NCBI RefSeq assembly: GCF_000695835.1
Contig: NZ_CP007521.1
Coordinates: 310,001 to 374,000 of the forward strand
DNA from: Mycoplasmopsis californica
Lineage (GTDB): Bacteria; Bacillota_I; Bacilli_A; Mycoplasmatales; Metamycoplasmataceae
DNA: 64,000 nucleotides
Reading direction: 5' to 3'
The stretch's first letter is position 1; each line of letters starts with the position of its first letter. Positions 1-64,000 of this stretch are shown here, piece after piece. The notes beneath the pieces are model-generated. The model did not search any database and was not told the origin of the DNA. It was given only the letters and a program-made list of their open reading frames with translations. Made by a program: the position numbers and the translations under genes.

Positions 1-165
1 GGTTATGATGAAAACGGAGAAAAATACAACATCACACCGCTTGAAGAATTAGCCCGTGAGCGTAATGTTTCAAAAGAGCGTATTCGCCAAATTGAAAACA
101 AAATTTTACGCAAGTTAAAAAACTGCACCAAAAAAGGAAAACATCTAAAGGATTTTTTTAGATAA
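1..165 (+). CDS. rpoD: RNA polymerase primary sigma factor RpoD, C-terminal end (partial)
   Basis: The window opens inside this gene; the last 54 codons are present and end in TAA. The visible part is sigma region 4.2, the helix-turn-helix that reads the -35 promoter element: LEELARERNVSKERIRQIE is the classical signature, followed by a basic tail (KILRKLKN) and a short end HLKDFFR. It is the housekeeping sigma-70 factor that directs RNA polymerase to promoters. The stop codon overlaps the ATG of the next gene by one base (TAATG), so the two are probably co-transcribed and translationally coupled. The upstream part of the gene (regions 1-3) lies outside the window. Confidence 0.93.
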   Translation, partial: GYDENGEKYNITPLEELARERNVSKERIRQIENKILRKLKNCTKKGKHLKDFFR

Positions 166-935
166 TGACAGTTAGTCAAATAGTTTCTTTTTTACTTGAA
201 AAATACCCATTAGAATGACAAGAACCCTGAGATTATAGTGGTTTAAGTGTTAAAACTAAATTAAATTCTTCTCTCAAAGGAGTTGTTGTAGCTATTGATT
301 TAAATTCACAAGTTGTTCAAAAAGCGATTGAATTGCAGGCGAATTTAATAGTAGTTCATCATCCATTTAAATTTGCGAAGTTATGGTCTGACGATTTTGA
401 ATTAGCACCCTACAAGATAAAAATTCTATCAAAATTACGTCGCTATGGCATTAGTGTACTTTCTCTTCATACTAATTACGACAATTCTTCTCAGTCTACC
501 TCATTTCAAATTGCTCGCTATTTAGATTTGCAAAATTACGTACTAAAATACCAACAAAATTATCCCTGCCTAATATCTACAAGTTTGAGCGTTAATGAAA
601 TTATTGATGCATTATCTAAAAAGTTAAATCTTCACTCATTTCGTACAAATGCTGGCAACTACACACAAAAATACTCAAAAATCGCTTTTTTAGCAGGGTC
701 GGGATCATCGTCACTTGCCCGCCAATTAAGTGAAGAAGGCATTGAATTAATTATAACTAGTGATATAAAATGGTCGGACTGAATTATGTTTCAAGAACAT
801 AATGTTAAAATTCTTGAAATACCGCATTTAGTTGAACAAGTTTTTGTTGGTGATATTTCTGAACAATTACAAACAAAATTCAAAAACATTAAGATAAACG
901 CCGTTTATTTAGAGCAACCTTATAGAAATATTTAG
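165..935 (+). CDS. Nif3-like dinuclear metal-centre protein (DUF34/YqfO family)
   Basis: 256 aa, starting on the ATG that overlaps the rpoD stop. It belongs to the widespread Nif3/DUF34 family, which binds two metal ions in a ring-shaped oligomer; its biochemical role is not settled, and some members are annotated as GTP cyclohydrolase 1 type 2. Visible family marks are VVHHPF (metal-binding His pair) after a hydrophobic strand, the SLHTNYDN segment corresponding to the usual HTN/HTxxD motif, and a C-terminal ITSDIKW...PHLVEQ stretch matching the family GD..H...E end, though the usual GD-YH is changed. Two Trp near the N-terminus (LEWQEPWDY) are UGA. Position directly behind rpoD is common in Firmicutes and mycoplasmas. 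Family assignment is firm; function is not. Confidence 0.85.
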
Positions 936-944
936 GAGTAGAAA

Positions 945-1436
945 ATGAATTTCTCACATATTTTTAAAATGCAAGCTGAACTAGATAAAGCAATCAATTC
1001 GCGTGAAGACCTTAAACACGTTATGCCTGAGGAATATAAAGCAAAATGACTTCTAGCTTTACTTGTTGAAACTGCTGAATTCGCTAATGAAATTCAGTGT
1101 TTTAAATACTGAAAAAAACACAAAACAGTAGATAAAGCTGCTGTTTTAGAGGAATTTGCTGATGTTTTACATTTTCTTGGATCATATGGGTATAAGTTGA
1201 ATGTAGATCCAATCATAGAACCTAAAATTGTTTCTAAATTCCCGACAGACCAAATTTTAGAAATTTTTCGTATCGCAAGTGATACTACAATAAATATATC
1301 AAAAGAAACTATTAGCGAGCTTATTGCTTTAGCACTTGGATGTGCAAAAATCTTGGGTTATACCGATGATGAAATTATAGAGTACTACAATTTAAAAAAT
1401 AAAAAGAATTTTGAACGTGTTCAAAATCATTATTAA
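945..1436 (+). CDS. dUTP diphosphatase, all-alpha (dimeric/MazG-like) type
   Basis: 163 aa. It probably hydrolyses dUTP to dUMP and pyrophosphate, keeping uracil out of DNA and feeding dTMP synthesis. The all-alpha NTP-pyrophosphatase metal site is visible: LLVETAEFANE (ExxE) in one helix and LEEFADVLHF (ExxD) in the next, separated by a Lys-rich loop (KYWKKHKT). The Trp residues in AKWLL and KYWKK are encoded by UGA. A good ribosome binding site (aggag) lies 6 bases before the ATG, and the gene starts 9 bases after the Nif3 stop, so it is the third gene of the rpoD transcript. A hairpin terminator follows. Length fits the type 2 dUTPases of mycoplasmas and phages. Confidence 0.82.
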
Positions 1437-1444
1437 ATTCATTT

Positions 1445-1480
1445 AACATTGTCCTGTCATTGACAATGTTTTATTTTATT
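1445..1480 (+). terminator. Rho-independent terminator after dUTPase
   Basis: Perfect 9-bp stem AACATTGTC / GACAATGTT with an 8-base loop, followed by TTATTTTATTTT. It ends the rpoD-nif3-dUTPase transcript. Confidence 0.8.
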
Positions 1481-1567
1481 TTAAAATAACGATTTATACT
1501 TAAACAATAGACATTACTATTAAATAAGTGCAATTAACCTAAATTAATAAGATAGGTTTATAGTTAA

Positions 1568-1605
1568 AATTCAAAAATAAAATACACACAAAGTTCATGT
1601 GTGTA
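1568..1605 (-). terminator. Rho-independent terminator after ymdB-like gene
   Basis: Read on the minus strand, ACACACA-TGAACTT-TGTGTGT is followed by ATTTTATTTTTG, just after the stop codon of the phosphodiesterase gene. It faces the dUTPase terminator, so the two convergent transcripts have separate ends. Confidence 0.7.
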
Positions 1606-1611
1606 GGAATA

Positions 1612-2430
1612 TTATTTAGGATCAATTTTAATTGGAATAATTTTGTTTTTATGTTTATTGATTGTATTCAATTCGATTACAACTGCATTAAGTTGGCAAG
1701 AATTAGGAGAGACTTGATATCTAGATTTTGCTCTAAAGCGCATATTTTCATAGACCTCTTTATAATTTGCTCCGATTGCGCAATTATGAGGTCCTGTCAT
1801 TCCAACATCGGTTATAAAGCAAGTATTTTTAGGTAGCAATCTTGCATCATTAGTTTGAACGTGTGTATGAGTGCCACAGACAGCATCCACGTCTCCATCT
1901 AAATATAGTGCTAATACTGCTTTTTCACTCGTGGTTTCAGCATGGAAATCAACAAAGTGAAAGTCAGCAGGTTCGGCACTATATTTTATAATGTCCATTG
2001 CATCAAAGAAGTTGTCGGCATATTCATCTTTTCAAGGATTCATTAACTTATTAAATGTTATTCCCATCAGGGATGTTACTCTTAGACTTACACCCTTATC
2101 TAAATAAAAAATATTAGTTCCTTGACCCGCATATGATTTGTCTATATTTAACGGTCTAATAATATCTGGATTATGAATTATTTCGAAAATACCTTCTTCT
2201 GCTCAAACGTGATTACCAAGAGTACAAATATCAACGCCGATAGTTTTCAATTGGTCATAATCACGCTTTATAAAACCTTTACGCTCAGTTACATTTTCAC
2301 ACTGTGCAATAGTTATATCTATTTTGTGCTCATTTTTTAGTGCTGGTAAATGTTGTGCGAGGATATCAATACCTGGTTGGCCAAAAATATCGCCAATAAA
2401 AAGAATTTTTAGTTTTTTGTTTTTAGTCAT
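1612..2430 (-). CDS. ymdB: YmdB-like metallophosphoesterase (2',3'-cyclic nucleotide phosphodiesterase family)
   Basis: 272 aa, ATG preceded by GGAGT. Calcineurin-type metallophosphoesterase of the YmdB/TIGR00282 family; Bacillus YmdB hydrolyses cyclic nucleotides and influences RNA turnover and biofilm decisions. Metal-ligand motifs are in order: LFIGDIFGQPG at the N-terminus (GDxxG), CENVTERKG (family N-E signature), LGNHVW (GNH), then FVDFHAETTSEK, CGTHTHVQTND (GTHTHVQT) and TDVGMTGP near the C-terminus. These residues make a complete two-metal active site. The Trp after GNHV and one in the middle are UGA, which is why a standard-code reading breaks the gene. It is a single transcription unit, divergent from the following lipoprotein gene. 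Confidence 0.88.
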
Positions 2431-2676
2431 TGTGACTCCAAATCTACTAGGTCAATTATAAAGTAAATTTAAAATTCTAAATTTTTAAAGTTTAAGAAAT
2501 GTTTATATAAGTCTTATAAAGTTTTCTACTTAAAATTATGTTATATTATCAATTAATTTTCTAATTGTTTAGTCTTGCATTCTTACTTTTGCTAAAGTTT
2601 TAATATTGAAAATCATCTTTTTATTTTAGTTACAATTAAATATAATTAAATTATAAATAAGGACTAAATTATCAAT

Positions 2677-4962
2677 ATGAAGAAGAAAAATAAAATAATT
2701 GGTTTTGGTTTTATATTAAGTGCGAATATTGCTATTTGTTCAACTCAACTAGTATCTTGTAAAAATTTATCACAACTAAGTGAGCAAGATGTAGCAAGCA
2801 ATTCAAATAATGCAATCTCAAAAACATCTGAAACAAACAACGATAAAAAAAGAGTGCAATCACTAAGTAAACCTAGTTCAAACCAATCTACAGAACACGA
2901 AACCGCTAATAAAACCACTAAACCAAGTCAAAGTGAAACAATGTCCGACCAGACTGAGAAACAAACGCAACAGCTAACTCACCCCTTAACCAAATTAACT
3001 CCCGCATCGCCAGTTACAAGCGAAATAAAAATCAAAGATCCCACTATTAAACCTGATTTGCAAGCAAATGAAGCTAATAATGTCTCAAAATCTGAAAAAC
3101 AAGAACTAAATACCGATTCCTCTAAACCATTAAAGAACGATCCAAAACAAGAATTAGTTTTGCAAATACCAAAAGTAGAAAATTCAGAAATTAATAACGC
3201 TATTTTGAGTGCACGCCACACTGGTTTTAATTATTATTCACAGCCTGATTATCATTTTGGTAAAAATGCAGAAGAATTAATAAAAGATCAAGAATTAAAA
3301 CTTGAATTGTTAGACAAACAAAACGAACCTGTTGAAGGTGTTAAATGGTATGTAAGAATTTATTATCCTAACGATGTTGTTTATGAATTAAAAAACAATT
3401 TAAATAAAGACACGGGACTGGTGTATGTCAATGACAACACTATAAAAGGGTTTAATGATACGGATAAAGAAAAAAATGTTGAAGTATGAGGCGAATACCA
3501 AGGCGGATTGTATCAATTAAAGGTTAAAATTTGAAATCATAAACAAAGCCAAAATATCGCTGAATACAACCAATCGCTTAAAAGGGTTAAAGAATTATCG
3601 CAAAGCTGACATCATTTAAGTCCCTTGCAAAGAGCTTTAAAAGCTTATGAATGATTATGTAATAATGTTAGATATCAAGAAGGGCAATATTTAGGTGATG
3701 ATCAAACTGCTTATTCAGCAATTATTGGTTTAGCAAGTGTATGTACTGGATATGCTAAAGGATTTAAAATGTTTATGGATGAGTTAAAAATTCCAAATAT
3801 TTTACTAACAGGAGATGTAGGCAGTGAAAAACATATTTGGAATATGATTGAGCTTGATGATGGTTGATATCATGTGGATGCTACCTGAGGGGCTAAAAAA
3901 TTAGGTCGGGATGTAAATTACAATTATTTTTTGGTCAATGATTATGATTTGAAAATTCAAAATCGGAAATATAATAATAGATTCCCTTTTAATCAAATGG
4001 GTCAAAAATACAGAGCGTATAAATTAAATAATTTTATTACTAGCGAAGAAGATATTAAAAAAATAATTAATAAACAATTAATGTTAAAGACAAATAATAA
4101 TATCTTACAATTACATACACCTTATACCAAACAATTTGAACCTACTGTTAAAAATGTAATCGAAAAAATGTTTCAACAAAGAAGTAATCCATACGCAAAA
4201 AGAAACCCTGAAATGAACATGGTTAAATACGAATACTTTTTACCAAAGTTAGAAAACAGTAATATAAAAAGTGTTAATTTAACTATTGAAAAACATACAA
4301 ATAGCAAAAGTTCATATATTTTAAAAATAAATAAAAACGAAAAAGTCGATTTAAATAACGAAAATATTTTTGTTGAAGGCGCGTTTATAAAAAGTATTGA
4401 AAATTATGACAATCACACTTTGGTGTATTTATATAATTTTGACGATTTAAAAAATCAAAATATTAAAATAAACGTTTATAAAATAGGATACGATTTTAAA
4501 TATGAACAAAAAACGTTTACCTTTGACGTTCTTCAACAATCTAAACCAGAAGGTTTATTTGTCGGAAATGACAATAAATCAGGAAAAATAATAAATGTTG
4601 ATGAGACGATAGAGTATAGAATTGACGTTGGTGTTTGACAATCTGTTCAAGGAACGTCCATTAATTTAAATGAGACAGGAACAAAAACTGTTTCGCTGCG
4701 TAAAAAAGCTAATGCTACGCACTTGTTAAGTGAAGTCCAAGTTATTAAGCCTTTTAAACCTCGTGATCTTGATAGGGAAATAAAAATTTATAATGGTTAT
4801 GTTACAGGTGTTGATAATTCGATGCAATATCGTGTTAAAGGCACTGATAAATGAATAGATATAAGAGGTAATAAAATATTATTGCCGTCTGGTACATACG
4901 ATTTTTGAATAAAACCAGGGAATGGTAATTTAGCAGGTGAAATTTACACATTGCAAGTTTAA
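2677..4962 (+). CDS. Surface lipoprotein with transglutaminase-like (papain-fold) domain
   Basis: 761 aa. The N-terminus is a lipoprotein signal: basic MKKKNK, hydrophobic core, lipobox LVSC with the lipidated Cys at residue 28. Residues 30-190 are a low-complexity Ser/Thr/Lys/Gln-rich linker, typical for surface display. A transglutaminase-like domain follows at about 310-420: Cys356 in SVCTGYAKGF, His386 in KHIWNMI, Asp401 in WYHVDATWG, a complete Cys-His-Asp triad in the usual order and spacing. The remaining 350 residues are probably beta-rich repeats of unknown type. Such domains act as proteases or transamidases; an extracellular peptide-bond or cross-linking activity is inferred. An SD (aagga) and AT-rich -10-like sequences precede the ATG. 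Many Trp are UGA. Confidence 0.82.
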
Positions 4963-4986
4963 AACAGTCTTTTTGGCTGTTTTTTT
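4961..4986 (+). terminator. Rho-independent terminator after lipoprotein
   Basis: Stem AAACAG(TC)/(GG)CTGTTT with a five-T loop and a run of Ts, directly after the stop codon. Confidence 0.7.
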
Positions 4987-5030
4987 AATTTTCACTTAAT
5001 AAAATTCTAAAATTTATATTATTTTTCTGG

Positions 5031-5078
5031 ATAATAAAAATAACGAATAAACTTTAAAATGAGTGTTATTCGTTATTT
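5031..5078 (-). terminator. Terminator of ABC exporter operon
   Basis: Perfect 12-bp dyad AATAACGAATAA / TTATTCGTTATT (5039-5077). On the minus strand it is followed by TTTTATTATCC and lies 15 bases past the permease stop codon. The AATAACGAA stem start recurs in the terminator at 31654. Confidence 0.65.
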
Positions 5079-5092
5079 AGTGGGGCTTAAAA

Positions 5093-5989
5093 TTATCTTC
5101 TTTTTAGATTAGTAAGAGAAATATTAAGGCTCATCATTAATGTCGTTCAGGAAACTGTGTAAATAAATGATGCTCATCATTTGATATCTTGACCAAATAA
5201 GATATTAAAATCGGATAAAGCATGATTAACTTTAAATAATTCTTTATTAGCAAAAATTAAATCCTCAACAATAAAGTGTCGAATCATATTGGAAATGTGA
5301 GTTGAAGGAATTAAGGAGCTAAATTCTGCAATCGGACGAGGAAAAGTGTGAAGAGGGACAAATGCCCCAATTAAAAATCCTGCTATTGCACTTAGACTAG
5401 CGCTAATCGCACTAAAAGCTGAACTATTGCTTAAAAAACTTAGAAAAAACACAAATAAAGAACTATTTAAAAAAGCACCCAGGACAATTATGCCAATAAT
5501 TATTAAGATTTTAGCAGTGTTAAATGAATAATAAGTTTTAGAAATTCCTAAAATATCAACCTTAACAACCAATGTTTGATTAATCGCCATTCAACATAAA
5601 GCAATAATAAACATTAGAAATGTAATGCAAATATTCAAAATAATATTGTAGATAAGATAACTAAATCTAACAATTCCCGCACGAACGGGTGAAATGTATA
5701 AATCGTTAAGAACTTTACGTTCAGCATCACTGACCATAATTGACGATAAACTAATTGCATTCGTAAAGGATGTAACCGATAATAAACCAATTAACATTGA
5801 TATATCAGCGTATTGATTTTTTATTTTTTCATCCACTTCATTTGGCATCTGTGAAAAATAAATTCGGCGAGCAAATAAAACAAAGCACAATAGCACAATT
5901 AATGGAGCCATAAAAGTGAAAAACATTCTACGACGGTCTTTGAAAAAGATTATTAAATTACGTCTAGTTAGCTGCATTAATTTATTCAT
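5093..5989 (-). CDS. ABC-2 type transporter permease
   Basis: 298 aa integral membrane protein. Starts MNKLMQLTRRNLIIFFKD, the usual cytoplasmic amphipathic start of ABC-2 permeases, followed by a first membrane segment (FTFMAPLIVLLCFVLFA), a large outside loop and about five more hydrophobic segments. VMVSDAERKVLNDLYISPV-type sequence (SIMVSDAERKVLNDLYISP) is the family coupling/ABC-2 signature. The protein runs through three UGA codons near its end (DIKWWASF...VSWTTL) and ends in a positively charged NLKRR tail. The ATG overlaps the end of the ATPase gene by 8 bases, so they form one exporter operon. The substrate (drug, peptide or lipid) is not shown by the sequence. Confidence 0.85.
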
Positions 5990-6935
5990 TTTGTCCTTTT
6001 CCTTTCTGCGTTACATTTAAAAATACTTCATCCATTGTACCTTTATTAAATTCAAAATCTTTTAAATGTTGAATATTATTTGCAACAAAACTTTGACCAG
6101 CTGCCACTGTGGGAAATTGTAAAATATAGGTTTGATTATCTATTTGATAATTTAAGTCTGCACTTGTGTTAATTAACTCTTTTAATTCATCACTCATTTG
6201 ATAAATGCGAATCTTTGATGATGAGTATTTAGTTTTTAAGGCGGCGGGAGTATCTTGAACTAATTTTTTCCCTTTTTCCAAAATTATTACTCTTGAACAA
6301 TCATCGGCTTCTTCCATATAGTGAGTAGTTAGCATTATAGTTAATTTCCGTGTTTGTTGAATTTTTTTCAAAATTTGTCAGACAAGTTTTCTTGAATTTG
6401 GGTCAAGTCCTGTCGTCGGTTCATCCAAAAACAAGATATTTGGACTGTGAACTAGCGCTCTGGCAATGTCAGCACGCCGTTTTTGCCCGCCGGATAAAGT
6501 ACCATATCGGCGAGATGCAAAATCATTAAGTTGAAATTCGTCAATGATTTTATCAACAACCGAGGCTACTGTTTCATCTTTTAAAAAATCCTTGTAAAGT
6601 GTTGCTCTTATCATTAAATTTTCACGTACCGAAAGTTCAGGGTCTAGAATCGATTCTTGAAAAACAATACCAACTTGATTTCTTATTTCGAGTTGATTTT
6701 TGTCAATGTTTAAACCATTGATATAAACCTCACCACCGTCCCTTTTTAGCAGACCTAAAATAATATTCAAAGTAACAGTTTTCCCTGCTCCATTCAATCC
6801 TAAATAACCAAATAACTCTCCTCGTTTGACACTAAAACTAACTCCTTTTAACGCTTTATTTTTTCTGAAATTTTTTTGTAAATTATTTATTACTATAATC
6901 TCATCATTAGCAAATGCTGGCTGAATTTTGCTCAT
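5982..6935 (-). CDS. ABC transporter ATP-binding protein (ABC-2/DrrA-like exporter)
   Basis: 317 aa cytoplasmic ATPase that powers the permease encoded just downstream. Walker A is GLNGAGKTVT, near residue 47 (the usual Pro is Leu and the base after GKT is Val, but G-x4-GKT is intact). The Q-loop is VGIVFQES, signature LSGGQKRR, Walker B ILFLDEPTTGLD, and H-loop MLTTHYMEEAD. About 80 residues beyond the core form the C-terminal domain usual for CcmA/DrrA-type ATPases. A strong SD (GGAGGGGTT) precedes the ATG, and a TATAAT -10 box lies at 6965-6970 on the minus strand. One UGA Trp joins the two halves (KLVWQILKK). Export rather than import is inferred from the ABC-2 partner. Confidence 0.9.
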
Positions 6936-7367
6936 AACCCCTCCAAACGTAATTCTTCTACTAAATTATAAAATTAAATACTGTTTTAAATTCTTAATAT
7001 TATAGAAAAACATATTTAGTGTGAAAAATATTTGCAATTTTCAGACTAAAATACTAAATTTAAAGCATGAACTTTATATCAATAATTGTTTGATTGTTTT
7101 TTGAAGAAATATAAACGATAAATTAAGTATGAATAATAAAATTGTTCTATTAAATTTATTAATTTTAAATTATTAGTAAATTTGCAAGTACTTTCTTTTT
7201 ATTATTTAAAGCGTTTTTAAAGATAATTTTATTATCCGTATTTACTCATTTTTCAATTGAATAGGGAAAAACATAATAAGAAATTCCTAAACAAAATTAT
7301 TTTAAATTTTCACTTCATCTAATAAAGAGGAAGGAAGATTGTAATTTTATATATTTTATGCTATATT
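6936..7367. other. AT-rich intergenic region without recognisable gene
   Basis: About 430 bases between the divergent ABC exporter operon and the giant-protein operon. It holds the exporter promoter (minus-strand TATAAT at 6965-6970). No reading frame longer than about 20 codons with a plausible SD, no tRNA cloverleaf and no strong hairpin were seen. A possible gene remnant cannot be excluded. Confidence 0.5.
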
Positions 7368-7385
7368 TATATATATATATATATA
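7368..7385. repeat. (TA)9 dinucleotide tract upstream of giant-protein operon
   Basis: Nine uninterrupted TA units immediately before the SD (aaagagg) and ATG of the first gene of the operon. It overlaps the only obvious -10-like sequence (CTATATTTATATA). Length changes by slippage would alter promoter or leader geometry. Confidence 0.7.
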
Positions 7386-7398
7386 AAAGAGGTATTTT

Positions 7399-7767
7399 AT
7401 GGATGAGTTATTAGAAAAATATAACCCTAAAATTACTAAATTAAAAAAGAAAATCAATTCAGAAAGCAAAACCAAGCAAAAATCAATGAAGCAAAAAGCT
7501 AAGTTGTTGAACGATGAAAAAGTTGCTTCAAATCAGGTAAAAACTATTGCATTGTCTCAATCTAATAAAAAATTGAACAATGTCGGAAAGTTAAGTGGTA
7601 CTAAAAAAACATTTTTCATTATTGCGATTTTATTGTTTGTAGCAATTATTGTTTTTGGTGTTTTTTTAGCATTTGATTTCATTTATTACAACGGAAGTGT
7701 GCAAGATGGTTGGATATGAAGTGTTGAACGAAGAAATCATGGAATATTCGGGTGATGAAATAGATAG
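7399..7767 (+). CDS. Small single-pass membrane protein preceding giant proteins
   Basis: 122 aa, not recognised. Residues 1-70 are highly charged, Lys/Gln/Ser-rich and probably coiled coil or disordered (start MDELLEKYNPKITKLKKKI). Residues 72-97 form one strong membrane helix (FFIIAILLFVAIIVFGVFLAF). A short tail follows with two UGA Trp just before the TAG stop. Lys-rich N-terminus plus C-proximal helix suggests the long N-terminal part is cytoplasmic. The gene starts 7 bases after the SD (aaagagg) and ends 9 bases before the ATG of the 2874-aa giant, so it is co-transcribed with it. It could be an inner partner or chaperone of the giant proteins; this is inference from position only. Confidence 0.7.
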
Positions 7768-7776
7768 GAGAAAATT

Positions 7777-10700
7777 ATGAAGAACAAAGCAAGAAATAAA
7801 AAGATTTTAGCTGCTCTTTTAGGAACTGGTATTCCTGCTGCAGCTTTAGCTATCAGTGTTCCTTTTTGATACTCAAATACCGATCGTATCAAATACACAA
7901 TGAATTCTAACGCTCATAAGCAACTTGAAGAATTAATTAAGCGAAGCGAAGAGTTTTTGAGTACTAATGATGCAACTAAAAGTGGCTATGAGGAAGAATT
8001 AAAGCACAATATTAGATTAGCTAAACAAATATTAAGTCAAGAATTAAGTAATTGACACAAGGATATTCGCTCGCTTGTATTAAGTCTCTTACAACACCGT
8101 AATAAAATGCAATTGAGTTTAGCGAAAGCTCAAAGTAAAATCAATCACATAAATAACCAATCACAAGCTGGCGAACAAATGTTTGCATCATTTTCACACT
8201 TACTGAGCGCGCACGATTTGAAAGCAAAAGTCAATTCAGAACTTAAAGATTATAATAATAAACACAATTTTGAGCAAACATTTGCACAAATGGTCTCTTT
8301 AGCGCAAAAGAATGCTAATTTAATTTTGGATTTGGAAACAAAAGCTAATGTATTTGAATTAAATTTACAGACACGCCAAGATAATTTGAACATTCGTCCA
8401 TATGTTAACATTGCTAACGGAATAGTTGAATGAGTAAGAAATCAAATTCGTCGTGGTATCAGTTCGCGTGATGAAGCAGTTGTTCTAAGTGATTTGTTGG
8501 AGCAAAAATTAAATGATTTATTTAAGGTTGAAACTGAGCACAATGATGCAATTATTAAACCTATTTATGCTAAGATTGCTGACGCAAAAGCAAACATTAC
8601 TTCACAACAATTAGACGAATCAATAAAAGACAAATTGCATTCAGAATTAGATGCTATTGAATTTTTCATTCAGGCTAATAAAGGACTTTTACAAGCAAGT
8701 TTAGACCTCGATAAAAATCAAAGTCTTGCAAGTGTAATTGATGAATATTTAAGCGCTTTTTGAACACGTAATGCTCAATATTTTAATAATGTTGAGCAAA
8801 CAAAAGCTTATTTATCTTCGCAACTTGACCAAGCTAAGAATTTAGCTAAAACAATTCCTACTCAATTTAAAGCTACCCTTGACTTGTTAATTGCTAAAGC
8901 TAATAAATATATTAAAGATGCTGATTTTCAAAATATCACTGATTTTAACGCCGCGTTTATGCGTGATTTTAACGCAATCAAGATAGCACATAATCTCCTA
9001 GATAAATCGCTGACTAAATTGCAAAATGCTCAATTAGACAAGCAAAACATTCAGCTTTTAACAACAAAAGCACAACAGGTTCCATACAAGGATTTCTTTG
9101 AATACATCAAAGCAATTGACAAAATTGTTATTCAAGCAAGTGTCGATGAACAAATAAAACAATTCTACAATGAGCAAAGCATAATTTTAAAATCGCAAGT
9201 TAAGGATGCTGATATAAACTCTTCTAAATACGCACCAACATCAAGTGCGGAATTTAATACTTTAGTTCAAAGCTTGCCTAACAAATCTATAGATACCACT
9301 TTAACTCCTGATAATATCGCTAATGAATTCGCAATTAATGTTAATACTCTTCGTAAACAACAAAAAATTATTCTAAGCCATTTGATTAATGCAATTGATG
9401 CTGAATTTGCTAAGGAATCAATTCAAAAATCCCCTGACTTAGTGGCACAATGACAATATTTACGGCCAATTTTTAACTCTTATGCTAATGAATTTTCGAC
9501 AGCAACACGCCAAGAATTATCTTCATTAAAACCGTCTAATGAGTTAGGACAAGAAAACGCCATTTATCAAGCGATTAACATTTTAGAAAAAGCAAAAATA
9601 GCTGTTTTAGTTAACGCAATTGAATCTGAAGCGCAAAATATTGAAACAATTATCAATAAAACTTACCAAGATAGCGCTAATTCAGAGGCGAAACAAAATT
9701 TAATTAATCAAGTACGTTCATTTGCAACCCAAGCAAAACTAATTCAAGCTAACGCAAATTTAAGCGTTGACCAAAAACAAGCGCAATTAGCACAGATTGC
9801 TGCTTGACAAACTATTTTCAAAAGCAAAATAGACGTAGCTAAAGAGTTGGCTGATACCGCTGAGGAAGCTCAAAGGGTTTTAAAGGCCTATGAAAATGAC
9901 GATATAGCCCGCACTTATTTTTCAAAAGAAATGAAGTCAATTATAGATTTAGTTGAACAAGCTCAACAAGCACTAAAAGATCCTGCGAATGAGAGCTTTA
10001 ATCTAACTAAAATTAACCGTGATCTTAAATTTGCTGTTGATGATTTTGGTAACAAAATTGCACGTGCAGGTGGCGACAGCACTTCTAAAGCGATTAAAAA
10101 GCAAATCAAGGACACTTTTATCAACAAACGCCATAATTCACAACCAAGTATTATCGAACAAAAACTAAACCAAGCAATTGACAAATTGGCCGAAGAATCA
10201 AAATCTAACCGTGATAACACGAATAAAAACGAGCTCGAAAAACAAGCTGAAAATGAGAAAATCAAAAACAAAATGCGTATTTTGCAATTGAGCTTGCAAT
10301 CTTTATCAGATTTAGATTCTGAAAGTAAAAACCTTGAAAGTGATTTAGTTAACTCGAAAGCTCATTTAGACAAACTTGAAAAAGACTCTGCACAAAACTC
10401 TCAAAATCAGACATTAACTCAGCAAATTGAGGAAATTAAGAAAGTAAATGCAGGCGGTCAATCACAACTAGATGAAGTCAGAAAACTTATTGAATCAGAG
10501 TTATTTAATCCAAATATTCACAATAAAGAATTTTTTGACGCTAAAACATTTGACTTAGCAAAAACACGTAAAAACATTGCCATCAGCTCAGCACAGGGCG
10601 ATTTAGAAAACGAAAGCATTAACTTAGCAAAACATAAAATTAGCAATAGCGATCTTAAAAATCAAGCTCAAGTTGACATCAATCCTTATTCACAATTAAA

Positions 10701-13700
10701 TTCTGATATTGATTTATTAATCAACGAGAAAAAGGTTGTTGATAAATTTGTAGCAGATACTAAAAATGAAATTGCTACTTTAGATTCAGACATTCAAGCT
10801 AAAAGCAAAGAGCTTCAACAACTATGAAACCAAAAAGCTGAAATTTCTAATCCAGATGCTCTATCCGCAAATACCAAAGCTATATCGCAACTAGAAGGTG
10901 AAATCGCATCCTTAAGATCAGAGTTGAAAACTAAACAAGAACAAGCCAAAAACAGAGCGCAAAACATGGCTGACAAAATCAATGCTCGTCAGCAACTTTT
11001 AGCTCGCCTTAAAGAGGCTGCAATCAAATTAAGTGAAATTGATAAAACTAAATACCCAGAATTAGTTGCTACTTTTGAAAAAGATATTAACGCAAATCAC
11101 TCTTTAATTAGCGATTCAGCAGGTGAAACTAACAATAAATTATTTAATTTAAATCAAGCGATAGATAAAATTGAAATTAGTAAAGCAACTAAAGATAAAC
11201 TAGACGAGTTGAAACAACTAAAACAAAACCAATTCAAAGATAATAACGACTCATCACAACGTGATATTTTTAAAGATGTAGACAATGAAATTGAGCAAAA
11301 AATCAGTAAATATACTGAAATTTTATTCAAACCTGAGACAACCAAAGTTCAACTTGAAAACTTGATGAGTGACATTACACAAGATATCAGTAGTTTTAGA
11401 GCACAAAAACAAGCTATTAATAATAGATTAGAAAATTCTGTTAAAGATGTTGAAAAATTAATTAAGGATTATTTAGACAAAGAAAAACAAGAAAATATCA
11501 AAGGTGCTGATAATACAGAAGAAACTGAAATTAAAAAACTTGATGCCGAATTTAAAGAATTAATTTCAAAAGCTAAAAATAATAGCGAAACTCAAAGTAA
11601 ATATGATATTTTAAGCCATGACAAACTAGACGAAGTTAAAAACAGACTTTATTTAGCTTACCAAAAAGATAAATTCTTCACAAACAAACACAAGCTTGAT
11701 GAAAAAATAAAAAATCTTGAGTCAAAATTAGCATCAAAATCATTACTAAATGGAACTAATGCACAAAATAAAAAAGTAGTTGAACAATTAAAAGATGTTG
11801 TCAAAGCTATGGACGATTTTGTTAAAGCTCAAATGGACCCAAACCAAGCTTCAGAGGTTATAAAACAATTAAATAGAATTGTTGCTCTTGAAGATTTAAT
11901 TGAAGTTCAAAATAAAGTTGCTGACACTGTTGAAAATAGTGATGATAAATACAAACAATTATCTGATGTATTTAAAAATATTAATTTAAGCATAAATGCC
12001 AATGGCGCTGAGCACCCATCGGTAATTGAGATCAATTCTGAACGTGACAAACTACAAGATGCACTTGATGAGTTATTAACTTTAGACAAAATAAAAGAGG
12101 ATGTCACTAAATTTGTTGATTCAGTTAAAACTGAATACGATTCGAAAGTGAAAAATCAAGCGACTGATTTTCAAGCGGGAGCTAATAAAGTTGATGAAGA
12201 ACTTGATAAATTAAAACAAGAAATTCAAGCAATAACCCAAAGTAATGATGTCTCAAGTGACAAGAAAAAAGTTCGTGAGATTGAGCAAGAAGCAAGAAAC
12301 ATAAAAAATAATATTCAAAACACTGCTGATTTTGCCAAGTTTTTAAAAGACGCTAAAGCTGAAAAGGATAAAAGTGTTGGGGGGGCTTTAAAAACTCAAA
12401 TTGAAACAGTTAAGAATGAATTAAGCACAAAAATAAATGAAGCATCTACTGATTTTACTAAGTTCGAAGAACAAAATAAGCACACCAAAGAGATTCAAAA
12501 AATATTAGATAAATTAAAACATTTTGAAAAATCAAACACTGCATTTTCTGAATTGAAAGCTAAAATTGATACTTTACAATCGCAGGGCTCTAATGGAACT
12601 ACATCACAGAATCCGAGTGCAAAACTAAACGAGTTTTACGATAAATTAGTCGGTTATACAACATCAATGGCTAGTTCAAACTATGTAAAAGATATACAAC
12701 TTTTAAATGGCGTTATTGAGCAAACAAAAAGCTTAGTTGATTTGCAAAAAAATACCTTGGATACAGAGACAAAAATTCCTGAATTTAAATTTAATAATAT
12801 TAAATACGGTTACGATAGCGATATCGAAAACATAAGAAAAACAGTGCTTGAATCAGTTCCGAGCGCAGAATCTGATACATTTAGCGCAACTGATTTAAAA
12901 AACAAGATTGATGAATTGAGTGCATCGTTACCAGTAAAGATTCAGAAGGCTAAAGATTTACAACAAGCGAGAAAAAGAGCTTTTGAACAGATTCAACAAG
13001 CATTTACTGAGGATCAAGCAAAAGTTACAGAGCCTAAATATGCTGAACTTAAAAAAGATATGGAGACTTGATTCAAGGAAACTCTTGATAAAATCAGCAA
13101 AATAACAGATGTAAATCAAATTAATGAAATTGACAAAGCAATGAATGATTTTTCATCAACTAGATCTTTATTGGATTTATATAAACAAATTGCCGACAAT
13201 GCTGAAGAAGCTAAAGAAAAACAAGAACAAGCTAATAAATTAACTGAAAAATCAGATAGTTTAACTGAAACTATCCAGTCTTTAACTACGCAATTAGAAG
13301 CAATTAATAAACCAAACTCACAAACAGTTAAAGATAATTATTACTATAATGAAAAAAGTCCTTTTGTTTTGAGTGCTAAGATAAAAGAATTAAAAACAAC
13401 CAAAACCAAGATTGATTTATTTACCTTAGAATCACAAAAAGAACAAGAGTTAAAAGAATCGCAACTATCAGAAGATGCAAAAAAATTAGTTCATTCTGCA
13501 TTAGATAATTTCGTTAATAAAGTAAAACAAGATAGAGTTTTAAATGATTCTAAATTAAAAGAATTACAAAATGAATACCTTAATGATGGAGCATTAGGAT
13601 TTGAAACATTGTTTGAAAGTTCAAAAGAGTTAAGCGAAGCTATTACAAAAGCAGAAAAATTTGTAGTTCCAGGAGATCAAAAGGATTATGTTGAAAAACA

Positions 13701-16401
13701 AGAAACTCCAGAAATGCAAAAACTATATAAAGACCTAGAGCATGATATTGCCACTGCTAAAGATTTACTAACAAACTATGATCATTCAAAAGATTATCAA
13801 ATAGAAACTAAAAGAGATGAAATTGTTGAAAGACTTTTGAACAACTCTTATGGTTTAGTAACTAAATTAAAACTACAAAAATCTAATGAAATAAATAAAC
13901 TAAAACACGAAATTAATGATGTTAAACAACTAATTAAAGATAATTTTGGTTCTAGTGCAACAGGTTTTGAAAACATAGATTTAAATAGCCCTGATTTTAA
14001 AACTATACAATCGCAAACTGATTTAAAGACTCAAAATGATAAATATATAGAAGCAAGCAATAAATTAAAAGAGTTAAAAAAACAAGTTGTTGAACGTAGT
14101 AAAAACCAAGTAAAAAATATGGTTAATGTATTAAAACAATATGTAGATTTTCTAAAAGGAAGTACTCAAAATACTAATGGCGGAATTTCTACTGAAGAAG
14201 CAACATTATTACGCGGATACTTGTGGCTAGATAAATATATGAGTGAGTATGAAAAACATATTCTAGAGGCTCAAAGTCAGCAAAATAATGAATATGATGA
14301 AGCAAAATATGAATCGCAGGCTTTTGAACTTTTAAAACATTTTAAAATATTATATGAAGACTATACCCACTTAAATTCAATTTCTAAAGCTAGTTATTCA
14401 TCAGTGAAAGAGCAACTAAATGAGTTTAAAAAAGAATTGGAATCTCCAAATAATGACAGCTTATATAAACAAGTTGCAAGTATTCAGAACAAAAATCAAT
14501 ATAAAAGCGCCGAAGAAGTAGATGGTGAACTAAAAACAAAAATTGATACAGCTAAAACAAGTATTAGTGATTTAGGTTCTAATGAAGGTTCTTTTGAAGT
14601 AGTAAAAACTAGCGATAATTTAAGAAATGGTGATATTAGCGCAATTAGTCAATATACAGCTCAATTTAACAAGTATAAAGATGGAATAGCTAAGTTATCA
14701 AAAGCAATCAAATATACTGATACGCTTATCTATGGAAGTAGCAGTTCTGATGAGAATGGATTAGAAGGACTATACAACAAAGTTCTTGAAAATATGGATT
14801 TTTCTAACATGCTAAAACTAATAGCAGGTAGTGAATATCAAAAAAATGACTTAATTTCTAATGAACCATTTAAACCTATAATTACTGCATATAAAGCTCA
14901 ATTTGATACAATTAAGGAAAGTAATAAAAAATCAGCCGATGAAGTTTTGAAAAAGAAAGAAAACAGCTTTTTATCAAAACTTGAGGCTTTAAAATCAATT
15001 TACACGCCTATTAGCAAACTTATAGAATGATTAAACCTTGAAGAAAATAAACAATTATTCTTTAGCAGTCTTGCAGAAAATGATTCTAAGGTAATAAAAC
15101 ACATTAAGCCATTATCAAGTACTCTTTTAGAAACATTTGAAGAAAAAGTTAAGCTATTAGGAAATTCTAGCGGCAATAATGAAATCGAAATAACAAATCA
15201 GACAGAACTTTTAAATCTTTTTGAGCACTTTAACATATTGAAAGGTGACAAACAATACTTTAACACAAGTAATGTTAAGGTATATCTAACTAAGGAAACA
15301 AGTAATCCTAATTACTCGGACCAAATTTATTTAGCTGATACAACCTATAAAAAAGCTAAAATAAATCTAAGTATTAGATATCAAAAACCAAGTAATGGTA
15401 ATAACTTCTTCAATTACGTTGAAGGATTTAGAAGAGACTTTAAAGATATATGAGTTAATTTTGAAACGTTGAAATCGTTTAGTATTAAAAAAGATAATAT
15501 GTTGAATGATAGAATGAGAGAACAAACACCAATTTTTGAATGATCAAAAGCGGGCTGAAATATAAAAAATCCATATACTGAATTATTAAATTTATATGCA
15601 AAAAACGCATCATACATGAAAAAACATAATTTAAAATTTATTCGAGAAGATGTCTCGTTCCATGATGAAGAATCGTGGAATAAGGCTATGCAGAATAAAT
15701 TGGCTAAAACATCAAACATACAAAATAAGATTCCTGAGTTTAATATGAAACTTTATAACGCCATAGATCCACGTGGATCGATAGACGTTGATTGATCTAC
15801 ATCTAGTTCATTTTTAAAATATAAAATTAGATTAGTGAATGATGGCATAGTACAAAACGGTGATGGCAAGCGTTGGAAGATGCCAAAAGTTAATGGAAAA
15901 TCATTTATGTATTGAACTCAAAACGGAAATGATTTTGAAATTTCAGATGACTCTAAAAAATATGATGTTTATACCCCTTGATTTGTTTTTATCCCACTAG
16001 TACATAATGATTCATTTTGTGTCTTGCACATTTCTTATGAAAATAAATGAAGTAATAGCTCTAGCGGATTTAATAGTACTTTTTTCGAAAATATAAATGA
16101 TTATACAAATGCAAAATTTAAATGACATTTTTATTGATGAGATACCCCGAATTCAAAAGAGATTGCGAGAAAAACGAATGATAGGATGAGTAAAGAGTTT
16201 AAAAATATAAGTGATAACAATATTAAAACAGCTATTAAAGCTAATATTTTTGCCGAGGAATTCGCAAAAGCCTGAAGTGATAAAGGTGAACTTGCAAGTG
16301 AGAATTATGGTGGTTGATTCCATAGACATAATCGATGAACAAATGATACTCTTTCCGGTTCAAATTTCATTACTTTCGTCGACAAATACGAAAATACGTA
16401 A
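7777..16401 (+). CDS. Giant membrane-anchored coiled-coil protein A (2874 aa)
   Basis: One reading frame of 2875 codons, bridged by many UGA Trp; every segment is in the same frame, so it is intact. The N-terminus is short and basic (MKNKARNKK) followed by one hydrophobic helix (ILAALLGTGIPAAALAISVPF) without a lipobox Cys, so a signal anchor or uncleaved signal is likely. Residues of about 35-2480 are almost entirely charged helical/coiled-coil sequence, rich in Lys, Glu, Asp, Asn and Gln with many LxxAx helical repeats and almost no Cys. The last 390 residues are different: aromatic, beta-type and Trp-rich, starting with a region (about 2488-2575) resembling the C-terminal region of the next gene. 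Likely a fibrous surface protein. No enzymatic motif is seen. SD is aggag. Confidence 0.8.
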
Positions 16402-16428
16402 AAATTCATCCAGAGAAGGGAGAAGAAA

Positions 16429-19400
16429 ATGAGTAAAAATAAACAAATTACTCTTGGCGCATTATCAATTTTGGGTTCAATATCGGCAGTGGGTACAACC
16501 TTATTTGTATTGAGTCAAAGAGATGAAGAAATTGCAAATAATGCCATAGCTAGATATATCGCTTTTAGTAGTGAATTTAATAAAAATATTCACAACATCT
16601 TCTCTTCTCAAAAAGATATTGAAAAATGAAAACAAAAAGATGTTCAAATACGCACAAAACTGCAAGATAAATATTTGACTCCATTACAAAAGTATGTTTT
16701 ATTACATGAAATTGGGCAAGAACAAGAAGAAATTATATTTAAATGAATAAATGCTCAAATTTTAGAAGCTAAATTTAATCCATATACTATTAAAATTATT
16801 CGCAATTTACTAGAAGAACACTCAACTAGAATTCAGGATAAAGATCTTTTACAAAGATTTAAAAATATCAGTCTAACTGATACAAAAAGCTCTTTAAATA
16901 AATTAGTTAATGAAAATTTACAAACTCAATTAAAATGAATAAGTGAATATAAAAATGTATTAGATTCAACAATCAATGAGCAATTTAGTTTGATTAAATT
17001 ACATTTATTGCAAAATAACAATTCATTAGATGACAACGTTGCTTTATTAAAAACTTTATACCCAACTCGTGCATTGCGTTATAAATGAATGCAAAATGTT
17101 TATCAGATTGAAAATGATTTATTTAATGAAACATTCAGAATCAATGTTATAGCAAAAAATAAAGCATCAATTGAATATGCTTTAAAAGATGCAAAAACAC
17201 AAAAAAATAAAGACTTTAACAATAAATATACCCTATATAACCAGGAAATGATTGAAACTGTCAATTTAAATGTTGTTTATATTGGCGAAACAATTGCAAA
17301 GGATAGCTTTTTAGGTTATAGTTTAGAAAAAAACGTTAAAGATGAATTAAATAAAATTGTAAGCGCCCTTAAACCTACGAATACCGTTTTGGTGAATAGA
17401 GGTATTATTGATAAACTAATTCATACAATCAATAACTCAACAAAGGAAAATAATTTAAGTAAAATTTTAGAATATGAATTAGTTAAAAACTACTTAAATT
17501 TATCAAGATATTATCTAGAATCATCAACATCATTGCTTGATTCATCAGCGAATATTAGCGATCTAGAAAATGCACTAAACGATTTTAGAAATGCTAAAAA
17601 AATGATTGAAGCAACTCAATTGAGCACAAATGAAATTGTGGCTCAATTTAAAGAATTTGTCTCTGCATACAAAAATAGTTTTACTCACTTTAAAAAGACA
17701 TTTTTATCGATCCAAGGTGAAAAAGATTACACTAAAATCTTGGCAGGTTCATTTTCCGATACAAAATCAACTCTAATCCAACATGTCGGGTATTACCGTG
17801 ACTTAATTAATCGATTATATGTTAGTGAGAAAATACTTAGTCAAACATTAAATAATTTAGAAAATCTTTCTTCATCACACAATTCACTCATCACTTCAAC
17901 AGACTTAGCTAAATTTAGGGCAATGGCTTTTGATATTATTCAAAGTGCTAAAAATCCTAATTCAGCAATTGAAAAAATTAATGAAAATATTAATGCTATT
18001 GAAGCCCTAATTGAAACCCGTGAGACATTTTCTAAAATTAATTACGAAATTAACGCTAAAATCATCAACTGAAATAGTGTTAATCCTAATATAAAAGCGA
18101 GATATTTAAGCCCTAATGCAATCCAATTATCAACAGACTTACTAAATAAAATTAGTGAGCATACCTTAGATTCAAATTTTGATGCCAATAAAATTATTGA
18201 AGAAAAAAATAATGTTCGTGAGCAATTACGGGTTATTCAGAAAATCCAATTATTATATTTAGAAACTAAAACATCTTCTGACTTACAACCATTAGACAAA
18301 TTTATCAATCTAAGTTATAATCAGTTAGACTCAAAAAACAGAGAATATATTGAAAAATACTCGTTAGATACAAAAAAACTGACAAACTTGCTAAATGAAA
18401 TTAATGTCCAAACACATAAAATAACTAGTGTCAAATTTAATCCAATAACTTCGGATCAAATTCAAGCACAAATTGATAAATACATTTTTGCAGTTAACGC
18501 CCTGGAAAGAGCTTTAGTTCACAACAAAAACTTAATCGGTCTAATTAAAGCAAAAGAATATGCTCAAAAAGCATTTAATAGAACGCAAAATAGTGAACAT
18601 CAATACACATTAGCCCAAAAATCATATTTAAATAATTTACAAAAATTAATAGAGCAGCACTCAAACTTCAACACTGACATAAATTTAACTTTTGACACAT
18701 TTTTGCACAAAAATACTGATTCAATCAGTAAAAAGCTTAATGATTTAGCTTCAATTTTCAAATATGAGGACTTTGATAAGTTAGATAAAAAGTCTAAGCA
18801 TATTCTTGACAATAATGTTTTAATAACTCAAAAAGCAGAAATTGCTAATGATGCTATTGAAGAGCTTAAAAAAGCCCGTCAAGACATTATTGCTTCACAT
18901 GATGACCCTGACAGCTTTAAAGTTGAGTTTGCTAAAATTGATAAATTAGAAAAAGACTTAATTGAAGCATTAGAAAAAAATAATCCTTCTTCTTCAGAAA
19001 TAGATAGCTTAGGTTCAGAAGCTCAAAATTTACTCAACAAAATAATTAAAATGAGAAAAGATGGCTCGTTACTTTTGAAATTAACGCGAGCAAAACAAAA
19101 AATTGACCAATTGTGACCATCAAAACAATCTGCCTCAGAAAAAAATAGTGAAGAAGAAAGAAATATTAGAGCTTTATGAGAAAAGTTATACAAACAAGCT
19201 CAAAACCCTCAACTAACTAAAGAAGATAAATTAAAATTACACGCAAAAGCCAACGCATTAGTTGATCTTTTAGATAAAGTTAAAGAATTAGAAACTAAAT
19301 TTAATTCATATAAACAAAAAGAAGCTGAATATGGCAAAAGTAACGATGGCGGACCACATACACCACAAGCAATTGCTAATGCTCAGGGCTTAAAAGATGA

Positions 19401-22400
19401 GGTTCAATCAGTTTTAAGTTCGATCAGTCTTAATGACATACCACCAAAACGTTCAAAAATTGATGAATTAATTAAGAAGGTTGGTCAAGCAGATTCTAAT
19501 TTGGAATTAGCATATGGTAAAGACAAAATTGAAGCAGTGATTAAAAAGTTAGAAAAATTAAGAATTAGCGAAAATTCAGCCAATGATCACTCAATTAATA
19601 AATTTAACGATTCAATTGAAAAGCTAATTCAGTACGGTCGAGAAAAAACTAACACTGATTCAGTATTAGATGCCAATGTTGCTCAGCAAGTTATGTCTAA
19701 AGAACTTGAATTAATTGAAGCCATTGCGCAAGCACTTAAAGTTAAAAAAGAAATATTAGCTGATACATCGATTTCATCACAAGAAAGTAAGTTAGATGCC
19801 GATGTTATAGCTAGGGTAATAGAACAAAACTTGCCAAGCGTAAGCACTGGAACAACAGATACTCCCGAAACTATTGAAAATAAACTTAAAAAGGTGCAAA
19901 ATGCAGTATTAGTTACTGAGAAAAAACATATCTTGCGCAAAAGCATAATTAATAGTTTAGGCAAAATTTTATCTGAAGAAGAAAAAGAATGAAAATTATA
20001 TTCTGATTTAAAAACTAAAATTAACGATACTGAGCGTGAGTTTAGGAATATTCTAGATTCGGATGTAAATTCTTACTCGCCAGCAGAAATTGAAGCAAAA
20101 CAAGCTGAATTAGATACCAAAATTAATGAACTTTTAGCCCAAAAAGGCCAAATTAACAATCGATATAATGAAGCTAAAAACAACGCAGAAGAGAAACGTG
20201 ATGAATTAGCAAAAAGAGTTGCTACTGATAAAAAACTTGATCCAAATGCTAAATATAACAATTATGAGAAAGCCTTAACCGAGTTTGAAAACGATTTAGC
20301 AGATCGTAAAAATTCAACCCCCGAATCATTAAAAAACAAAATTGCTAATCTAACTTCAGGATACTATAAAGATATAGCTGTAAATGCATATGAAAAATAC
20401 AAAAAATTTACTGAATCTAGCATTTCCCCAATCCTAGGAGATAGTGGCGATAAGATTAAAAAACTTGTTAGCGATTTTAAATCGAATGCTGAAAATGTTT
20501 TAAGAGGCAACTTTAACGATCAACAAGCCAATAACTTCACTGAGTTAGTACAATCATTTGCTCGTTACAATGAGACACAAAAAGATATTGCTGATTTTAT
20601 TAAAGAGCTTGAAAGCGATATTGCAAAAGGTATTAATACTGACGAAAAAAATAAGGCTATTCCGCAGCTTAAATTGTTATTAGAGTCGCAATATCAACCA
20701 ACTAAACCATACACAATAGCTAATATTGCCGAAAAACAAGCTGAAATATATGCTAAATGAAAACAAATTCATGAACAATATGCATTACGCTCAGAAAATA
20801 AAGCTAAAGCTAATAAACTTTGAGAATACTTTGATAACTTTAGAAAAGTTCCTGAAAATACAATTAATACAAATACAAAACGTCAGCAAGCTGACAAATT
20901 ATTATCAGAGATAGTGCCAAATAACGGAGTTTTAAATGACACAGTCGACCAAGAGGTTAGTGATTTAACTAAGGTTGCTTTTGACAAGGTTTTAGATTCA
21001 AATGTTAAAGCATCTAACTTGGGTGAAATTAAAAAAATTAGCACCCATCTTGATAATGTGGATGAGTTAAAAGATTATGTTAACGCACTTGCGTTACAAC
21101 TTGGTAATGCAGTTAGAGAAATAGAAAAAACACAGGTATCTGCTAGCCCGCTTATTGATTCATATATTTTTAAATACTTAAATGATTTAGTAAGTTCATC
21201 GAGAAATCAATATAGCAATTTAGCGAATTTAGATAAAACTAAAGAGCAATTAAAATCAGAATTAGCCCAAAAAATTAAAGATCTTGGCACTTCAAAAGAA
21301 TTAATTAGTAAAGTTAAACAGTTAGATAAATTAGCTAACGATGTTAAAGGCATAAGCAGTAGCACTAACTACAATTCACTAAACGGATTTTCGGGTGAAT
21401 TTAATAAAGAAATTGTGAGCGATTGAGTAGATAAGCTACTTGTTGATGCATTTTATGATTCAAAAAACCAAAATGCCGACACTTATAAACAAAAAGTTAG
21501 TGAAGCTACTGAAAAAGTAAACAAAGCTAAATTATATTTAGAAAAGCAAAAAGAAGTGGCTAATAAAATTTTAGAATGGCAAAAAGAGCGTAAAAATGAC
21601 TTGAATAAGTTTAATTCAACCAAAAAAGACGAAGATAAAATGATTCAAGCCATGTGAGACACGCTAAAACAGGTTAGTGAAATTTCCCCACAAAATATTG
21701 ATCAAATTGATGGCAAAATTCAATCATTAAGTCAAGAGTTAGATAAAAATGAAAAAATAAGAGCTGAACGAATTAAAACTTATGAAGCGTTACAAAGAGT
21801 TAAATCTAATTCTAAATATAGTGAGTTAAGTCAATTTCCATCGCTATTATCGCTAGTTGAAGCAAAATTAAAGAGCTTGGAAAAACAAATTGAAAAAGCA
21901 GATGATAATCCTACCCTACAAAAAATTCAGCAAGAGGCAAATAATATCGCTACTTCATTGCAACTTAAACTTAAATTAGCTGCAAAAATAAAAGAGTTAT
22001 ATGATTTTAGTAATAAAACAACACCTTTAAATGAAGATGTTGAAAATTACGAAAAAGCAATGATTTCAGAGCTTGAAAAAGCATCTAAATTACTGGAAAA
22101 TGGACTTAGCGAAAATAATACAAACAATTTAACTGATGAAATTGACAAAACCATTTTAGATCTAGATAAGCATAAAGCCAAAATCGATGCATTCCAAGAA
22201 TGAGCAAAAATAGATAATGAAATTAAAAATGATGAAATCATTTCGCTAGAAAACAGAAAAATATTAAATGCTAAGTCGGAAGAATTTAAAAAGGAACTTG
22301 AAAAAATATCAAGTAGTCATAACGCAGACAAAACTAAGTATGATGAAATTAATCAAAAATATAATAATTCTCAAGCACACACAGCCGATTCGATTCCATT

Positions 22401-25110
22401 CCTATTAGATATTGCTCGTAAGTTGACTTTAAAAATTAATGAAGCTAAAGCTGTTTTAGAAACAAATAAAAAAGTTGATGGTGAAGATGTATCTTCTTCT
22501 GAAGTTGACAAAGCTTATGAAACTCTTAAACAACTTATCGATTCTCCTAAATCTCAAATTAATGGCGATATTAGTGAAAAAGAAAAATACGTCAAGGATT
22601 TAGAAAATGCGATTGATGATATTGTTAGAAAAAAACTTTTATCAACAACTGAATTAAGAGATCAAGCTCAAGGTATTGAAGCATATATTCAAACTAGCGA
22701 TGACTTTAAAAACAATAAAAATATTTTAGGTCAAGATTTTGTTAAAAAATCAATCGATAATTTAACAGATATTCCGATTAAACCATCTGGTAAACCGGTA
22801 GAAGAAATCAACAATGCAAATAAATTAATTTCTGAAGCAATTAAATCAAATTGGATAGCTATTAAAACTCTTTATGATAATCAGCAATCTCTGCTAAATG
22901 AGTTAAATTCAAAGCTAGATAGTACGCAAGATTCTATAAAAGTGGACGATATATGAACAAACGGTACTAAATCAAGTTATGAATCTATAAATCCTATTAA
23001 ACAAGAAGTAAATAAGTTTTTAACAACAAAAACTATTCTTGATGACAAATTAAAAACATATGCCGAATTTAGTGATCAAGAACAGAGTTTTGTAAATGAT
23101 TATTTAAAAGATTCTGCTTCAATATTGCAAAAAGGAAAAGAAGCTTTAACTAAATTAAAAACTGAAATAAATAGTGATTTGGATGAAGTTTTGAATAATT
23201 CAACAGGTAAAGCACACCAATTTATTGATTCGATTGAAAATAGCTTAAAACAAAGAGTTAACGACCAAGGTGCAGATGATATATTTAATTTATTACCAGG
23301 TTCTAAAATTATTTTCAACCAAATTAAAGATGAATATGATAAATTAAAAAATAGTTTTAATGTATCATATGCCTCTGAATTACAATTTATTCAAGAAAAA
23401 CTATCAAATACAAAACAATTAATTCAAAATATTGACAGCTTTTACACCACGTTGAAAGAGGAAATTAACTCTTTAATTGAAAAACGTGCAAAAACAGATG
23501 AAATAATGAATTATATTTTTAAACCAGAAAAAGTAGAACAATTACGTATTGAAATAGACAAAATATACAATGCTAAAAAAGATGCTTTACAGGAACAAAA
23601 TAATCAAATTAATAAATCTGGTTTTAGCGATTTTATACAAGATACATTCATAAATTCATCAATAAGCAATATATTTAGCAAAATTCTTGAATTTAGAAAC
23701 GGAATGAATGATCCGAAAATAACTCAAATATTTCAAAAGTTGCTACAAGACAACAACAGAAACAATCATGAAGTTAAACCTAATATTTTGCTAAGAGAAT
23801 TTAAAGCAGAATTAGAAGACATTGCATCTAAGTTAAAAGCTTCTGACCAAATGGAAATTAGTGGTAATAATAGATTCTTGTTAATGTTTAATAAATTTGG
23901 GCATACAGTTTTAGATGCTAATTCACCTTTTAATCACCTTTATCTAAAAACTTATTTAATAAAAGATAAGAACAATAGCAACGGGTGATATACAGACAGA
24001 AGACAAGACGAAGAAGAAAAAAATATACAACTAAAAGTACGTTATGAATATAAACCTAATAATTTAAATATATTTAGTGATTATAAAGGTTTTGTTCATG
24101 AAGAACCATTTGAAATATCATTTAAAAATGCAAATAAATTAGGTTTAGAACCTAAGTCAAGTGGAATATTTTATAACAACAATAACCAATATGGATATGC
24201 TATTAAGCAAAAAATAGGAAATGCTGACGATCTAGGTTGACAAGGCAGTGATAAAAATACAATAATAAATAAATTAATTACTAAGTTTAAAAAAGCATTA
24301 GGCATTAATGGAAATGGTGCAGTAGTTATAAACCACTCTGAAAATAAAGTCTATGATGTTCAGAAAAATGGCGGAAGTGAAAAATTAGTTGAAAAGACTG
24401 TTCAAGACAATAAGAATTTCAATGTTAAATTTATTTTCCCTGAATTTCACCAATATCAACAAGCGACATTTATTAACTCAGATAACAGTAAACAATTAGT
24501 TCGTCTTTCGGTCGAGAATAATAAAATTGTGGCAAAAGTCATTGTTCCATCAAATTTAATTGTAGGTTTTTTAAACAAAGATAAAAATTTAAATTCAGTT
24601 GTGTTTGATGGTAAAGTCACAGATGATACAAAAGCTATGCCATCTGCATTAGTAAATACAATTAAATTCTCATTTGACTATGATACTAGTACAAAAGACA
24701 TTTATATGTATATTAATCATTATGATAGTTATCATGTGGTTAAGCATATGCAGTTATTTGAGAATGGCTATACACCTATAAAAACATATGAAAACAACAG
24801 AGCGTATGCATACGTTTGATCGCATAATGATTTTGCAAGATGACTAGCTGTTCATACAGATATTTGAGACCCTAACGGGAAAAACGCTCGTCAAGTTTCG
24901 GAAGTGAAATTTAAAAAACAAGAAAGTAATGAATCTTATGGACAAGAAATAGACAACAAAATTATTGTCAAAAACCCAAGAACAGCAGGTAAATATATTT
25001 TTACAGATTACGATAAGGACCACCCACAACATCATTTAGTTGGTGTTAACATATTACCAGTTTATAGTTCTGGAATTGATTCATTTGAGTTTATAGATTT
25101 AAAGAAATAA
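16429..25110 (+). CDS. Giant membrane-anchored coiled-coil protein B (2893 aa)
   Basis: 2894 codons in one frame through many UGA Trp, starting at ATG 16429 behind a purine-rich SD (agaagggagaag), 27 bases after protein A. The N-terminal anchor is ITLGALSILGSISAVGTTLFVL with no lipobox Cys. Residues 35-2500 are charged alpha-helical coiled coil. The C-terminal 390 residues are beta-rich; the part around 2501-2580 (LKTYLIKDKNNSNG, then NIQLKVRYEYKP) aligns by eye with protein A (VKVYLTKETSNPN, INLSIRYQKP), so A and B are paralogous at least at the tip. Their nearly identical lengths and same architecture support a duplication. A strong terminator follows. Function unknown; a long surface stalk carrying a terminal domain is the most economical reading. 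Confidence 0.8.
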
Positions 25111-25119
25111 TTATTATAT

Positions 25120-25150
25120 AACCCGGCATTCAGGCCGGGTTTTTTATTTT
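25120..25150 (+). terminator. Rho-independent terminator of giant-protein operon
   Basis: GC-rich stem ACCCGGC / GCCGGGT with a six-base loop, then TTTTTATTTT, 10 bases after the stop of protein B. Confidence 0.9.
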
Positions 25151-25293
25151 AGATGACAGCATGAGTAAATGTATTTTGGGCTTAAAATTAATATTAATAT
25201 TAAGATTAGTGCCCTTAAACAGGTTTTAGGTATTAAAACTAAATTTAGCTAATAACATACAAAATTTGTGGAATTTTTCCTCAATTTACGTAG

Positions 25294-25311
25294 TTTTTTT
25301 TTTTTTTTTTT
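25294..25311 (+). repeat. Homopolymer T18 tract upstream of giant protein C
   Basis: Eighteen consecutive Ts, ending 9 bases before a TAAAAT box (25321-25326). Tracts of this type between -35 and -10 elements switch expression of mycoplasma surface proteins (known for M. hyorhinis vlp genes, where the tract is A). Length in the population cannot be judged from one sequence. Confidence 0.9.
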
Positions 25312-25320
25312 CGAAAGGCT

Positions 25321-25326
25321 TAAAAT
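25321..25326 (+). promoter_or_regulatory. Candidate -10 box of giant protein C gene
   Basis: TAAAAT placed 9 bases after the T18 tract and 46 bases before the chosen ATG. The same arrangement (T tract, 11 bases, TAAAAT) precedes the lipoprotein gene ending the window. No convincing TTGACA is visible at 17 bases, so the T tract itself occupies the -35 to -10 spacer. Confidence 0.45.
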
Positions 25327-25372
25327 TTTCTCATAAATTAGTAATAAAATGAATGATAAAGTTGAGGATGAT

Positions 25373-28300
25373 ATGAAAAAATCTGTCAAACGAGGTTTAT
25401 TTAATTCTTTAGTTATTGCAGCCGGTGCCGCTTCTGCTGGCACCACTGCAATAACAATTAGCCATACAAGTGGGCTTAGTGCGAGTGAAATTGATAAAAT
25501 TATTGGAATTATCAATGAACAAAGCCAAAAAACCCAGCAATTTATTCAAAAACTTGACAAACATTACAATTCAGTAGATAGTCTAGAAAGTGTTATTAAT
25601 GAAACGCAAGAACAATTATCAGACATTAAAGCAAAATATCAAGAATTAAATAAAGATCAATATAAACAATACAACAAAATTAGACAAGCTCTTAAAGAAT
25701 TAAAAGATAATATTTCTAGTTTTGAAAATAAAATTGTTCAATCAAGAGAAAGATTAAAAGAAAATAAATCTAATTTAGACAAGATTGTGAATAAAGCTAA
25801 AAATACTTCACAAAGAGCAATTAAAAAGTTAAATAATACATCTGAAATCAATACTCCAGGTTTAAAAATAGCTAACAAGGAGCTTTTATTGGCGCTAAAA
25901 GAACTGGAGGAAGCCCGTAAAAAAGCGACAGATTCCAGAGAACATGTCGACAACTTGATTAAGATTGCGTCAAAAGTTGATATAGCTGAGAAAAAAGTGG
26001 CTAATTTAGTTAAAGAATTAGAAAGTTTATCTGTTGACCAATTAAAACAAAGATGATTGCAAGAAATGCAAAAACATATTATTGAATTGAATGACGGGAT
26101 AGCTAAAAGTGCAAAACTAGGATCTGACGTTGAAGAAATTACAAAATTTATTGAGAATTTAGCGCAAAAAGCAGTTGTTGCCCAAGACACAAGCTCGTTT
26201 ATCGATTCTAATCCGGAAGAGTTAAACACTGAAATTAGTAACAAAAACACTGAATTAAAACAAGTAATTGAAATTACTAAACAAACACTTTCTGACTTAA
26301 GCTCAAAACTAAACCAAATTAAAGACGAGATTAAGCAAAAAATAAATTCAGTTGAAAAAGAACAAAACGAATCTCAATCAATTATTAAAGTTTCCAAAGA
26401 TTTTCAAACTCTAGAAAAAGAACTTAACAATTCAAAACTGCGCTTAAGCGGACCTATTAAAGAAGTAAAAAATCAAGCAAATCTAACAAAATATCAAGAA
26501 GCTATTGAGAAAATAAGCGTTGTAGAAAAACGAGAACACCAAATTGCTGAAAATATACTGAATAAATTAAAATCTATTTTACATTCTGAATTAGATAATG
26601 CTAATTTAGATATAGAAAATAAACAAAAATTAAATTCCTTGATTTCAGAATCTAATTCAGTTGACCAACTTAAAAATGCTCAAAATCAAATTAAATTAGC
26701 AAAACTAAAAAACGAGCTAATAAATCAAGTTAAAGTAATGGATTTAATTTCTAAGGAGCATAAAATTGCAATTACGAATGAAATTAAGAGTGCTAATACT
26801 CAGGATTCAATTCAAAATATCAGTTCAAGCATCAATAATTTACAACAACAAAAACAAATAATTCATGAAAAAATAAAAGGTTTATCGAACTTATCTGATA
26901 AACAAATTTTGGTATTTTATGACAAAATTGTGGCTACCCAAGATCTAAACGCCTTAAATGAGATTTATGAACAAGCAATTAATTTTGAGAAAACTAAACA
27001 AAAAAGCAAGCAAGAAATAAGCGAATTAAAGAATTTAAGTCAAAGTGACAAAAATAATATTTATGTATTATTGCAAAATGGAACTAGCGACCGTGAAATT
27101 GAGTTAATTCTACAAAATGCTAAAGACTTGGATAATGCTAAAAGAAAAGCTCTATCTGATTTAACCACGTTTTCAGATTTAAATACAAAAGAAAACCAAG
27201 ATTTTGCTAGTGAAATTGCAAGTGCTAAAACTAAGGAACTTGTTGATGAGTTGCTAAAAAAAGCAAGTCAATTAAATGAAATTAAGAAAAATGCTAAATC
27301 CGAAATTCAAAATCATAGCAATTTATCGCAAAATTCAAAAGACAACTTTAAAAAAGTGATTTTAGAATCATTAACTACAGAAGAAATTGAAAAAATTAAA
27401 AATCAAGCAGCAAAATTAAATCAAGACAAACAAGACATTATTGATAAAATCCAGGCATCAAATAACTTTAGCTCAGAAGTTAAGAATGAGTTTGCTAATT
27501 TAATCAAAAACAGTGATTCTATTGAAAAAGCAAGTCAAATTTACAACGCAGTAATTGCTGTTGAGAACAGTAAAAAAGATGTTGGCAAACTAATTGAACA
27601 AGCTAATATAAATGATAAAGATAGCCTAAAAAATCAACTACAAAATAGAAAAACGCAAGAAGATGTAGATATCCTTAGAAAAAAAGTAGAGCTTGAAATC
27701 AAAAAAGTTGAAACTATTGCAAAAATTAATGAAATTTCTAAATTATCACCACAAAAACAACAAGAATTAATAGATAAAATTCAAAAAGCAACCTCTCCGG
27801 CCACTATTGAAGTAATTATTTCTGAGGCGAAAGGAGAAACGTTTAAAGTCGACGTAGCAAAAGCTAAGGAAGAAATCGAAAAGCTTAACTGAATCGCTGA
27901 AAGTGAAAAAAATAAGATATCAAAAGAACTAGATTCATTGACTGAAAGTCAGAAAACTCAGATTAAAGAAAAGCTTGATGCTTTAAAAAATAAAAATAAA
28001 CAAAAAGAAGATTTATATAATAACAATATCGCATCATCAATTGAATTTAACCAAGAATATAAAAATAAAATTAAGAAAAATATAATTGAATCATCGCTAC
28101 AAAATGACTGAGATAAAATTAAAGATGAATTTAAAGCTTTAGAAAAAGTTAAAACTGATATTAAAGATAAAATTCAAAATGAATTCAATTATTTAGGCAC
28201 AAAAGATAAGCAAGATTTTATTGCTTCATTAAAAGAAAAAGATGATAATCAAGGCTCACAAAAGATATTGCAGGACGCTAATAATTTAAATGACTTTAAA

Positions 28301-31300
28301 AAGAATTTAATTGATAAAATTACTGAACTTACACACGTTAATACTGAAAAACAAGCAATAATAGATAAGATTAAAAATGAGCAAACTAGATCTCAAGCAA
28401 CCAAATTTTATGAAGATTTATTGTTAAAATCACAAAAAGAAGAAGCTAAATTAAAAATAGAGCAAATGGACTCATTAAAAAATCACAAACAGAACTTTAA
28501 AGACCAAATTGACAGAAGCGTTAATAAGACGCTAGTTGATTCAGTTCTTGAAGCTGCTAAAATGAAAAATGAGCTAAATAAAGCTGTTGATGAAGCAAAA
28601 TATAATATCAATAAACTTGACTTAATTTCTGATGAGCATAAAAATGAGTTAAAAAATCAATTAGATGCTAAAAATAATATTGAGGAAGTTAAAAAACTAG
28701 TTAATGAAGCAACAGATTTAAATGGATATAAAAAAGAAAAAGAGTTTACTAAGTTGAATTTAACCAAACTAAGAGTCAATAGTGGTATTGAAGCTGAATT
28801 TGGCAAGAAATTAAAAGACGCTAAGACTAAGTCAAGTGTTGATACAATCGTTCGTGAGTACCAAGAATGAAATCAAAAAATTACACAAGCACACAATAAA
28901 GTTGACACTTTTGCCAAATTAGATCCATCATTAAAAACTGGATTTAAAGACGAAATTTCAAAAGCAAATAAAAATGAAATTGAAGGAATTTTGACTCGGG
29001 CAGAACGCCTAAATAACACAAACATTAATAATATAGCCGCTCTAAATAGTTTTAAATTGCTTAATAATGCTTATAAGAAAAAAATTGAGACTGAAATTAC
29101 GCGGCAAGAGGATGAAACCAAGTCTAATTCTAAGCTTGATGAAGCTAGAAGACTGTCAAAAACTAAAGAAAATACCAATAACGAAATAAAAAGTAATAGT
29201 TTTTTAACTAACCAACAAAAAAATAATTTTGAAAGTCAATTAATTGCAGTTGATGATGAAAAAGGCGTTCAAAAAGTTAAAGCTCAAGCTCAAAAAGACC
29301 AAAAGAAAAAATCTGATAGTATTAATAAAATATCTAGACTTGATTATCTATCCGCTGCCGAGAAGGAAAATGCCAAAAAACAAGTTGTTAATGCAAATTT
29401 AGATAACCAAATAGATAATAGCGTTAAAAATGCTGAGAGTTTAAATGGACAAAAGAAACAGATTGCTAATCAAATTGATAGTTTAACTTTATTGCCACAA
29501 GTTCTAAAGACGCGTGCGAAAAACAACATTAAAAACGCAAATGGAATACCTGCTGCTCAAAAAATTCTTGACAATCATAAAGCATTCAACACTAAAAAAC
29601 AAAATGCTAAAAAATCTATTGATAGCTTTAATCATTTAGAAACAACACAAAAAAATAAATATAAAGACAGAATAGATAAACTTGAAAAACAAAACCAAGT
29701 TGATGGTATTGTGAATGAAGCAAGAAAAGAAAATGATTTAGTTAAGTCTAAAAAAGAGTCGGCAACTATTAATGAATTCACTTATTTGAGTGAAAAAGAA
29801 AAAACACAATTTAAACAATTGATTGAAAAACAAAAAAATGTACCTAATGTTAAGAAAGAATTTGAAAAAGCTAAAAAATTAAATAACGATAAGAAAATGT
29901 GAGCTGATAAGATTAATGGATTAGGTCTTATTTCGCAAGGTCAAAAATCGAGTGCGATTGAACAAATTAAAAAACAAGATGGTGCAGAAAAAGCCAAAGC
30001 AAAATTCAATGAATTGAATGGCTTAAACGATAAAAAGAAACCAATTGAAAAAACTATTCAATCATCAAATAAAATTACTCAAAAAGGTAAGCAAGATTTA
30101 AAAGATGAGTTGCTAGACAAAACTACCGAGCAAGAATTAAACAGCATAAACGAAGGAATCCAAAGTTGAAATAGTGAAACTGATAAAAATGCTGGCTTAA
30201 TTGATACGGCACAAAAAGTTAAAGCAGAGGTTCAAAAGCTAGCTAAAATTGACAATAATTCAGTACAATCTGTGTTAAATTCATTGAATTCGTTAATTTC
30301 TACAAACACAAAAAATAATAATGATTCCTTATCTCAATTAAAAAGTAAAAATAATAATTTAGAATCAGAAATAAGCAAAAAATATAATGAGTTAAATAAA
30401 GCGATGCAAAATTTTTCTAATAATTTTAGAAGTAAAATATTCAACTCACAAAATCTTCATAAAAAAGATGCTTTATTGAAGTTAAAACAAGAATTTGATT
30501 CAAGTATTCAAACCTATAAAAATATTAATACACAACTAAAAACACGTTTTGGCGATAGTAAAATTAATCAATCTGAATTTAATAAAGTGATTAAAGAGTT
30601 AGAAGAAGTATCAAAATTATTAAATGAACAAATTGATTTAACGAAAAAATATGATGAACTAAAAAACACAATTGATTCTGGATTGCTGAGCGAAAGTCAT
30701 AAAGCAATGTATCGTTTAAGAATTGAATCTAATTTAGGTCAAGATACTGCAAGTATTGGCGAATTTGAAAAACTTAAAGAAGAAATAGAAACAAAAATAA
30801 AAGAAAATCAGGAACAAAAAACCCATTTTGATAAAAAAATTGAAATGATTAAAAAATCAGCAAGTGCGTTAATAGTTAATCTTCCAAATAATAATGGTAT
30901 TAAAAGTTCAAACCAGTCTATGAGCGTTAATTACAAGAATATTGCAGACAATTATAAAAATGCATTTAATGACATTCTTAAAGAAAATAATGTAAAAAAA
31001 GCAAATTCTGAATTAGATAAAATTTATGAAATGATTTCAATGTATGAAAAAGGATATACTGATTTGAATAAGTATATTAGCCAAAGAGGTCAAGACGAAG
31101 CAACAAAAAATCAAGCTTGAACTAAATTTGATACATTATCATCTAACCTTAGAGTTGAAATGACTAAAATTATAACCAATGGTTCTAATCCACTTGATAA
31201 TGAATTTAGGCCATTAGATAGTTATAACAATGTAATTAATCAAAAATCATATTTTGATGCTTCGGTTAAAGAAGCGAAAGAAATAATTTTTAGAAAAGAA

Positions 31301-31621
31301 GTTGATCTAATTCAAAAAGAATGAATCAAGGATACAAGTTATCATCAAACTAGTTACAAAATACAATACGTTGTAATTAAAGAAAAAAACGGCAAAAAAG
31401 AAATCCATGTAACTAAAAACCCGCTTTCAAATCGATTTAAAAATATGAATATTAAATTTGTTCATCATAAATCGCCAGGTGAAACAATTCAATTACAAAC
31501 CGATTGAACTAAAAAATACTTCATTACAGCGGATATTATAATAAGTAGTGGCGATGGTGATGGACTTGAATACAAAATTGAGGACGTAAATGTAAAACAA
31601 ATAAACACAGTTAGAAATTAA
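25373..31621 (+). CDS. Giant surface protein C with about 24 GA-like three-helix modules (2082 aa)
   Basis: ATG 25373 is preferred because GAGG lies 8 bases upstream; ATG 25349 is in frame but has no SD. The N-terminal anchor is LFNSLVIAAGAASAGTTAITIS, resembling protein B (SAVGTT/SAGTT), again without lipobox. Residues 30-390 are coiled coil. From about 390 to 1600 a unit of 45-50 residues repeats about 24 times: a helix with AK..I, then a loop FxxLS or LDxIS, then xxKxxFxxxIxxA, then VxxILxxAxxLN. This matches the layout of GA (protein G-related albumin-binding) modules, found in streptococcal protein G, staphylococcal Ebh and mycoplasma surface proteins. A further coil and a beta-rich end of about 120 residues (1950-2082) follow. 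Host albumin binding is a family-based inference. Confidence 0.78.
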
Positions 31622-31653
31622 TAAAATAAATCCTGAGATATACCTTAGATATT

Positions 31654-31697
31654 AAAATAACGAACACCTTTATTTTGTAAAGGTGTTCGTTATTTTT
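31654..31697. terminator. Bidirectional terminator between giant C and lipoprotein
   Basis: Long stem AATAACGAACACCTT / AAGGTGTTCGTTATT with T runs on both strands (TTTTTAATT on plus, TTTTAATATC on minus). It serves both convergent genes. Confidence 0.88.
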
Positions 31698-31699
31698 AA

Positions 31700-32353
31700 T
31701 TATGCTTTATAAATTGTGCATAAATTAGCATAAATTTTAGAATTACCATTACTATATTCAGCCGAAGTTGTGGTATCACTATACATATGACATTGAACCC
31801 CTATTATTTTGAATTTCATTGTAAGGATATTATCTTTTATTTTGTTATAAATTGTTTTAGATGTTTTAAATTTAAAGACAATGTAGCCACTTGAGTCATG
31901 TTCGCTATCTATTGGGGTCAATTTATTTTTAAATTTTTCTAATTGTTCTTTTTCTTTTGGCTCGGCCTCTTTTATAGCATTATCAAGAGTTTTAAGGCTT
32001 TTATCTTTTGCTGAGCTTAATTCAGATTCTTGTTTTTGTTTTTTTGCTTCTGTATCATCAATTTCACTTTTTTGTTTTGATGCAGCTTGGATTGCATTTC
32101 CAAGTTGATTTTTTGCGGACTGGTAGTTTAGTTTAGTTGGCGATTTTGGCACTGATTCTTGAGCTGATGCAATTTGTGTCTCAAGTGTAGTTTTAAGTTG
32201 ATTAGCTGATGTCAATGTAGTTTCATAATTTGTTTTAGCTATTTGTAGTTCTTGGTTTTGTTTGGTGTCATGATTTTTATTTTTGCATGATGCGAATAAC
32301 ATTGATAATGTTGTAGTTGTCGCCAATGGCATTAGCAACATTGTTAACTTCAA
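31700..32353 (-). CDS. Small lipoprotein, coiled-coil
   Basis: About 217 aa. Hydrophobic signal MLLMPLATTTTLSMLFASC with lipobox LFASC and then KNKNHDTK, typical of mycoplasma lipoproteins. The middle (residues 30-140) is Gln/Lys/Glu-rich coiled coil; the last 70 residues are less charged and may fold as a beta domain. The start is unusual: the frame has no ATG between the upstream stop and the signal core. An SD-like AAGGAAAG lies too far from the internal ATG (32341), and TTG at 32353 or a more upstream codon of the KESKNKKILKL stretch may be used. Function unknown; a surface antigen is likely. It is transcribed toward giant C and shares its terminator. Confidence 0.7.
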   Translation of the reverse strand: MKLTMLLMPLATTTTLSMLFASCKNKNHDTKQNQELQIAKTNYETTLTSANQLKTTLETQIASAQESVPKSPTKLNYQSAKNQLGNAIQAASKQKSEIDDTEAKKQKQESELSSAKDKSLKTLDNAIKEAEPKEKEQLEKFKNKLTPIDSEHDSSGYIVFKFKTSKTIYNKIKDNILTMKFKIIGVQCHMYSDTTTSAEYSNGNSKIYANLCTIYKA

Positions 32354-32552
32354 TATTTTTTTATTTTTACTTTCCTTTTTTTGTTAATAACATTGTTATT
32401 GTAAAAAAAGCAAACTATATTGCACTTGTTTCATATTTTTGTATTCAAAATTAATAAAATAGAAATGTTTACTCACCATTTAAGTCAGCGTTAGTAGTTT
32501 TAATGGAACAAAAATGTGGCTGAGTAATTTGCTCACTAACTAAATATATTTG
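32354..32552. other. Intergenic region between lipoprotein and adk
   Basis: About 200 bases with nothing recognisable apart from the promoter zone expected for the minus-strand lipoprotein gene. No tRNA or open frame with SD. The adk terminator adjoins. Confidence 0.5.
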
Positions 32553-32586
32553 ATGAAAAAATTAGCGCCTTTTGGCGCCAATTTTA
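32553..32586 (-). terminator. Rho-independent terminator of secY-adk
   Basis: On the minus strand TTGGCGCC-AAAA-GGCGCTAA followed by TTTTTTCATC, 75 bases past the adk stop. GC-rich stem and T run are both present. Confidence 0.85.
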
Positions 32587-32660
32587 TGATTTGGTAATCG
32601 ATTAGAACAGTTTCAACAAGACACGTGCTATAAAATATCTTATTGAACTATAGCTAAGGG

Positions 32661-33320
32661 TTATTTTTTGATTTTGTTTAAAACTTCAAGTGCTATATCA
32701 CTAGCGTTTCCGTTAGCGTCGATTGAAATTACCCGGCCGTTTTCTTGGTAAAAATCTAAAAGAGGTTGAGTTGAATCGTGGTAGATTTTTTGGCGAACTC
32801 TAATTGAATCTAACGAATCGTCAGCTCTCGTAAATAGAAGAGCTCCATCTTTTTCACATTTATCACCCAATTTTGATGGCATGTATTCGATATGATATCC
32901 GCTTTTGCACTGTGGACAAAAACGACGTCCTGATAATCTCTTCAATACTAAATCGTCATCAGCGTGCAATGACACAACAGCATATTCAAACCCTTCAATT
33001 GAATCTAGAAATTGAGCTTGATTAATTGTGCGCGGATATCCGTCTAATATAACGCTTTTTTGCTCGCCGATTAATTCAATTAATTTATTTTTAACTATTT
33101 CGTTGGTGATTTCATCTGGTACATACTGTCCTGATTTAACAATTTCAGATACTTTTAATCCCAGTGCACTTTGGCTAGCTATCTCTTCGCGAAATATGCT
33201 ACCTGTTGATAAATGAATATATCCATAATCTTTGGCGATTATTCCAGCCACAGTGCCTTTACCAACACCAGGAGGACCCATGAAAACCATATTTAATTTA
33301 GGCTGCGAATCTTTTATCAT
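32661..33320 (-). CDS. adk: Adenylate kinase
   Basis: 219 aa; converts ATP and AMP to two ADP. P-loop is GPPGVGKGT near residue 15, and the NMP-binding segment is LSTGSIFREEI. DGYPRTINQA and the LID with a zinc site follow: CPQC, then 16 residues, then CEKD, giving Cys3-Asp ligands as in Gram-positive long-form adenylate kinases. GRRFCP and RADD/RVRQKIYH provide the catalytic arginines. The ATG overlaps the end of secY by 7 bases and has its own strong SD (GAGGGGTT) inside secY. Co-transcription with secY is the ancestral arrangement of the spc operon, but map and infA do not follow here; a terminator does. Confidence 0.96.
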   Translation of the reverse strand: MIKDSQPKLNMVFMGPPGVGKGTVAGIIAKDYGYIHLSTGSIFREEIASQSALGLKVSEIVKSGQYVPDEITNEIVKNKLIELIGEQKSVILDGYPRTINQAQFLDSIEGFEYAVVSLHADDDLVLKRLSGRRFCPQCKSGYHIEYMPSKLGDKCEKDGALLFTRADDSLDSIRVRQKIYHDSTQPLLDFYQENGRVISIDANGNASDIALEVLNKIKK

Positions 33321-34789
33321 AATAACCCCTCATCATTTTTGTTTTTGTTTGTATCTTTTTTGTCAGGACCATACTCTGTATACATATTTTCGTAAGCGAT
33401 TTGTTCGCTGGCTTGACGCGTAATTTGTTTTTGTTTAGCGAAGCGAGTTGTTTTTAATCTCGCTTTAAATTGAGCAATTGTTTCTAGTGCCACAGATACT
33501 AAAATCATCACACTTGTCCCGCCAAAAGAAATTGCAGGAGGTCAATGTAAAATTAAGATTTGTAAATATTGAAATGACGCTAGCAACACTAAATAAAATG
33601 CCGAAAATGTTGATAATCTTAAAACAATTGCGAATAAGTAATCTTCGGTTTGTTCACCAGGTTGGACTCCGGGGATAAAAGTTGAATTTTTCGCAAAATC
33701 TTCACTGATTTTATCAATTTTTGATTGCTGGATACCCATTAAGTAGCTAAAGAAGAAAGTAATGATAACTAGCAATGACAAACCAAGAGGTGATGTAAAT
33801 TGCATATATTCATTAATTCAAGCTTTAGCACCATTTCCATTTGGCAAAATTCGAGCAATCATAATCGGGAATGAAATAACCATTGTTGAGAAAATTATTG
33901 GCATAATCCCACCAGGATTTAATTTAATTGGTAATTTACCCATATCTTTAACATTTCTTGAGCGTCCAGCCCCAGTTTGTTGGATTGGAATATGACGTTC
34001 TGAGTTATAAATCAAACCTACAACAAATAAAGTTATGCAGAAAATGAATAAATATACTGCAAAATTTAATGAACCAATAAATATAGCCGAATTTGAGTGG
34101 CTACCTACAAAATATGTAATAGCACTTCTAAATTGATTTGGTAATGAAAATGCCATACCTACAAAAATAATTAAGGATGTCCCATTTCCAATCCCGCGAT
34201 CAGTAATTTGTTCGGCGATAAACAATGAAAACAACGATCCCGCAATTAAGATTAATGGAACAATCAAGTATGTTGTCAGTGCTAATGAATTAGGTCCATA
34301 GACAGGAATAATTTTTATAAATGGATTATCACCCGCTCCTAGGGATTGTGACAATAGAATGGCTTGCGGAAAGGCGATGATTAGGGTTAAAACTCGAGTA
34401 ATAACATTTAGTTTTCTTCGACCTTGCGGACCAGATTGACTTAATTTGTGTATCGCAGGAAACAATCTAGTTTGAAGCAATGACATAATTAAGGAAGCGT
34501 TAATAAAGGGAGAAATACCTAAGGCAGCTAATGAAAAATTCCTTAAACCACCACCCCCAATTAAGTTCAATGTATTAAAAAATGTATCTTGTTGAACTGT
34601 ATCAGGGCTGTTAATTTTAACAAATGGAGACCCGATTGTAGTCATAATTACATATAAAGCTAAAAATGAAAGTGTTAAAATAACCTTTTTTGTTACATCT
34701 TTATTTTCTCAAAAAGATTTCCAACGCTGGCCAAGACCATATCAAAAACGAGATAAATTGTAACCGATATTGGTAAAAAATTTCTTCAT
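33314..34789 (-). CDS. secY: Preprotein translocase subunit SecY
   Basis: 491 aa polytopic membrane protein, the channel of the Sec translocon through which lipoproteins and the giant surface proteins would be exported or inserted. Start MKKFFTNIGYNLSRF, SD GAGAAAGG. Ten membrane segments can be followed; family motifs include LGISPFINASLIMSLLQ (plug/TM2 region), QSGPQGRRKLNV (cytoplasmic loop), DRGIGNGTSLIIF, and PIQQTGAGRSR with LPIKLNPGGIMPIIF. The C-terminal tail is unusually long and hydrophilic (DKKDTNKNKNDEGLLW) and ends in a UGA Trp before TAA, inside the adk start. The gene has its own promoter and is not preceded by ribosomal protein genes, unlike the usual spc operon. Confidence 0.96.
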
Positions 34790-34848
34790 ACAACCTTTCT
34801 CTAATGACTTAATTAGGATAATTCATTAAATATAAATAGATAATTTAC

Positions 34849-34854
34849 ATTATA
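34849..34854 (-). promoter_or_regulatory. Candidate -10 box of secY-adk
   Basis: TATAAT on the minus strand, about 60 bases before the secY ATG, in the context GTTTTTTGTATAATG. The TTTTTTG run may act as a weak -35. Confidence 0.5.
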
Positions 34855-34921
34855 CAAAAAACGAGGCTAATTTAAAATATAAAATTTTAATTTAGCATCA
34901 AAAATTTTTGTAATTTTAGCA

Positions 34922-36877
34922 TTACAACTCAAGCATCTTAATTGTTTCATCAATGATATTTTCAACAGTTAACCCATTATCGTGGTATATTAGCTCACCT
35001 TTACCAGAGCAACCGAATTTTTTGGCCAAAATGGCTCTAAAACGTGTATATTCAGCAATTTTATATCACATTGTGTCATTGCTTGCTTCAATCGCTAATA
35101 AAGGAGTTTGAAAATGATTAGAAATTTTTGCAATTTCCTCGGTGTCATTAACTAAAAATTGTAAGACTGGAACAGAATACACTTTTACATTCAAGTTGTG
35201 CTTTTCATTTAATTTTTTAGCCGCATTAACAGCTATTTCAACTTCTGAACCACTTGCCAAAAGGTTAATTGACTTAGTAGATTCGGAATTTAATTCAATA
35301 ATTAAACGTGTCTTTAATACACTTGTTAAATCTTGGGGTTGTGTATAAGTTTTTAAGTTTTGGCGTGATGTTATAATTGAAATTTGTTCACGTTTTGAAT
35401 TTAGTGCATAAGCAAAGGCTGCCTCAGTTTCGTATTGATCGCAGGGGCGAATAACAACCATATTTGGCGTTGAGCGCAACATAGTTAATTGTTCAACGGG
35501 CTGATGTGTCGGGCCATCTTCGCCAACCATGTATGTATCGTGAGAATACACATTTATTACTGGTAATTCCATTAATGAAGCAAGACGCATCGCGCCTTTT
35601 GAATAATCAGCAAAGGCTAAAAATGTAGAAGCTAATGTTTTTAAATTGGTAGCTAAATTAATGCCATTATTGATTGCACACATGGCATGCTCACGAATAC
35701 CATATTTAATACCTTGGCCGCCTTCACTAATAGATTTTGAAAATCCAATTTTAGTCGATGAAAACAAATCGGCACTTCCACCAACTATTGATCAATAATT
35801 TCGTTCTAAGTATTTAACAATTTGCCCGCTATATTCACGAGTTGATAAATCGTTTGCTGAGAATTCAATTTTGCTTAAATCATAAGAAATATTGTTGCTA
35901 ATTAAAGATTGAAGTTCAGAAGATAATTCTGGGTAATTTTCAGTATATTTATCAATATTTTTCAGTCAATTTTGATAATTTTTATTTTTTTGTTCTCAAA
36001 AACTTTGAGCATAAGAATAGTTGTCATCATCATATTCAAAAGGGGTAAAGCTATCTAGGCTCATAGCTTTTTTAGTGGCTATTGTTTGTTCTGGTGTAAA
36101 TAAAGCAGCATGCCCTTTTGATGAATCTTGATAATCAGTATATTTTGCAATGTTTGTGTGTATTTGCAAGTATGTTGGCCCTTTTAAATCTTTTATTTTT
36201 AAAAGTGCTTGCTCAATTAAATAGGGATCGCTTTCAATTTCGATAACATTAAATTTTTGAGCCTCAAAAAACTTTTTAAAATCAATATTATTCACCTCAT
36301 TGTAAGGCGTATCAATTTGTATTTTGTTAAAATCGTGTATCAGAACAAAGTTGCTAACTTGCAGGGTTCCAGCTAACTGGATCGCTTCTAAAGCTACTCC
36401 CTCTTGTAAGCACCCGTCGCCGTGTAAAACATAAACAGTGTGGTCAATAATGTTGTAATCAGGTTTATTGAAGCGTTTAGCTAAATAATCACGACCTAAT
36501 GCCATCCCCAAACCATTTGCAATTCCTTGTCCTAAAGCGCCAGTTGACACATCAATGTATTGAAAACGATCAATTTCAGGATGGCCACTAGTTCTAGAAC
36601 CATATTTTCGAAATTGCTCAATATCTTGGCGATCCAATAACCCCATAAAATGCATGATTGTATATATAGTTAATGAACCATGGCCTGCTGACAAAATAAA
36701 TTTGTCTCTATTTAATCATTTTGGATTGAGATTTGTAAAGTTGAAATATTTAGTAAACAATGTCGCTGTAATTTCAGCAGAACCAATCGCCATTCCTGAA
36801 TGGCCACTTTTAGCATTGTTAACCGCATCCATTACTAACCCTCGCATTGAGGCAATTAATTTTTCTAATTTGTTCAT
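34922..36877 (-). CDS. tkt: Transketolase
   Basis: 651 aa. Thiamine-diphosphate enzyme of the pentose phosphate pathway, moving two-carbon units between sugar phosphates and supplying pentoses for nucleotides. N-terminal TPP domain: SGHSGMAIG, FILSAGHGS, GTLQVSN and the metal/TPP motif VLHGDGCLQEG...HDFNKIQID. The middle pyrimidine domain is KYGIREHAM with the catalytic Glu, followed by THDTYMVGEDGPTHQPVEQL (SHDTYMVGEDGPTHQP), the hallmark of transketolases. The C-terminal domain has LLASGSEVEIAV. Start ATG with AAGGGA SD. Several Trp are UGA, including the one after NLNPK. Single-gene unit, divergent from the ecf operon. Confidence 0.96.
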
Positions 36878-37108
36878 GTTATCATCCCTTCCCAAAATAC
36901 ACGTTTTTAAGGTTTATTTATGTTTTTTGATTTTTAAAATATTGCAAAAATCTGTTTTTATTACATAATTGAATTATAATCTACCCTTTTTTGATACTGA
37001 AACAATATATCAAAATCTTGCATTGTTCAAACTCAGCCACTTATAAAAAGAATAAATAACTAAATTTAGCTTTTTATTTTTTTTAGTGTTTTAAAATCGA
37101 ACTGGTAT

Positions 37109-37114
37109 TATAAT
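37109..37114 (+). promoter_or_regulatory. Promoter of ecf operon, predicted leaderless
   Basis: Extended -10 CTGGTATTATAAT; the TATAAT ends only 8 bases before the ecfA1 ATG and no SD is present, so transcription should begin at or within two bases of the start codon. A GTATTATAA core also precedes trpS and upp. Confidence 0.55.
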
Positions 37115-37122
37115 TAGACATT

Positions 37123-37920
37123 ATGATTAAAGTGAAAGATTTAGTTTTTAAATATCCAGATGCGGACAAAAATGCAATCGATGGGATTAGTTTTGAAATA
37201 CCTGACGGTAAATATGTGGCTATTTTGGGTCATAACGGTTCTGGTAAATCAACTTTTTCAAAACTTTTAGTAGCTCTTTATAGACCTAAAAGTGGTTCAA
37301 TTGAAATTAACGGAACAGAAATATCATCACGCACAATGAGAAATATTAGGGCACAAATTGGAATTATTTTTCAAAACCCAGATAATCAGTTTGTAGGAGC
37401 TAGCGTTGAAGATGATATCGCTTTTGGTCTTGAGAATAAATGTGTTCCACGCCAGGAAATGAAACCTATTATTGATAAGTTAGTATCTAATGTCGGAATG
37501 AAACATCACTTAACACGTGAACCCCATTTATTATCAGGTGGCCAAAAGCAACGTGTTGCGATTGCTTCTGTATTAGCTCGCGATCCTCAAATAATTATTT
37601 TTGATGAAGTAACCTCTATGTTAGATCCAGTTGGTAAAAGACAAGTATTAAAGTTGATTCGTGATATTCAGGTAAAGAGAGAAAAAACTTTAATTTCGAT
37701 TACTCACGATATGGACGAGGCTATTTTAGCTGACTATTGCCTAGTGTTTTCGCAAGGAAAAATTATTGCACAAGGGTCACCTAAGGATATATTAAGAAAT
37801 AAAGAAGTTATTAAAATCGCCAAAATAGATTCGCCATTTATTTATAAATTAAGTGAAAAAATTGCAGGTGTTGAACCTACTTATGAACTAAATGAATTGA
37901 TGGAGCAAATATGCAAATAA
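37123..37920 (+). CDS. ecfA1: ECF transporter ATPase EcfA1
   Basis: 265 aa. One of two ATPases of the energy-coupling factor module that drives uptake of vitamins and other micronutrients through interchangeable S components. Motifs: Walker A GHNGSGKST, Q-loop IIFQNPDNQFVGASVEDD (the FQNPDNQ motif is typical of EcfA), signature LSGGQKQR, Walker B IIIFDEVTSMLD, H-loop SITHDMDEA. Its end overlaps the ecfA2 start by 10 bases. The ATG lacks an SD and sits just after a -10 box, so the mRNA is probably leaderless. The order ecfA1-ecfA2-ecfT is the usual Firmicutes/Mollicutes operon, here separated from the ribosomal genes it often follows. Confidence 0.95.
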   Translation: MIKVKDLVFKYPDADKNAIDGISFEIPDGKYVAILGHNGSGKSTFSKLLVALYRPKSGSIEINGTEISSRTMRNIRAQIGIIFQNPDNQFVGASVEDDIAFGLENKCVPRQEMKPIIDKLVSNVGMKHHLTREPHLLSGGQKQRVAIASVLARDPQIIIFDEVTSMLDPVGKRQVLKLIRDIQVKREKTLISITHDMDEAILADYCLVFSQGKIIAQGSPKDILRNKEVIKIAKIDSPFIYKLSEKIAGVEPTYELNELMEQICK

Positions 37921-38888
37921 AAATAAATAATCTTTCACACACTTATGCTCCTGGAACTCGTATGGAGTATACGGCAGTTAAATTCGCTAACTTAAACATC
38001 AAACAAGGTGAATTTGTTGGGATAATTGGGCAAACAGGTTGCGGTAAGTCAACTTTAATCGAACACTTAAATGCCTTATTACTGCCAAGTACTGGCTCAA
38101 TAACTTGAGATTTTGAAAACAAATCTTTTGATCGAAAATCAAAAACTTGATATAAATATCAGGACCGAATTCAACTTCGAGCATCTTGATACACACAGCG
38201 TAACCACTCAGATGGCACAAAAACAGTTAAATTACACACAAAAAGATTGAAAAAAGTGCGGAGATCAAAGGATATACGTTCTCGTGTTGCGATTGCATTT
38301 CAATTTGCTGAGTATCAATTGTTTGAAGAAACAATTGAAAAAGACATTATGTTTGGACCGATGTCATTTGGTGTGGATAAAAAAGAAGCGAAACAACGAG
38401 CTAAGAAATATTTAAACCTTTGCGGACTTGATGATTCGTTTTTGCATAAGTCGCCATTCGGATTATCGGGAGGTCAAAAACGTAGAGTAGCCTTAGCTGG
38501 AATTTTAGCGATTGAACCTGATGTTATAGTTGCTGACGAACCTACCGCTGGTTTAGATCCAGTTGGCGTGCAAGAAATTCTGTCAATTTTTACAAAATTA
38601 CACAAAATGGGAAAAACAGTTGTTATTGTTACTCATGATTTAGATAACATTTTACAAGTTAGCGAACGTGTTGTAATGATGCATGGCGGCACTATTGTTA
38701 AAGATGGGCCGACATACGATGTTTTAAAAGATACAAAATTTTTAAAACAGCATAATTTAGAAGCACCTAGATTACTTGAATTTGTAAGCGAACTTGAAAA
38801 TAAAGGCATTAAAGTTCCACCAACTAAATCCCTTGATGAATTGGCTGCATTTTTGAGTGAATATATCGCTAAAAAGGGGGTTAAATAA
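37911..38888 (+). CDS. ecfA2: ECF transporter ATPase EcfA2
   Basis: 325 aa. Second ATPase of the ECF module. Walker A GQTGCGKST, Q-loop AFQFAEYQLFEETIEKD, signature LSGGQKRR, Walker B VIVADEPTAGLD, H-loop VTHDLDNI. Between Walker A and the Q-loop there is a hydrophilic insertion of about 40-50 residues (around DFENKSFDRKSK to KLHTKRLKKVRR), so the protein is longer than the roughly 280 aa of Firmicute EcfA2; such an insertion also occurs in other mycoplasma homologues, from memory. Three UGA Trp lie in this insert. The TAA overlaps the ATG of ecfT by one base. Confidence 0.94.
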
Positions 38889-39757
38889 TGAATTCTACTC
38901 CGGTTGGAAGTTACATTTATGATGATACATTTGTGCATAGGCTTGATCCACGAGTAAAATTAGTTGCTAATATTGTTTATATTGTAATGACTTTTTTATC
39001 TCTTCATTTTGCAACACTAGCAATATTATTTATACCTTTACTGATTTTACACCTGCTGGGGACTAAAAACATTAAAAGCGTTTTTAAACTTTTAAAAATG
39101 CCACTGCTTGTAGGATTTTTTGTATTTTTCGTCAATATTTACACGATGAAAAATACTCCGGAAACTGATTATAAGCCATTTCTTTATATTTTTGGTTCTT
39201 CAACGTACGCTTTAAGTTATGGTGTTATTGCTCGCACACTATCGCTAGTATTTAGAATTTACATAATGATTATGTCAACGAATTTATTCGTGACAACAAC
39301 AAAACCGATTTTATTGACAAAAGCAATTGAAGATTTAATGTTGCCTTTGAAACTATTATTCATTCCTACACACATTATTGCAATGATTATTTCTGTAGCT
39401 TTACGCTTTATCCCGACTTTATTAATCGAAGCTAAAAGAATAATTAAAGCCCAGGCATCGCGTGGTGTTGATTTTGTTAATGGCAAGATTAAAGACAAAG
39501 CAAAAGCTTTTACAACGCTAATAATTCCCTTATTTTCAACATCTTTTGCCAAAGCTGAGGACTTATCAAACGCAATGGAGACAAGGGGTTATGATCCATA
39601 TTCTAAACGTACTCGTTATCGTTTATTAATTCCTACTTGAAGAGATTTAATTGTTAGCATTGTGCTAATCGGGCTATTAGTTTTAACTGTATTAATAAAA
39701 AAAGATATGTTAGAATTAACTTATTTATATAATTTAACAAGTTTTGCCAAATACTAA
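38888..39757 (+). CDS. ecfT: ECF transporter transmembrane subunit EcfT
   Basis: 289 aa. Transmembrane scaffold joining the two ATPases to S components. Starts MNSTPVGSYIYDDTFVHRLDPRVKL, the conserved amphipathic beginning of EcfT, then four or five membrane helices. The two family coupling motifs are present in C-terminal helices: QASRGVD and METRGYDP (Ala-Arg-Gly type). A UGA Trp (PTWRDL) precedes the last membrane helix. A terminator follows. The S component is not encoded here; a candidate lies about 9 kb downstream behind upp. Confidence 0.94.
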
Positions 39758-39782
39758 GCTCACATAATTGAGCTTTTTATTT
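39756..39782 (+). terminator. Rho-independent terminator of ecf operon
   Basis: Stem AAGCTCA / TGAGCTT with a six-base loop followed by TTTATTT, overlapping the ecfT stop. Confidence 0.75.
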
Positions 39783-39869
39783 AAGTGTGGTTATATCGTA
39801 AAATTTAAGCCATTTGTTGAGCAAAAATACACAACATAATATAATAAAAATATGTATTTTGGAGGGTGA

Positions 39870-41858
39870 ATGAAGCAAAAAATTAGTGAATTGACTAACT
39901 TAATAAATCAGTGAAATTATGAGTATTTCATACTTAATGAACCAACAGTGAGTGACTTAGAATATGATAAAGCACTGCTTGAATTAGAAAGACTAGAAAA
40001 AGAGTTTCCTCAGTTTATCCACCCAAATTCACCAACCAAAAAGGTTGGAGCAAACTATAATGCTTATCTTTCAAAATTCACCAAAGTTAAACACATGCAA
40101 CCAATGCTTTCGCTTGGCAAAGCTTATAGTTATGATGATGTTGAAAAATTTATCTCCAACATTGAGCAAGTTGTACCGACTGAAGAAATTCAATTTAGTT
40201 TAGAACCTAAAATCGATGGACTTTCAATCGCCTTGCACTATCAAAATGGTTATTTAGCAAAAGCGCTTACTCGTGGAGATGGAGTTGAAGGAGAAGATGT
40301 TACTGACAATGTTTTTCAAATTAAAGACATACCTCATATAATCGATTACAGCAACGATATAGAAGTGCGTGGCGAAGTGTTTATGAGTAAAAACCAATTC
40401 AACACGTTAAAAACACAAATGTCACAGGAAGGTAAAAAAATCCCTTCTAATCCACGCAACGCGGCTAGCGGCACACTACGTCAAAAAGATTCGGAAGTTG
40501 TAAAACAACGTAGCTTAAGCTGTTATATTTATGAAATAGTGGAGCCACTTAAACATGATTTAAATACTCAAAAAGAAGTTCTTGCTTTTTTGAAAAAAAT
40601 AAATATCCCAATAAACCCATATATGCAAATTGTCGATTCAGAGGAATTGCCTGATAAAATTGAGGATTTTGCTGAAATAAAGAATAAATTTAATTATGAT
40701 GTTGATGGATTAGTAATTAAGTTAAATAACTTAAAATATTGAGAAAGATTGGGTAAAACTGCTAAATTCCCAAAACATTCAGTCGCTTTTAAATATGATG
40801 TTGAGCAAGCAAGTAGTATTATAAAAAATATTGCAGTTTCTGTTGGGCGCACTGGGAAAGTCACTTACATTGCCGATATTGATCCGGTTGAATTAAACCA
40901 AACGCTAGTAACCAGAGCAACCTTACACAACTACAATTTTATTGAGGAACTTAAAATCAATGTAGGAGATGAGATAGCAATCATTAAAGCCGGTGAAATA
41001 ATTCCTAAAATTATTGCTTTAACACACAAAAACACTGAAAATACATTCAAAAAAGTATTATCTTGTCCCTCGTGTTTAAGCCAATTAGTTGAATATGAAG
41101 GAATAGTGGACCAGTTTTGCACAAACCAAAATTGTGAAGAAAAACAAGTAAATAAAATTTATCATTTTGCGTCACGTAAAGCAATGAATATTGTTGGTAT
41201 GGGTCTTGAACTTGTTCGGAGCTTATATCGTGCAAAAATTATTGAGAAAATTGAAGATTTATACAGCTTAGAAACAAAAATTCAAGAGTTAAGCAACATT
41301 AAGTTAAAAGGAAATGTTAATTTTGGCTTGCTAAGAGCTCAGAAATTATTAATAAACATTAAGAAAAGTAAAAATGTATCTTTTGCGAAAGTTCTTTTTG
41401 CATTAGGACTAAATCATTTAGGATCCCGTGCTGCAATTTTAATTGCACAAAAATACTCTTCATTCGCTGATTTGATTAATGATCGTGAGTTGGATTTATT
41501 GAAAAATATTGATAATATAGGACCAAAAACAGTTAACAGTATATTAGACTATATGAGTGATGAAAATAATGTTCAATTAATGAAGTTTTTAGACATTAAT
41601 TTAAATTATATAAATGCAAATGCAACAAAATCAAATATTTTTGCTGGTAAAACGTTTGTAATTACTGGGACACTATCTTATGCACGTGAGCATTTTGTTG
41701 CCATCATTGAAGCGAACGGGGGCAATGTTAGTTCAAGCGTTTCTAAAAAAACAAGCTATTTATTAGCGGGCGAACACGCCGGTAGCAAATTAGATAAGGC
41801 TAAAAGTTTAAATATTCAAATTTTGAATGAAAATGAATTTAATAATTTATTAAAATAA
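39870..41858 (+). CDS. ligA: NAD-dependent DNA ligase LigA
   Basis: 662 aa, full length for the family. Seals nicks in DNA during replication and repair with NAD as adenylate donor. Order of domains: NAD-binding Ia (NYEYFILNEPTVSDLEYD), adenylation domain with catalytic Lys in LEPKIDGLSIAL near residue 114, ...LTRGDGVEGEDVTDN and NPRNAASGTLRQ, the OB fold with VGRTGKVTYIADIDPVEL, zinc finger C-PSC...C-TNQNC, helix-hairpin-helix repeats (ALGLNHLGSRAA, IDNIGPKTVNSI) and a C-terminal BRCT (FAGKTFVITGTL...EANGGNVSSSV). Strong SD GGAGGG overlaps an upstream TGA. The true start lies 26 codons before the first standard-code ATG because of UGA Trp in QWNYEY. Confidence 0.97.
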
Positions 41859-41874
41859 GTTCATAAGGAGTAAT

Positions 41875-42624
41875 ATGAATAAAATTGTTATTGCTAATTG
41901 AAAAATGAATAAAACATTTGATGAAAGTGCGCAGTGATTGACTGAATTTAACAAAAAATTCACAAAAAAAATAAAAAATGATCGCGAGTACCGCGACGCC
42001 GTATATTCAAACCAATTTGGAATTGCTATGCCCCCAATTAATTTAGCGTCTCACGTAGCTTTTAATAATGAAAAAAGACTTCTTTTAGTTGCCCAAGATG
42101 TTTCGGCATTTCACGCTGGCCCATATACAGGAGATGTTTCAGCAGAAATGTTAAGTGAATTTGATATTAAATATGTAATTGTTGGACATTCTGAGCGCCG
42201 TAAGTATCACTATGAGACTTGTGCAGATGTCAATGCTAAAGCTCGAATTGCACTTGAATATGGCATAACACCACTTATTTGTTTTGGAGAAACACTAGAA
42301 GAATATCAACAAGGACGCTCGAAAGAGGTTGTTCATAAGAAAATTATGGATTCTTCAAAAGGTCTAGATTTTCATAGAGTGATAATTAGTTACGAACCAA
42401 TCTGGGCGATGGGTACAGGACATAGTGCTTCACCTGAGTTTTTGAAGGAAATGGCTGAATACATTCGCTCAATAACCACTCCTGATACAAGAATTATTTA
42501 TGGCGGTTCGGTAAATGCTAAAAATATTAAAGAATTAGCAAAAATTGAAGAAATAAACGGTTTTTTGATTGGTAATGCTACTCTGGATTTAGATACATTT
42601 TTAGAAGTTATTGCAGTTGAATAG
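41875..42624 (+). CDS. tpiA: Triosephosphate isomerase
   Basis: 249 aa. Interconverts dihydroxyacetone phosphate and glyceraldehyde 3-phosphate in glycolysis, the main ATP source of a fermenting mycoplasma. Catalytic residues: Asn-Lys in IANWKMNK, His in VGHSERRK, Glu in SYEPIWAMGTG; phosphate loop IIYGGSVNAKN. The first 20 codons contain two UGA Trp (ANWKM, AQWLT). SD aaggag, 16 bases after ligA. Followed by its own terminator and then pgk, so two glycolytic genes sit side by side but are probably separate units. Confidence 0.97.
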
Positions 42625-42645
42625 TGTGCTATTCAACTTTTTAAT
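42616..42645 (+). terminator. Rho-independent terminator of ligA-tpiA
   Basis: Perfect 9-bp stem GTTGAATAG / CTATTCAAC with a TGTG loop then TTTTTAATATTTT; the left arm is the end of tpiA itself. Confidence 0.8.
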
Positions 42646-42646
42646 A

Positions 42647-42674
42647 TTTTCTGTGTAAATGATTACACAGAAAA
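42647..42674. promoter_or_regulatory. Perfect 12-bp dyad upstream of pgk
   Basis: TTTTCTGTGTAA / TTACACAGAAAA separated by ATGA, 72 bases before the pgk ATG and upstream of a TATAAT box (about 42709). No T run follows in the plus direction, so it is either a second, weak terminator part or an operator; undecided. Confidence 0.4.
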
Positions 42675-42746
42675 GTTTGCATTAAAATTTCAACATCTTT
42701 GAATTTAATATAATAAAAATACAAGATATATAAGTAAGGATTAATT

Positions 42747-43931
42747 ATGAAAAAAACAATTAAAGATATCAATTTAAACGATAAAAAAGTCGTTATTAGA
42801 GTTGACTTTAATGTACCGATTAAAGATGGTATTATTCAATCAAATGAAAGAATTATAGCGGCCTTGCCAACTATTAAATACGCAATTGAAAATAACGCAA
42901 AAATAATCTTATTATCACACCTAGGAAGAATAAAAACTGAGGAAGATAAAGCAAAAAAATCACTAAAACCTGTAGCGATTGAGCTTGCAAGGTTATTAGG
43001 GCACAAAGTTTATTTTGCGCCACAAACTAGCGACCAAACACTAGTTGAAGCTGTCGATAATTTAAAAAATGGAGAAGTGTTACTTGTTGAAAATACTCGC
43101 TACGAAGACTTAAACGAAAAAGCGGAAAGCAAAAATGCTAGTTGACTAGGAGAAAAATGAGTCTCACTAGCAGATATATTTATTAATGATGCTTTTGCAA
43201 CAGCACACCGTTCGCACGCATCGAATGTTGGAATTAGTTCACGTGTAAACGAAAGTGCCGTTGGGTTATTAGTTGAGAAAGAGCTAAATGCTTTTGACAC
43301 TGCTTTTGCTGGCGATATTCATCCGTTTGTTGCAATTGTTGGTGGAGCAAAAGTTAAAGATAAAATTTCATACCTAACAAAATTAAGCCAAAAAGCAGAC
43401 AAAATACTAATTGGTGGTGCGATGGCTTATACATTTTTAAAAGCCAAAGGATTTGAAATTGCTAAATCGCTTGTGGAAGACGAACATATTGAATTTGCCA
43501 AAGAGTTAATGGCGACATCAAAAGCAGAATTTATCATCCCGCTTGATAACGCTATGGTTGAAAATTTCGATGCCACTCAACCTTCATACTCAAAAGATCA
43601 AAATGTTGAAAAAGGAAAAATGGGTATCGATATTGGGCCAAAAACAATTGATCTATACAAAAAACATTTAGCGACTGCTAAACTCGTATATTGAAATGGT
43701 CCTTTAGGAGTGTTTGAGTTGCCATTTGGTGAAGCTGGGACTAGGGAAATCGGTCTTGCAATGGTAAGTTCAGGAGCCTACACCATTATTGGTGGCGGAG
43801 ACACAATTGCGGCGAGCGAAAAATTCAACTTCAAAGACAAAATTAATCACGTTTCAACCGGTGGAGGAGCTAGTCAAGAATATTTACTTGAACGTTCATT
43901 ACCAGCTATTGAGGCAATTCAAGACAAATAA
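42747..43931 (+). CDS. pgk: Phosphoglycerate kinase
   Basis: 394 aa. Transfers the phosphate of 1,3-bisphosphoglycerate to ADP in glycolysis. N-domain motifs: VIRVDFNVPIKDG (RxDFNVP), LLSHLGRIK, VLLVENTRY; INDAFATAHRSHAS follows. C-domain: VAIVGGAKVKDKI, LIGGAMAYTFLKA, VYWNGPLGVFE (UGA Trp), TIIGGGDTIAA and VSTGGGASQEYL. All expected substrate residues are present. SD aagga, with an AT-rich promoter TATAAT about 40 bases upstream. Two more Trp in SWLGEKW are UGA. Confidence 0.97.
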
Positions 43932-43954
43932 TTAGCCCGAGGGCTAATTTTTAA
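43931..43954 (+). terminator. Rho-independent terminator of pgk
   Basis: Stem ATTAGCCC / GGGCTAAT with a two-base core (GA) then TTTTTAAAA, overlapping the stop codon. Confidence 0.8.
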
Positions 43955-43956
43955 AA

Positions 43957-43984
43957 TCCAGTATTTTGTGTGTAAAATACTGGA
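43957..43984 (-). terminator. Terminator of EIIB-like gene
   Basis: Perfect dyad ATCCAGTATTTT / AAAATACTGGAT around a GTGTGT loop; on the minus strand it follows the stop codon directly and is trailed by TTTTAAAAATT. Confidence 0.7.
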
Positions 43985-44344
43985 TTATTTATTGAATTTT
44001 TGAGCATATGAGTGAGCTTGTTCGCCCATTATTAAGGTTATTTTACTTGTTGAAATCATAATGCCAGAAGCTATTTTTTTAGATTTAATTTGGTTTACGT
44101 TAACAATATTTTTATCGCTTACTTCTACGATTAATTTTGAACCTTTAGCACTCAAACTGATAATATTATCAACACCACCTAATAATGAAATAAGCTCATC
44201 GCTTTTAGCATCGCTAATATTTAAATCTTTTTTACCTAAAATTATATTTTTACGTTTTTTATTTCGCAAATACCAATGCAACCAACAAAATCCAAGAGTA
44301 AAAATTGTTAATAATACCAAATTAAATTTATCTTTTTTAGTCAT
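43985..44344 (-). CDS. Membrane protein with PTS EIIB-like domain lacking the catalytic cysteine
   Basis: 119 aa. One N-terminal membrane helix (LVLLTIFTLGFCWLHWYL), a basic stretch (RNKKRKN) and a domain at residues 48-119 that matches the glucose-type PTS EIIB fold: LISLLGGVDNIISLSA corresponds to the usual GG-xxNI, and IMISTSKITLIMGEQA to the last strand and helix. In true EIIB the next residues are C-I-T-R-L-R with a phosphorylated Cys; here they are KGSKLI with Lys67 at the Cys position. Phosphotransfer is therefore not expected; a structural or sensing role is possible. Similar stand-alone proteins are annotated in other mycoplasmas as PTS IIB. No SD is present, and a TATAAT lies 6 bases before ATG, so the mRNA is probably leaderless. 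Confidence 0.72.
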   Translation of the reverse strand: MTKKDKFNLVLLTIFTLGFCWLHWYLRNKKRKNIILGKKDLNISDAKSDELISLLGGVDNIISLSAKGSKLIVEVSDKNIVNVNQIKSKKIASGIMISTSKITLIMGEQAHSYAQKFNK

Positions 44345-44350
44345 GTTTGT

Positions 44351-44356
44351 ATTATA
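44351..44356 (-). promoter_or_regulatory. -10 box of EIIB-like gene, predicted leaderless
   Basis: TATAAT on the minus strand ending 6 bases before the ATG; no SD can fit. Transcription would begin at the start codon. Confidence 0.5.
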
Positions 44357-44376
44357 TCAATATTGTCTTTTTGTAT

Positions 44377-44382
44377 TATAAT
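44377..44382 (+). promoter_or_regulatory. -10 box of trpS
   Basis: TATAAT in the context TTTTGTATTATAATTT, 30 bases before the trpS ATG, with a proper SD (aggag) between. Divergent from the neighbouring -10 at 44351-44356. Confidence 0.55.
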
Positions 44383-44411
44383 TTAAAATTATAAATTAAT
44401 AGGAGTGTTAA

Positions 44412-45407
44412 ATGCTAAAACCAAGATTGATTAGCGGAATTAAACCGACTGGCGAGCTAACATTAGGTAATTACATCGGCGCTTTGAAACATTTTGTCAA
44501 AATGCAAGATCAATACGATGCTTACTTTTTTGTAGCGGATTTACACGGATTGACTACTGGTTTTGTTGATGCGGTCGCAAATTTAAAAGCGCGTCGCGAA
44601 ACTGTGGCGATGTATTTAGCTTGCGGTTTAGACCCGAAAAAAGCAAATATATTTTATCAATCGGAACTGTATGAACATACATATGCTCAATGATTGATGA
44701 CTAGCGAAGTTTCGTTAGGCGAGCTTCAACGTATGACACAGTTTAAGGACAAAGCAAAAAATATTGAAAAACAAGAAAACGGAACTGAAAAAATACCAGT
44801 AGGTCTTTTAATGTATCCAATATTAATGGCTGCTGATATTTTAATTTATAACGCTGATGTTGTGCCAATCGGCGAGGACCAAACACAGCATCTGGAATTG
44901 ACGCGCACAATTGCTCAACGTCTTAATAAACGATACAAAACAAAATTTAAGTTGCCTTTAGGTGTTATTCCGCCGGTTGGCGCCAGAATCAAATCGCTAA
45001 GTGACCCAAAAGTGAAAATGTCAAAAAGTGATAAAAGCTCAAAAGGGACGATTTACTTATTGGATGACCCTGAGGTTGCTTACAAAAAAATTATGAAAGC
45101 AGTTACCGATTCAGAGAATAAAGTTTACATTTCCGAAAATAAGCCTGGCGTTTTGAATTTATTAAATATTTACGCCGCTCTAAATGATATTTCGCTTGAA
45201 AAAGCTGCTGATGTTTTCAAGGAAGCTAATTATGCAGAATTTAAAAGTGCAGTTGCCGAAAGCGTTAAGCAAACATTAATTAAAATTCAATCAAATTATC
45301 AAAACGCTACTCAAAATATAGACCAAATTACCGCCCAAGGCCGCAAAAATGCTAAATTAATTTGCGCTCCAATTGTGAGTGATTTGGCTAAAAAAATGGG
45401 TTTTTAA
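44412..45407 (+). CDS. trpS: Tryptophanyl-tRNA synthetase
   Basis: 331 aa class I synthetase charging tRNA-Trp, which in this organism has to serve UGA as well as UGG codons. HIGH-type motif is PTGELTLGNY near residue 12; KMSKS is VKMSKSDKS near 203; GEDQTQHLELTR marks the ATP/tRNA region. One UGA Trp (YAQWLMTS). SD aggag 8 bases before ATG. First gene of a long plus-strand series (trpS-thrS-membrane protein); thrS begins 14 bases after its stop. Confidence 0.97.
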
Positions 45408-45421
45408 ATAAAAGGAATCAT

Positions 45422-47170
45422 ATGAAAATACAAGTTGATAAAAAATTAAATCACACCTGTTCGCACTTACTAGGCGCCGCTGTAGAACTATTATATCCTC
45501 AAGTTAAATTAGGATTTGGACCAGCCACTCAAGAAGGGTTTTACTATGATTTTGAATTCGCTGAAGTGATTAGTGATAGTGAAATAGCCAAAATTGAAAG
45601 ACTAATGAAAAAATTAGCTAGTCGTAATCTTATTACAGTGCAAATTAGTGAAGATGAGTATGATTTTACAGATAAACCATACAAAAAAGAGCTTTATGAC
45701 GAATTAAAAGAACGTGGTGAAACAATTACTTTTTACGCCTTGCAGGATCCCTTGAACAAGGAAATTGTTTTTAAAGATCTTTGCGCTGGCGGTCATGTTG
45801 AAAGTACAAAAAAAATTAAAAATTTTAAATTGCTATCATTAGCCGGGGCATACTGACGAGGCAATTCAGATAACATTCAGCTGACACGTATTTATGGAAC
45901 TGCTTGAGAAACCAAAGAAGAATTAGATAATTATTTAGCTATATTACAAGATCGAAAAGAGCGGGACCATCGCAAAATTGGTAAAGATTTAAAAATATTT
46001 TCAATGCATCAATTGACTGGGCAAGGATTGCCGATTTGATTAGAAGACGGTATGTATATCCATAATGAAATCCGCAATTTAGTACTGAAAATGGATAGAA
46101 AATATGGTTTTACAGAGGTTTTAACTCCCCATTTCGGTAATGAAGAGCTTTACAAAATTTCCGGTCATTTAGCACACTATAAAGATGATATGTTTGCTCC
46201 AATTGTCGTTGAGAAAGAACGTTTAATTCCTCGGCCAATGACTTGCCCGCACCACAATATATGCTTTGGTTTGGAAAAACGTTCGTATCGTGATTTGCCG
46301 ATTCGTTATTCAGAGCAATCTCAGTTATATCGCTATGAAAAATCAGGAGCTTTAACCGGACTTGAACGTGTTAGAGGAATGTTATTAACCGAAGGGCATT
46401 TATATGTACGCGAAGACCAAATTTTTGATGAAATTGTTCGCATGTACAATCAAATAAGTGAAACATTAAAAATATTTAACATTCAAATTTCTTACATTTC
46501 ACTTTCGCTTCGCGATCCAAAAGACACACAAAAATATTTTAATGACGAGAACATGTGAATTAAGAGCGAAAAAATGTTGAAAGATGCTCTTGATTCAATG
46601 AATGTTCAATACCAGGAAATGCCTGGAGAAGCTGCATTTTATGGTCCAAAAATGGATGTCCAAATTCACACTGCCTTGGGTCACGAGGTTACTGTCGCAA
46701 CCATTCAATTAGATTTCTTGCAACCAATGAAATTTGATTTAAAATACACAGATTCAACCGGGAATGAGGCTCGCCCTGTTATGATTCATAGAGGTTTGAT
46801 TGGAACTTATGAACGTTTCGTAGCCATTCTTTTAGAACAAACTAAAGGTGTATTACCGTTTTGATTGGCTCCAAAGCAAATTACTATTATTCCGGTCAAT
46901 CTTAATGACAATCTTGAATACGCAAAAGAAATTTACGAAGGATTATGGTCACATAATTTTAGAGTAAAACTTGATGATCGTGATGAAAGATTGAACAAAA
47001 AAATACGCGAAGCACAAATATCAAAATCTAAATACCAGATAATTTTAGGCGAAAACGAATCTAAAACTAAAACAATTTCATACCGTAAATATGGCGAAAC
47101 TGACACGCATACAGTATCATTGGATGATTTTGTTATGATGCTAAATAAATTAAGAGCAAATTATGAGTAA
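45422..47170 (+). CDS. thrS: Threonyl-tRNA synthetase without TGS domain
   Basis: 582 aa class II synthetase. The protein begins at the N2 editing domain ([14 protein letters not shown], with the HxxxH zinc-like editing motif, and CAGGHVEST further on), so the about 60-residue N-terminal TGS domain of the bacterial family is missing. Catalytic domain: motif 1 region [13 protein letters not shown], motif 2 [25 protein letters not shown], zinc Cys in MTCPHHN, motif 3 [13 protein letters not shown]. The anticodon-binding domain is [13 protein letters not shown] to the end. Editing residues look intact. The start is supported by aaagga SD and by the lack of any upstream extension before trpS. Six or more Trp are UGA. 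Confidence 0.95.
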
Positions 47171-47567
47171 TCGCTACTGATCCTTAGTTGCTCTATTTTA
47201 TATAGCTATAATACAAGTGTTACCTTTAACAATATTGTGGTATTTTGCCACCCCCGATTTCCAAAATCAAACAATTTTCAATTTTCACTTTATTTTGTGA
47301 ATTCCGCTAGGGATAACAATTATTTCTATTTGCGGGGCTATTTTACTTGTTTACTTTAATGTTATTAGGTTAAAAGGTATGAATTTTGTGATAACTATTC
47401 CCGTCTTATATAGTTTAGTAATCGTACTTTCTTTAACGCCTCTTTCAGTTTTTTGGCGTATGTTTATTTCTTTTTCAACGGTTATTCTTGTTACTATATT
47501 AACTAGTCTTGTGATTTCGAGAGTGGGGACGTTTAAAAATAAAAAATGCAAAAAACTCAGTATATAA
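47163..47567 (+). CDS. Small four-helix membrane protein
   Basis: 134 aa, not recognised. ATG lies inside the last codons of thrS (8-base overlap), so it is translated by coupling. About four hydrophobic segments can be drawn: residues 7-27 (LVALFYIAIIQVLPLTIL), 43-67 (FILWIPLGITIISICGAILL), 75-95 (NFVITIPVLYSLVIVL) and 100-122 (VFWRMFISFSTVILVTILTS). The tail is basic (FKNKKCKKLSI). The Trp in RYWSL and ILWIP are UGA. Only the second half is open in the standard code, which hides the gene. A terminator follows. No function can be given. Confidence 0.7.
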
Positions 47568-47590
47568 GACTGAGTTTTTGTGTTTTTTTT
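47551..47590 (+). terminator. Rho-independent terminator of trpS-thrS unit
   Basis: Perfect 10-bp stem AAAAACTCAG / CTGAGTTTTT with a nine-base loop, then TTTTTTTT. It overlaps the end of the small membrane protein gene. Confidence 0.88.
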
Positions 47591-47674
47591 AATAAAAACC
47601 CTTAATTTAACTGCTGACAATAAGATAATGAATCATAACTTATATTAATAATTAAGTATTAAATTTAATTATGG

Positions 47675-47684
47675 TATTATAAAT
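47675..47684 (+). promoter_or_regulatory. Candidate promoter of upp operon
   Basis: ATGGTATTATAAAT, matching the GTATTATAA core seen before ecfA1 and trpS, 24 bases before the ATG; a strong SD (ggagga) lies between. Confidence 0.45.
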
Positions 47685-47707
47685 ATATATTTAATATTGG
47701 AGGATTA

Positions 47708-48334
47708 ATGCTTAAGGTAATTGAACATCCATTAATTTCAATAAAACTAACCGCAATGCGTGATAAAAATGCCGATCACCAAGTTTTTCGTCAAAATTTG
47801 AATGAAATTGCATCATTAATGGTCTATGAAATAATGCGAGATTATAAGGTAAAAAACAAAACTATTTTAACTCCATTAAATGATGAATATGTTGGAGCGA
47901 CTTACGACAAAGAAATTGTAATCGTCCCAATTTTGAGAGCGGGACTAGGTATGACAGAAGGGTTACTGAAATTAATTCCGAATGCTCGTGTGGGTCATAT
48001 TGGTTTATATCGTGATGCTGATACACATGAACCTGAAACATATTTTTATAAAATGCCTGAAGTGCCAAAAGATAGCTACATTTTAGTAGTCGATCCGATG
48101 TTAGCTACTGGCGGATCCGCTGTTGATGCTATTAAAAAACTTAAAAACGATGGATTTAATAATATTCAACTCGTATGTTTAGTCGGAGTTAAAGAAGGTG
48201 TGCAAAATGTGATGAATAATTTTGGCCCTAACTTTAATATATTTTTAGCATCACTTGATCCTGTTTTGAACAGCAAAAAGTATATTGTTCCAGGCCTTGG
48301 TGACGCCGGTGATAGGATATTTGGTACAAAATAA
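47708..48334 (+). CDS. upp: Uracil phosphoribosyltransferase
   Basis: 208 aa. Pyrimidine salvage: uracil plus PRPP gives UMP, essential where de novo synthesis is absent. N-terminus MLKVIEHPLISIKLTAMRDK is typical; VPILRAGLGMTEG is the uracil-binding loop; ILVVDPMLATGGSAV is the PRPP-binding motif; GDAGDRIFGTK is the conserved C-terminus. SD ggagga 6 bases before ATG. The stop overlaps the ATG of the next gene by one base, so the two are coupled. Confidence 0.97.
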   Translation: MLKVIEHPLISIKLTAMRDKNADHQVFRQNLNEIASLMVYEIMRDYKVKNKTILTPLNDEYVGATYDKEIVIVPILRAGLGMTEGLLKLIPNARVGHIGLYRDADTHEPETYFYKMPEVPKDSYILVVDPMLATGGSAVDAIKKLKNDGFNNIQLVCLVGVKEGVQNVMNNFGPNFNIFLASLDPVLNSKKYIVPGLGDAGDRIFGTK

Positions 48335-49032
48335 TGTATTGAAGCTCGCAAATTGTTAAAAAAATAGTTTTAACAGGACTACTTTTAGCTTTATCAATCA
48401 TTGGTGACTTTTTTGGTAAATTTCTGCCTTTCAATTCTTTTTTGAAATTTAATTTATCATTAATTTTCACTTTAAGTGCATTTAGATTTATTGGCATTAG
48501 TTGAGGTATGATTGTTGTCTTTTCGTTGATGATTTTAGGCCCCACTTATTCTTCAGCGGGCTACACTGATATTGGAATTTTAGGTCACGCACTTCTTCTA
48601 TTGGCTCAAACCACGTTTATTTTGTTTTATTTATTGTTTTACAAGTTAATTACAGTTCATTTTCGCTTAAAGCATCATTCTACTAGGGTTAAAGCTGAAT
48701 TAATAGCTAACCCGATCGCTTTAATTATCGCTACCATTTTAGCAACTGTCTTTATGATTGTGGTTAATGTGTTTTTCGCAACTCCAACCTATTTTTATTT
48801 ATTTAAAGCAATCAAATCACCAAATTTTGTAACACTAGCTGCTCAATACGATTCAAAATTTAAAGGATTATTTTTCGGAATACCTAATTATTACCTAGGT
48901 TCTAGTGTTGTTTATGGTCTTTTTAATATTTCTAACTACGCTATAAACTCAGTTCTAATTGTTTTAATTTTGAGAATTGGTGCTAAGGCTAATTTATTTA
49001 CATTGGCACAAAACGCAAAAATAATTTATTAA
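48334..49032 (+). CDS. Putative ECF transporter S component (polytopic membrane protein)
   Basis: 232 aa with about six hydrophobic segments, starting MYWSSQIVKKIVLTGLLLALSIIGDF. The N-terminal pattern (basic start, LALSIIGDFF, then FKFNLSLIFTLSAFRFIGISWGMIV and LGPTYSSAGYTDIGILGHALLLLAQT) resembles substrate-binding S subunits of energy-coupling factor transporters, which pair with EcfA1-A2-T. Translationally coupled to upp, so a pyrimidine or related substrate can be imagined but is not shown. Ends 15 bases before the leuS ATG. Alternative: an unrelated small permease. Confidence 0.5.
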
Positions 49033-49047
49033 TTTTCGGAGGTTTTC

Positions 49048-51379
<2,332 letters not shown>

Positions 51380-51390
<11 letters not shown>

Positions 51391-51405
51391 ATCCCCCTTT
51401 TTTAT
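51380..51405 (+). terminator. Rho-independent terminator of upp-leuS unit
   Basis: AAAGGG / CCCCCTTTTTT with a short AT loop over the leuS stop. Confidence 0.7.
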
Positions 51406-51441
51406 TAAAAAAGAAAATAATTGAAAGTATCTAAAATATTT

Positions 51442-51468
51442 TTAGCACTCCCAGTATTATTGTGCTAA
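51442..51468 (+). promoter_or_regulatory. CIRCE operator (HrcA binding site) of lon
   Basis: TTAGCACTC, 9 bases, TTGTGCTAA: the consensus is TTAGCACTC-N9-GAGTGCTAA, so the left arm is perfect and the right arm has two changes. It lies 31 bases before the lon ATG and overlaps the likely -10 (TAAAAT). HrcA repression relieved by heat is the expected control. CIRCE in front of lon is known in several mycoplasmas. Confidence 0.85.
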
Positions 51469-51499
51469 AATATATCAAAAGAATTGAAAAGAGGGAATT

Positions 51500-54325
51500 A
51501 TGGAAGAAAGATTATTAATTACTAGAATTGGTGACCCTGAATTAAAATCAAACGTTCTATACGGCTATGAAACAAGAACGATACAGGTTAAGCCATATGG
51601 TGAAGTGTGAACTAAAAAATACTTAAATAGCTTAGTAAAAAAAGTTGGTGAAGGCAAGGTTCTTGATACAACTAAAACCACTTCTAAATCTAAAAATAGT
51701 GAGAAGTCGTCTGAATATTTACTTTTGGGTTACCACCCAATTTTTCCTGGTGATCTTTATGATAATAAAACAATTCCAATCGATGAGTTGAAAGTGGAAA
51801 ATATTAGCAGTGTATTGACTTATGCTCAAATTTTGGATGTTGTTAAAATTGAAGAAAACATTTACGAATTTACACTTAAATCTATTGACCGTTATGAATT
51901 GGAGAGTATTATTACTTTACCAGATGAAAGTGGAATTAGCGCAGATAAAATTTTAATTAAAGATATTATTAGAGTGTCGGCAAAACGCTTTCCTCTTGTT
52001 TTACCAGATGAAGAAATACCACAAACTGAGATAGCGATAAGTAGAATTGAAGAAGCTTTGACTGCGCTTGCTAAATCTTCTGTTTGACCTAAAATAGAAC
52101 AACAAATGCTTTTATCCAACCCTTGAAATGATTTATATAAGCAAAATTTGTCCGAAGGTTATAAAACTGCGAAATCAGAAAATGTTGATGATGAATTACC
52201 GACTTATTTCGAGGCTATTTCGCAACTAATTCGTTATTCATTTGCCAATAACTTAACAAAACTAAAAATAATTGAAGCCAAAACATATCTACAACAAGCT
52301 GAAATTTTAACAAATCAAATAATTTGATTTTATAGCTTAATGGAATGAAGTCCCAAAGAAGAAGTTGTATTCAGAAGCATCGCTCTTTTCAAAGAAGCAC
52401 TTAGCGAAGATGGTGAAATGGATGAAATTGCAGAAGCTACATCTTTAAATCCTAAGTCATCTAAAAAAGGCAAAAAATCTACTGACCCTATAAGTGATGC
52501 TATTGTTGAAAATGAATTAAATAAAAAAGTTAAAGATAATTTAGAAAAGCAACAACGCGAGTTCTTATTAAAAGAAAAATTAAAGGTTATTAAAGAAACG
52601 TTACAAGAAGAGTCTAATAATGATGAAGACGATTCTGAATTTGCGAAAAACTCAAAAGATAAAACAAAAGCCAAAATATACCCTGATTCAGTGGTTAAGT
52701 TGATAAAATCAGAGACCAATAAGCTAAAATCAATGATGTCAGGAAGCCCTGATGCAAATATTACAAGTTCGTATGTAAATGTTTTAAAAAGCTTACCGTG
52801 AAGAAAAGTTGAAGTCGAAACTCTTGATATCAATAAAGCTAGAGAAATACTAGATAAAAATCACTATGGTTTAGGAGAAGTTAAAGAACGTATCATTGAG
52901 TATTTATCACTGATTATTAATCACAAAAACATTGCGAAAAATTCTAAAAAAGATGTTTTATTAAACTTTGATGATAATCATCAAATTGACCTAGAATTAT
53001 TTAAAGAAGAAGATCAAAATGCAAAAGTACAAAAAAACTTTAATAATGTTCCTATTTTAACTCTTGTCGGGCCTCCAGGAACTGGAAAAACATCACTTGC
53101 CCGTGCAATTGCCGAAGCATTAAATAAAAGTTACATCAAAATTTCTCTAGGTGGGGTTCATGACGAAAGTGAAATTAGAGGACACAGAAGGACGTATGTT
53201 GGGGCAATGCCAGGTAAAATTATTAAAGCTATTCAAAAAACCGGTGTTTCAAACCCATTAATTTTACTTGATGAAATTGATAAAATGAGTTCGGATTATA
53301 AAGGCGATCCTTCATCAGCTATGCTAGAAGTTTTAGATCCAGAACAAAATACCAAATTCCAGGACAATTACTTGGAACATGAATACGACTTATCGAAGGT
53401 TATGTTTATAGCTACTGCTAACTATTATGAAAATATTCCAAAACCATTGCTAGATCGCGTTGAAATAATTGAATTACACTCATATACAACAAACGAAAAA
53501 ATAAAAATTGCCCGTGAACACTTAATTGACATTGCGATACGTCAATCAGGGCTAACCAAGGACCAGTTTATTATTGAGGATGATGTAATTGAAGCGATAA
53601 TTAAGCATTATACAACTGAGGCTGGAGTCCGTGGCTTAAAACGTCAATTTGATAAAATTGCTCGTAAAATAGTAACCAAGATTGTTGCAGGCGAAAATAT
53701 CAAAGAATTTAAAATCGATAAAGAAACAGCTTTCAAACTACTTGGTACTCCAAAATTCTCGGGCGAGGACAAAATTGGTAAACCGCAAATTGGAGTCGTT
53801 AATGGTCTAGCATACACATCTATCGGTGGAAGCACTTTACAAATTGAGGTTATACCATATCTAAATAAAAATGGTGGATTTAAACTAACAGGTTCGCTTA
53901 AAGATGTTATGAAGGAATCTGCTTCAATTGCATATTCTTTTGTTCGATCAAATGCTAAAAATTTTGGAATTGAGTTTGAATTTGAGAGTAATGAGATTCA
54001 CATTCACGTCCCTGAGGGGGCGGTTCCTAAGGATGGACCAAGTGCCGGAGTTACTTTTACTACAGCACTAATATCAGCACTGACGCAAAAACCAGTTTCT
54101 CAAGATGTTGCAATGACTGGTGAAATTACTTTGAGAGGTCGCGTGCTTGAAATCGGCGGCTTAAAAGAAAAATCATTTGCAGCTTTTAAAAATGGTATTA
54201 AAACAGTGTTTATACCAAAATCAAACGAAAAAAATTTAAAAGATATCCCTGAGGAAGTTTTAAATGCAATTCAATTTGTTCCTGTGGAACATTATCAAGA
54301 AATTTTTGATCATTTATTTAAATAA
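51500..54325 (+). CDS. lon: Lon ATP-dependent protease
   Basis: 941 aa, longer than the 780-820 usual. Degrades misfolded and regulatory proteins in the cytosol; in mycoplasmas it is one of few ATP proteases. The N-terminal substrate domain (1-300) contains a Lys-rich insertion ([15 protein letters not shown]). AAA module: Walker [10 protein letters not shown] near residue 523, Walker B region [10 protein letters not shown], sensor [10 protein letters not shown]. About 35 acidic residues are inserted just before Walker A (around [14 protein letters not shown]). Protease domain: Ser848 in [11 protein letters not shown] and Lys about 890 in [10 protein letters not shown] form the dyad. SD gaggga. 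Controlled by the CIRCE element upstream; a single transcription unit followed by pepO after 48 bases. Confidence 0.96.
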
Positions 54326-54373
54326 TAGATATACTAAAACTAAGATAAAAATCAATATATAAGGAGAATGCTA

Positions 54374-56269
54374 ATGAAATATGAAATTAAAGATAACTTA
54401 TTTCAGGCTGTAAATGCCGAATGATTAGCGGAAAATAAAATACCAGACGACAAAAGCTCTATTGGCGAATTTACTGTTTTGCACATTAAAAATGAAAGAA
54501 TGATGCAAAGATTGGCAGATAAATTAGTTGAACAACTAAATAAAAATGAATTAAGTGAGCAAACCACAATTAATTTTGCGAAGTTTTATGCTTTAACAAA
54601 AAATTTTGATTCTCGTGAAGAAAAAAATATTCAGCCACTAAAACCATTTTTTGATGAAATTATAAATTTAAAGGATTTAGATGAATTAAAATCTAAATAT
54701 GTGGAATATTCTCTTCGTGGATACACTTTACCAATCGATTATGGCGTTACAACTGATTTTATGGATTCTAGAATTCAAACATTACATTTTGCTATTGCTG
54801 ACCACATTTTACCTGATAAATCGCACTATGACATTCCAAGAGTTAAAACCAAGTTTTTGCGTACTTATAAATCAATGGCAAAATCATTACTTATTCCATA
54901 CTTGCAAGATGCACAAAAAGTTAGAAATCTAATTAATTTAGCGCTTAAATACGATAAATTAATTGCCAAATATTCATTAACATCTCTTGAAAAAGTTAAA
55001 TATACCGAATTATATAAACCGTTTAAATTAGAAAAAATAGCATCAAAAACTAAAAATTTTGATTTCAACAGTGTTATTTCACAATCAATTGCAAAACCTG
55101 TAGACAAAATAATATTTAGCGATACTAAATTTGCGCGTAATATTGACAAATTATTCAATGAAAATGTTTTTGAACAAATTAAAGCATGATTAGCTATTAA
55201 TTTAGTATTGAAATTTTCAAAATATCTTGATCAAAAAACAAGAAACACAGCCGAAAAATATTCGCTATCAATTAGTGGTCAATCTAAGCCAACAAATAAA
55301 CGAAAACACGCTCTTCAATTAGCGCTAAGCTATTTCTCAATTCCGATCGGAACAATTCTTGCTAAAAAAATATTAGGACCAAAAAGTAAAAAAAATATTG
55401 AAAAAATGGTTGTTCATATGATTGATATCTACAAACATAAACTTCAATCTAATGAGTGATTAAGTCAGGCGACAATTGATAAGGCCATTCTAAAACTAAG
55501 TACTTTAGGCGTTCATATTGGTTATCCAAACGAGTTCAAGCCATACTATCCAGAACTTAAAGTTACTAGCGATTCAATAATTGAAAATGTCTTTGAATTC
55601 AACAAAGTTGTTGCAAAGTATAGCTTATCCCAATATAAAGAACCGGTTAATAAAAACCTATGAGGAATGGCTCCACACATTGTTAATGCATACTACAACC
55701 CATCAATGAACCATATTGTCTTTCCGGCAGGTATTTTAGCGGGAGCGTTTTATTCAAGTAAACAAAGCTCTGCTGAAAACTACGGCGGAATAGGAGCTGT
55801 AATAGCCCATGAGATTTCTCACGCTTTCGACAACAACGGTGCTAACTTTGACGAAAACGGAAATTTAAAAATGTGATGAACAGAATCGGATTTCGCTAAA
55901 TTTAAAGAGCGAACAAAAGGAATGATCAATTTATTTCAAGGTGCTAAAATCGAACACGGAGCCTGCAATGGTGAATTAACAGTTTCAGAAAATATTGCCG
56001 ATGCCGGGGGATTAGGTTGTGCGTTAGAAGCAGCAAAAATGGAACCTGATTATGATGCACAAAAATTCTTTATTAATTGAGCTAAAATATGAAAAGGTAA
56101 ATATAAACCAGAATTAGCGGCAAGACTTTTAGAACAAGATCCTCATGCCCCTGTTGAGTTAAGAGCTAACATCCAAGCGGCCAATCGTGAAGAATTTGCC
56201 CAAGCTTTCAATATTAAAGAAGGCGATGGGATGTATATTGAGCCATCAAAACGAGTAAAAATTTGATAA
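54374..56269 (+). CDS. pepO: M13-family metallopeptidase (PepO-like)
   Basis: 631 aa zinc oligopeptidase of the neprilysin/PepO family. HExxH is [13 protein letters not shown] near residue 480, the second motif SENIADAGG supplies the Glu/Asp ligands, [18 protein letters not shown] precedes (the NAYY family motif), and the protein ends in KRVKIW with a UGA Trp at the C-terminus, as typical. The N-terminal half is helical ([16 protein letters not shown] start). No signal peptide or membrane segment, so it acts in the cytosol like lactococcal PepO, probably finishing peptides made by Lon or imported by Opp. SD aaggag with ATG 54374. A hairpin terminator follows. Confidence 0.93.
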
Positions 56270-56278
56270 ATTAGTAAA

Positions 56279-56324
56279 ACAAAAACATAGCTTAATTATA
56301 TTTTTTAAGCTATGTTTTTTGTTT
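56279..56324. terminator. Bidirectional terminator between pepO and lipoprotein
   Basis: ACATAGCTTA / TAAGCTATGT with an AT-rich loop and T runs on both strands (TTTTTTGTTT on plus, TTTTTGTTTT on minus). Confidence 0.85.
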
Positions 56325-56404
56325 AATGCTTATACGAAAAATTATAGTTAATTAGTTTAAATGTCAGGAGAAAATATCGCTTTGATTCGATTAAGTCATT
56401 AACT

Positions 56405-57928
56405 TTATCTACGGTGATTAACCTTCTTAGAAGCAATAATTTCTTTAATTTCTTCAGTAGCTTTTCTAACTTCTTCCGTACTTGATGTAAAGGAAATTTT
56501 ATCTTTAATATTTTCCACTTTTCGACGATCTTCTACATCATAAGTAAAGCCTCATCCATCCACAACTTCCTTATAATACACATACATTTCTTGCCCCGCT
56601 TTAATTCGTTCATTAATAAGGGCAATTTGTTGCTCTAGGAATAAAATTCCTTTGAAATAATTAATGTAATTTTTATCGCTTTGGATTAATTTTCCTATTT
56701 TATCTCGAATGCGTGCTGAATAACCATATTTTTCGAATGATGCAATATTTTTTTGATTGGTTAATAAAGTTACATAAATTCGTGCATAAACTTCATTTTT
56801 ACTTATTAATTCGCCCATTTCATAATGTTTTGGCTCCGGAATTAAATTATCAATATTAAAGTTTTTGTTTAAAAATAAACTTACTTTTAAAGCTTGATAG
56901 CCTTTGTGAAAAACTTCTCTTGTGATATTTTGTTGCAATCCTTGATTTACTTCTTCTTCAATAGCGCTAACATTTATTTCCTTAAAGTTTTCCTTAATAT
57001 GATTTAAAAGAATCAAATAATCCTCTCTAAATACTAGAGGTTCAATCCGTGCAATATAAAATAATTCCAGTTCTTTGTCAGCGAGTTTTACGTGATCATA
57101 ATTTTTAAGTGGAGCATTAATTAAACGTCCTTTTATTTCTTCTAATCTAGCTAAAATTTGATCTTTGTCGACTTCCAATAGAGGATCATTAGGTTTTGCA
57201 GCAATCAAACGGGTATAAAAATCGTTAATTTGGTTATAACGTTTTCAATATGGCAGTTTAAATTCTTCAAATTTTTCTTTTTGCAGCTCATTCACATAGT
57301 TTTGGTATTGTTTGGTTTGGTGTAATGATTTCACTTTTTTAATTAAATGATTAAAATGCTTAAAGTCAATACTTTTATTACCGCGGCTTACGACAGGTTT
57401 TTTCTTATATTTTTGAATGAATTTAGCAAATTCTTGATTATTAGCTTTATCGAAAATAGCCCTAACTTTTTCAAGAAGGCCTTTCTCTAAAATTAATTTA
57501 CTTTTTTCTATTTTATCTTTGGAACCGTGTTTTTTAGGTTTTTCGGTTTTTAGATGAGTTCAAGTGTCGATTTCAGGATCGTCAATATCGTTATGGTGTT
57601 CAAAAATTTTTGTTTCAATAATTTGTTGTGCATGCAATATTAAATTTTGTACGTCGCCTTCATCAGTCAATTTGTGATAAAAATCTGTGTTTTTAATTTG
57701 TTGAATTTCCTGAAGGATATCTCTTGCAACTGCTTTTTCTTTTTCTGTTGAAAAATTTTGTTGCAATTCAAGAGTTAATTCTTCAATGTATTTATCGAAT
57801 TTAGTTTGATATTTTTTCCGTTGTTCTTGTTTGTTTTTAACTATTGAGCAAGCGCTAATGGCAACTATCGCTGAGATTACAGCGACGCCGCCCAGTGTTC
57901 CTAAAATTATTTTGTTTCTTTTTTTCAT
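56405..57928 (-). CDS. Lipoprotein, helical, function unknown
   Basis: 507 aa. Signal MKKRNKIILGTLGGVAVISAIVAISAC with lipobox ISAC (lipidated Cys 27). The mature part is almost wholly charged alpha-helix (KKYQTKFDKYIEELTLELQQ), with several Tyr/Phe-rich helices near the C-terminus (IRDKIGKLIQSDKNYINYF, YVYYKEVVDGWGF) and a Lys-rich end SKKVNHRR. Three UGA Trp join the frame pieces (DTWTHL, LPYWKRY, GWGF). SD ggagtg 8 bases before the ATG. No domain recognised; the position after pepO and before a hydrolase gives no functional hint. Probably surface exposed. Confidence 0.8.
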
Positions 57929-58087
57929 TTATCACTCCATATTAAATTTTATCATTTAGTCAATTCCATATAAAAAAGGTTTCATATCGTTTCAATATAT
58001 TAATTATTGAAATATTGATTTATTCTATGTAGAATTAGCTATATTAAATTATTAAATTTAATATTATTTTGTGTCATCAGTGAAAAA

Positions 58088-58120
58088 ATTATTAAAAAAA
58101 CAACCAAATAATGGTTGTTA
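58088..58120 (-). terminator. Rho-independent terminator of hydrolase
   Basis: On the minus strand AACAACCA-TTATT-TGGTTGTT followed by TTTTTTAATAATTTT, about 70 bases past the stop. Confidence 0.8.
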
Positions 58121-58189
58121 AAATCAAAAGAGCGTTTTTTAACTAAGTCTATCAGCATTTATTCATTTTTGGAAAACAGACAATGCTGG

Positions 58190-59002
58190 CTATTTATTTA
58201 AAAATTCGACCAATACGTTACTAAATTGATTTCAGTTATCTATTCATATGTTGTGACCAGCATCTTTAATGACAAATGGAATAATTTTTTCATTCAATTT
58301 TTTATAATGGTTATTGCAAATTTCAACATTAACTATTCCATCGTGATCTCCATTGATTAATGCACACGGAACTGCAATAGAGGCTATACCTAAATCCACC
58401 ACTTCTTGATTATGTTCTTCTGGCATACGAGAACCTCATTGATATATGACATCTAATCTTCGTTGTGTCGATTCACTTTGGTAATATTGTTTCATTTGAT
58501 CAGTAAGCTGTTCATTTTGCAAGATAATTTCTGGATTTTTTAAGAGTATAGGAACAAGTTTTGTATATTCTTCATATGTCCGTGGGAAAAACAAAGGTCA
58601 AAGGTGTCTGAATATTAACATTGTTCTATTCATAGGAGCGATTAAAACAACTTTATCAAGTATTTTAAATTCTTGCAAAATTGAAGCGGCCATCGAGGCG
58701 ATTCCCCCGCCCATTGAATGTCCAATTAGTGTAACATTTTGCAGGTTAAATGTTTGCGCAAAATGGGCGACAATATCTTTAAAAGATTCCATATTCATTA
58801 ATTCTGGAGCAATTTCACTATTTCCGTGAGATGGCATATTAATTGCGCAGATGTTATAGTCTTTAGAAAGAAGTTGGATTATCGGTTCAAAAACAATAAA
58901 ATTTGAAGAAAATCCATGAATAAATAATGCAGTTTTGTGCTTATTATTATTTTGAATTAAAATTTCTATTTTGCGGTTTTTAAATGTTATGTAGTTTATC
59001 AT
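58190..59002 (-). CDS. Alpha/beta hydrolase (esterase/lipase-like)
   Basis: 270 aa cytoplasmic alpha/beta-hydrolase. Oxyanion motif FIHGFSSN, nucleophile elbow LIGHSMGGG (Ser), acid NGDHDGIV, and catalytic His in KDAGHNIW, all in the right order with a lid of about 100 residues (PLFFPRTYEEY to RRLDVIY) between Ser and Asp. Family members are esterases, lipases or thioesterases; the substrate cannot be told, and several mycoplasma paralogues are annotated as esterase/lipase. SD aaggaat before ATG. UGA Trp in RHLWPLF, YQWGSR and the tail WIDNWNQF. Single transcription unit. Confidence 0.88.
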
Positions 59003-59162
59003 ATTAATTCCTTATCATTATTATGAGAATTATATTACAAGATAAAAACTTCAAATATTATTTGTGCTTTTTTATTCATTGAATCATATTTTTGACTAAA
59101 ACTACTCTTTTTATATTGAAATAAGGAAAATTAATATAACGTAAATACATTGAAAATATTAT
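59003..59162. other. Divergent intergenic region hydrolase/rpsB
   Basis: No gene seen. Contains the promoter of the minus-strand hydrolase gene; the rpsB promoter and leader follow. Confidence 0.45.
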
Positions 59163-59190
59163 TTGATTTTTTAAATTTTTAATTTATAAT
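59163..59190 (+). promoter_or_regulatory. Promoter of rpsB-tsf
   Basis: TTGATT (59163-59168), 16 bases, TATAAT (59185-59190). Transcription would start near 59197, giving a leader of about 125 nt that contains the structured element. Confidence 0.5.
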
Positions 59191-59235
59191 TAAAAAGAAT
59201 TTTTATATTAAAATTTGATATCAAATAAAATCACT

Positions 59236-59290
59236 AATGCGGATTCGCTTGGGTGTGCCCCCAGAAAGGGTGCTAGGCGTTAGAAACATT
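59236..59290 (+). promoter_or_regulatory. Structured GC-rich leader of rpsB, candidate S2 autoregulatory RNA
   Basis: An island of GC-rich sequence in an AT-rich leader. Nested pairing: AATG (59236-59239) with CATT (59287-59290), CGC (59246-59248) with GCG (59277-59279), and GCCCCC (59257-59262) with GGGTGC (59268-59273, one mismatch) around loop AGAAA. No T run follows, so it is not a terminator. Ribosomal protein operons often carry such leaders for feedback by the encoded protein. Confidence 0.45.
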
Positions 59291-59322
59291 AGGAAGAACA
59301 ACAAACTAAAGGAATTATTACA

Positions 59323-60264
59323 ATGACAGATACAGTCGAAAAAAAAGAAGTTGTTGCAAATGAAGCAACAACAAAAAAAGTTGATGAAAAAGCAAAAGAA
59401 GTTAAAACATCAATTGTTTCAAAAGAAAAACTACTAGAAGCAGGTGCTTATTTTGGGCACAGAGCTAGTCAATGAAACCCAAAAATGAAAGATTACCTAT
59501 ACCCACAACTAAAAAGAGGTATTCACATCATTAATACAGCGGTTACAACTCAAAGGCTTGAATTTGCTTACAATTTAATTAATAAATTTGTAGCTAAAAA
59601 CCCACGTGCTCAATTCATTTTTGTTGGTACTAAAAAACAAGCGAAAGAGACCATTAAAGAAAATGCTATCAGAACAGGTAGTTTCTACGTTGTTGATAGA
59701 TGATTGGGCGGTACTCTAACTAACTCAAGTACAATCTTCAAAAGAGTTAGTGCAATGGAAGAATTAGAAGAAAAAGCTGCAAACAACTTTGAAGGCTATG
59801 GCTATGTTAAAAAAGAAAAATTAGATCTTCAAAAAAAATTAGATAAACTACACAAAAACCTAGACGGAATTAGAAATATGCGTGGTTTGCCTACATTCAT
59901 GATTGTTGCTGACCCTAATGAAGATGAAATTGCAGTTAAAGAAGCTCGTAAAAAAGGTGTTAAAGTTATTGGTATTTTGGACTCTAACTCAAACCCTGAT
60001 GCAGTTGATTTTGGAATTCCTGCAAATGACGATTCAGCTAAAAGTATTAATCTAATTATTACTATTTTAGCGGATGCAATAGTTACTGCTCGTGGCGGAA
60101 AAGCTAAATACGCATATCGTCCTGATGCAGAAATTGAACTTCCTAAATATGAACCAGATCCAAAAACAATAATTAAAAGAGAACGTAGAGGTTTCTTCAA
60201 AAGAGGCGATATGTCAGCTGAAACAACAGAAACTGCTACAACAACCTCGGAAAAAGGAGAATAA
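59323..60264 (+). CDS. rpsB: 30S ribosomal protein S2
   Basis: 313 aa. S2 binds 16S rRNA late in assembly and holds S1-type mRNA contacts. Core motifs: [19 protein letters not shown] (UGA Trp), [50 protein letters not shown] (UGA Trp) and [20 protein letters not shown]. An N-terminal extension of about 30 residues ([21 protein letters not shown]) and a C-terminal tail ([15 protein letters not shown]) are longer than in E. coli. SD aaagga. Co-transcribed with tsf two bases later. Confidence 0.97.
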
Positions 60265-60266
60265 TT

Positions 60267-61151
60267 ATGGCTAATCAATTAGCTCTTATTAAAGAAGTTC
60301 GTGAACGCACAGGCGGCGGAATGATTGATGTCAAAAAAGCTTTAGAGGCGTCAGAATGAGATGTTGAAAAAGCAATTATTTGATTAAAAAGCAATGGCAA
60401 AATTAAGGCCGCTAAAAAAGCAGGGCGTGTTTCTGCCGAAGGTCTTGTTGCTGTAGCATCAAAAGACAACAAAGCAATTATGCTAGAAGTTAACTCAGAA
60501 ACTGATTTTGTTGCTAAAAATGAAGATTTTAGAAAATTAGTTGAAAGATTTAGCTCAATTCTTTTAAATTCTCAAGCGCAAACTGTGGAAGAATTCTTAG
60601 CTGTTAAAGAAGGTTCAGAAACTGTTGAATCAATTTTAGAAGATGCAACAGCAACAATTGGAGAAAAACTAAGTATTCGTCGTTTTGAAAGAATTCAAGC
60701 AAGCGAAGGAGAAACAATTGGTGCTTTTGCTCACGTAAATGGACAAATAGCAGCTCTTGTTAAAGTCGAAGGCTCAAATGAAGAAGTGGCAAGAAATGTA
60801 GCGATGCATACAGCTGCTATGAAACCTGAATTTATTTTTGTTGAAGAAGTCCCTGCTGAAAGAATCGAAACATTTAAAGCAGAATTTGTTAAACCCGCTA
60901 ACTTTGATTCAAAACCTGCTAACATTCAAGAAAATATCATTAACGGTTCATTAAATAAAAAGTTAGCAGATATAGTTTTAGTTAAACAAGGCTTTATGAT
61001 GGAAGAAAGTGTTTCAATTGAAAAATACCTATCACAACACAATTTAGAACTTATCAAAGCTGTTCGTTACGGCGTTGGTGAAGGTATAGAAAAACGTCAA
61101 GACGATTTTGCTGCTGAAGTTGAAGCACAAATGGCAAAAGCTAAGCAATAA
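60267..61151 (+). CDS. tsf: Elongation factor Ts
   Basis: 294 aa. Guanine-nucleotide exchange factor of EF-Tu. N-terminal UBA-like helix bundle MANQLALIKEVRERTGGGM with VKKALEASEWDVEKAIIWLK (two UGA Trp), then the TDFVAKNEDF signature of the core (EVNSETDFVAKN), and GEGIEKRQDDFAAEVEAQ at the end. Starts 2 bases after rpsB, with the SD inside the end of rpsB (aaaggaga). The terminator that follows has been split from its downstream sequence by an insertion sequence. Confidence 0.97.
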
Positions 61152-61156
61152 TTTAA

Positions 61157-61183
61157 AATATCTTGGTTTTAATCCAAGATATT
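61157..61183 (+). terminator. tsf terminator, left copy (target duplication of IS)
   Basis: Perfect inverted repeat AATATCTTGG / CCAAGATATT with TTTTAAT loop. The identical 27 bp recur at 62601-62627. In this copy the T run that should follow is replaced by CCTAAATAG of the insertion sequence, so termination may be weakened. Confidence 0.85.
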
Positions 61184-61191
61184 CCTAAATA

Positions 61192-61211
61192 GTAAGTTCA
61201 AGTGCAACACA
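61192..61211 (+). repeat. IS left terminal inverted repeat
   Basis: GTAAGTTCAAGTGCAACACA, exact reverse complement of 62573-62592. Confidence 0.92.
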
Positions 61212-61280
61212 TGCGCTTGGCTTTTTTATTTTAACATTTTAATGATTTTTTTCTCATTTTTTGCAAATAGTAGTTACTAT

Positions 61281-61408
61281 AAAAGCCCCTTATGTAAGGG
61301 GTTGGGGGTTAGGAAGAAAGAAAAGCCCCTTTTCAATGGGTTTGGGGTTGCAAAAAGATAATACAACTTATGATGAAAAGCCCCTATGTAAGGGGTTTGG
61401 GGTTAGAA
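61281..61408 (-). terminator. Triple terminator-like hairpin array at the transposase 3' side
   Basis: Three units of about 30 bp at 61281-61312, 61321-61350 and 61377-61408. On the minus strand, where the transposase is transcribed, each reads CCCCTTACATAAGGGGCTTTT or a variant: stem, short loop, and T run, hence three consecutive Rho-independent terminators. On the plus strand each unit carries two G-tracts (AGGGGTTTGGGGTTAG). Confidence 0.7.
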
Positions 61409-61461
61409 AATAAAGAGGCAGATTGTGTAAGTGGATAGAGCTTATGCAACATAATAAGCGA

Positions 61462-62472
61462 CTATCATACTAGGCCGTAAAAGTTAGCCTCGATAAATAA
61501 ATCATTGGCAGATTTTCAACCCAAAATTTCTCTTGGCATATCATTTATTCTTTTGGTAATTTGGTCTAATATTTCTTGCGAAATTTGATTAAAATCAAAT
61601 CCTTTTTTGTATTCGCGTCTTATAAGTCCATTTCAGTGTTCGTTTGATCCTCTTTGAAAAGAGGCGTATGGCTCAGCTCTATATATTTTTATATCGAGTC
61701 ATTTTGCCAAAATACCTATTTTTTCGAATTCTATGCCATTATCAATAGTTATAGTTTTTACTATTAATTGTCTTTCTAAAACGAGTTTTCTTAATGCTGC
61801 ATTCACCTTCATTGGGTTTTTACTTGGTATCAAAATCGCAAAACCGACTCTGGTTTTTCTCTCTGTTAAAGTAAGAATGTTGTTATATCCAGTAGCTCTT
61901 TTCCCAACTATCATATCAGCTTCTCAATGACCATATTCTTCACGATTATCTATCGATTTAGGTCTTGTTCATATCGGGAATACATAATCAGCTGATGTTA
62001 CAAGGCGACTAATTACGCTTGCATGTCTTTTTCCACCCTTTTTATATGAGGAACGCAATAAATTTGATCTTTTGATTATTCATTTATTTGTTTTGATTCA
62101 ATTGAATACTGTTTTTAAGCAAGGGATTTTAATTTTAAAATTCTCTTTTATATATTTATGGGTAAGTTTTACCCCATAATATTTTTTGTCAAATTTTTTT
62201 AGAAATAATTCACTAAATTCACTATATTTACTATTCAAAAATTTAAAATAATATTTATGATAATGACGTCTTTGGGCTTTGATATCAGCATAAAATGGGG
62301 AATATTTCCCAAATTTATCTAAATTTCTTTTTATTTCTCTACTTACTGTAGATGGGTTTTTATGTAATATATTTGCAATTTTTCTTATTGATAAATTTAT
62401 TTCTAAATAACTTTTAATTGCTTCTCTATCACTTTTTGTTATATGGGTATATTTTTTAATGCTATAATTCAT
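61462..62472 (-). CDS. IS30-family transposase
   Basis: 336 aa, start at ATG 62472 because AGGAA lies 6 bases upstream; an in-frame ATG at 62535 (within the IS end) would add 21 residues. N-terminal HTH: THITKSDREAIKSYLEINLS and SIRKIANILHKNPSTVSREIKRN, the IS30 DNA-binding signature. DDE catalytic core: HWEADMIVGKR (D), VKTITIDNGIEFEKIG (D), and GSNEHWNGLIRREYKKGFDF (E), the IS30 family ending. The protein runs unbroken through seven or so UGA Trp and ends GLVW-TAG, so the element looks active. It cuts at the terminal repeats and inserts at hairpins. Confidence 0.93.
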
Positions 62473-62572
62473 ATGAAGTTCCTGGCCAATTTGGAGCTTT
62501 TTTCTTTTTTTTATTTTAAAGAATAATCGAAACAAAAAAGTTCAAGCCCCACAATTTAATTTTACATTAATT

Positions 62573-62592
62573 TGTGTTGCACTTGAACTTAC
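62573..62592 (+). repeat. IS right terminal inverted repeat
   Basis: TGTGTTGCACTTGAACTTAC, exact reverse complement of the left repeat. Confidence 0.92.
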
Positions 62593-62600
62593 AATCAAGC

Positions 62601-62627
62601 AATATCTTGGTTTTAATCCAAGATATT
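62601..62627 (+). repeat. Right copy of the duplicated tsf terminator hairpin
   Basis: Identical to 61157-61183. Here the hairpin is followed by TTTTTAATAAAAA, the native T run, so this copy keeps the original downstream context. Confidence 0.9.
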
Positions 62628-62635
62628 TTTTAATA

Positions 62636-62659
62636 AAAATCACCCTTAAAGGTGATTTT
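62636..62659 (-). terminator. Terminator of the last lipoprotein
   Basis: AAAATCACC / GGTGATTTT with a short loop; on the minus strand followed by TTTTATTAAAAAA, 8 bases beyond the stop. Confidence 0.75.
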
Positions 62660-62666
62660 ATGTGGT

Positions 62667-63938
62667 TTAGACTTTAATTTCCTCATCATATTTCGGCGAT
62701 GTCGAAAATAAGAAATCATCTGTTATTAAACTATCATCATTATCATCGTCGTCCAAGGGCTGGAATTCTTTGCTATTTTTAATTTCTGAAGGATCTAAAT
62801 CACCTTCATTAAGTAAATCTCTAAGTTCGGCATCTTTTTGTAAAGTATCCATTAAATCTGGGTCACCTTTAATTACATCTAAAATTTCAGGTTTTAGCTT
62901 TATAAGGTGTTGGGTTTGCATCAATCCATTTACTTCATTAATTAGATTTTGTTGTTGCGACATTAAGTCTGCATTAGTTGATTCCAATTCCTTGATTTTT
63001 TTGTCTTTCTCACTATCTTGAATAGATGGATTTGTTTGATTTTTTAGTTGCTGTAATTCTTGTTGAAGTTTTATGTTTTCTTGTTTTAGTTGTTCTGTCT
63101 CTTTTTTTAATTGCTCAGTATCTGATTTTGTTTGCGGTGTAATTTCATCATCTTGTGGCGCGTCAGATAGATTTTGTTTATCGATTCCTTCATCAGCAAA
63201 AGCCTTTTTAAGTGCTTCGATTGCTTGCTTAACATTTTTATCTTTTTTATCTGCTAAATCTTTTAATTTAAATTCTTCTTTGAATTTTAAAAGTTTTGTT
63301 AAATCAGATTCATTAAACATCGCAAGTTTGTTTTTTATTTCATCAAGGTATTTATCACCCTCGCTTTTTAAAGTTTTAATGCCTAATTTTTGGGCAACAA
63401 GATTAATTACTTGGTTTGTTTTCTCAACTTTTTCTAGTTGATTGGTTAGTTCTTTAATTTTTGCGTACAAATTATTAATTTTTTCGTCATGCGAAATTTG
63501 CAATGGATCATCATTTTGCTCATTATTAGGTTGATTTAAACCTTCTTCACCAAATGCTTTCCTCAAGGCTTCTAGTGCCTTTTTCACTTTTTCATCACTT
63601 TTATCAGCAATATCTTTAAGATTAAATGCATTTTTAAATTTTGAAATCTTAATAAGCAGATCTTTATTTATATTTTTTAATAATTCAAGAATTTTAGATA
63701 CCTTAAACACTGTTGAAGTATCTTTATCCAAGCCTAAATTTATACTAATTTCATCAATAATTTTCGCTAATTCCTCTAATTCTTTTTTATATTTATTATC
63801 GGAATTTATTGGGCTTTGGATGCCTGAATTTTGTTTTGTTAATAGCTCATTGATTGGTTTAACTTTTTCTTTTGTACTACATGATGCAGCTACAAATGGA
63901 ACAACTCCTAAAGGAGCTAATAATAAAAGTTTTTTCAT
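62667..63938 (-). CDS. Lipoprotein with tandem repeats and coiled coil
   Basis: 423 aa. Signal MKKLLLLAPLGVVPFVAASC, lipobox VAASC, lipidated Cys20. Two homologous tandem units lie at about 50-134 and 159-253; both end in the pattern FKxxFxLKDxADKxDxxVKxAxEAL-KAFxxEG. Next is a coiled coil (LKKETEQLKQENIKLQQEL, about 270-340), an acidic region (DDDDNDDS) and a short tail. The two repeats point to unequal crossing-over, a common way to vary mycoplasma surface proteins. SD ggaga. Expression is probably controlled through the poly-T tract upstream (63985 on). No function is recognised; surface antigen likely. Confidence 0.8.
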   Translation of the reverse strand: MKKLLLLAPLGVVPFVAASCSTKEKVKPINELLTKQNSGIQSPINSDNKYKKELEELAKIIDEISINLGLDKDTSTVFKVSKILELLKNINKDLLIKISKFKNAFNLKDIADKSDEKVKKALEALRKAFGEEGLNQPNNEQNDDPLQISHDEKINNLYAKIKELTNQLEKVEKTNQVINLVAQKLGIKTLKSEGDKYLDEIKNKLAMFNESDLTKLLKFKEEFKLKDLADKKDKNVKQAIEALKKAFADEGIDKQNLSDAPQDDEITPQTKSDTEQLKKETEQLKQENIKLQQELQQLKNQTNPSIQDSEKDKKIKELESTNADLMSQQQNLINEVNGLMQTQHLIKLKPEILDVIKGDPDLMDTLQKDAELRDLLNEGDLDPSEIKNSKEFQPLDDDDNDDSLITDDFLFSTSPKYDEEIKV

Positions 63939-63984
63939 TGATATTCTCCAATTTTGAATAGATTATTATTTTAATTATTATTGC

Positions 63985-64000
63985 AAAAAAAAAAAAAAAA
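63985..64000 (-). repeat. Homopolymer tract (at least 16 T on the coding strand) upstream of lipoprotein
   Basis: The window ends in 16 As, i.e. poly-T upstream of the minus-strand gene; the tract may continue outside. A TAAAAT box (63968-63973 on the minus strand) lies 11 bases downstream of the tract and 29 bases before the ATG. Confidence 0.8.

Follow-up and report, generated by a model that had tools for sequence, protein, structure and literature searches.

Does the tract of 18 Ts in front of the gene for a giant GA-module protein control that gene through its length? Transcription factors are very few in mycoplasmas, and changes of tract length are among the main means by which they vary their surface. 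The tract lies within a window of 64,000 nucleotides (the whole stretch of DNA that was analysed), which corresponds to positions 310001-374000 of a source genome consisting of a single contig of 793,841 bp with 69% A+T. Judging from sequence comparisons, we consider it probable that T18 is a slippage-prone promoter tract exerting length-dependent control, either tuning or switching, over the GA-module giant. We have taken the genome to be that of ST-6T and, because the ST-6T assembly was made from PacBio reads (PMC4081997), the count of 18 may be wrong by one or more.

The T18 tract and its putative promoter

The features of the locus, in window coordinates, are as follows.

25120-25150, + strand: intrinsic terminator, an 8-pair stem with a T tail, belonging to giant gene 16429-25110, which lies upstream
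25268-25293, + strand: 5' flank of T18, GTGGAATTTTTCCTCAATTTACGTAG, read from the sequence; slippage would alter both its helical phase and how far it lies from the -10
25294-25311, + strand: T18 homopolymer tract, which spans roughly -22 to -39 counted from the predicted start and takes in the -35 position
25312-25320, + strand: 9-nt spacer CGAAAGGCT, read from the sequence
25321-25326, + strand: putative -10 hexamer TAAAAT, proposed from its sequence, its conserved position in homologues and a genus-wide peak of distances
25364-25367, + strand: Shine-Dalgarno-like GAGG, 5 nt ahead of the ATG at 25373
25373-31621, + strand: GA-module giant, 2,082 aa, an ORF under code 4
63985-64000, - strand: the other long tract of the same set, a T17 in the genome that is truncated where the window ends; it precedes lipoprotein gene 62667-63938

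Direct reading bears out the arrangement described in the sequence-only reading: G25293 is followed on the + strand by T18, nine bases and TAAAAT, all in front of the GA-module giant. A consensus promoter scan did not call TAAAAT at 25321 because the scan accepts only promoters whose -35-like hexamer reaches 4/6 matches or more. Given a spacer of 17 nt, the -35 hexamer would occupy 25298-25303, which is all T, and at the usual spacers of 16-18 nt it lies entirely within T18. There is no alternative -35 at the usual spacing from TAAAAT in the T18 promoter region, the -35 window sitting within T18 itself, and the predicted hexamer remains all-T at any tract length of at least 14. As the tract covers the -35 and stays all-T, slippage would shift the upstream flank rather than the spacing between -35 and -10. 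This agrees with the earlier suggestion that slippage would alter the distance from the -10 to upstream contacts.

The gene behind the tract, which has a second in-frame ATG at 25349, encodes a protein of 2,082 residues that lacks cysteine altogether and has a single N-terminal hydrophobic stretch. The lipobox cysteine is missing and the protein is therefore not a lipoprotein. The GA-type modules attributed to it were recovered as eight stretches matching the Pfam GA module (PF01468; E = 2.9e-39, 133.5 bits compared with a curated cut-off of 24). A search of solved-structure sequences with the giant found no GA structure, and the one basis for calling the modules putatively albumin-binding in type is the Pfam family match.

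Long tracts in the source genome

A/T runs in the window range in length from 1 to 8, and beyond these there are just two long tracts: T18 and the 16 Ts at the window edge, which belong to a T17 in the genome. The same gap is seen in 151 kb of the source genome, a sample chosen so as to include all long tracts, where A/T runs fall off smoothly to 8 and the next length is 16. A genome-wide T9 search gave 82 matches, which correspond to one T9, one T10, no runs of 11-15 and eight of 16-20 (T18, T17, T19, T18, T18, T17, T16 and T20). Extrapolation of the decay of run lengths in the window predicts about 6e-4 runs of at least 16 per genome in comparison with the eight seen. A dinucleotide shuffle gives a far weaker contrast (12 T12 matches compared with a mean of 4.6) and understates the excess because the TT steps contributed by the tracts themselves are kept. 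T18 is a homopolymer longer than expected by chance and it lies in a promoter region.

Five of the eight long tracts are T-sense upstream of surface-protein genes, namely three tandem lipoprotein paralogues, the lipoprotein gene 62667-63938 and the GA-module giant. The other three are A-sense to the nearest gene start (genome coordinates):

A-sense tract: nearest gene is that of lipoprotein 649655-651058
A20 tract, 750132-750151: before an alcohol-dehydrogenase-like gene (750200), whose product is not a surface protein
T18 tract, A-sense: about 190 bp from gene 226536-228926, which encodes a 796-aa protein

Because two of the eight (the A20 and the T18 near 226536-228926) are not clearly at surface-gene promoters, a long tract alone is no proof of a surface switch. 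An IS30-like transposase gene lies downstream of lipoprotein gene 62667-63938, at 61462-62472 of the window, and a copy of it lies at 651455-652465 of the genome, near the tract-associated lipoprotein gene 649655-651058.

The three tandem lipoprotein paralogues, at 100.6-107.8 kb of the genome, have promoters of the form TTTGCTTCC-Tn-ATAATAG or TTTGCTTCC-Tn-ATGATAG. In these promoters a possible -35, TTGCTT, precedes the tract, and the -10 (TATAAT or TATGAT) has the last T of the tract as its first base. The spacer is n+1, so that T17, T18 and T19 give spacers of 18, 19 and 20, and these promoters fit the layout described for the vlp genes of M. hyorhinis, with the tract between -35 and -10. 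From sigma-70 spacing the T17 copy is predicted to be the most active of the three.

Phase variation driven by such tracts was already proposed for M. californicum in 2014 (PMC4081997, PMC4110761). Homopolymeric tracts were reported before seven surface lipoprotein ORFs of ST-6T, with phase variation predicted (PMC4081997), and in HAZ160_1 three genes were reported to have poly-T ahead of their repeat regions (PMC4110761). The ST-6T paper names lipoproteins and does so without layout, comparative or expression evidence, whereas the GA-module giant is free of cysteine; the giant is therefore probably outside the seven and extends that list. What the present comparisons add is this cysteine-free giant, the gap in run lengths, a conserved arrangement of tract and -10 and, from the sequences of relatives, evidence of lability.

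Tracts in related genomes

When the first 509 aa of the GA-module giant were searched against 61 genomes, protein matches were found in five others. Two of these are of particular use here: G035, which we have taken to be M. bovigenitalium HAZ 596 (PMC5331495), and G034, a close relative of G035. M. bovigenitalium is the closest relative of M. californicum (PMC4081997). The homologues in these two genomes are 30-39% identical to the giant, and GA modules were found in two of the four proteins scanned. A DNA search with the T18 intergenic region gave only short chance matches in relatives. Five of the homologue genes in G034 and G035 have T15-17 upstream, then 9-11 nt, then TAAAAT or TAGAAT, although the remaining flanking sequence has diverged.

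G034 198100: T16, then GCACAAAGG, then TAAAAT
G035 306707: T17, then GCGCAAAGG, then TAAAAT
G034 203571: T16, then GCTTAATGAT, then TAGAAT
G035 32585: T15, then GTCTTAACTAT, then TAGAAT
G035 24980 (minus strand): T15, then GCTTAATGAT, then TAGAAT

There is no tract near the start of the homologues at 424 kb and 116 kb of G034, at 202 kb of G035, or in G005 and G061, showing that the tract is present in some members only.

Tract length varies between near-identical copies and between orthologues in relatives. The orthologous promoters G034 198100 and G035 306707 can be aligned without gaps over flanks that are 95 and 96% identical, and carry T16 and T17 respectively. A lipoprotein pair with flanks 99 and 96% identical has T15 and T14, and two G034 paralogues from another surface family have T16 and T17 between flanks identical at 260 of 260 bases. 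In these promoters it is thus the tract that changes fastest. Homopolymer sequencing error could yield some of the one-base differences but hardly the range from T14 to T20 within one family. A tandem family of surface proteins with MSKTKIILASTLSV is located at 541-562 kb of G034 and, in G035, at both contig ends and at 15 kb; each member has T14-T20, then GTAAACTCA, then a TAGTAT-like hexamer. For M. bovigenitalium and its relative, no published account of this contingency family came to light.

The layout is more widespread still. Nearly all the tracts examined in G034, G035 and G005 are T-sense with a gene start 27-160 nt downstream, and most of the genes behind them have signal or lipoprotein leaders. 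Across the 61 genomes there are 150 matches to T14 or longer followed by TADAAT within 3-21 nt, compared with 62 for the reversed control. The distances from tract to TADAAT peak at 8-10 nt: of 115 distinct spacers, 40 have this length, compared with 18 if the distribution were flat. The nominal P, about 5e-7, exaggerates the significance, since related genomes do not count as independent samples. Ahead of this count, near-duplicate spacers of G045, a further relative, were manually collapsed. That genome has 44 of the matches, with repeated spacers such as AGCAAAATGTAA, which suggests a large gene family that may be under tract control.

Proposed mode of action and alternative explanations

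We propose that T18 acts as a simple-sequence contingency element within the promoter of a surface-protein gene. RNA polymerase would take TAAAAT as the -10, and strand slippage during replication, a lability seen by comparing relatives, would add or remove Ts. A change of length would leave the -10, the 9-nt spacer and the T-only -35 unaltered, and each T gained or lost would turn the upstream flank through about 34 degrees of the helix. Contact between this flank, or a protein bound there, and RNA polymerase would then be expected to change in a graded or an ON/OFF manner, and cells would vary in the amount of GA-module protein that they display, independently of other tract-controlled surface genes. 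Use of the promoter, output that depends on length and an immune or adhesive benefit are each presumed in this proposal. If the tract does work in this way, a surface protein that ranks among the largest in this agent of bovine mastitis would vary from cell to cell, independently of the lipoproteins, which would have a bearing on serology and typing. A tract that covers the -35 is also a concrete and testable alternative to the model of variable -35/-10 spacing.

In genome G081, which we take to be M. hyorhinis from a 92% match to a Vlp leader, the tract of the vlp locus reads A19 on the coding strand, and TADAAT does not occur 3-21 nt past it. ON/OFF transcription of vlp has been linked to the length of a tract described as lying between -35 and -10 (Citti and Wise 1995, as cited in PMC10502178 and PMC2268961). 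The vlp genes encode lipoproteins and have poly-A on the coding strand, in contrast with the Ts on the coding strand before the GA-module protein; what the two share is a homopolymer of similar length in the promoter of a surface gene. The vlp promoter is thus an analogue that supports the principle in a different construction. The proposal in the sequence-only reading of a candidate phase switch like that of vlp holds in so far as T18 is in a promoter region, is not due to chance, has a conserved position and variable length in relatives and belongs to a set found mostly before surface genes. The likeness to vlp does not extend to the poly-A tract or to the layout downstream of it.

The nearest geometry to that of T18 is the rheostat of sabA in Helicobacter pylori, where the length of a T-tract beside the -35 tunes output with a period of about ten bases by changing how upstream elements and the core promoter are aligned (PMC4081817). 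Both are promoters of surface proteins, an adhesin in the case of sabA, but the sabA tract is upstream of the -35 whereas T18 covers the -35 position itself. The bacterium is unrelated and the likeness is one of convergence. Closer to hand, each of the five surface paralogues vpbA-vpbE of M. bovoculi has a homopolymeric thymidine tract in its putative promoter and phase variation was predicted (PMC3931370); the gene family and species differ from those of the GA giant, and the T-tract in the promoter is common to both.

It is possible, if doubtful, that all this reflects a genus-wide class in which T14-20 replaces the -35 and stops 8-10 nt short of the -10, surface genes being tuned through the helical phase of the DNA upstream with no change in -35/-10 spacing. 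Such tracts would independently control the non-lipoprotein GA-module giants of M. californicum and M. bovigenitalium, and would also be joints for promoter exchange.

The main alternative is that T18 is a constitutive element, with T/A-tract DNA from the -35 to the UP region strengthening the promoter of an abundant surface protein and any slippage-driven drift in length barely affecting output. At any length the tract takes in the -35 position, and a distance of 8-10 nt to the -10 is widespread in the genus, both of which would be expected of such an element. In a related mycoplasma, M. agalactiae, the vpma genes have a thymidine tract directly ahead of the -10 that reportedly gives rise to no variation; the genes switch through Xer1 recombination and, in phase-locked mutants, the negative phenotype was never seen (PMC2268961). 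However, a helpful T-tract need not reach 16-20, and runs of 11-15 are absent here. G003, G014, G002 and G044, four of the five genomes in which vpma/vsp-like leaders were sought, have no run of T16 or longer, which suggests that the tract tested in vpma was shorter than those considered here. In the copies of vpma/vsp-like genes examined in G003, G014 and G037 there is no T/A run above 7 within 200 bp upstream. We regard the constitutive explanation as unlikely, though it is the most probable of the alternatives.

Considerably less probable is that long T-tracts are mainly shared sites for the exchange of promoters between surface genes, with changes in length a by-product. The promoter of G035 24980 is chimeric with the joint at its T15 tract, the upstream side being 94-97% like one GA-homologue promoter and the downstream side 92-97% like another. 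This is a single case, most tract promoters are not chimeric, and insertion-sequence copies nearby could have shifted the upstream half.

The last two explanations can be set aside. Chance or a sequencing artefact in AT-rich intergenic DNA, for which the base composition and the PacBio assembly might speak, is rejected as highly improbable by the run-length spectrum, with its eight long runs and its gap at 11-15, and by conservation of the tract's position in assemblies of other species. Equally remote is a terminator U-tract of the upstream gene or of a leader RNA: T18 does follow a same-strand gene, but that gene has a complete terminator at 25120-25150, no G+C-rich stem precedes T18, and the tracts of relatives are equally far from the -10 despite quite different upstream sequence.

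The upstream gene, 16429-25110, and the one before it, 7777-16401, encode proteins that show no BLASTP similarity to one another; no Pfam family was found in the former. Both proteins (2,893 and 2,874 aa, respectively) are without cysteine in their first 40 residues and have N-terminal hydrophobic segments.
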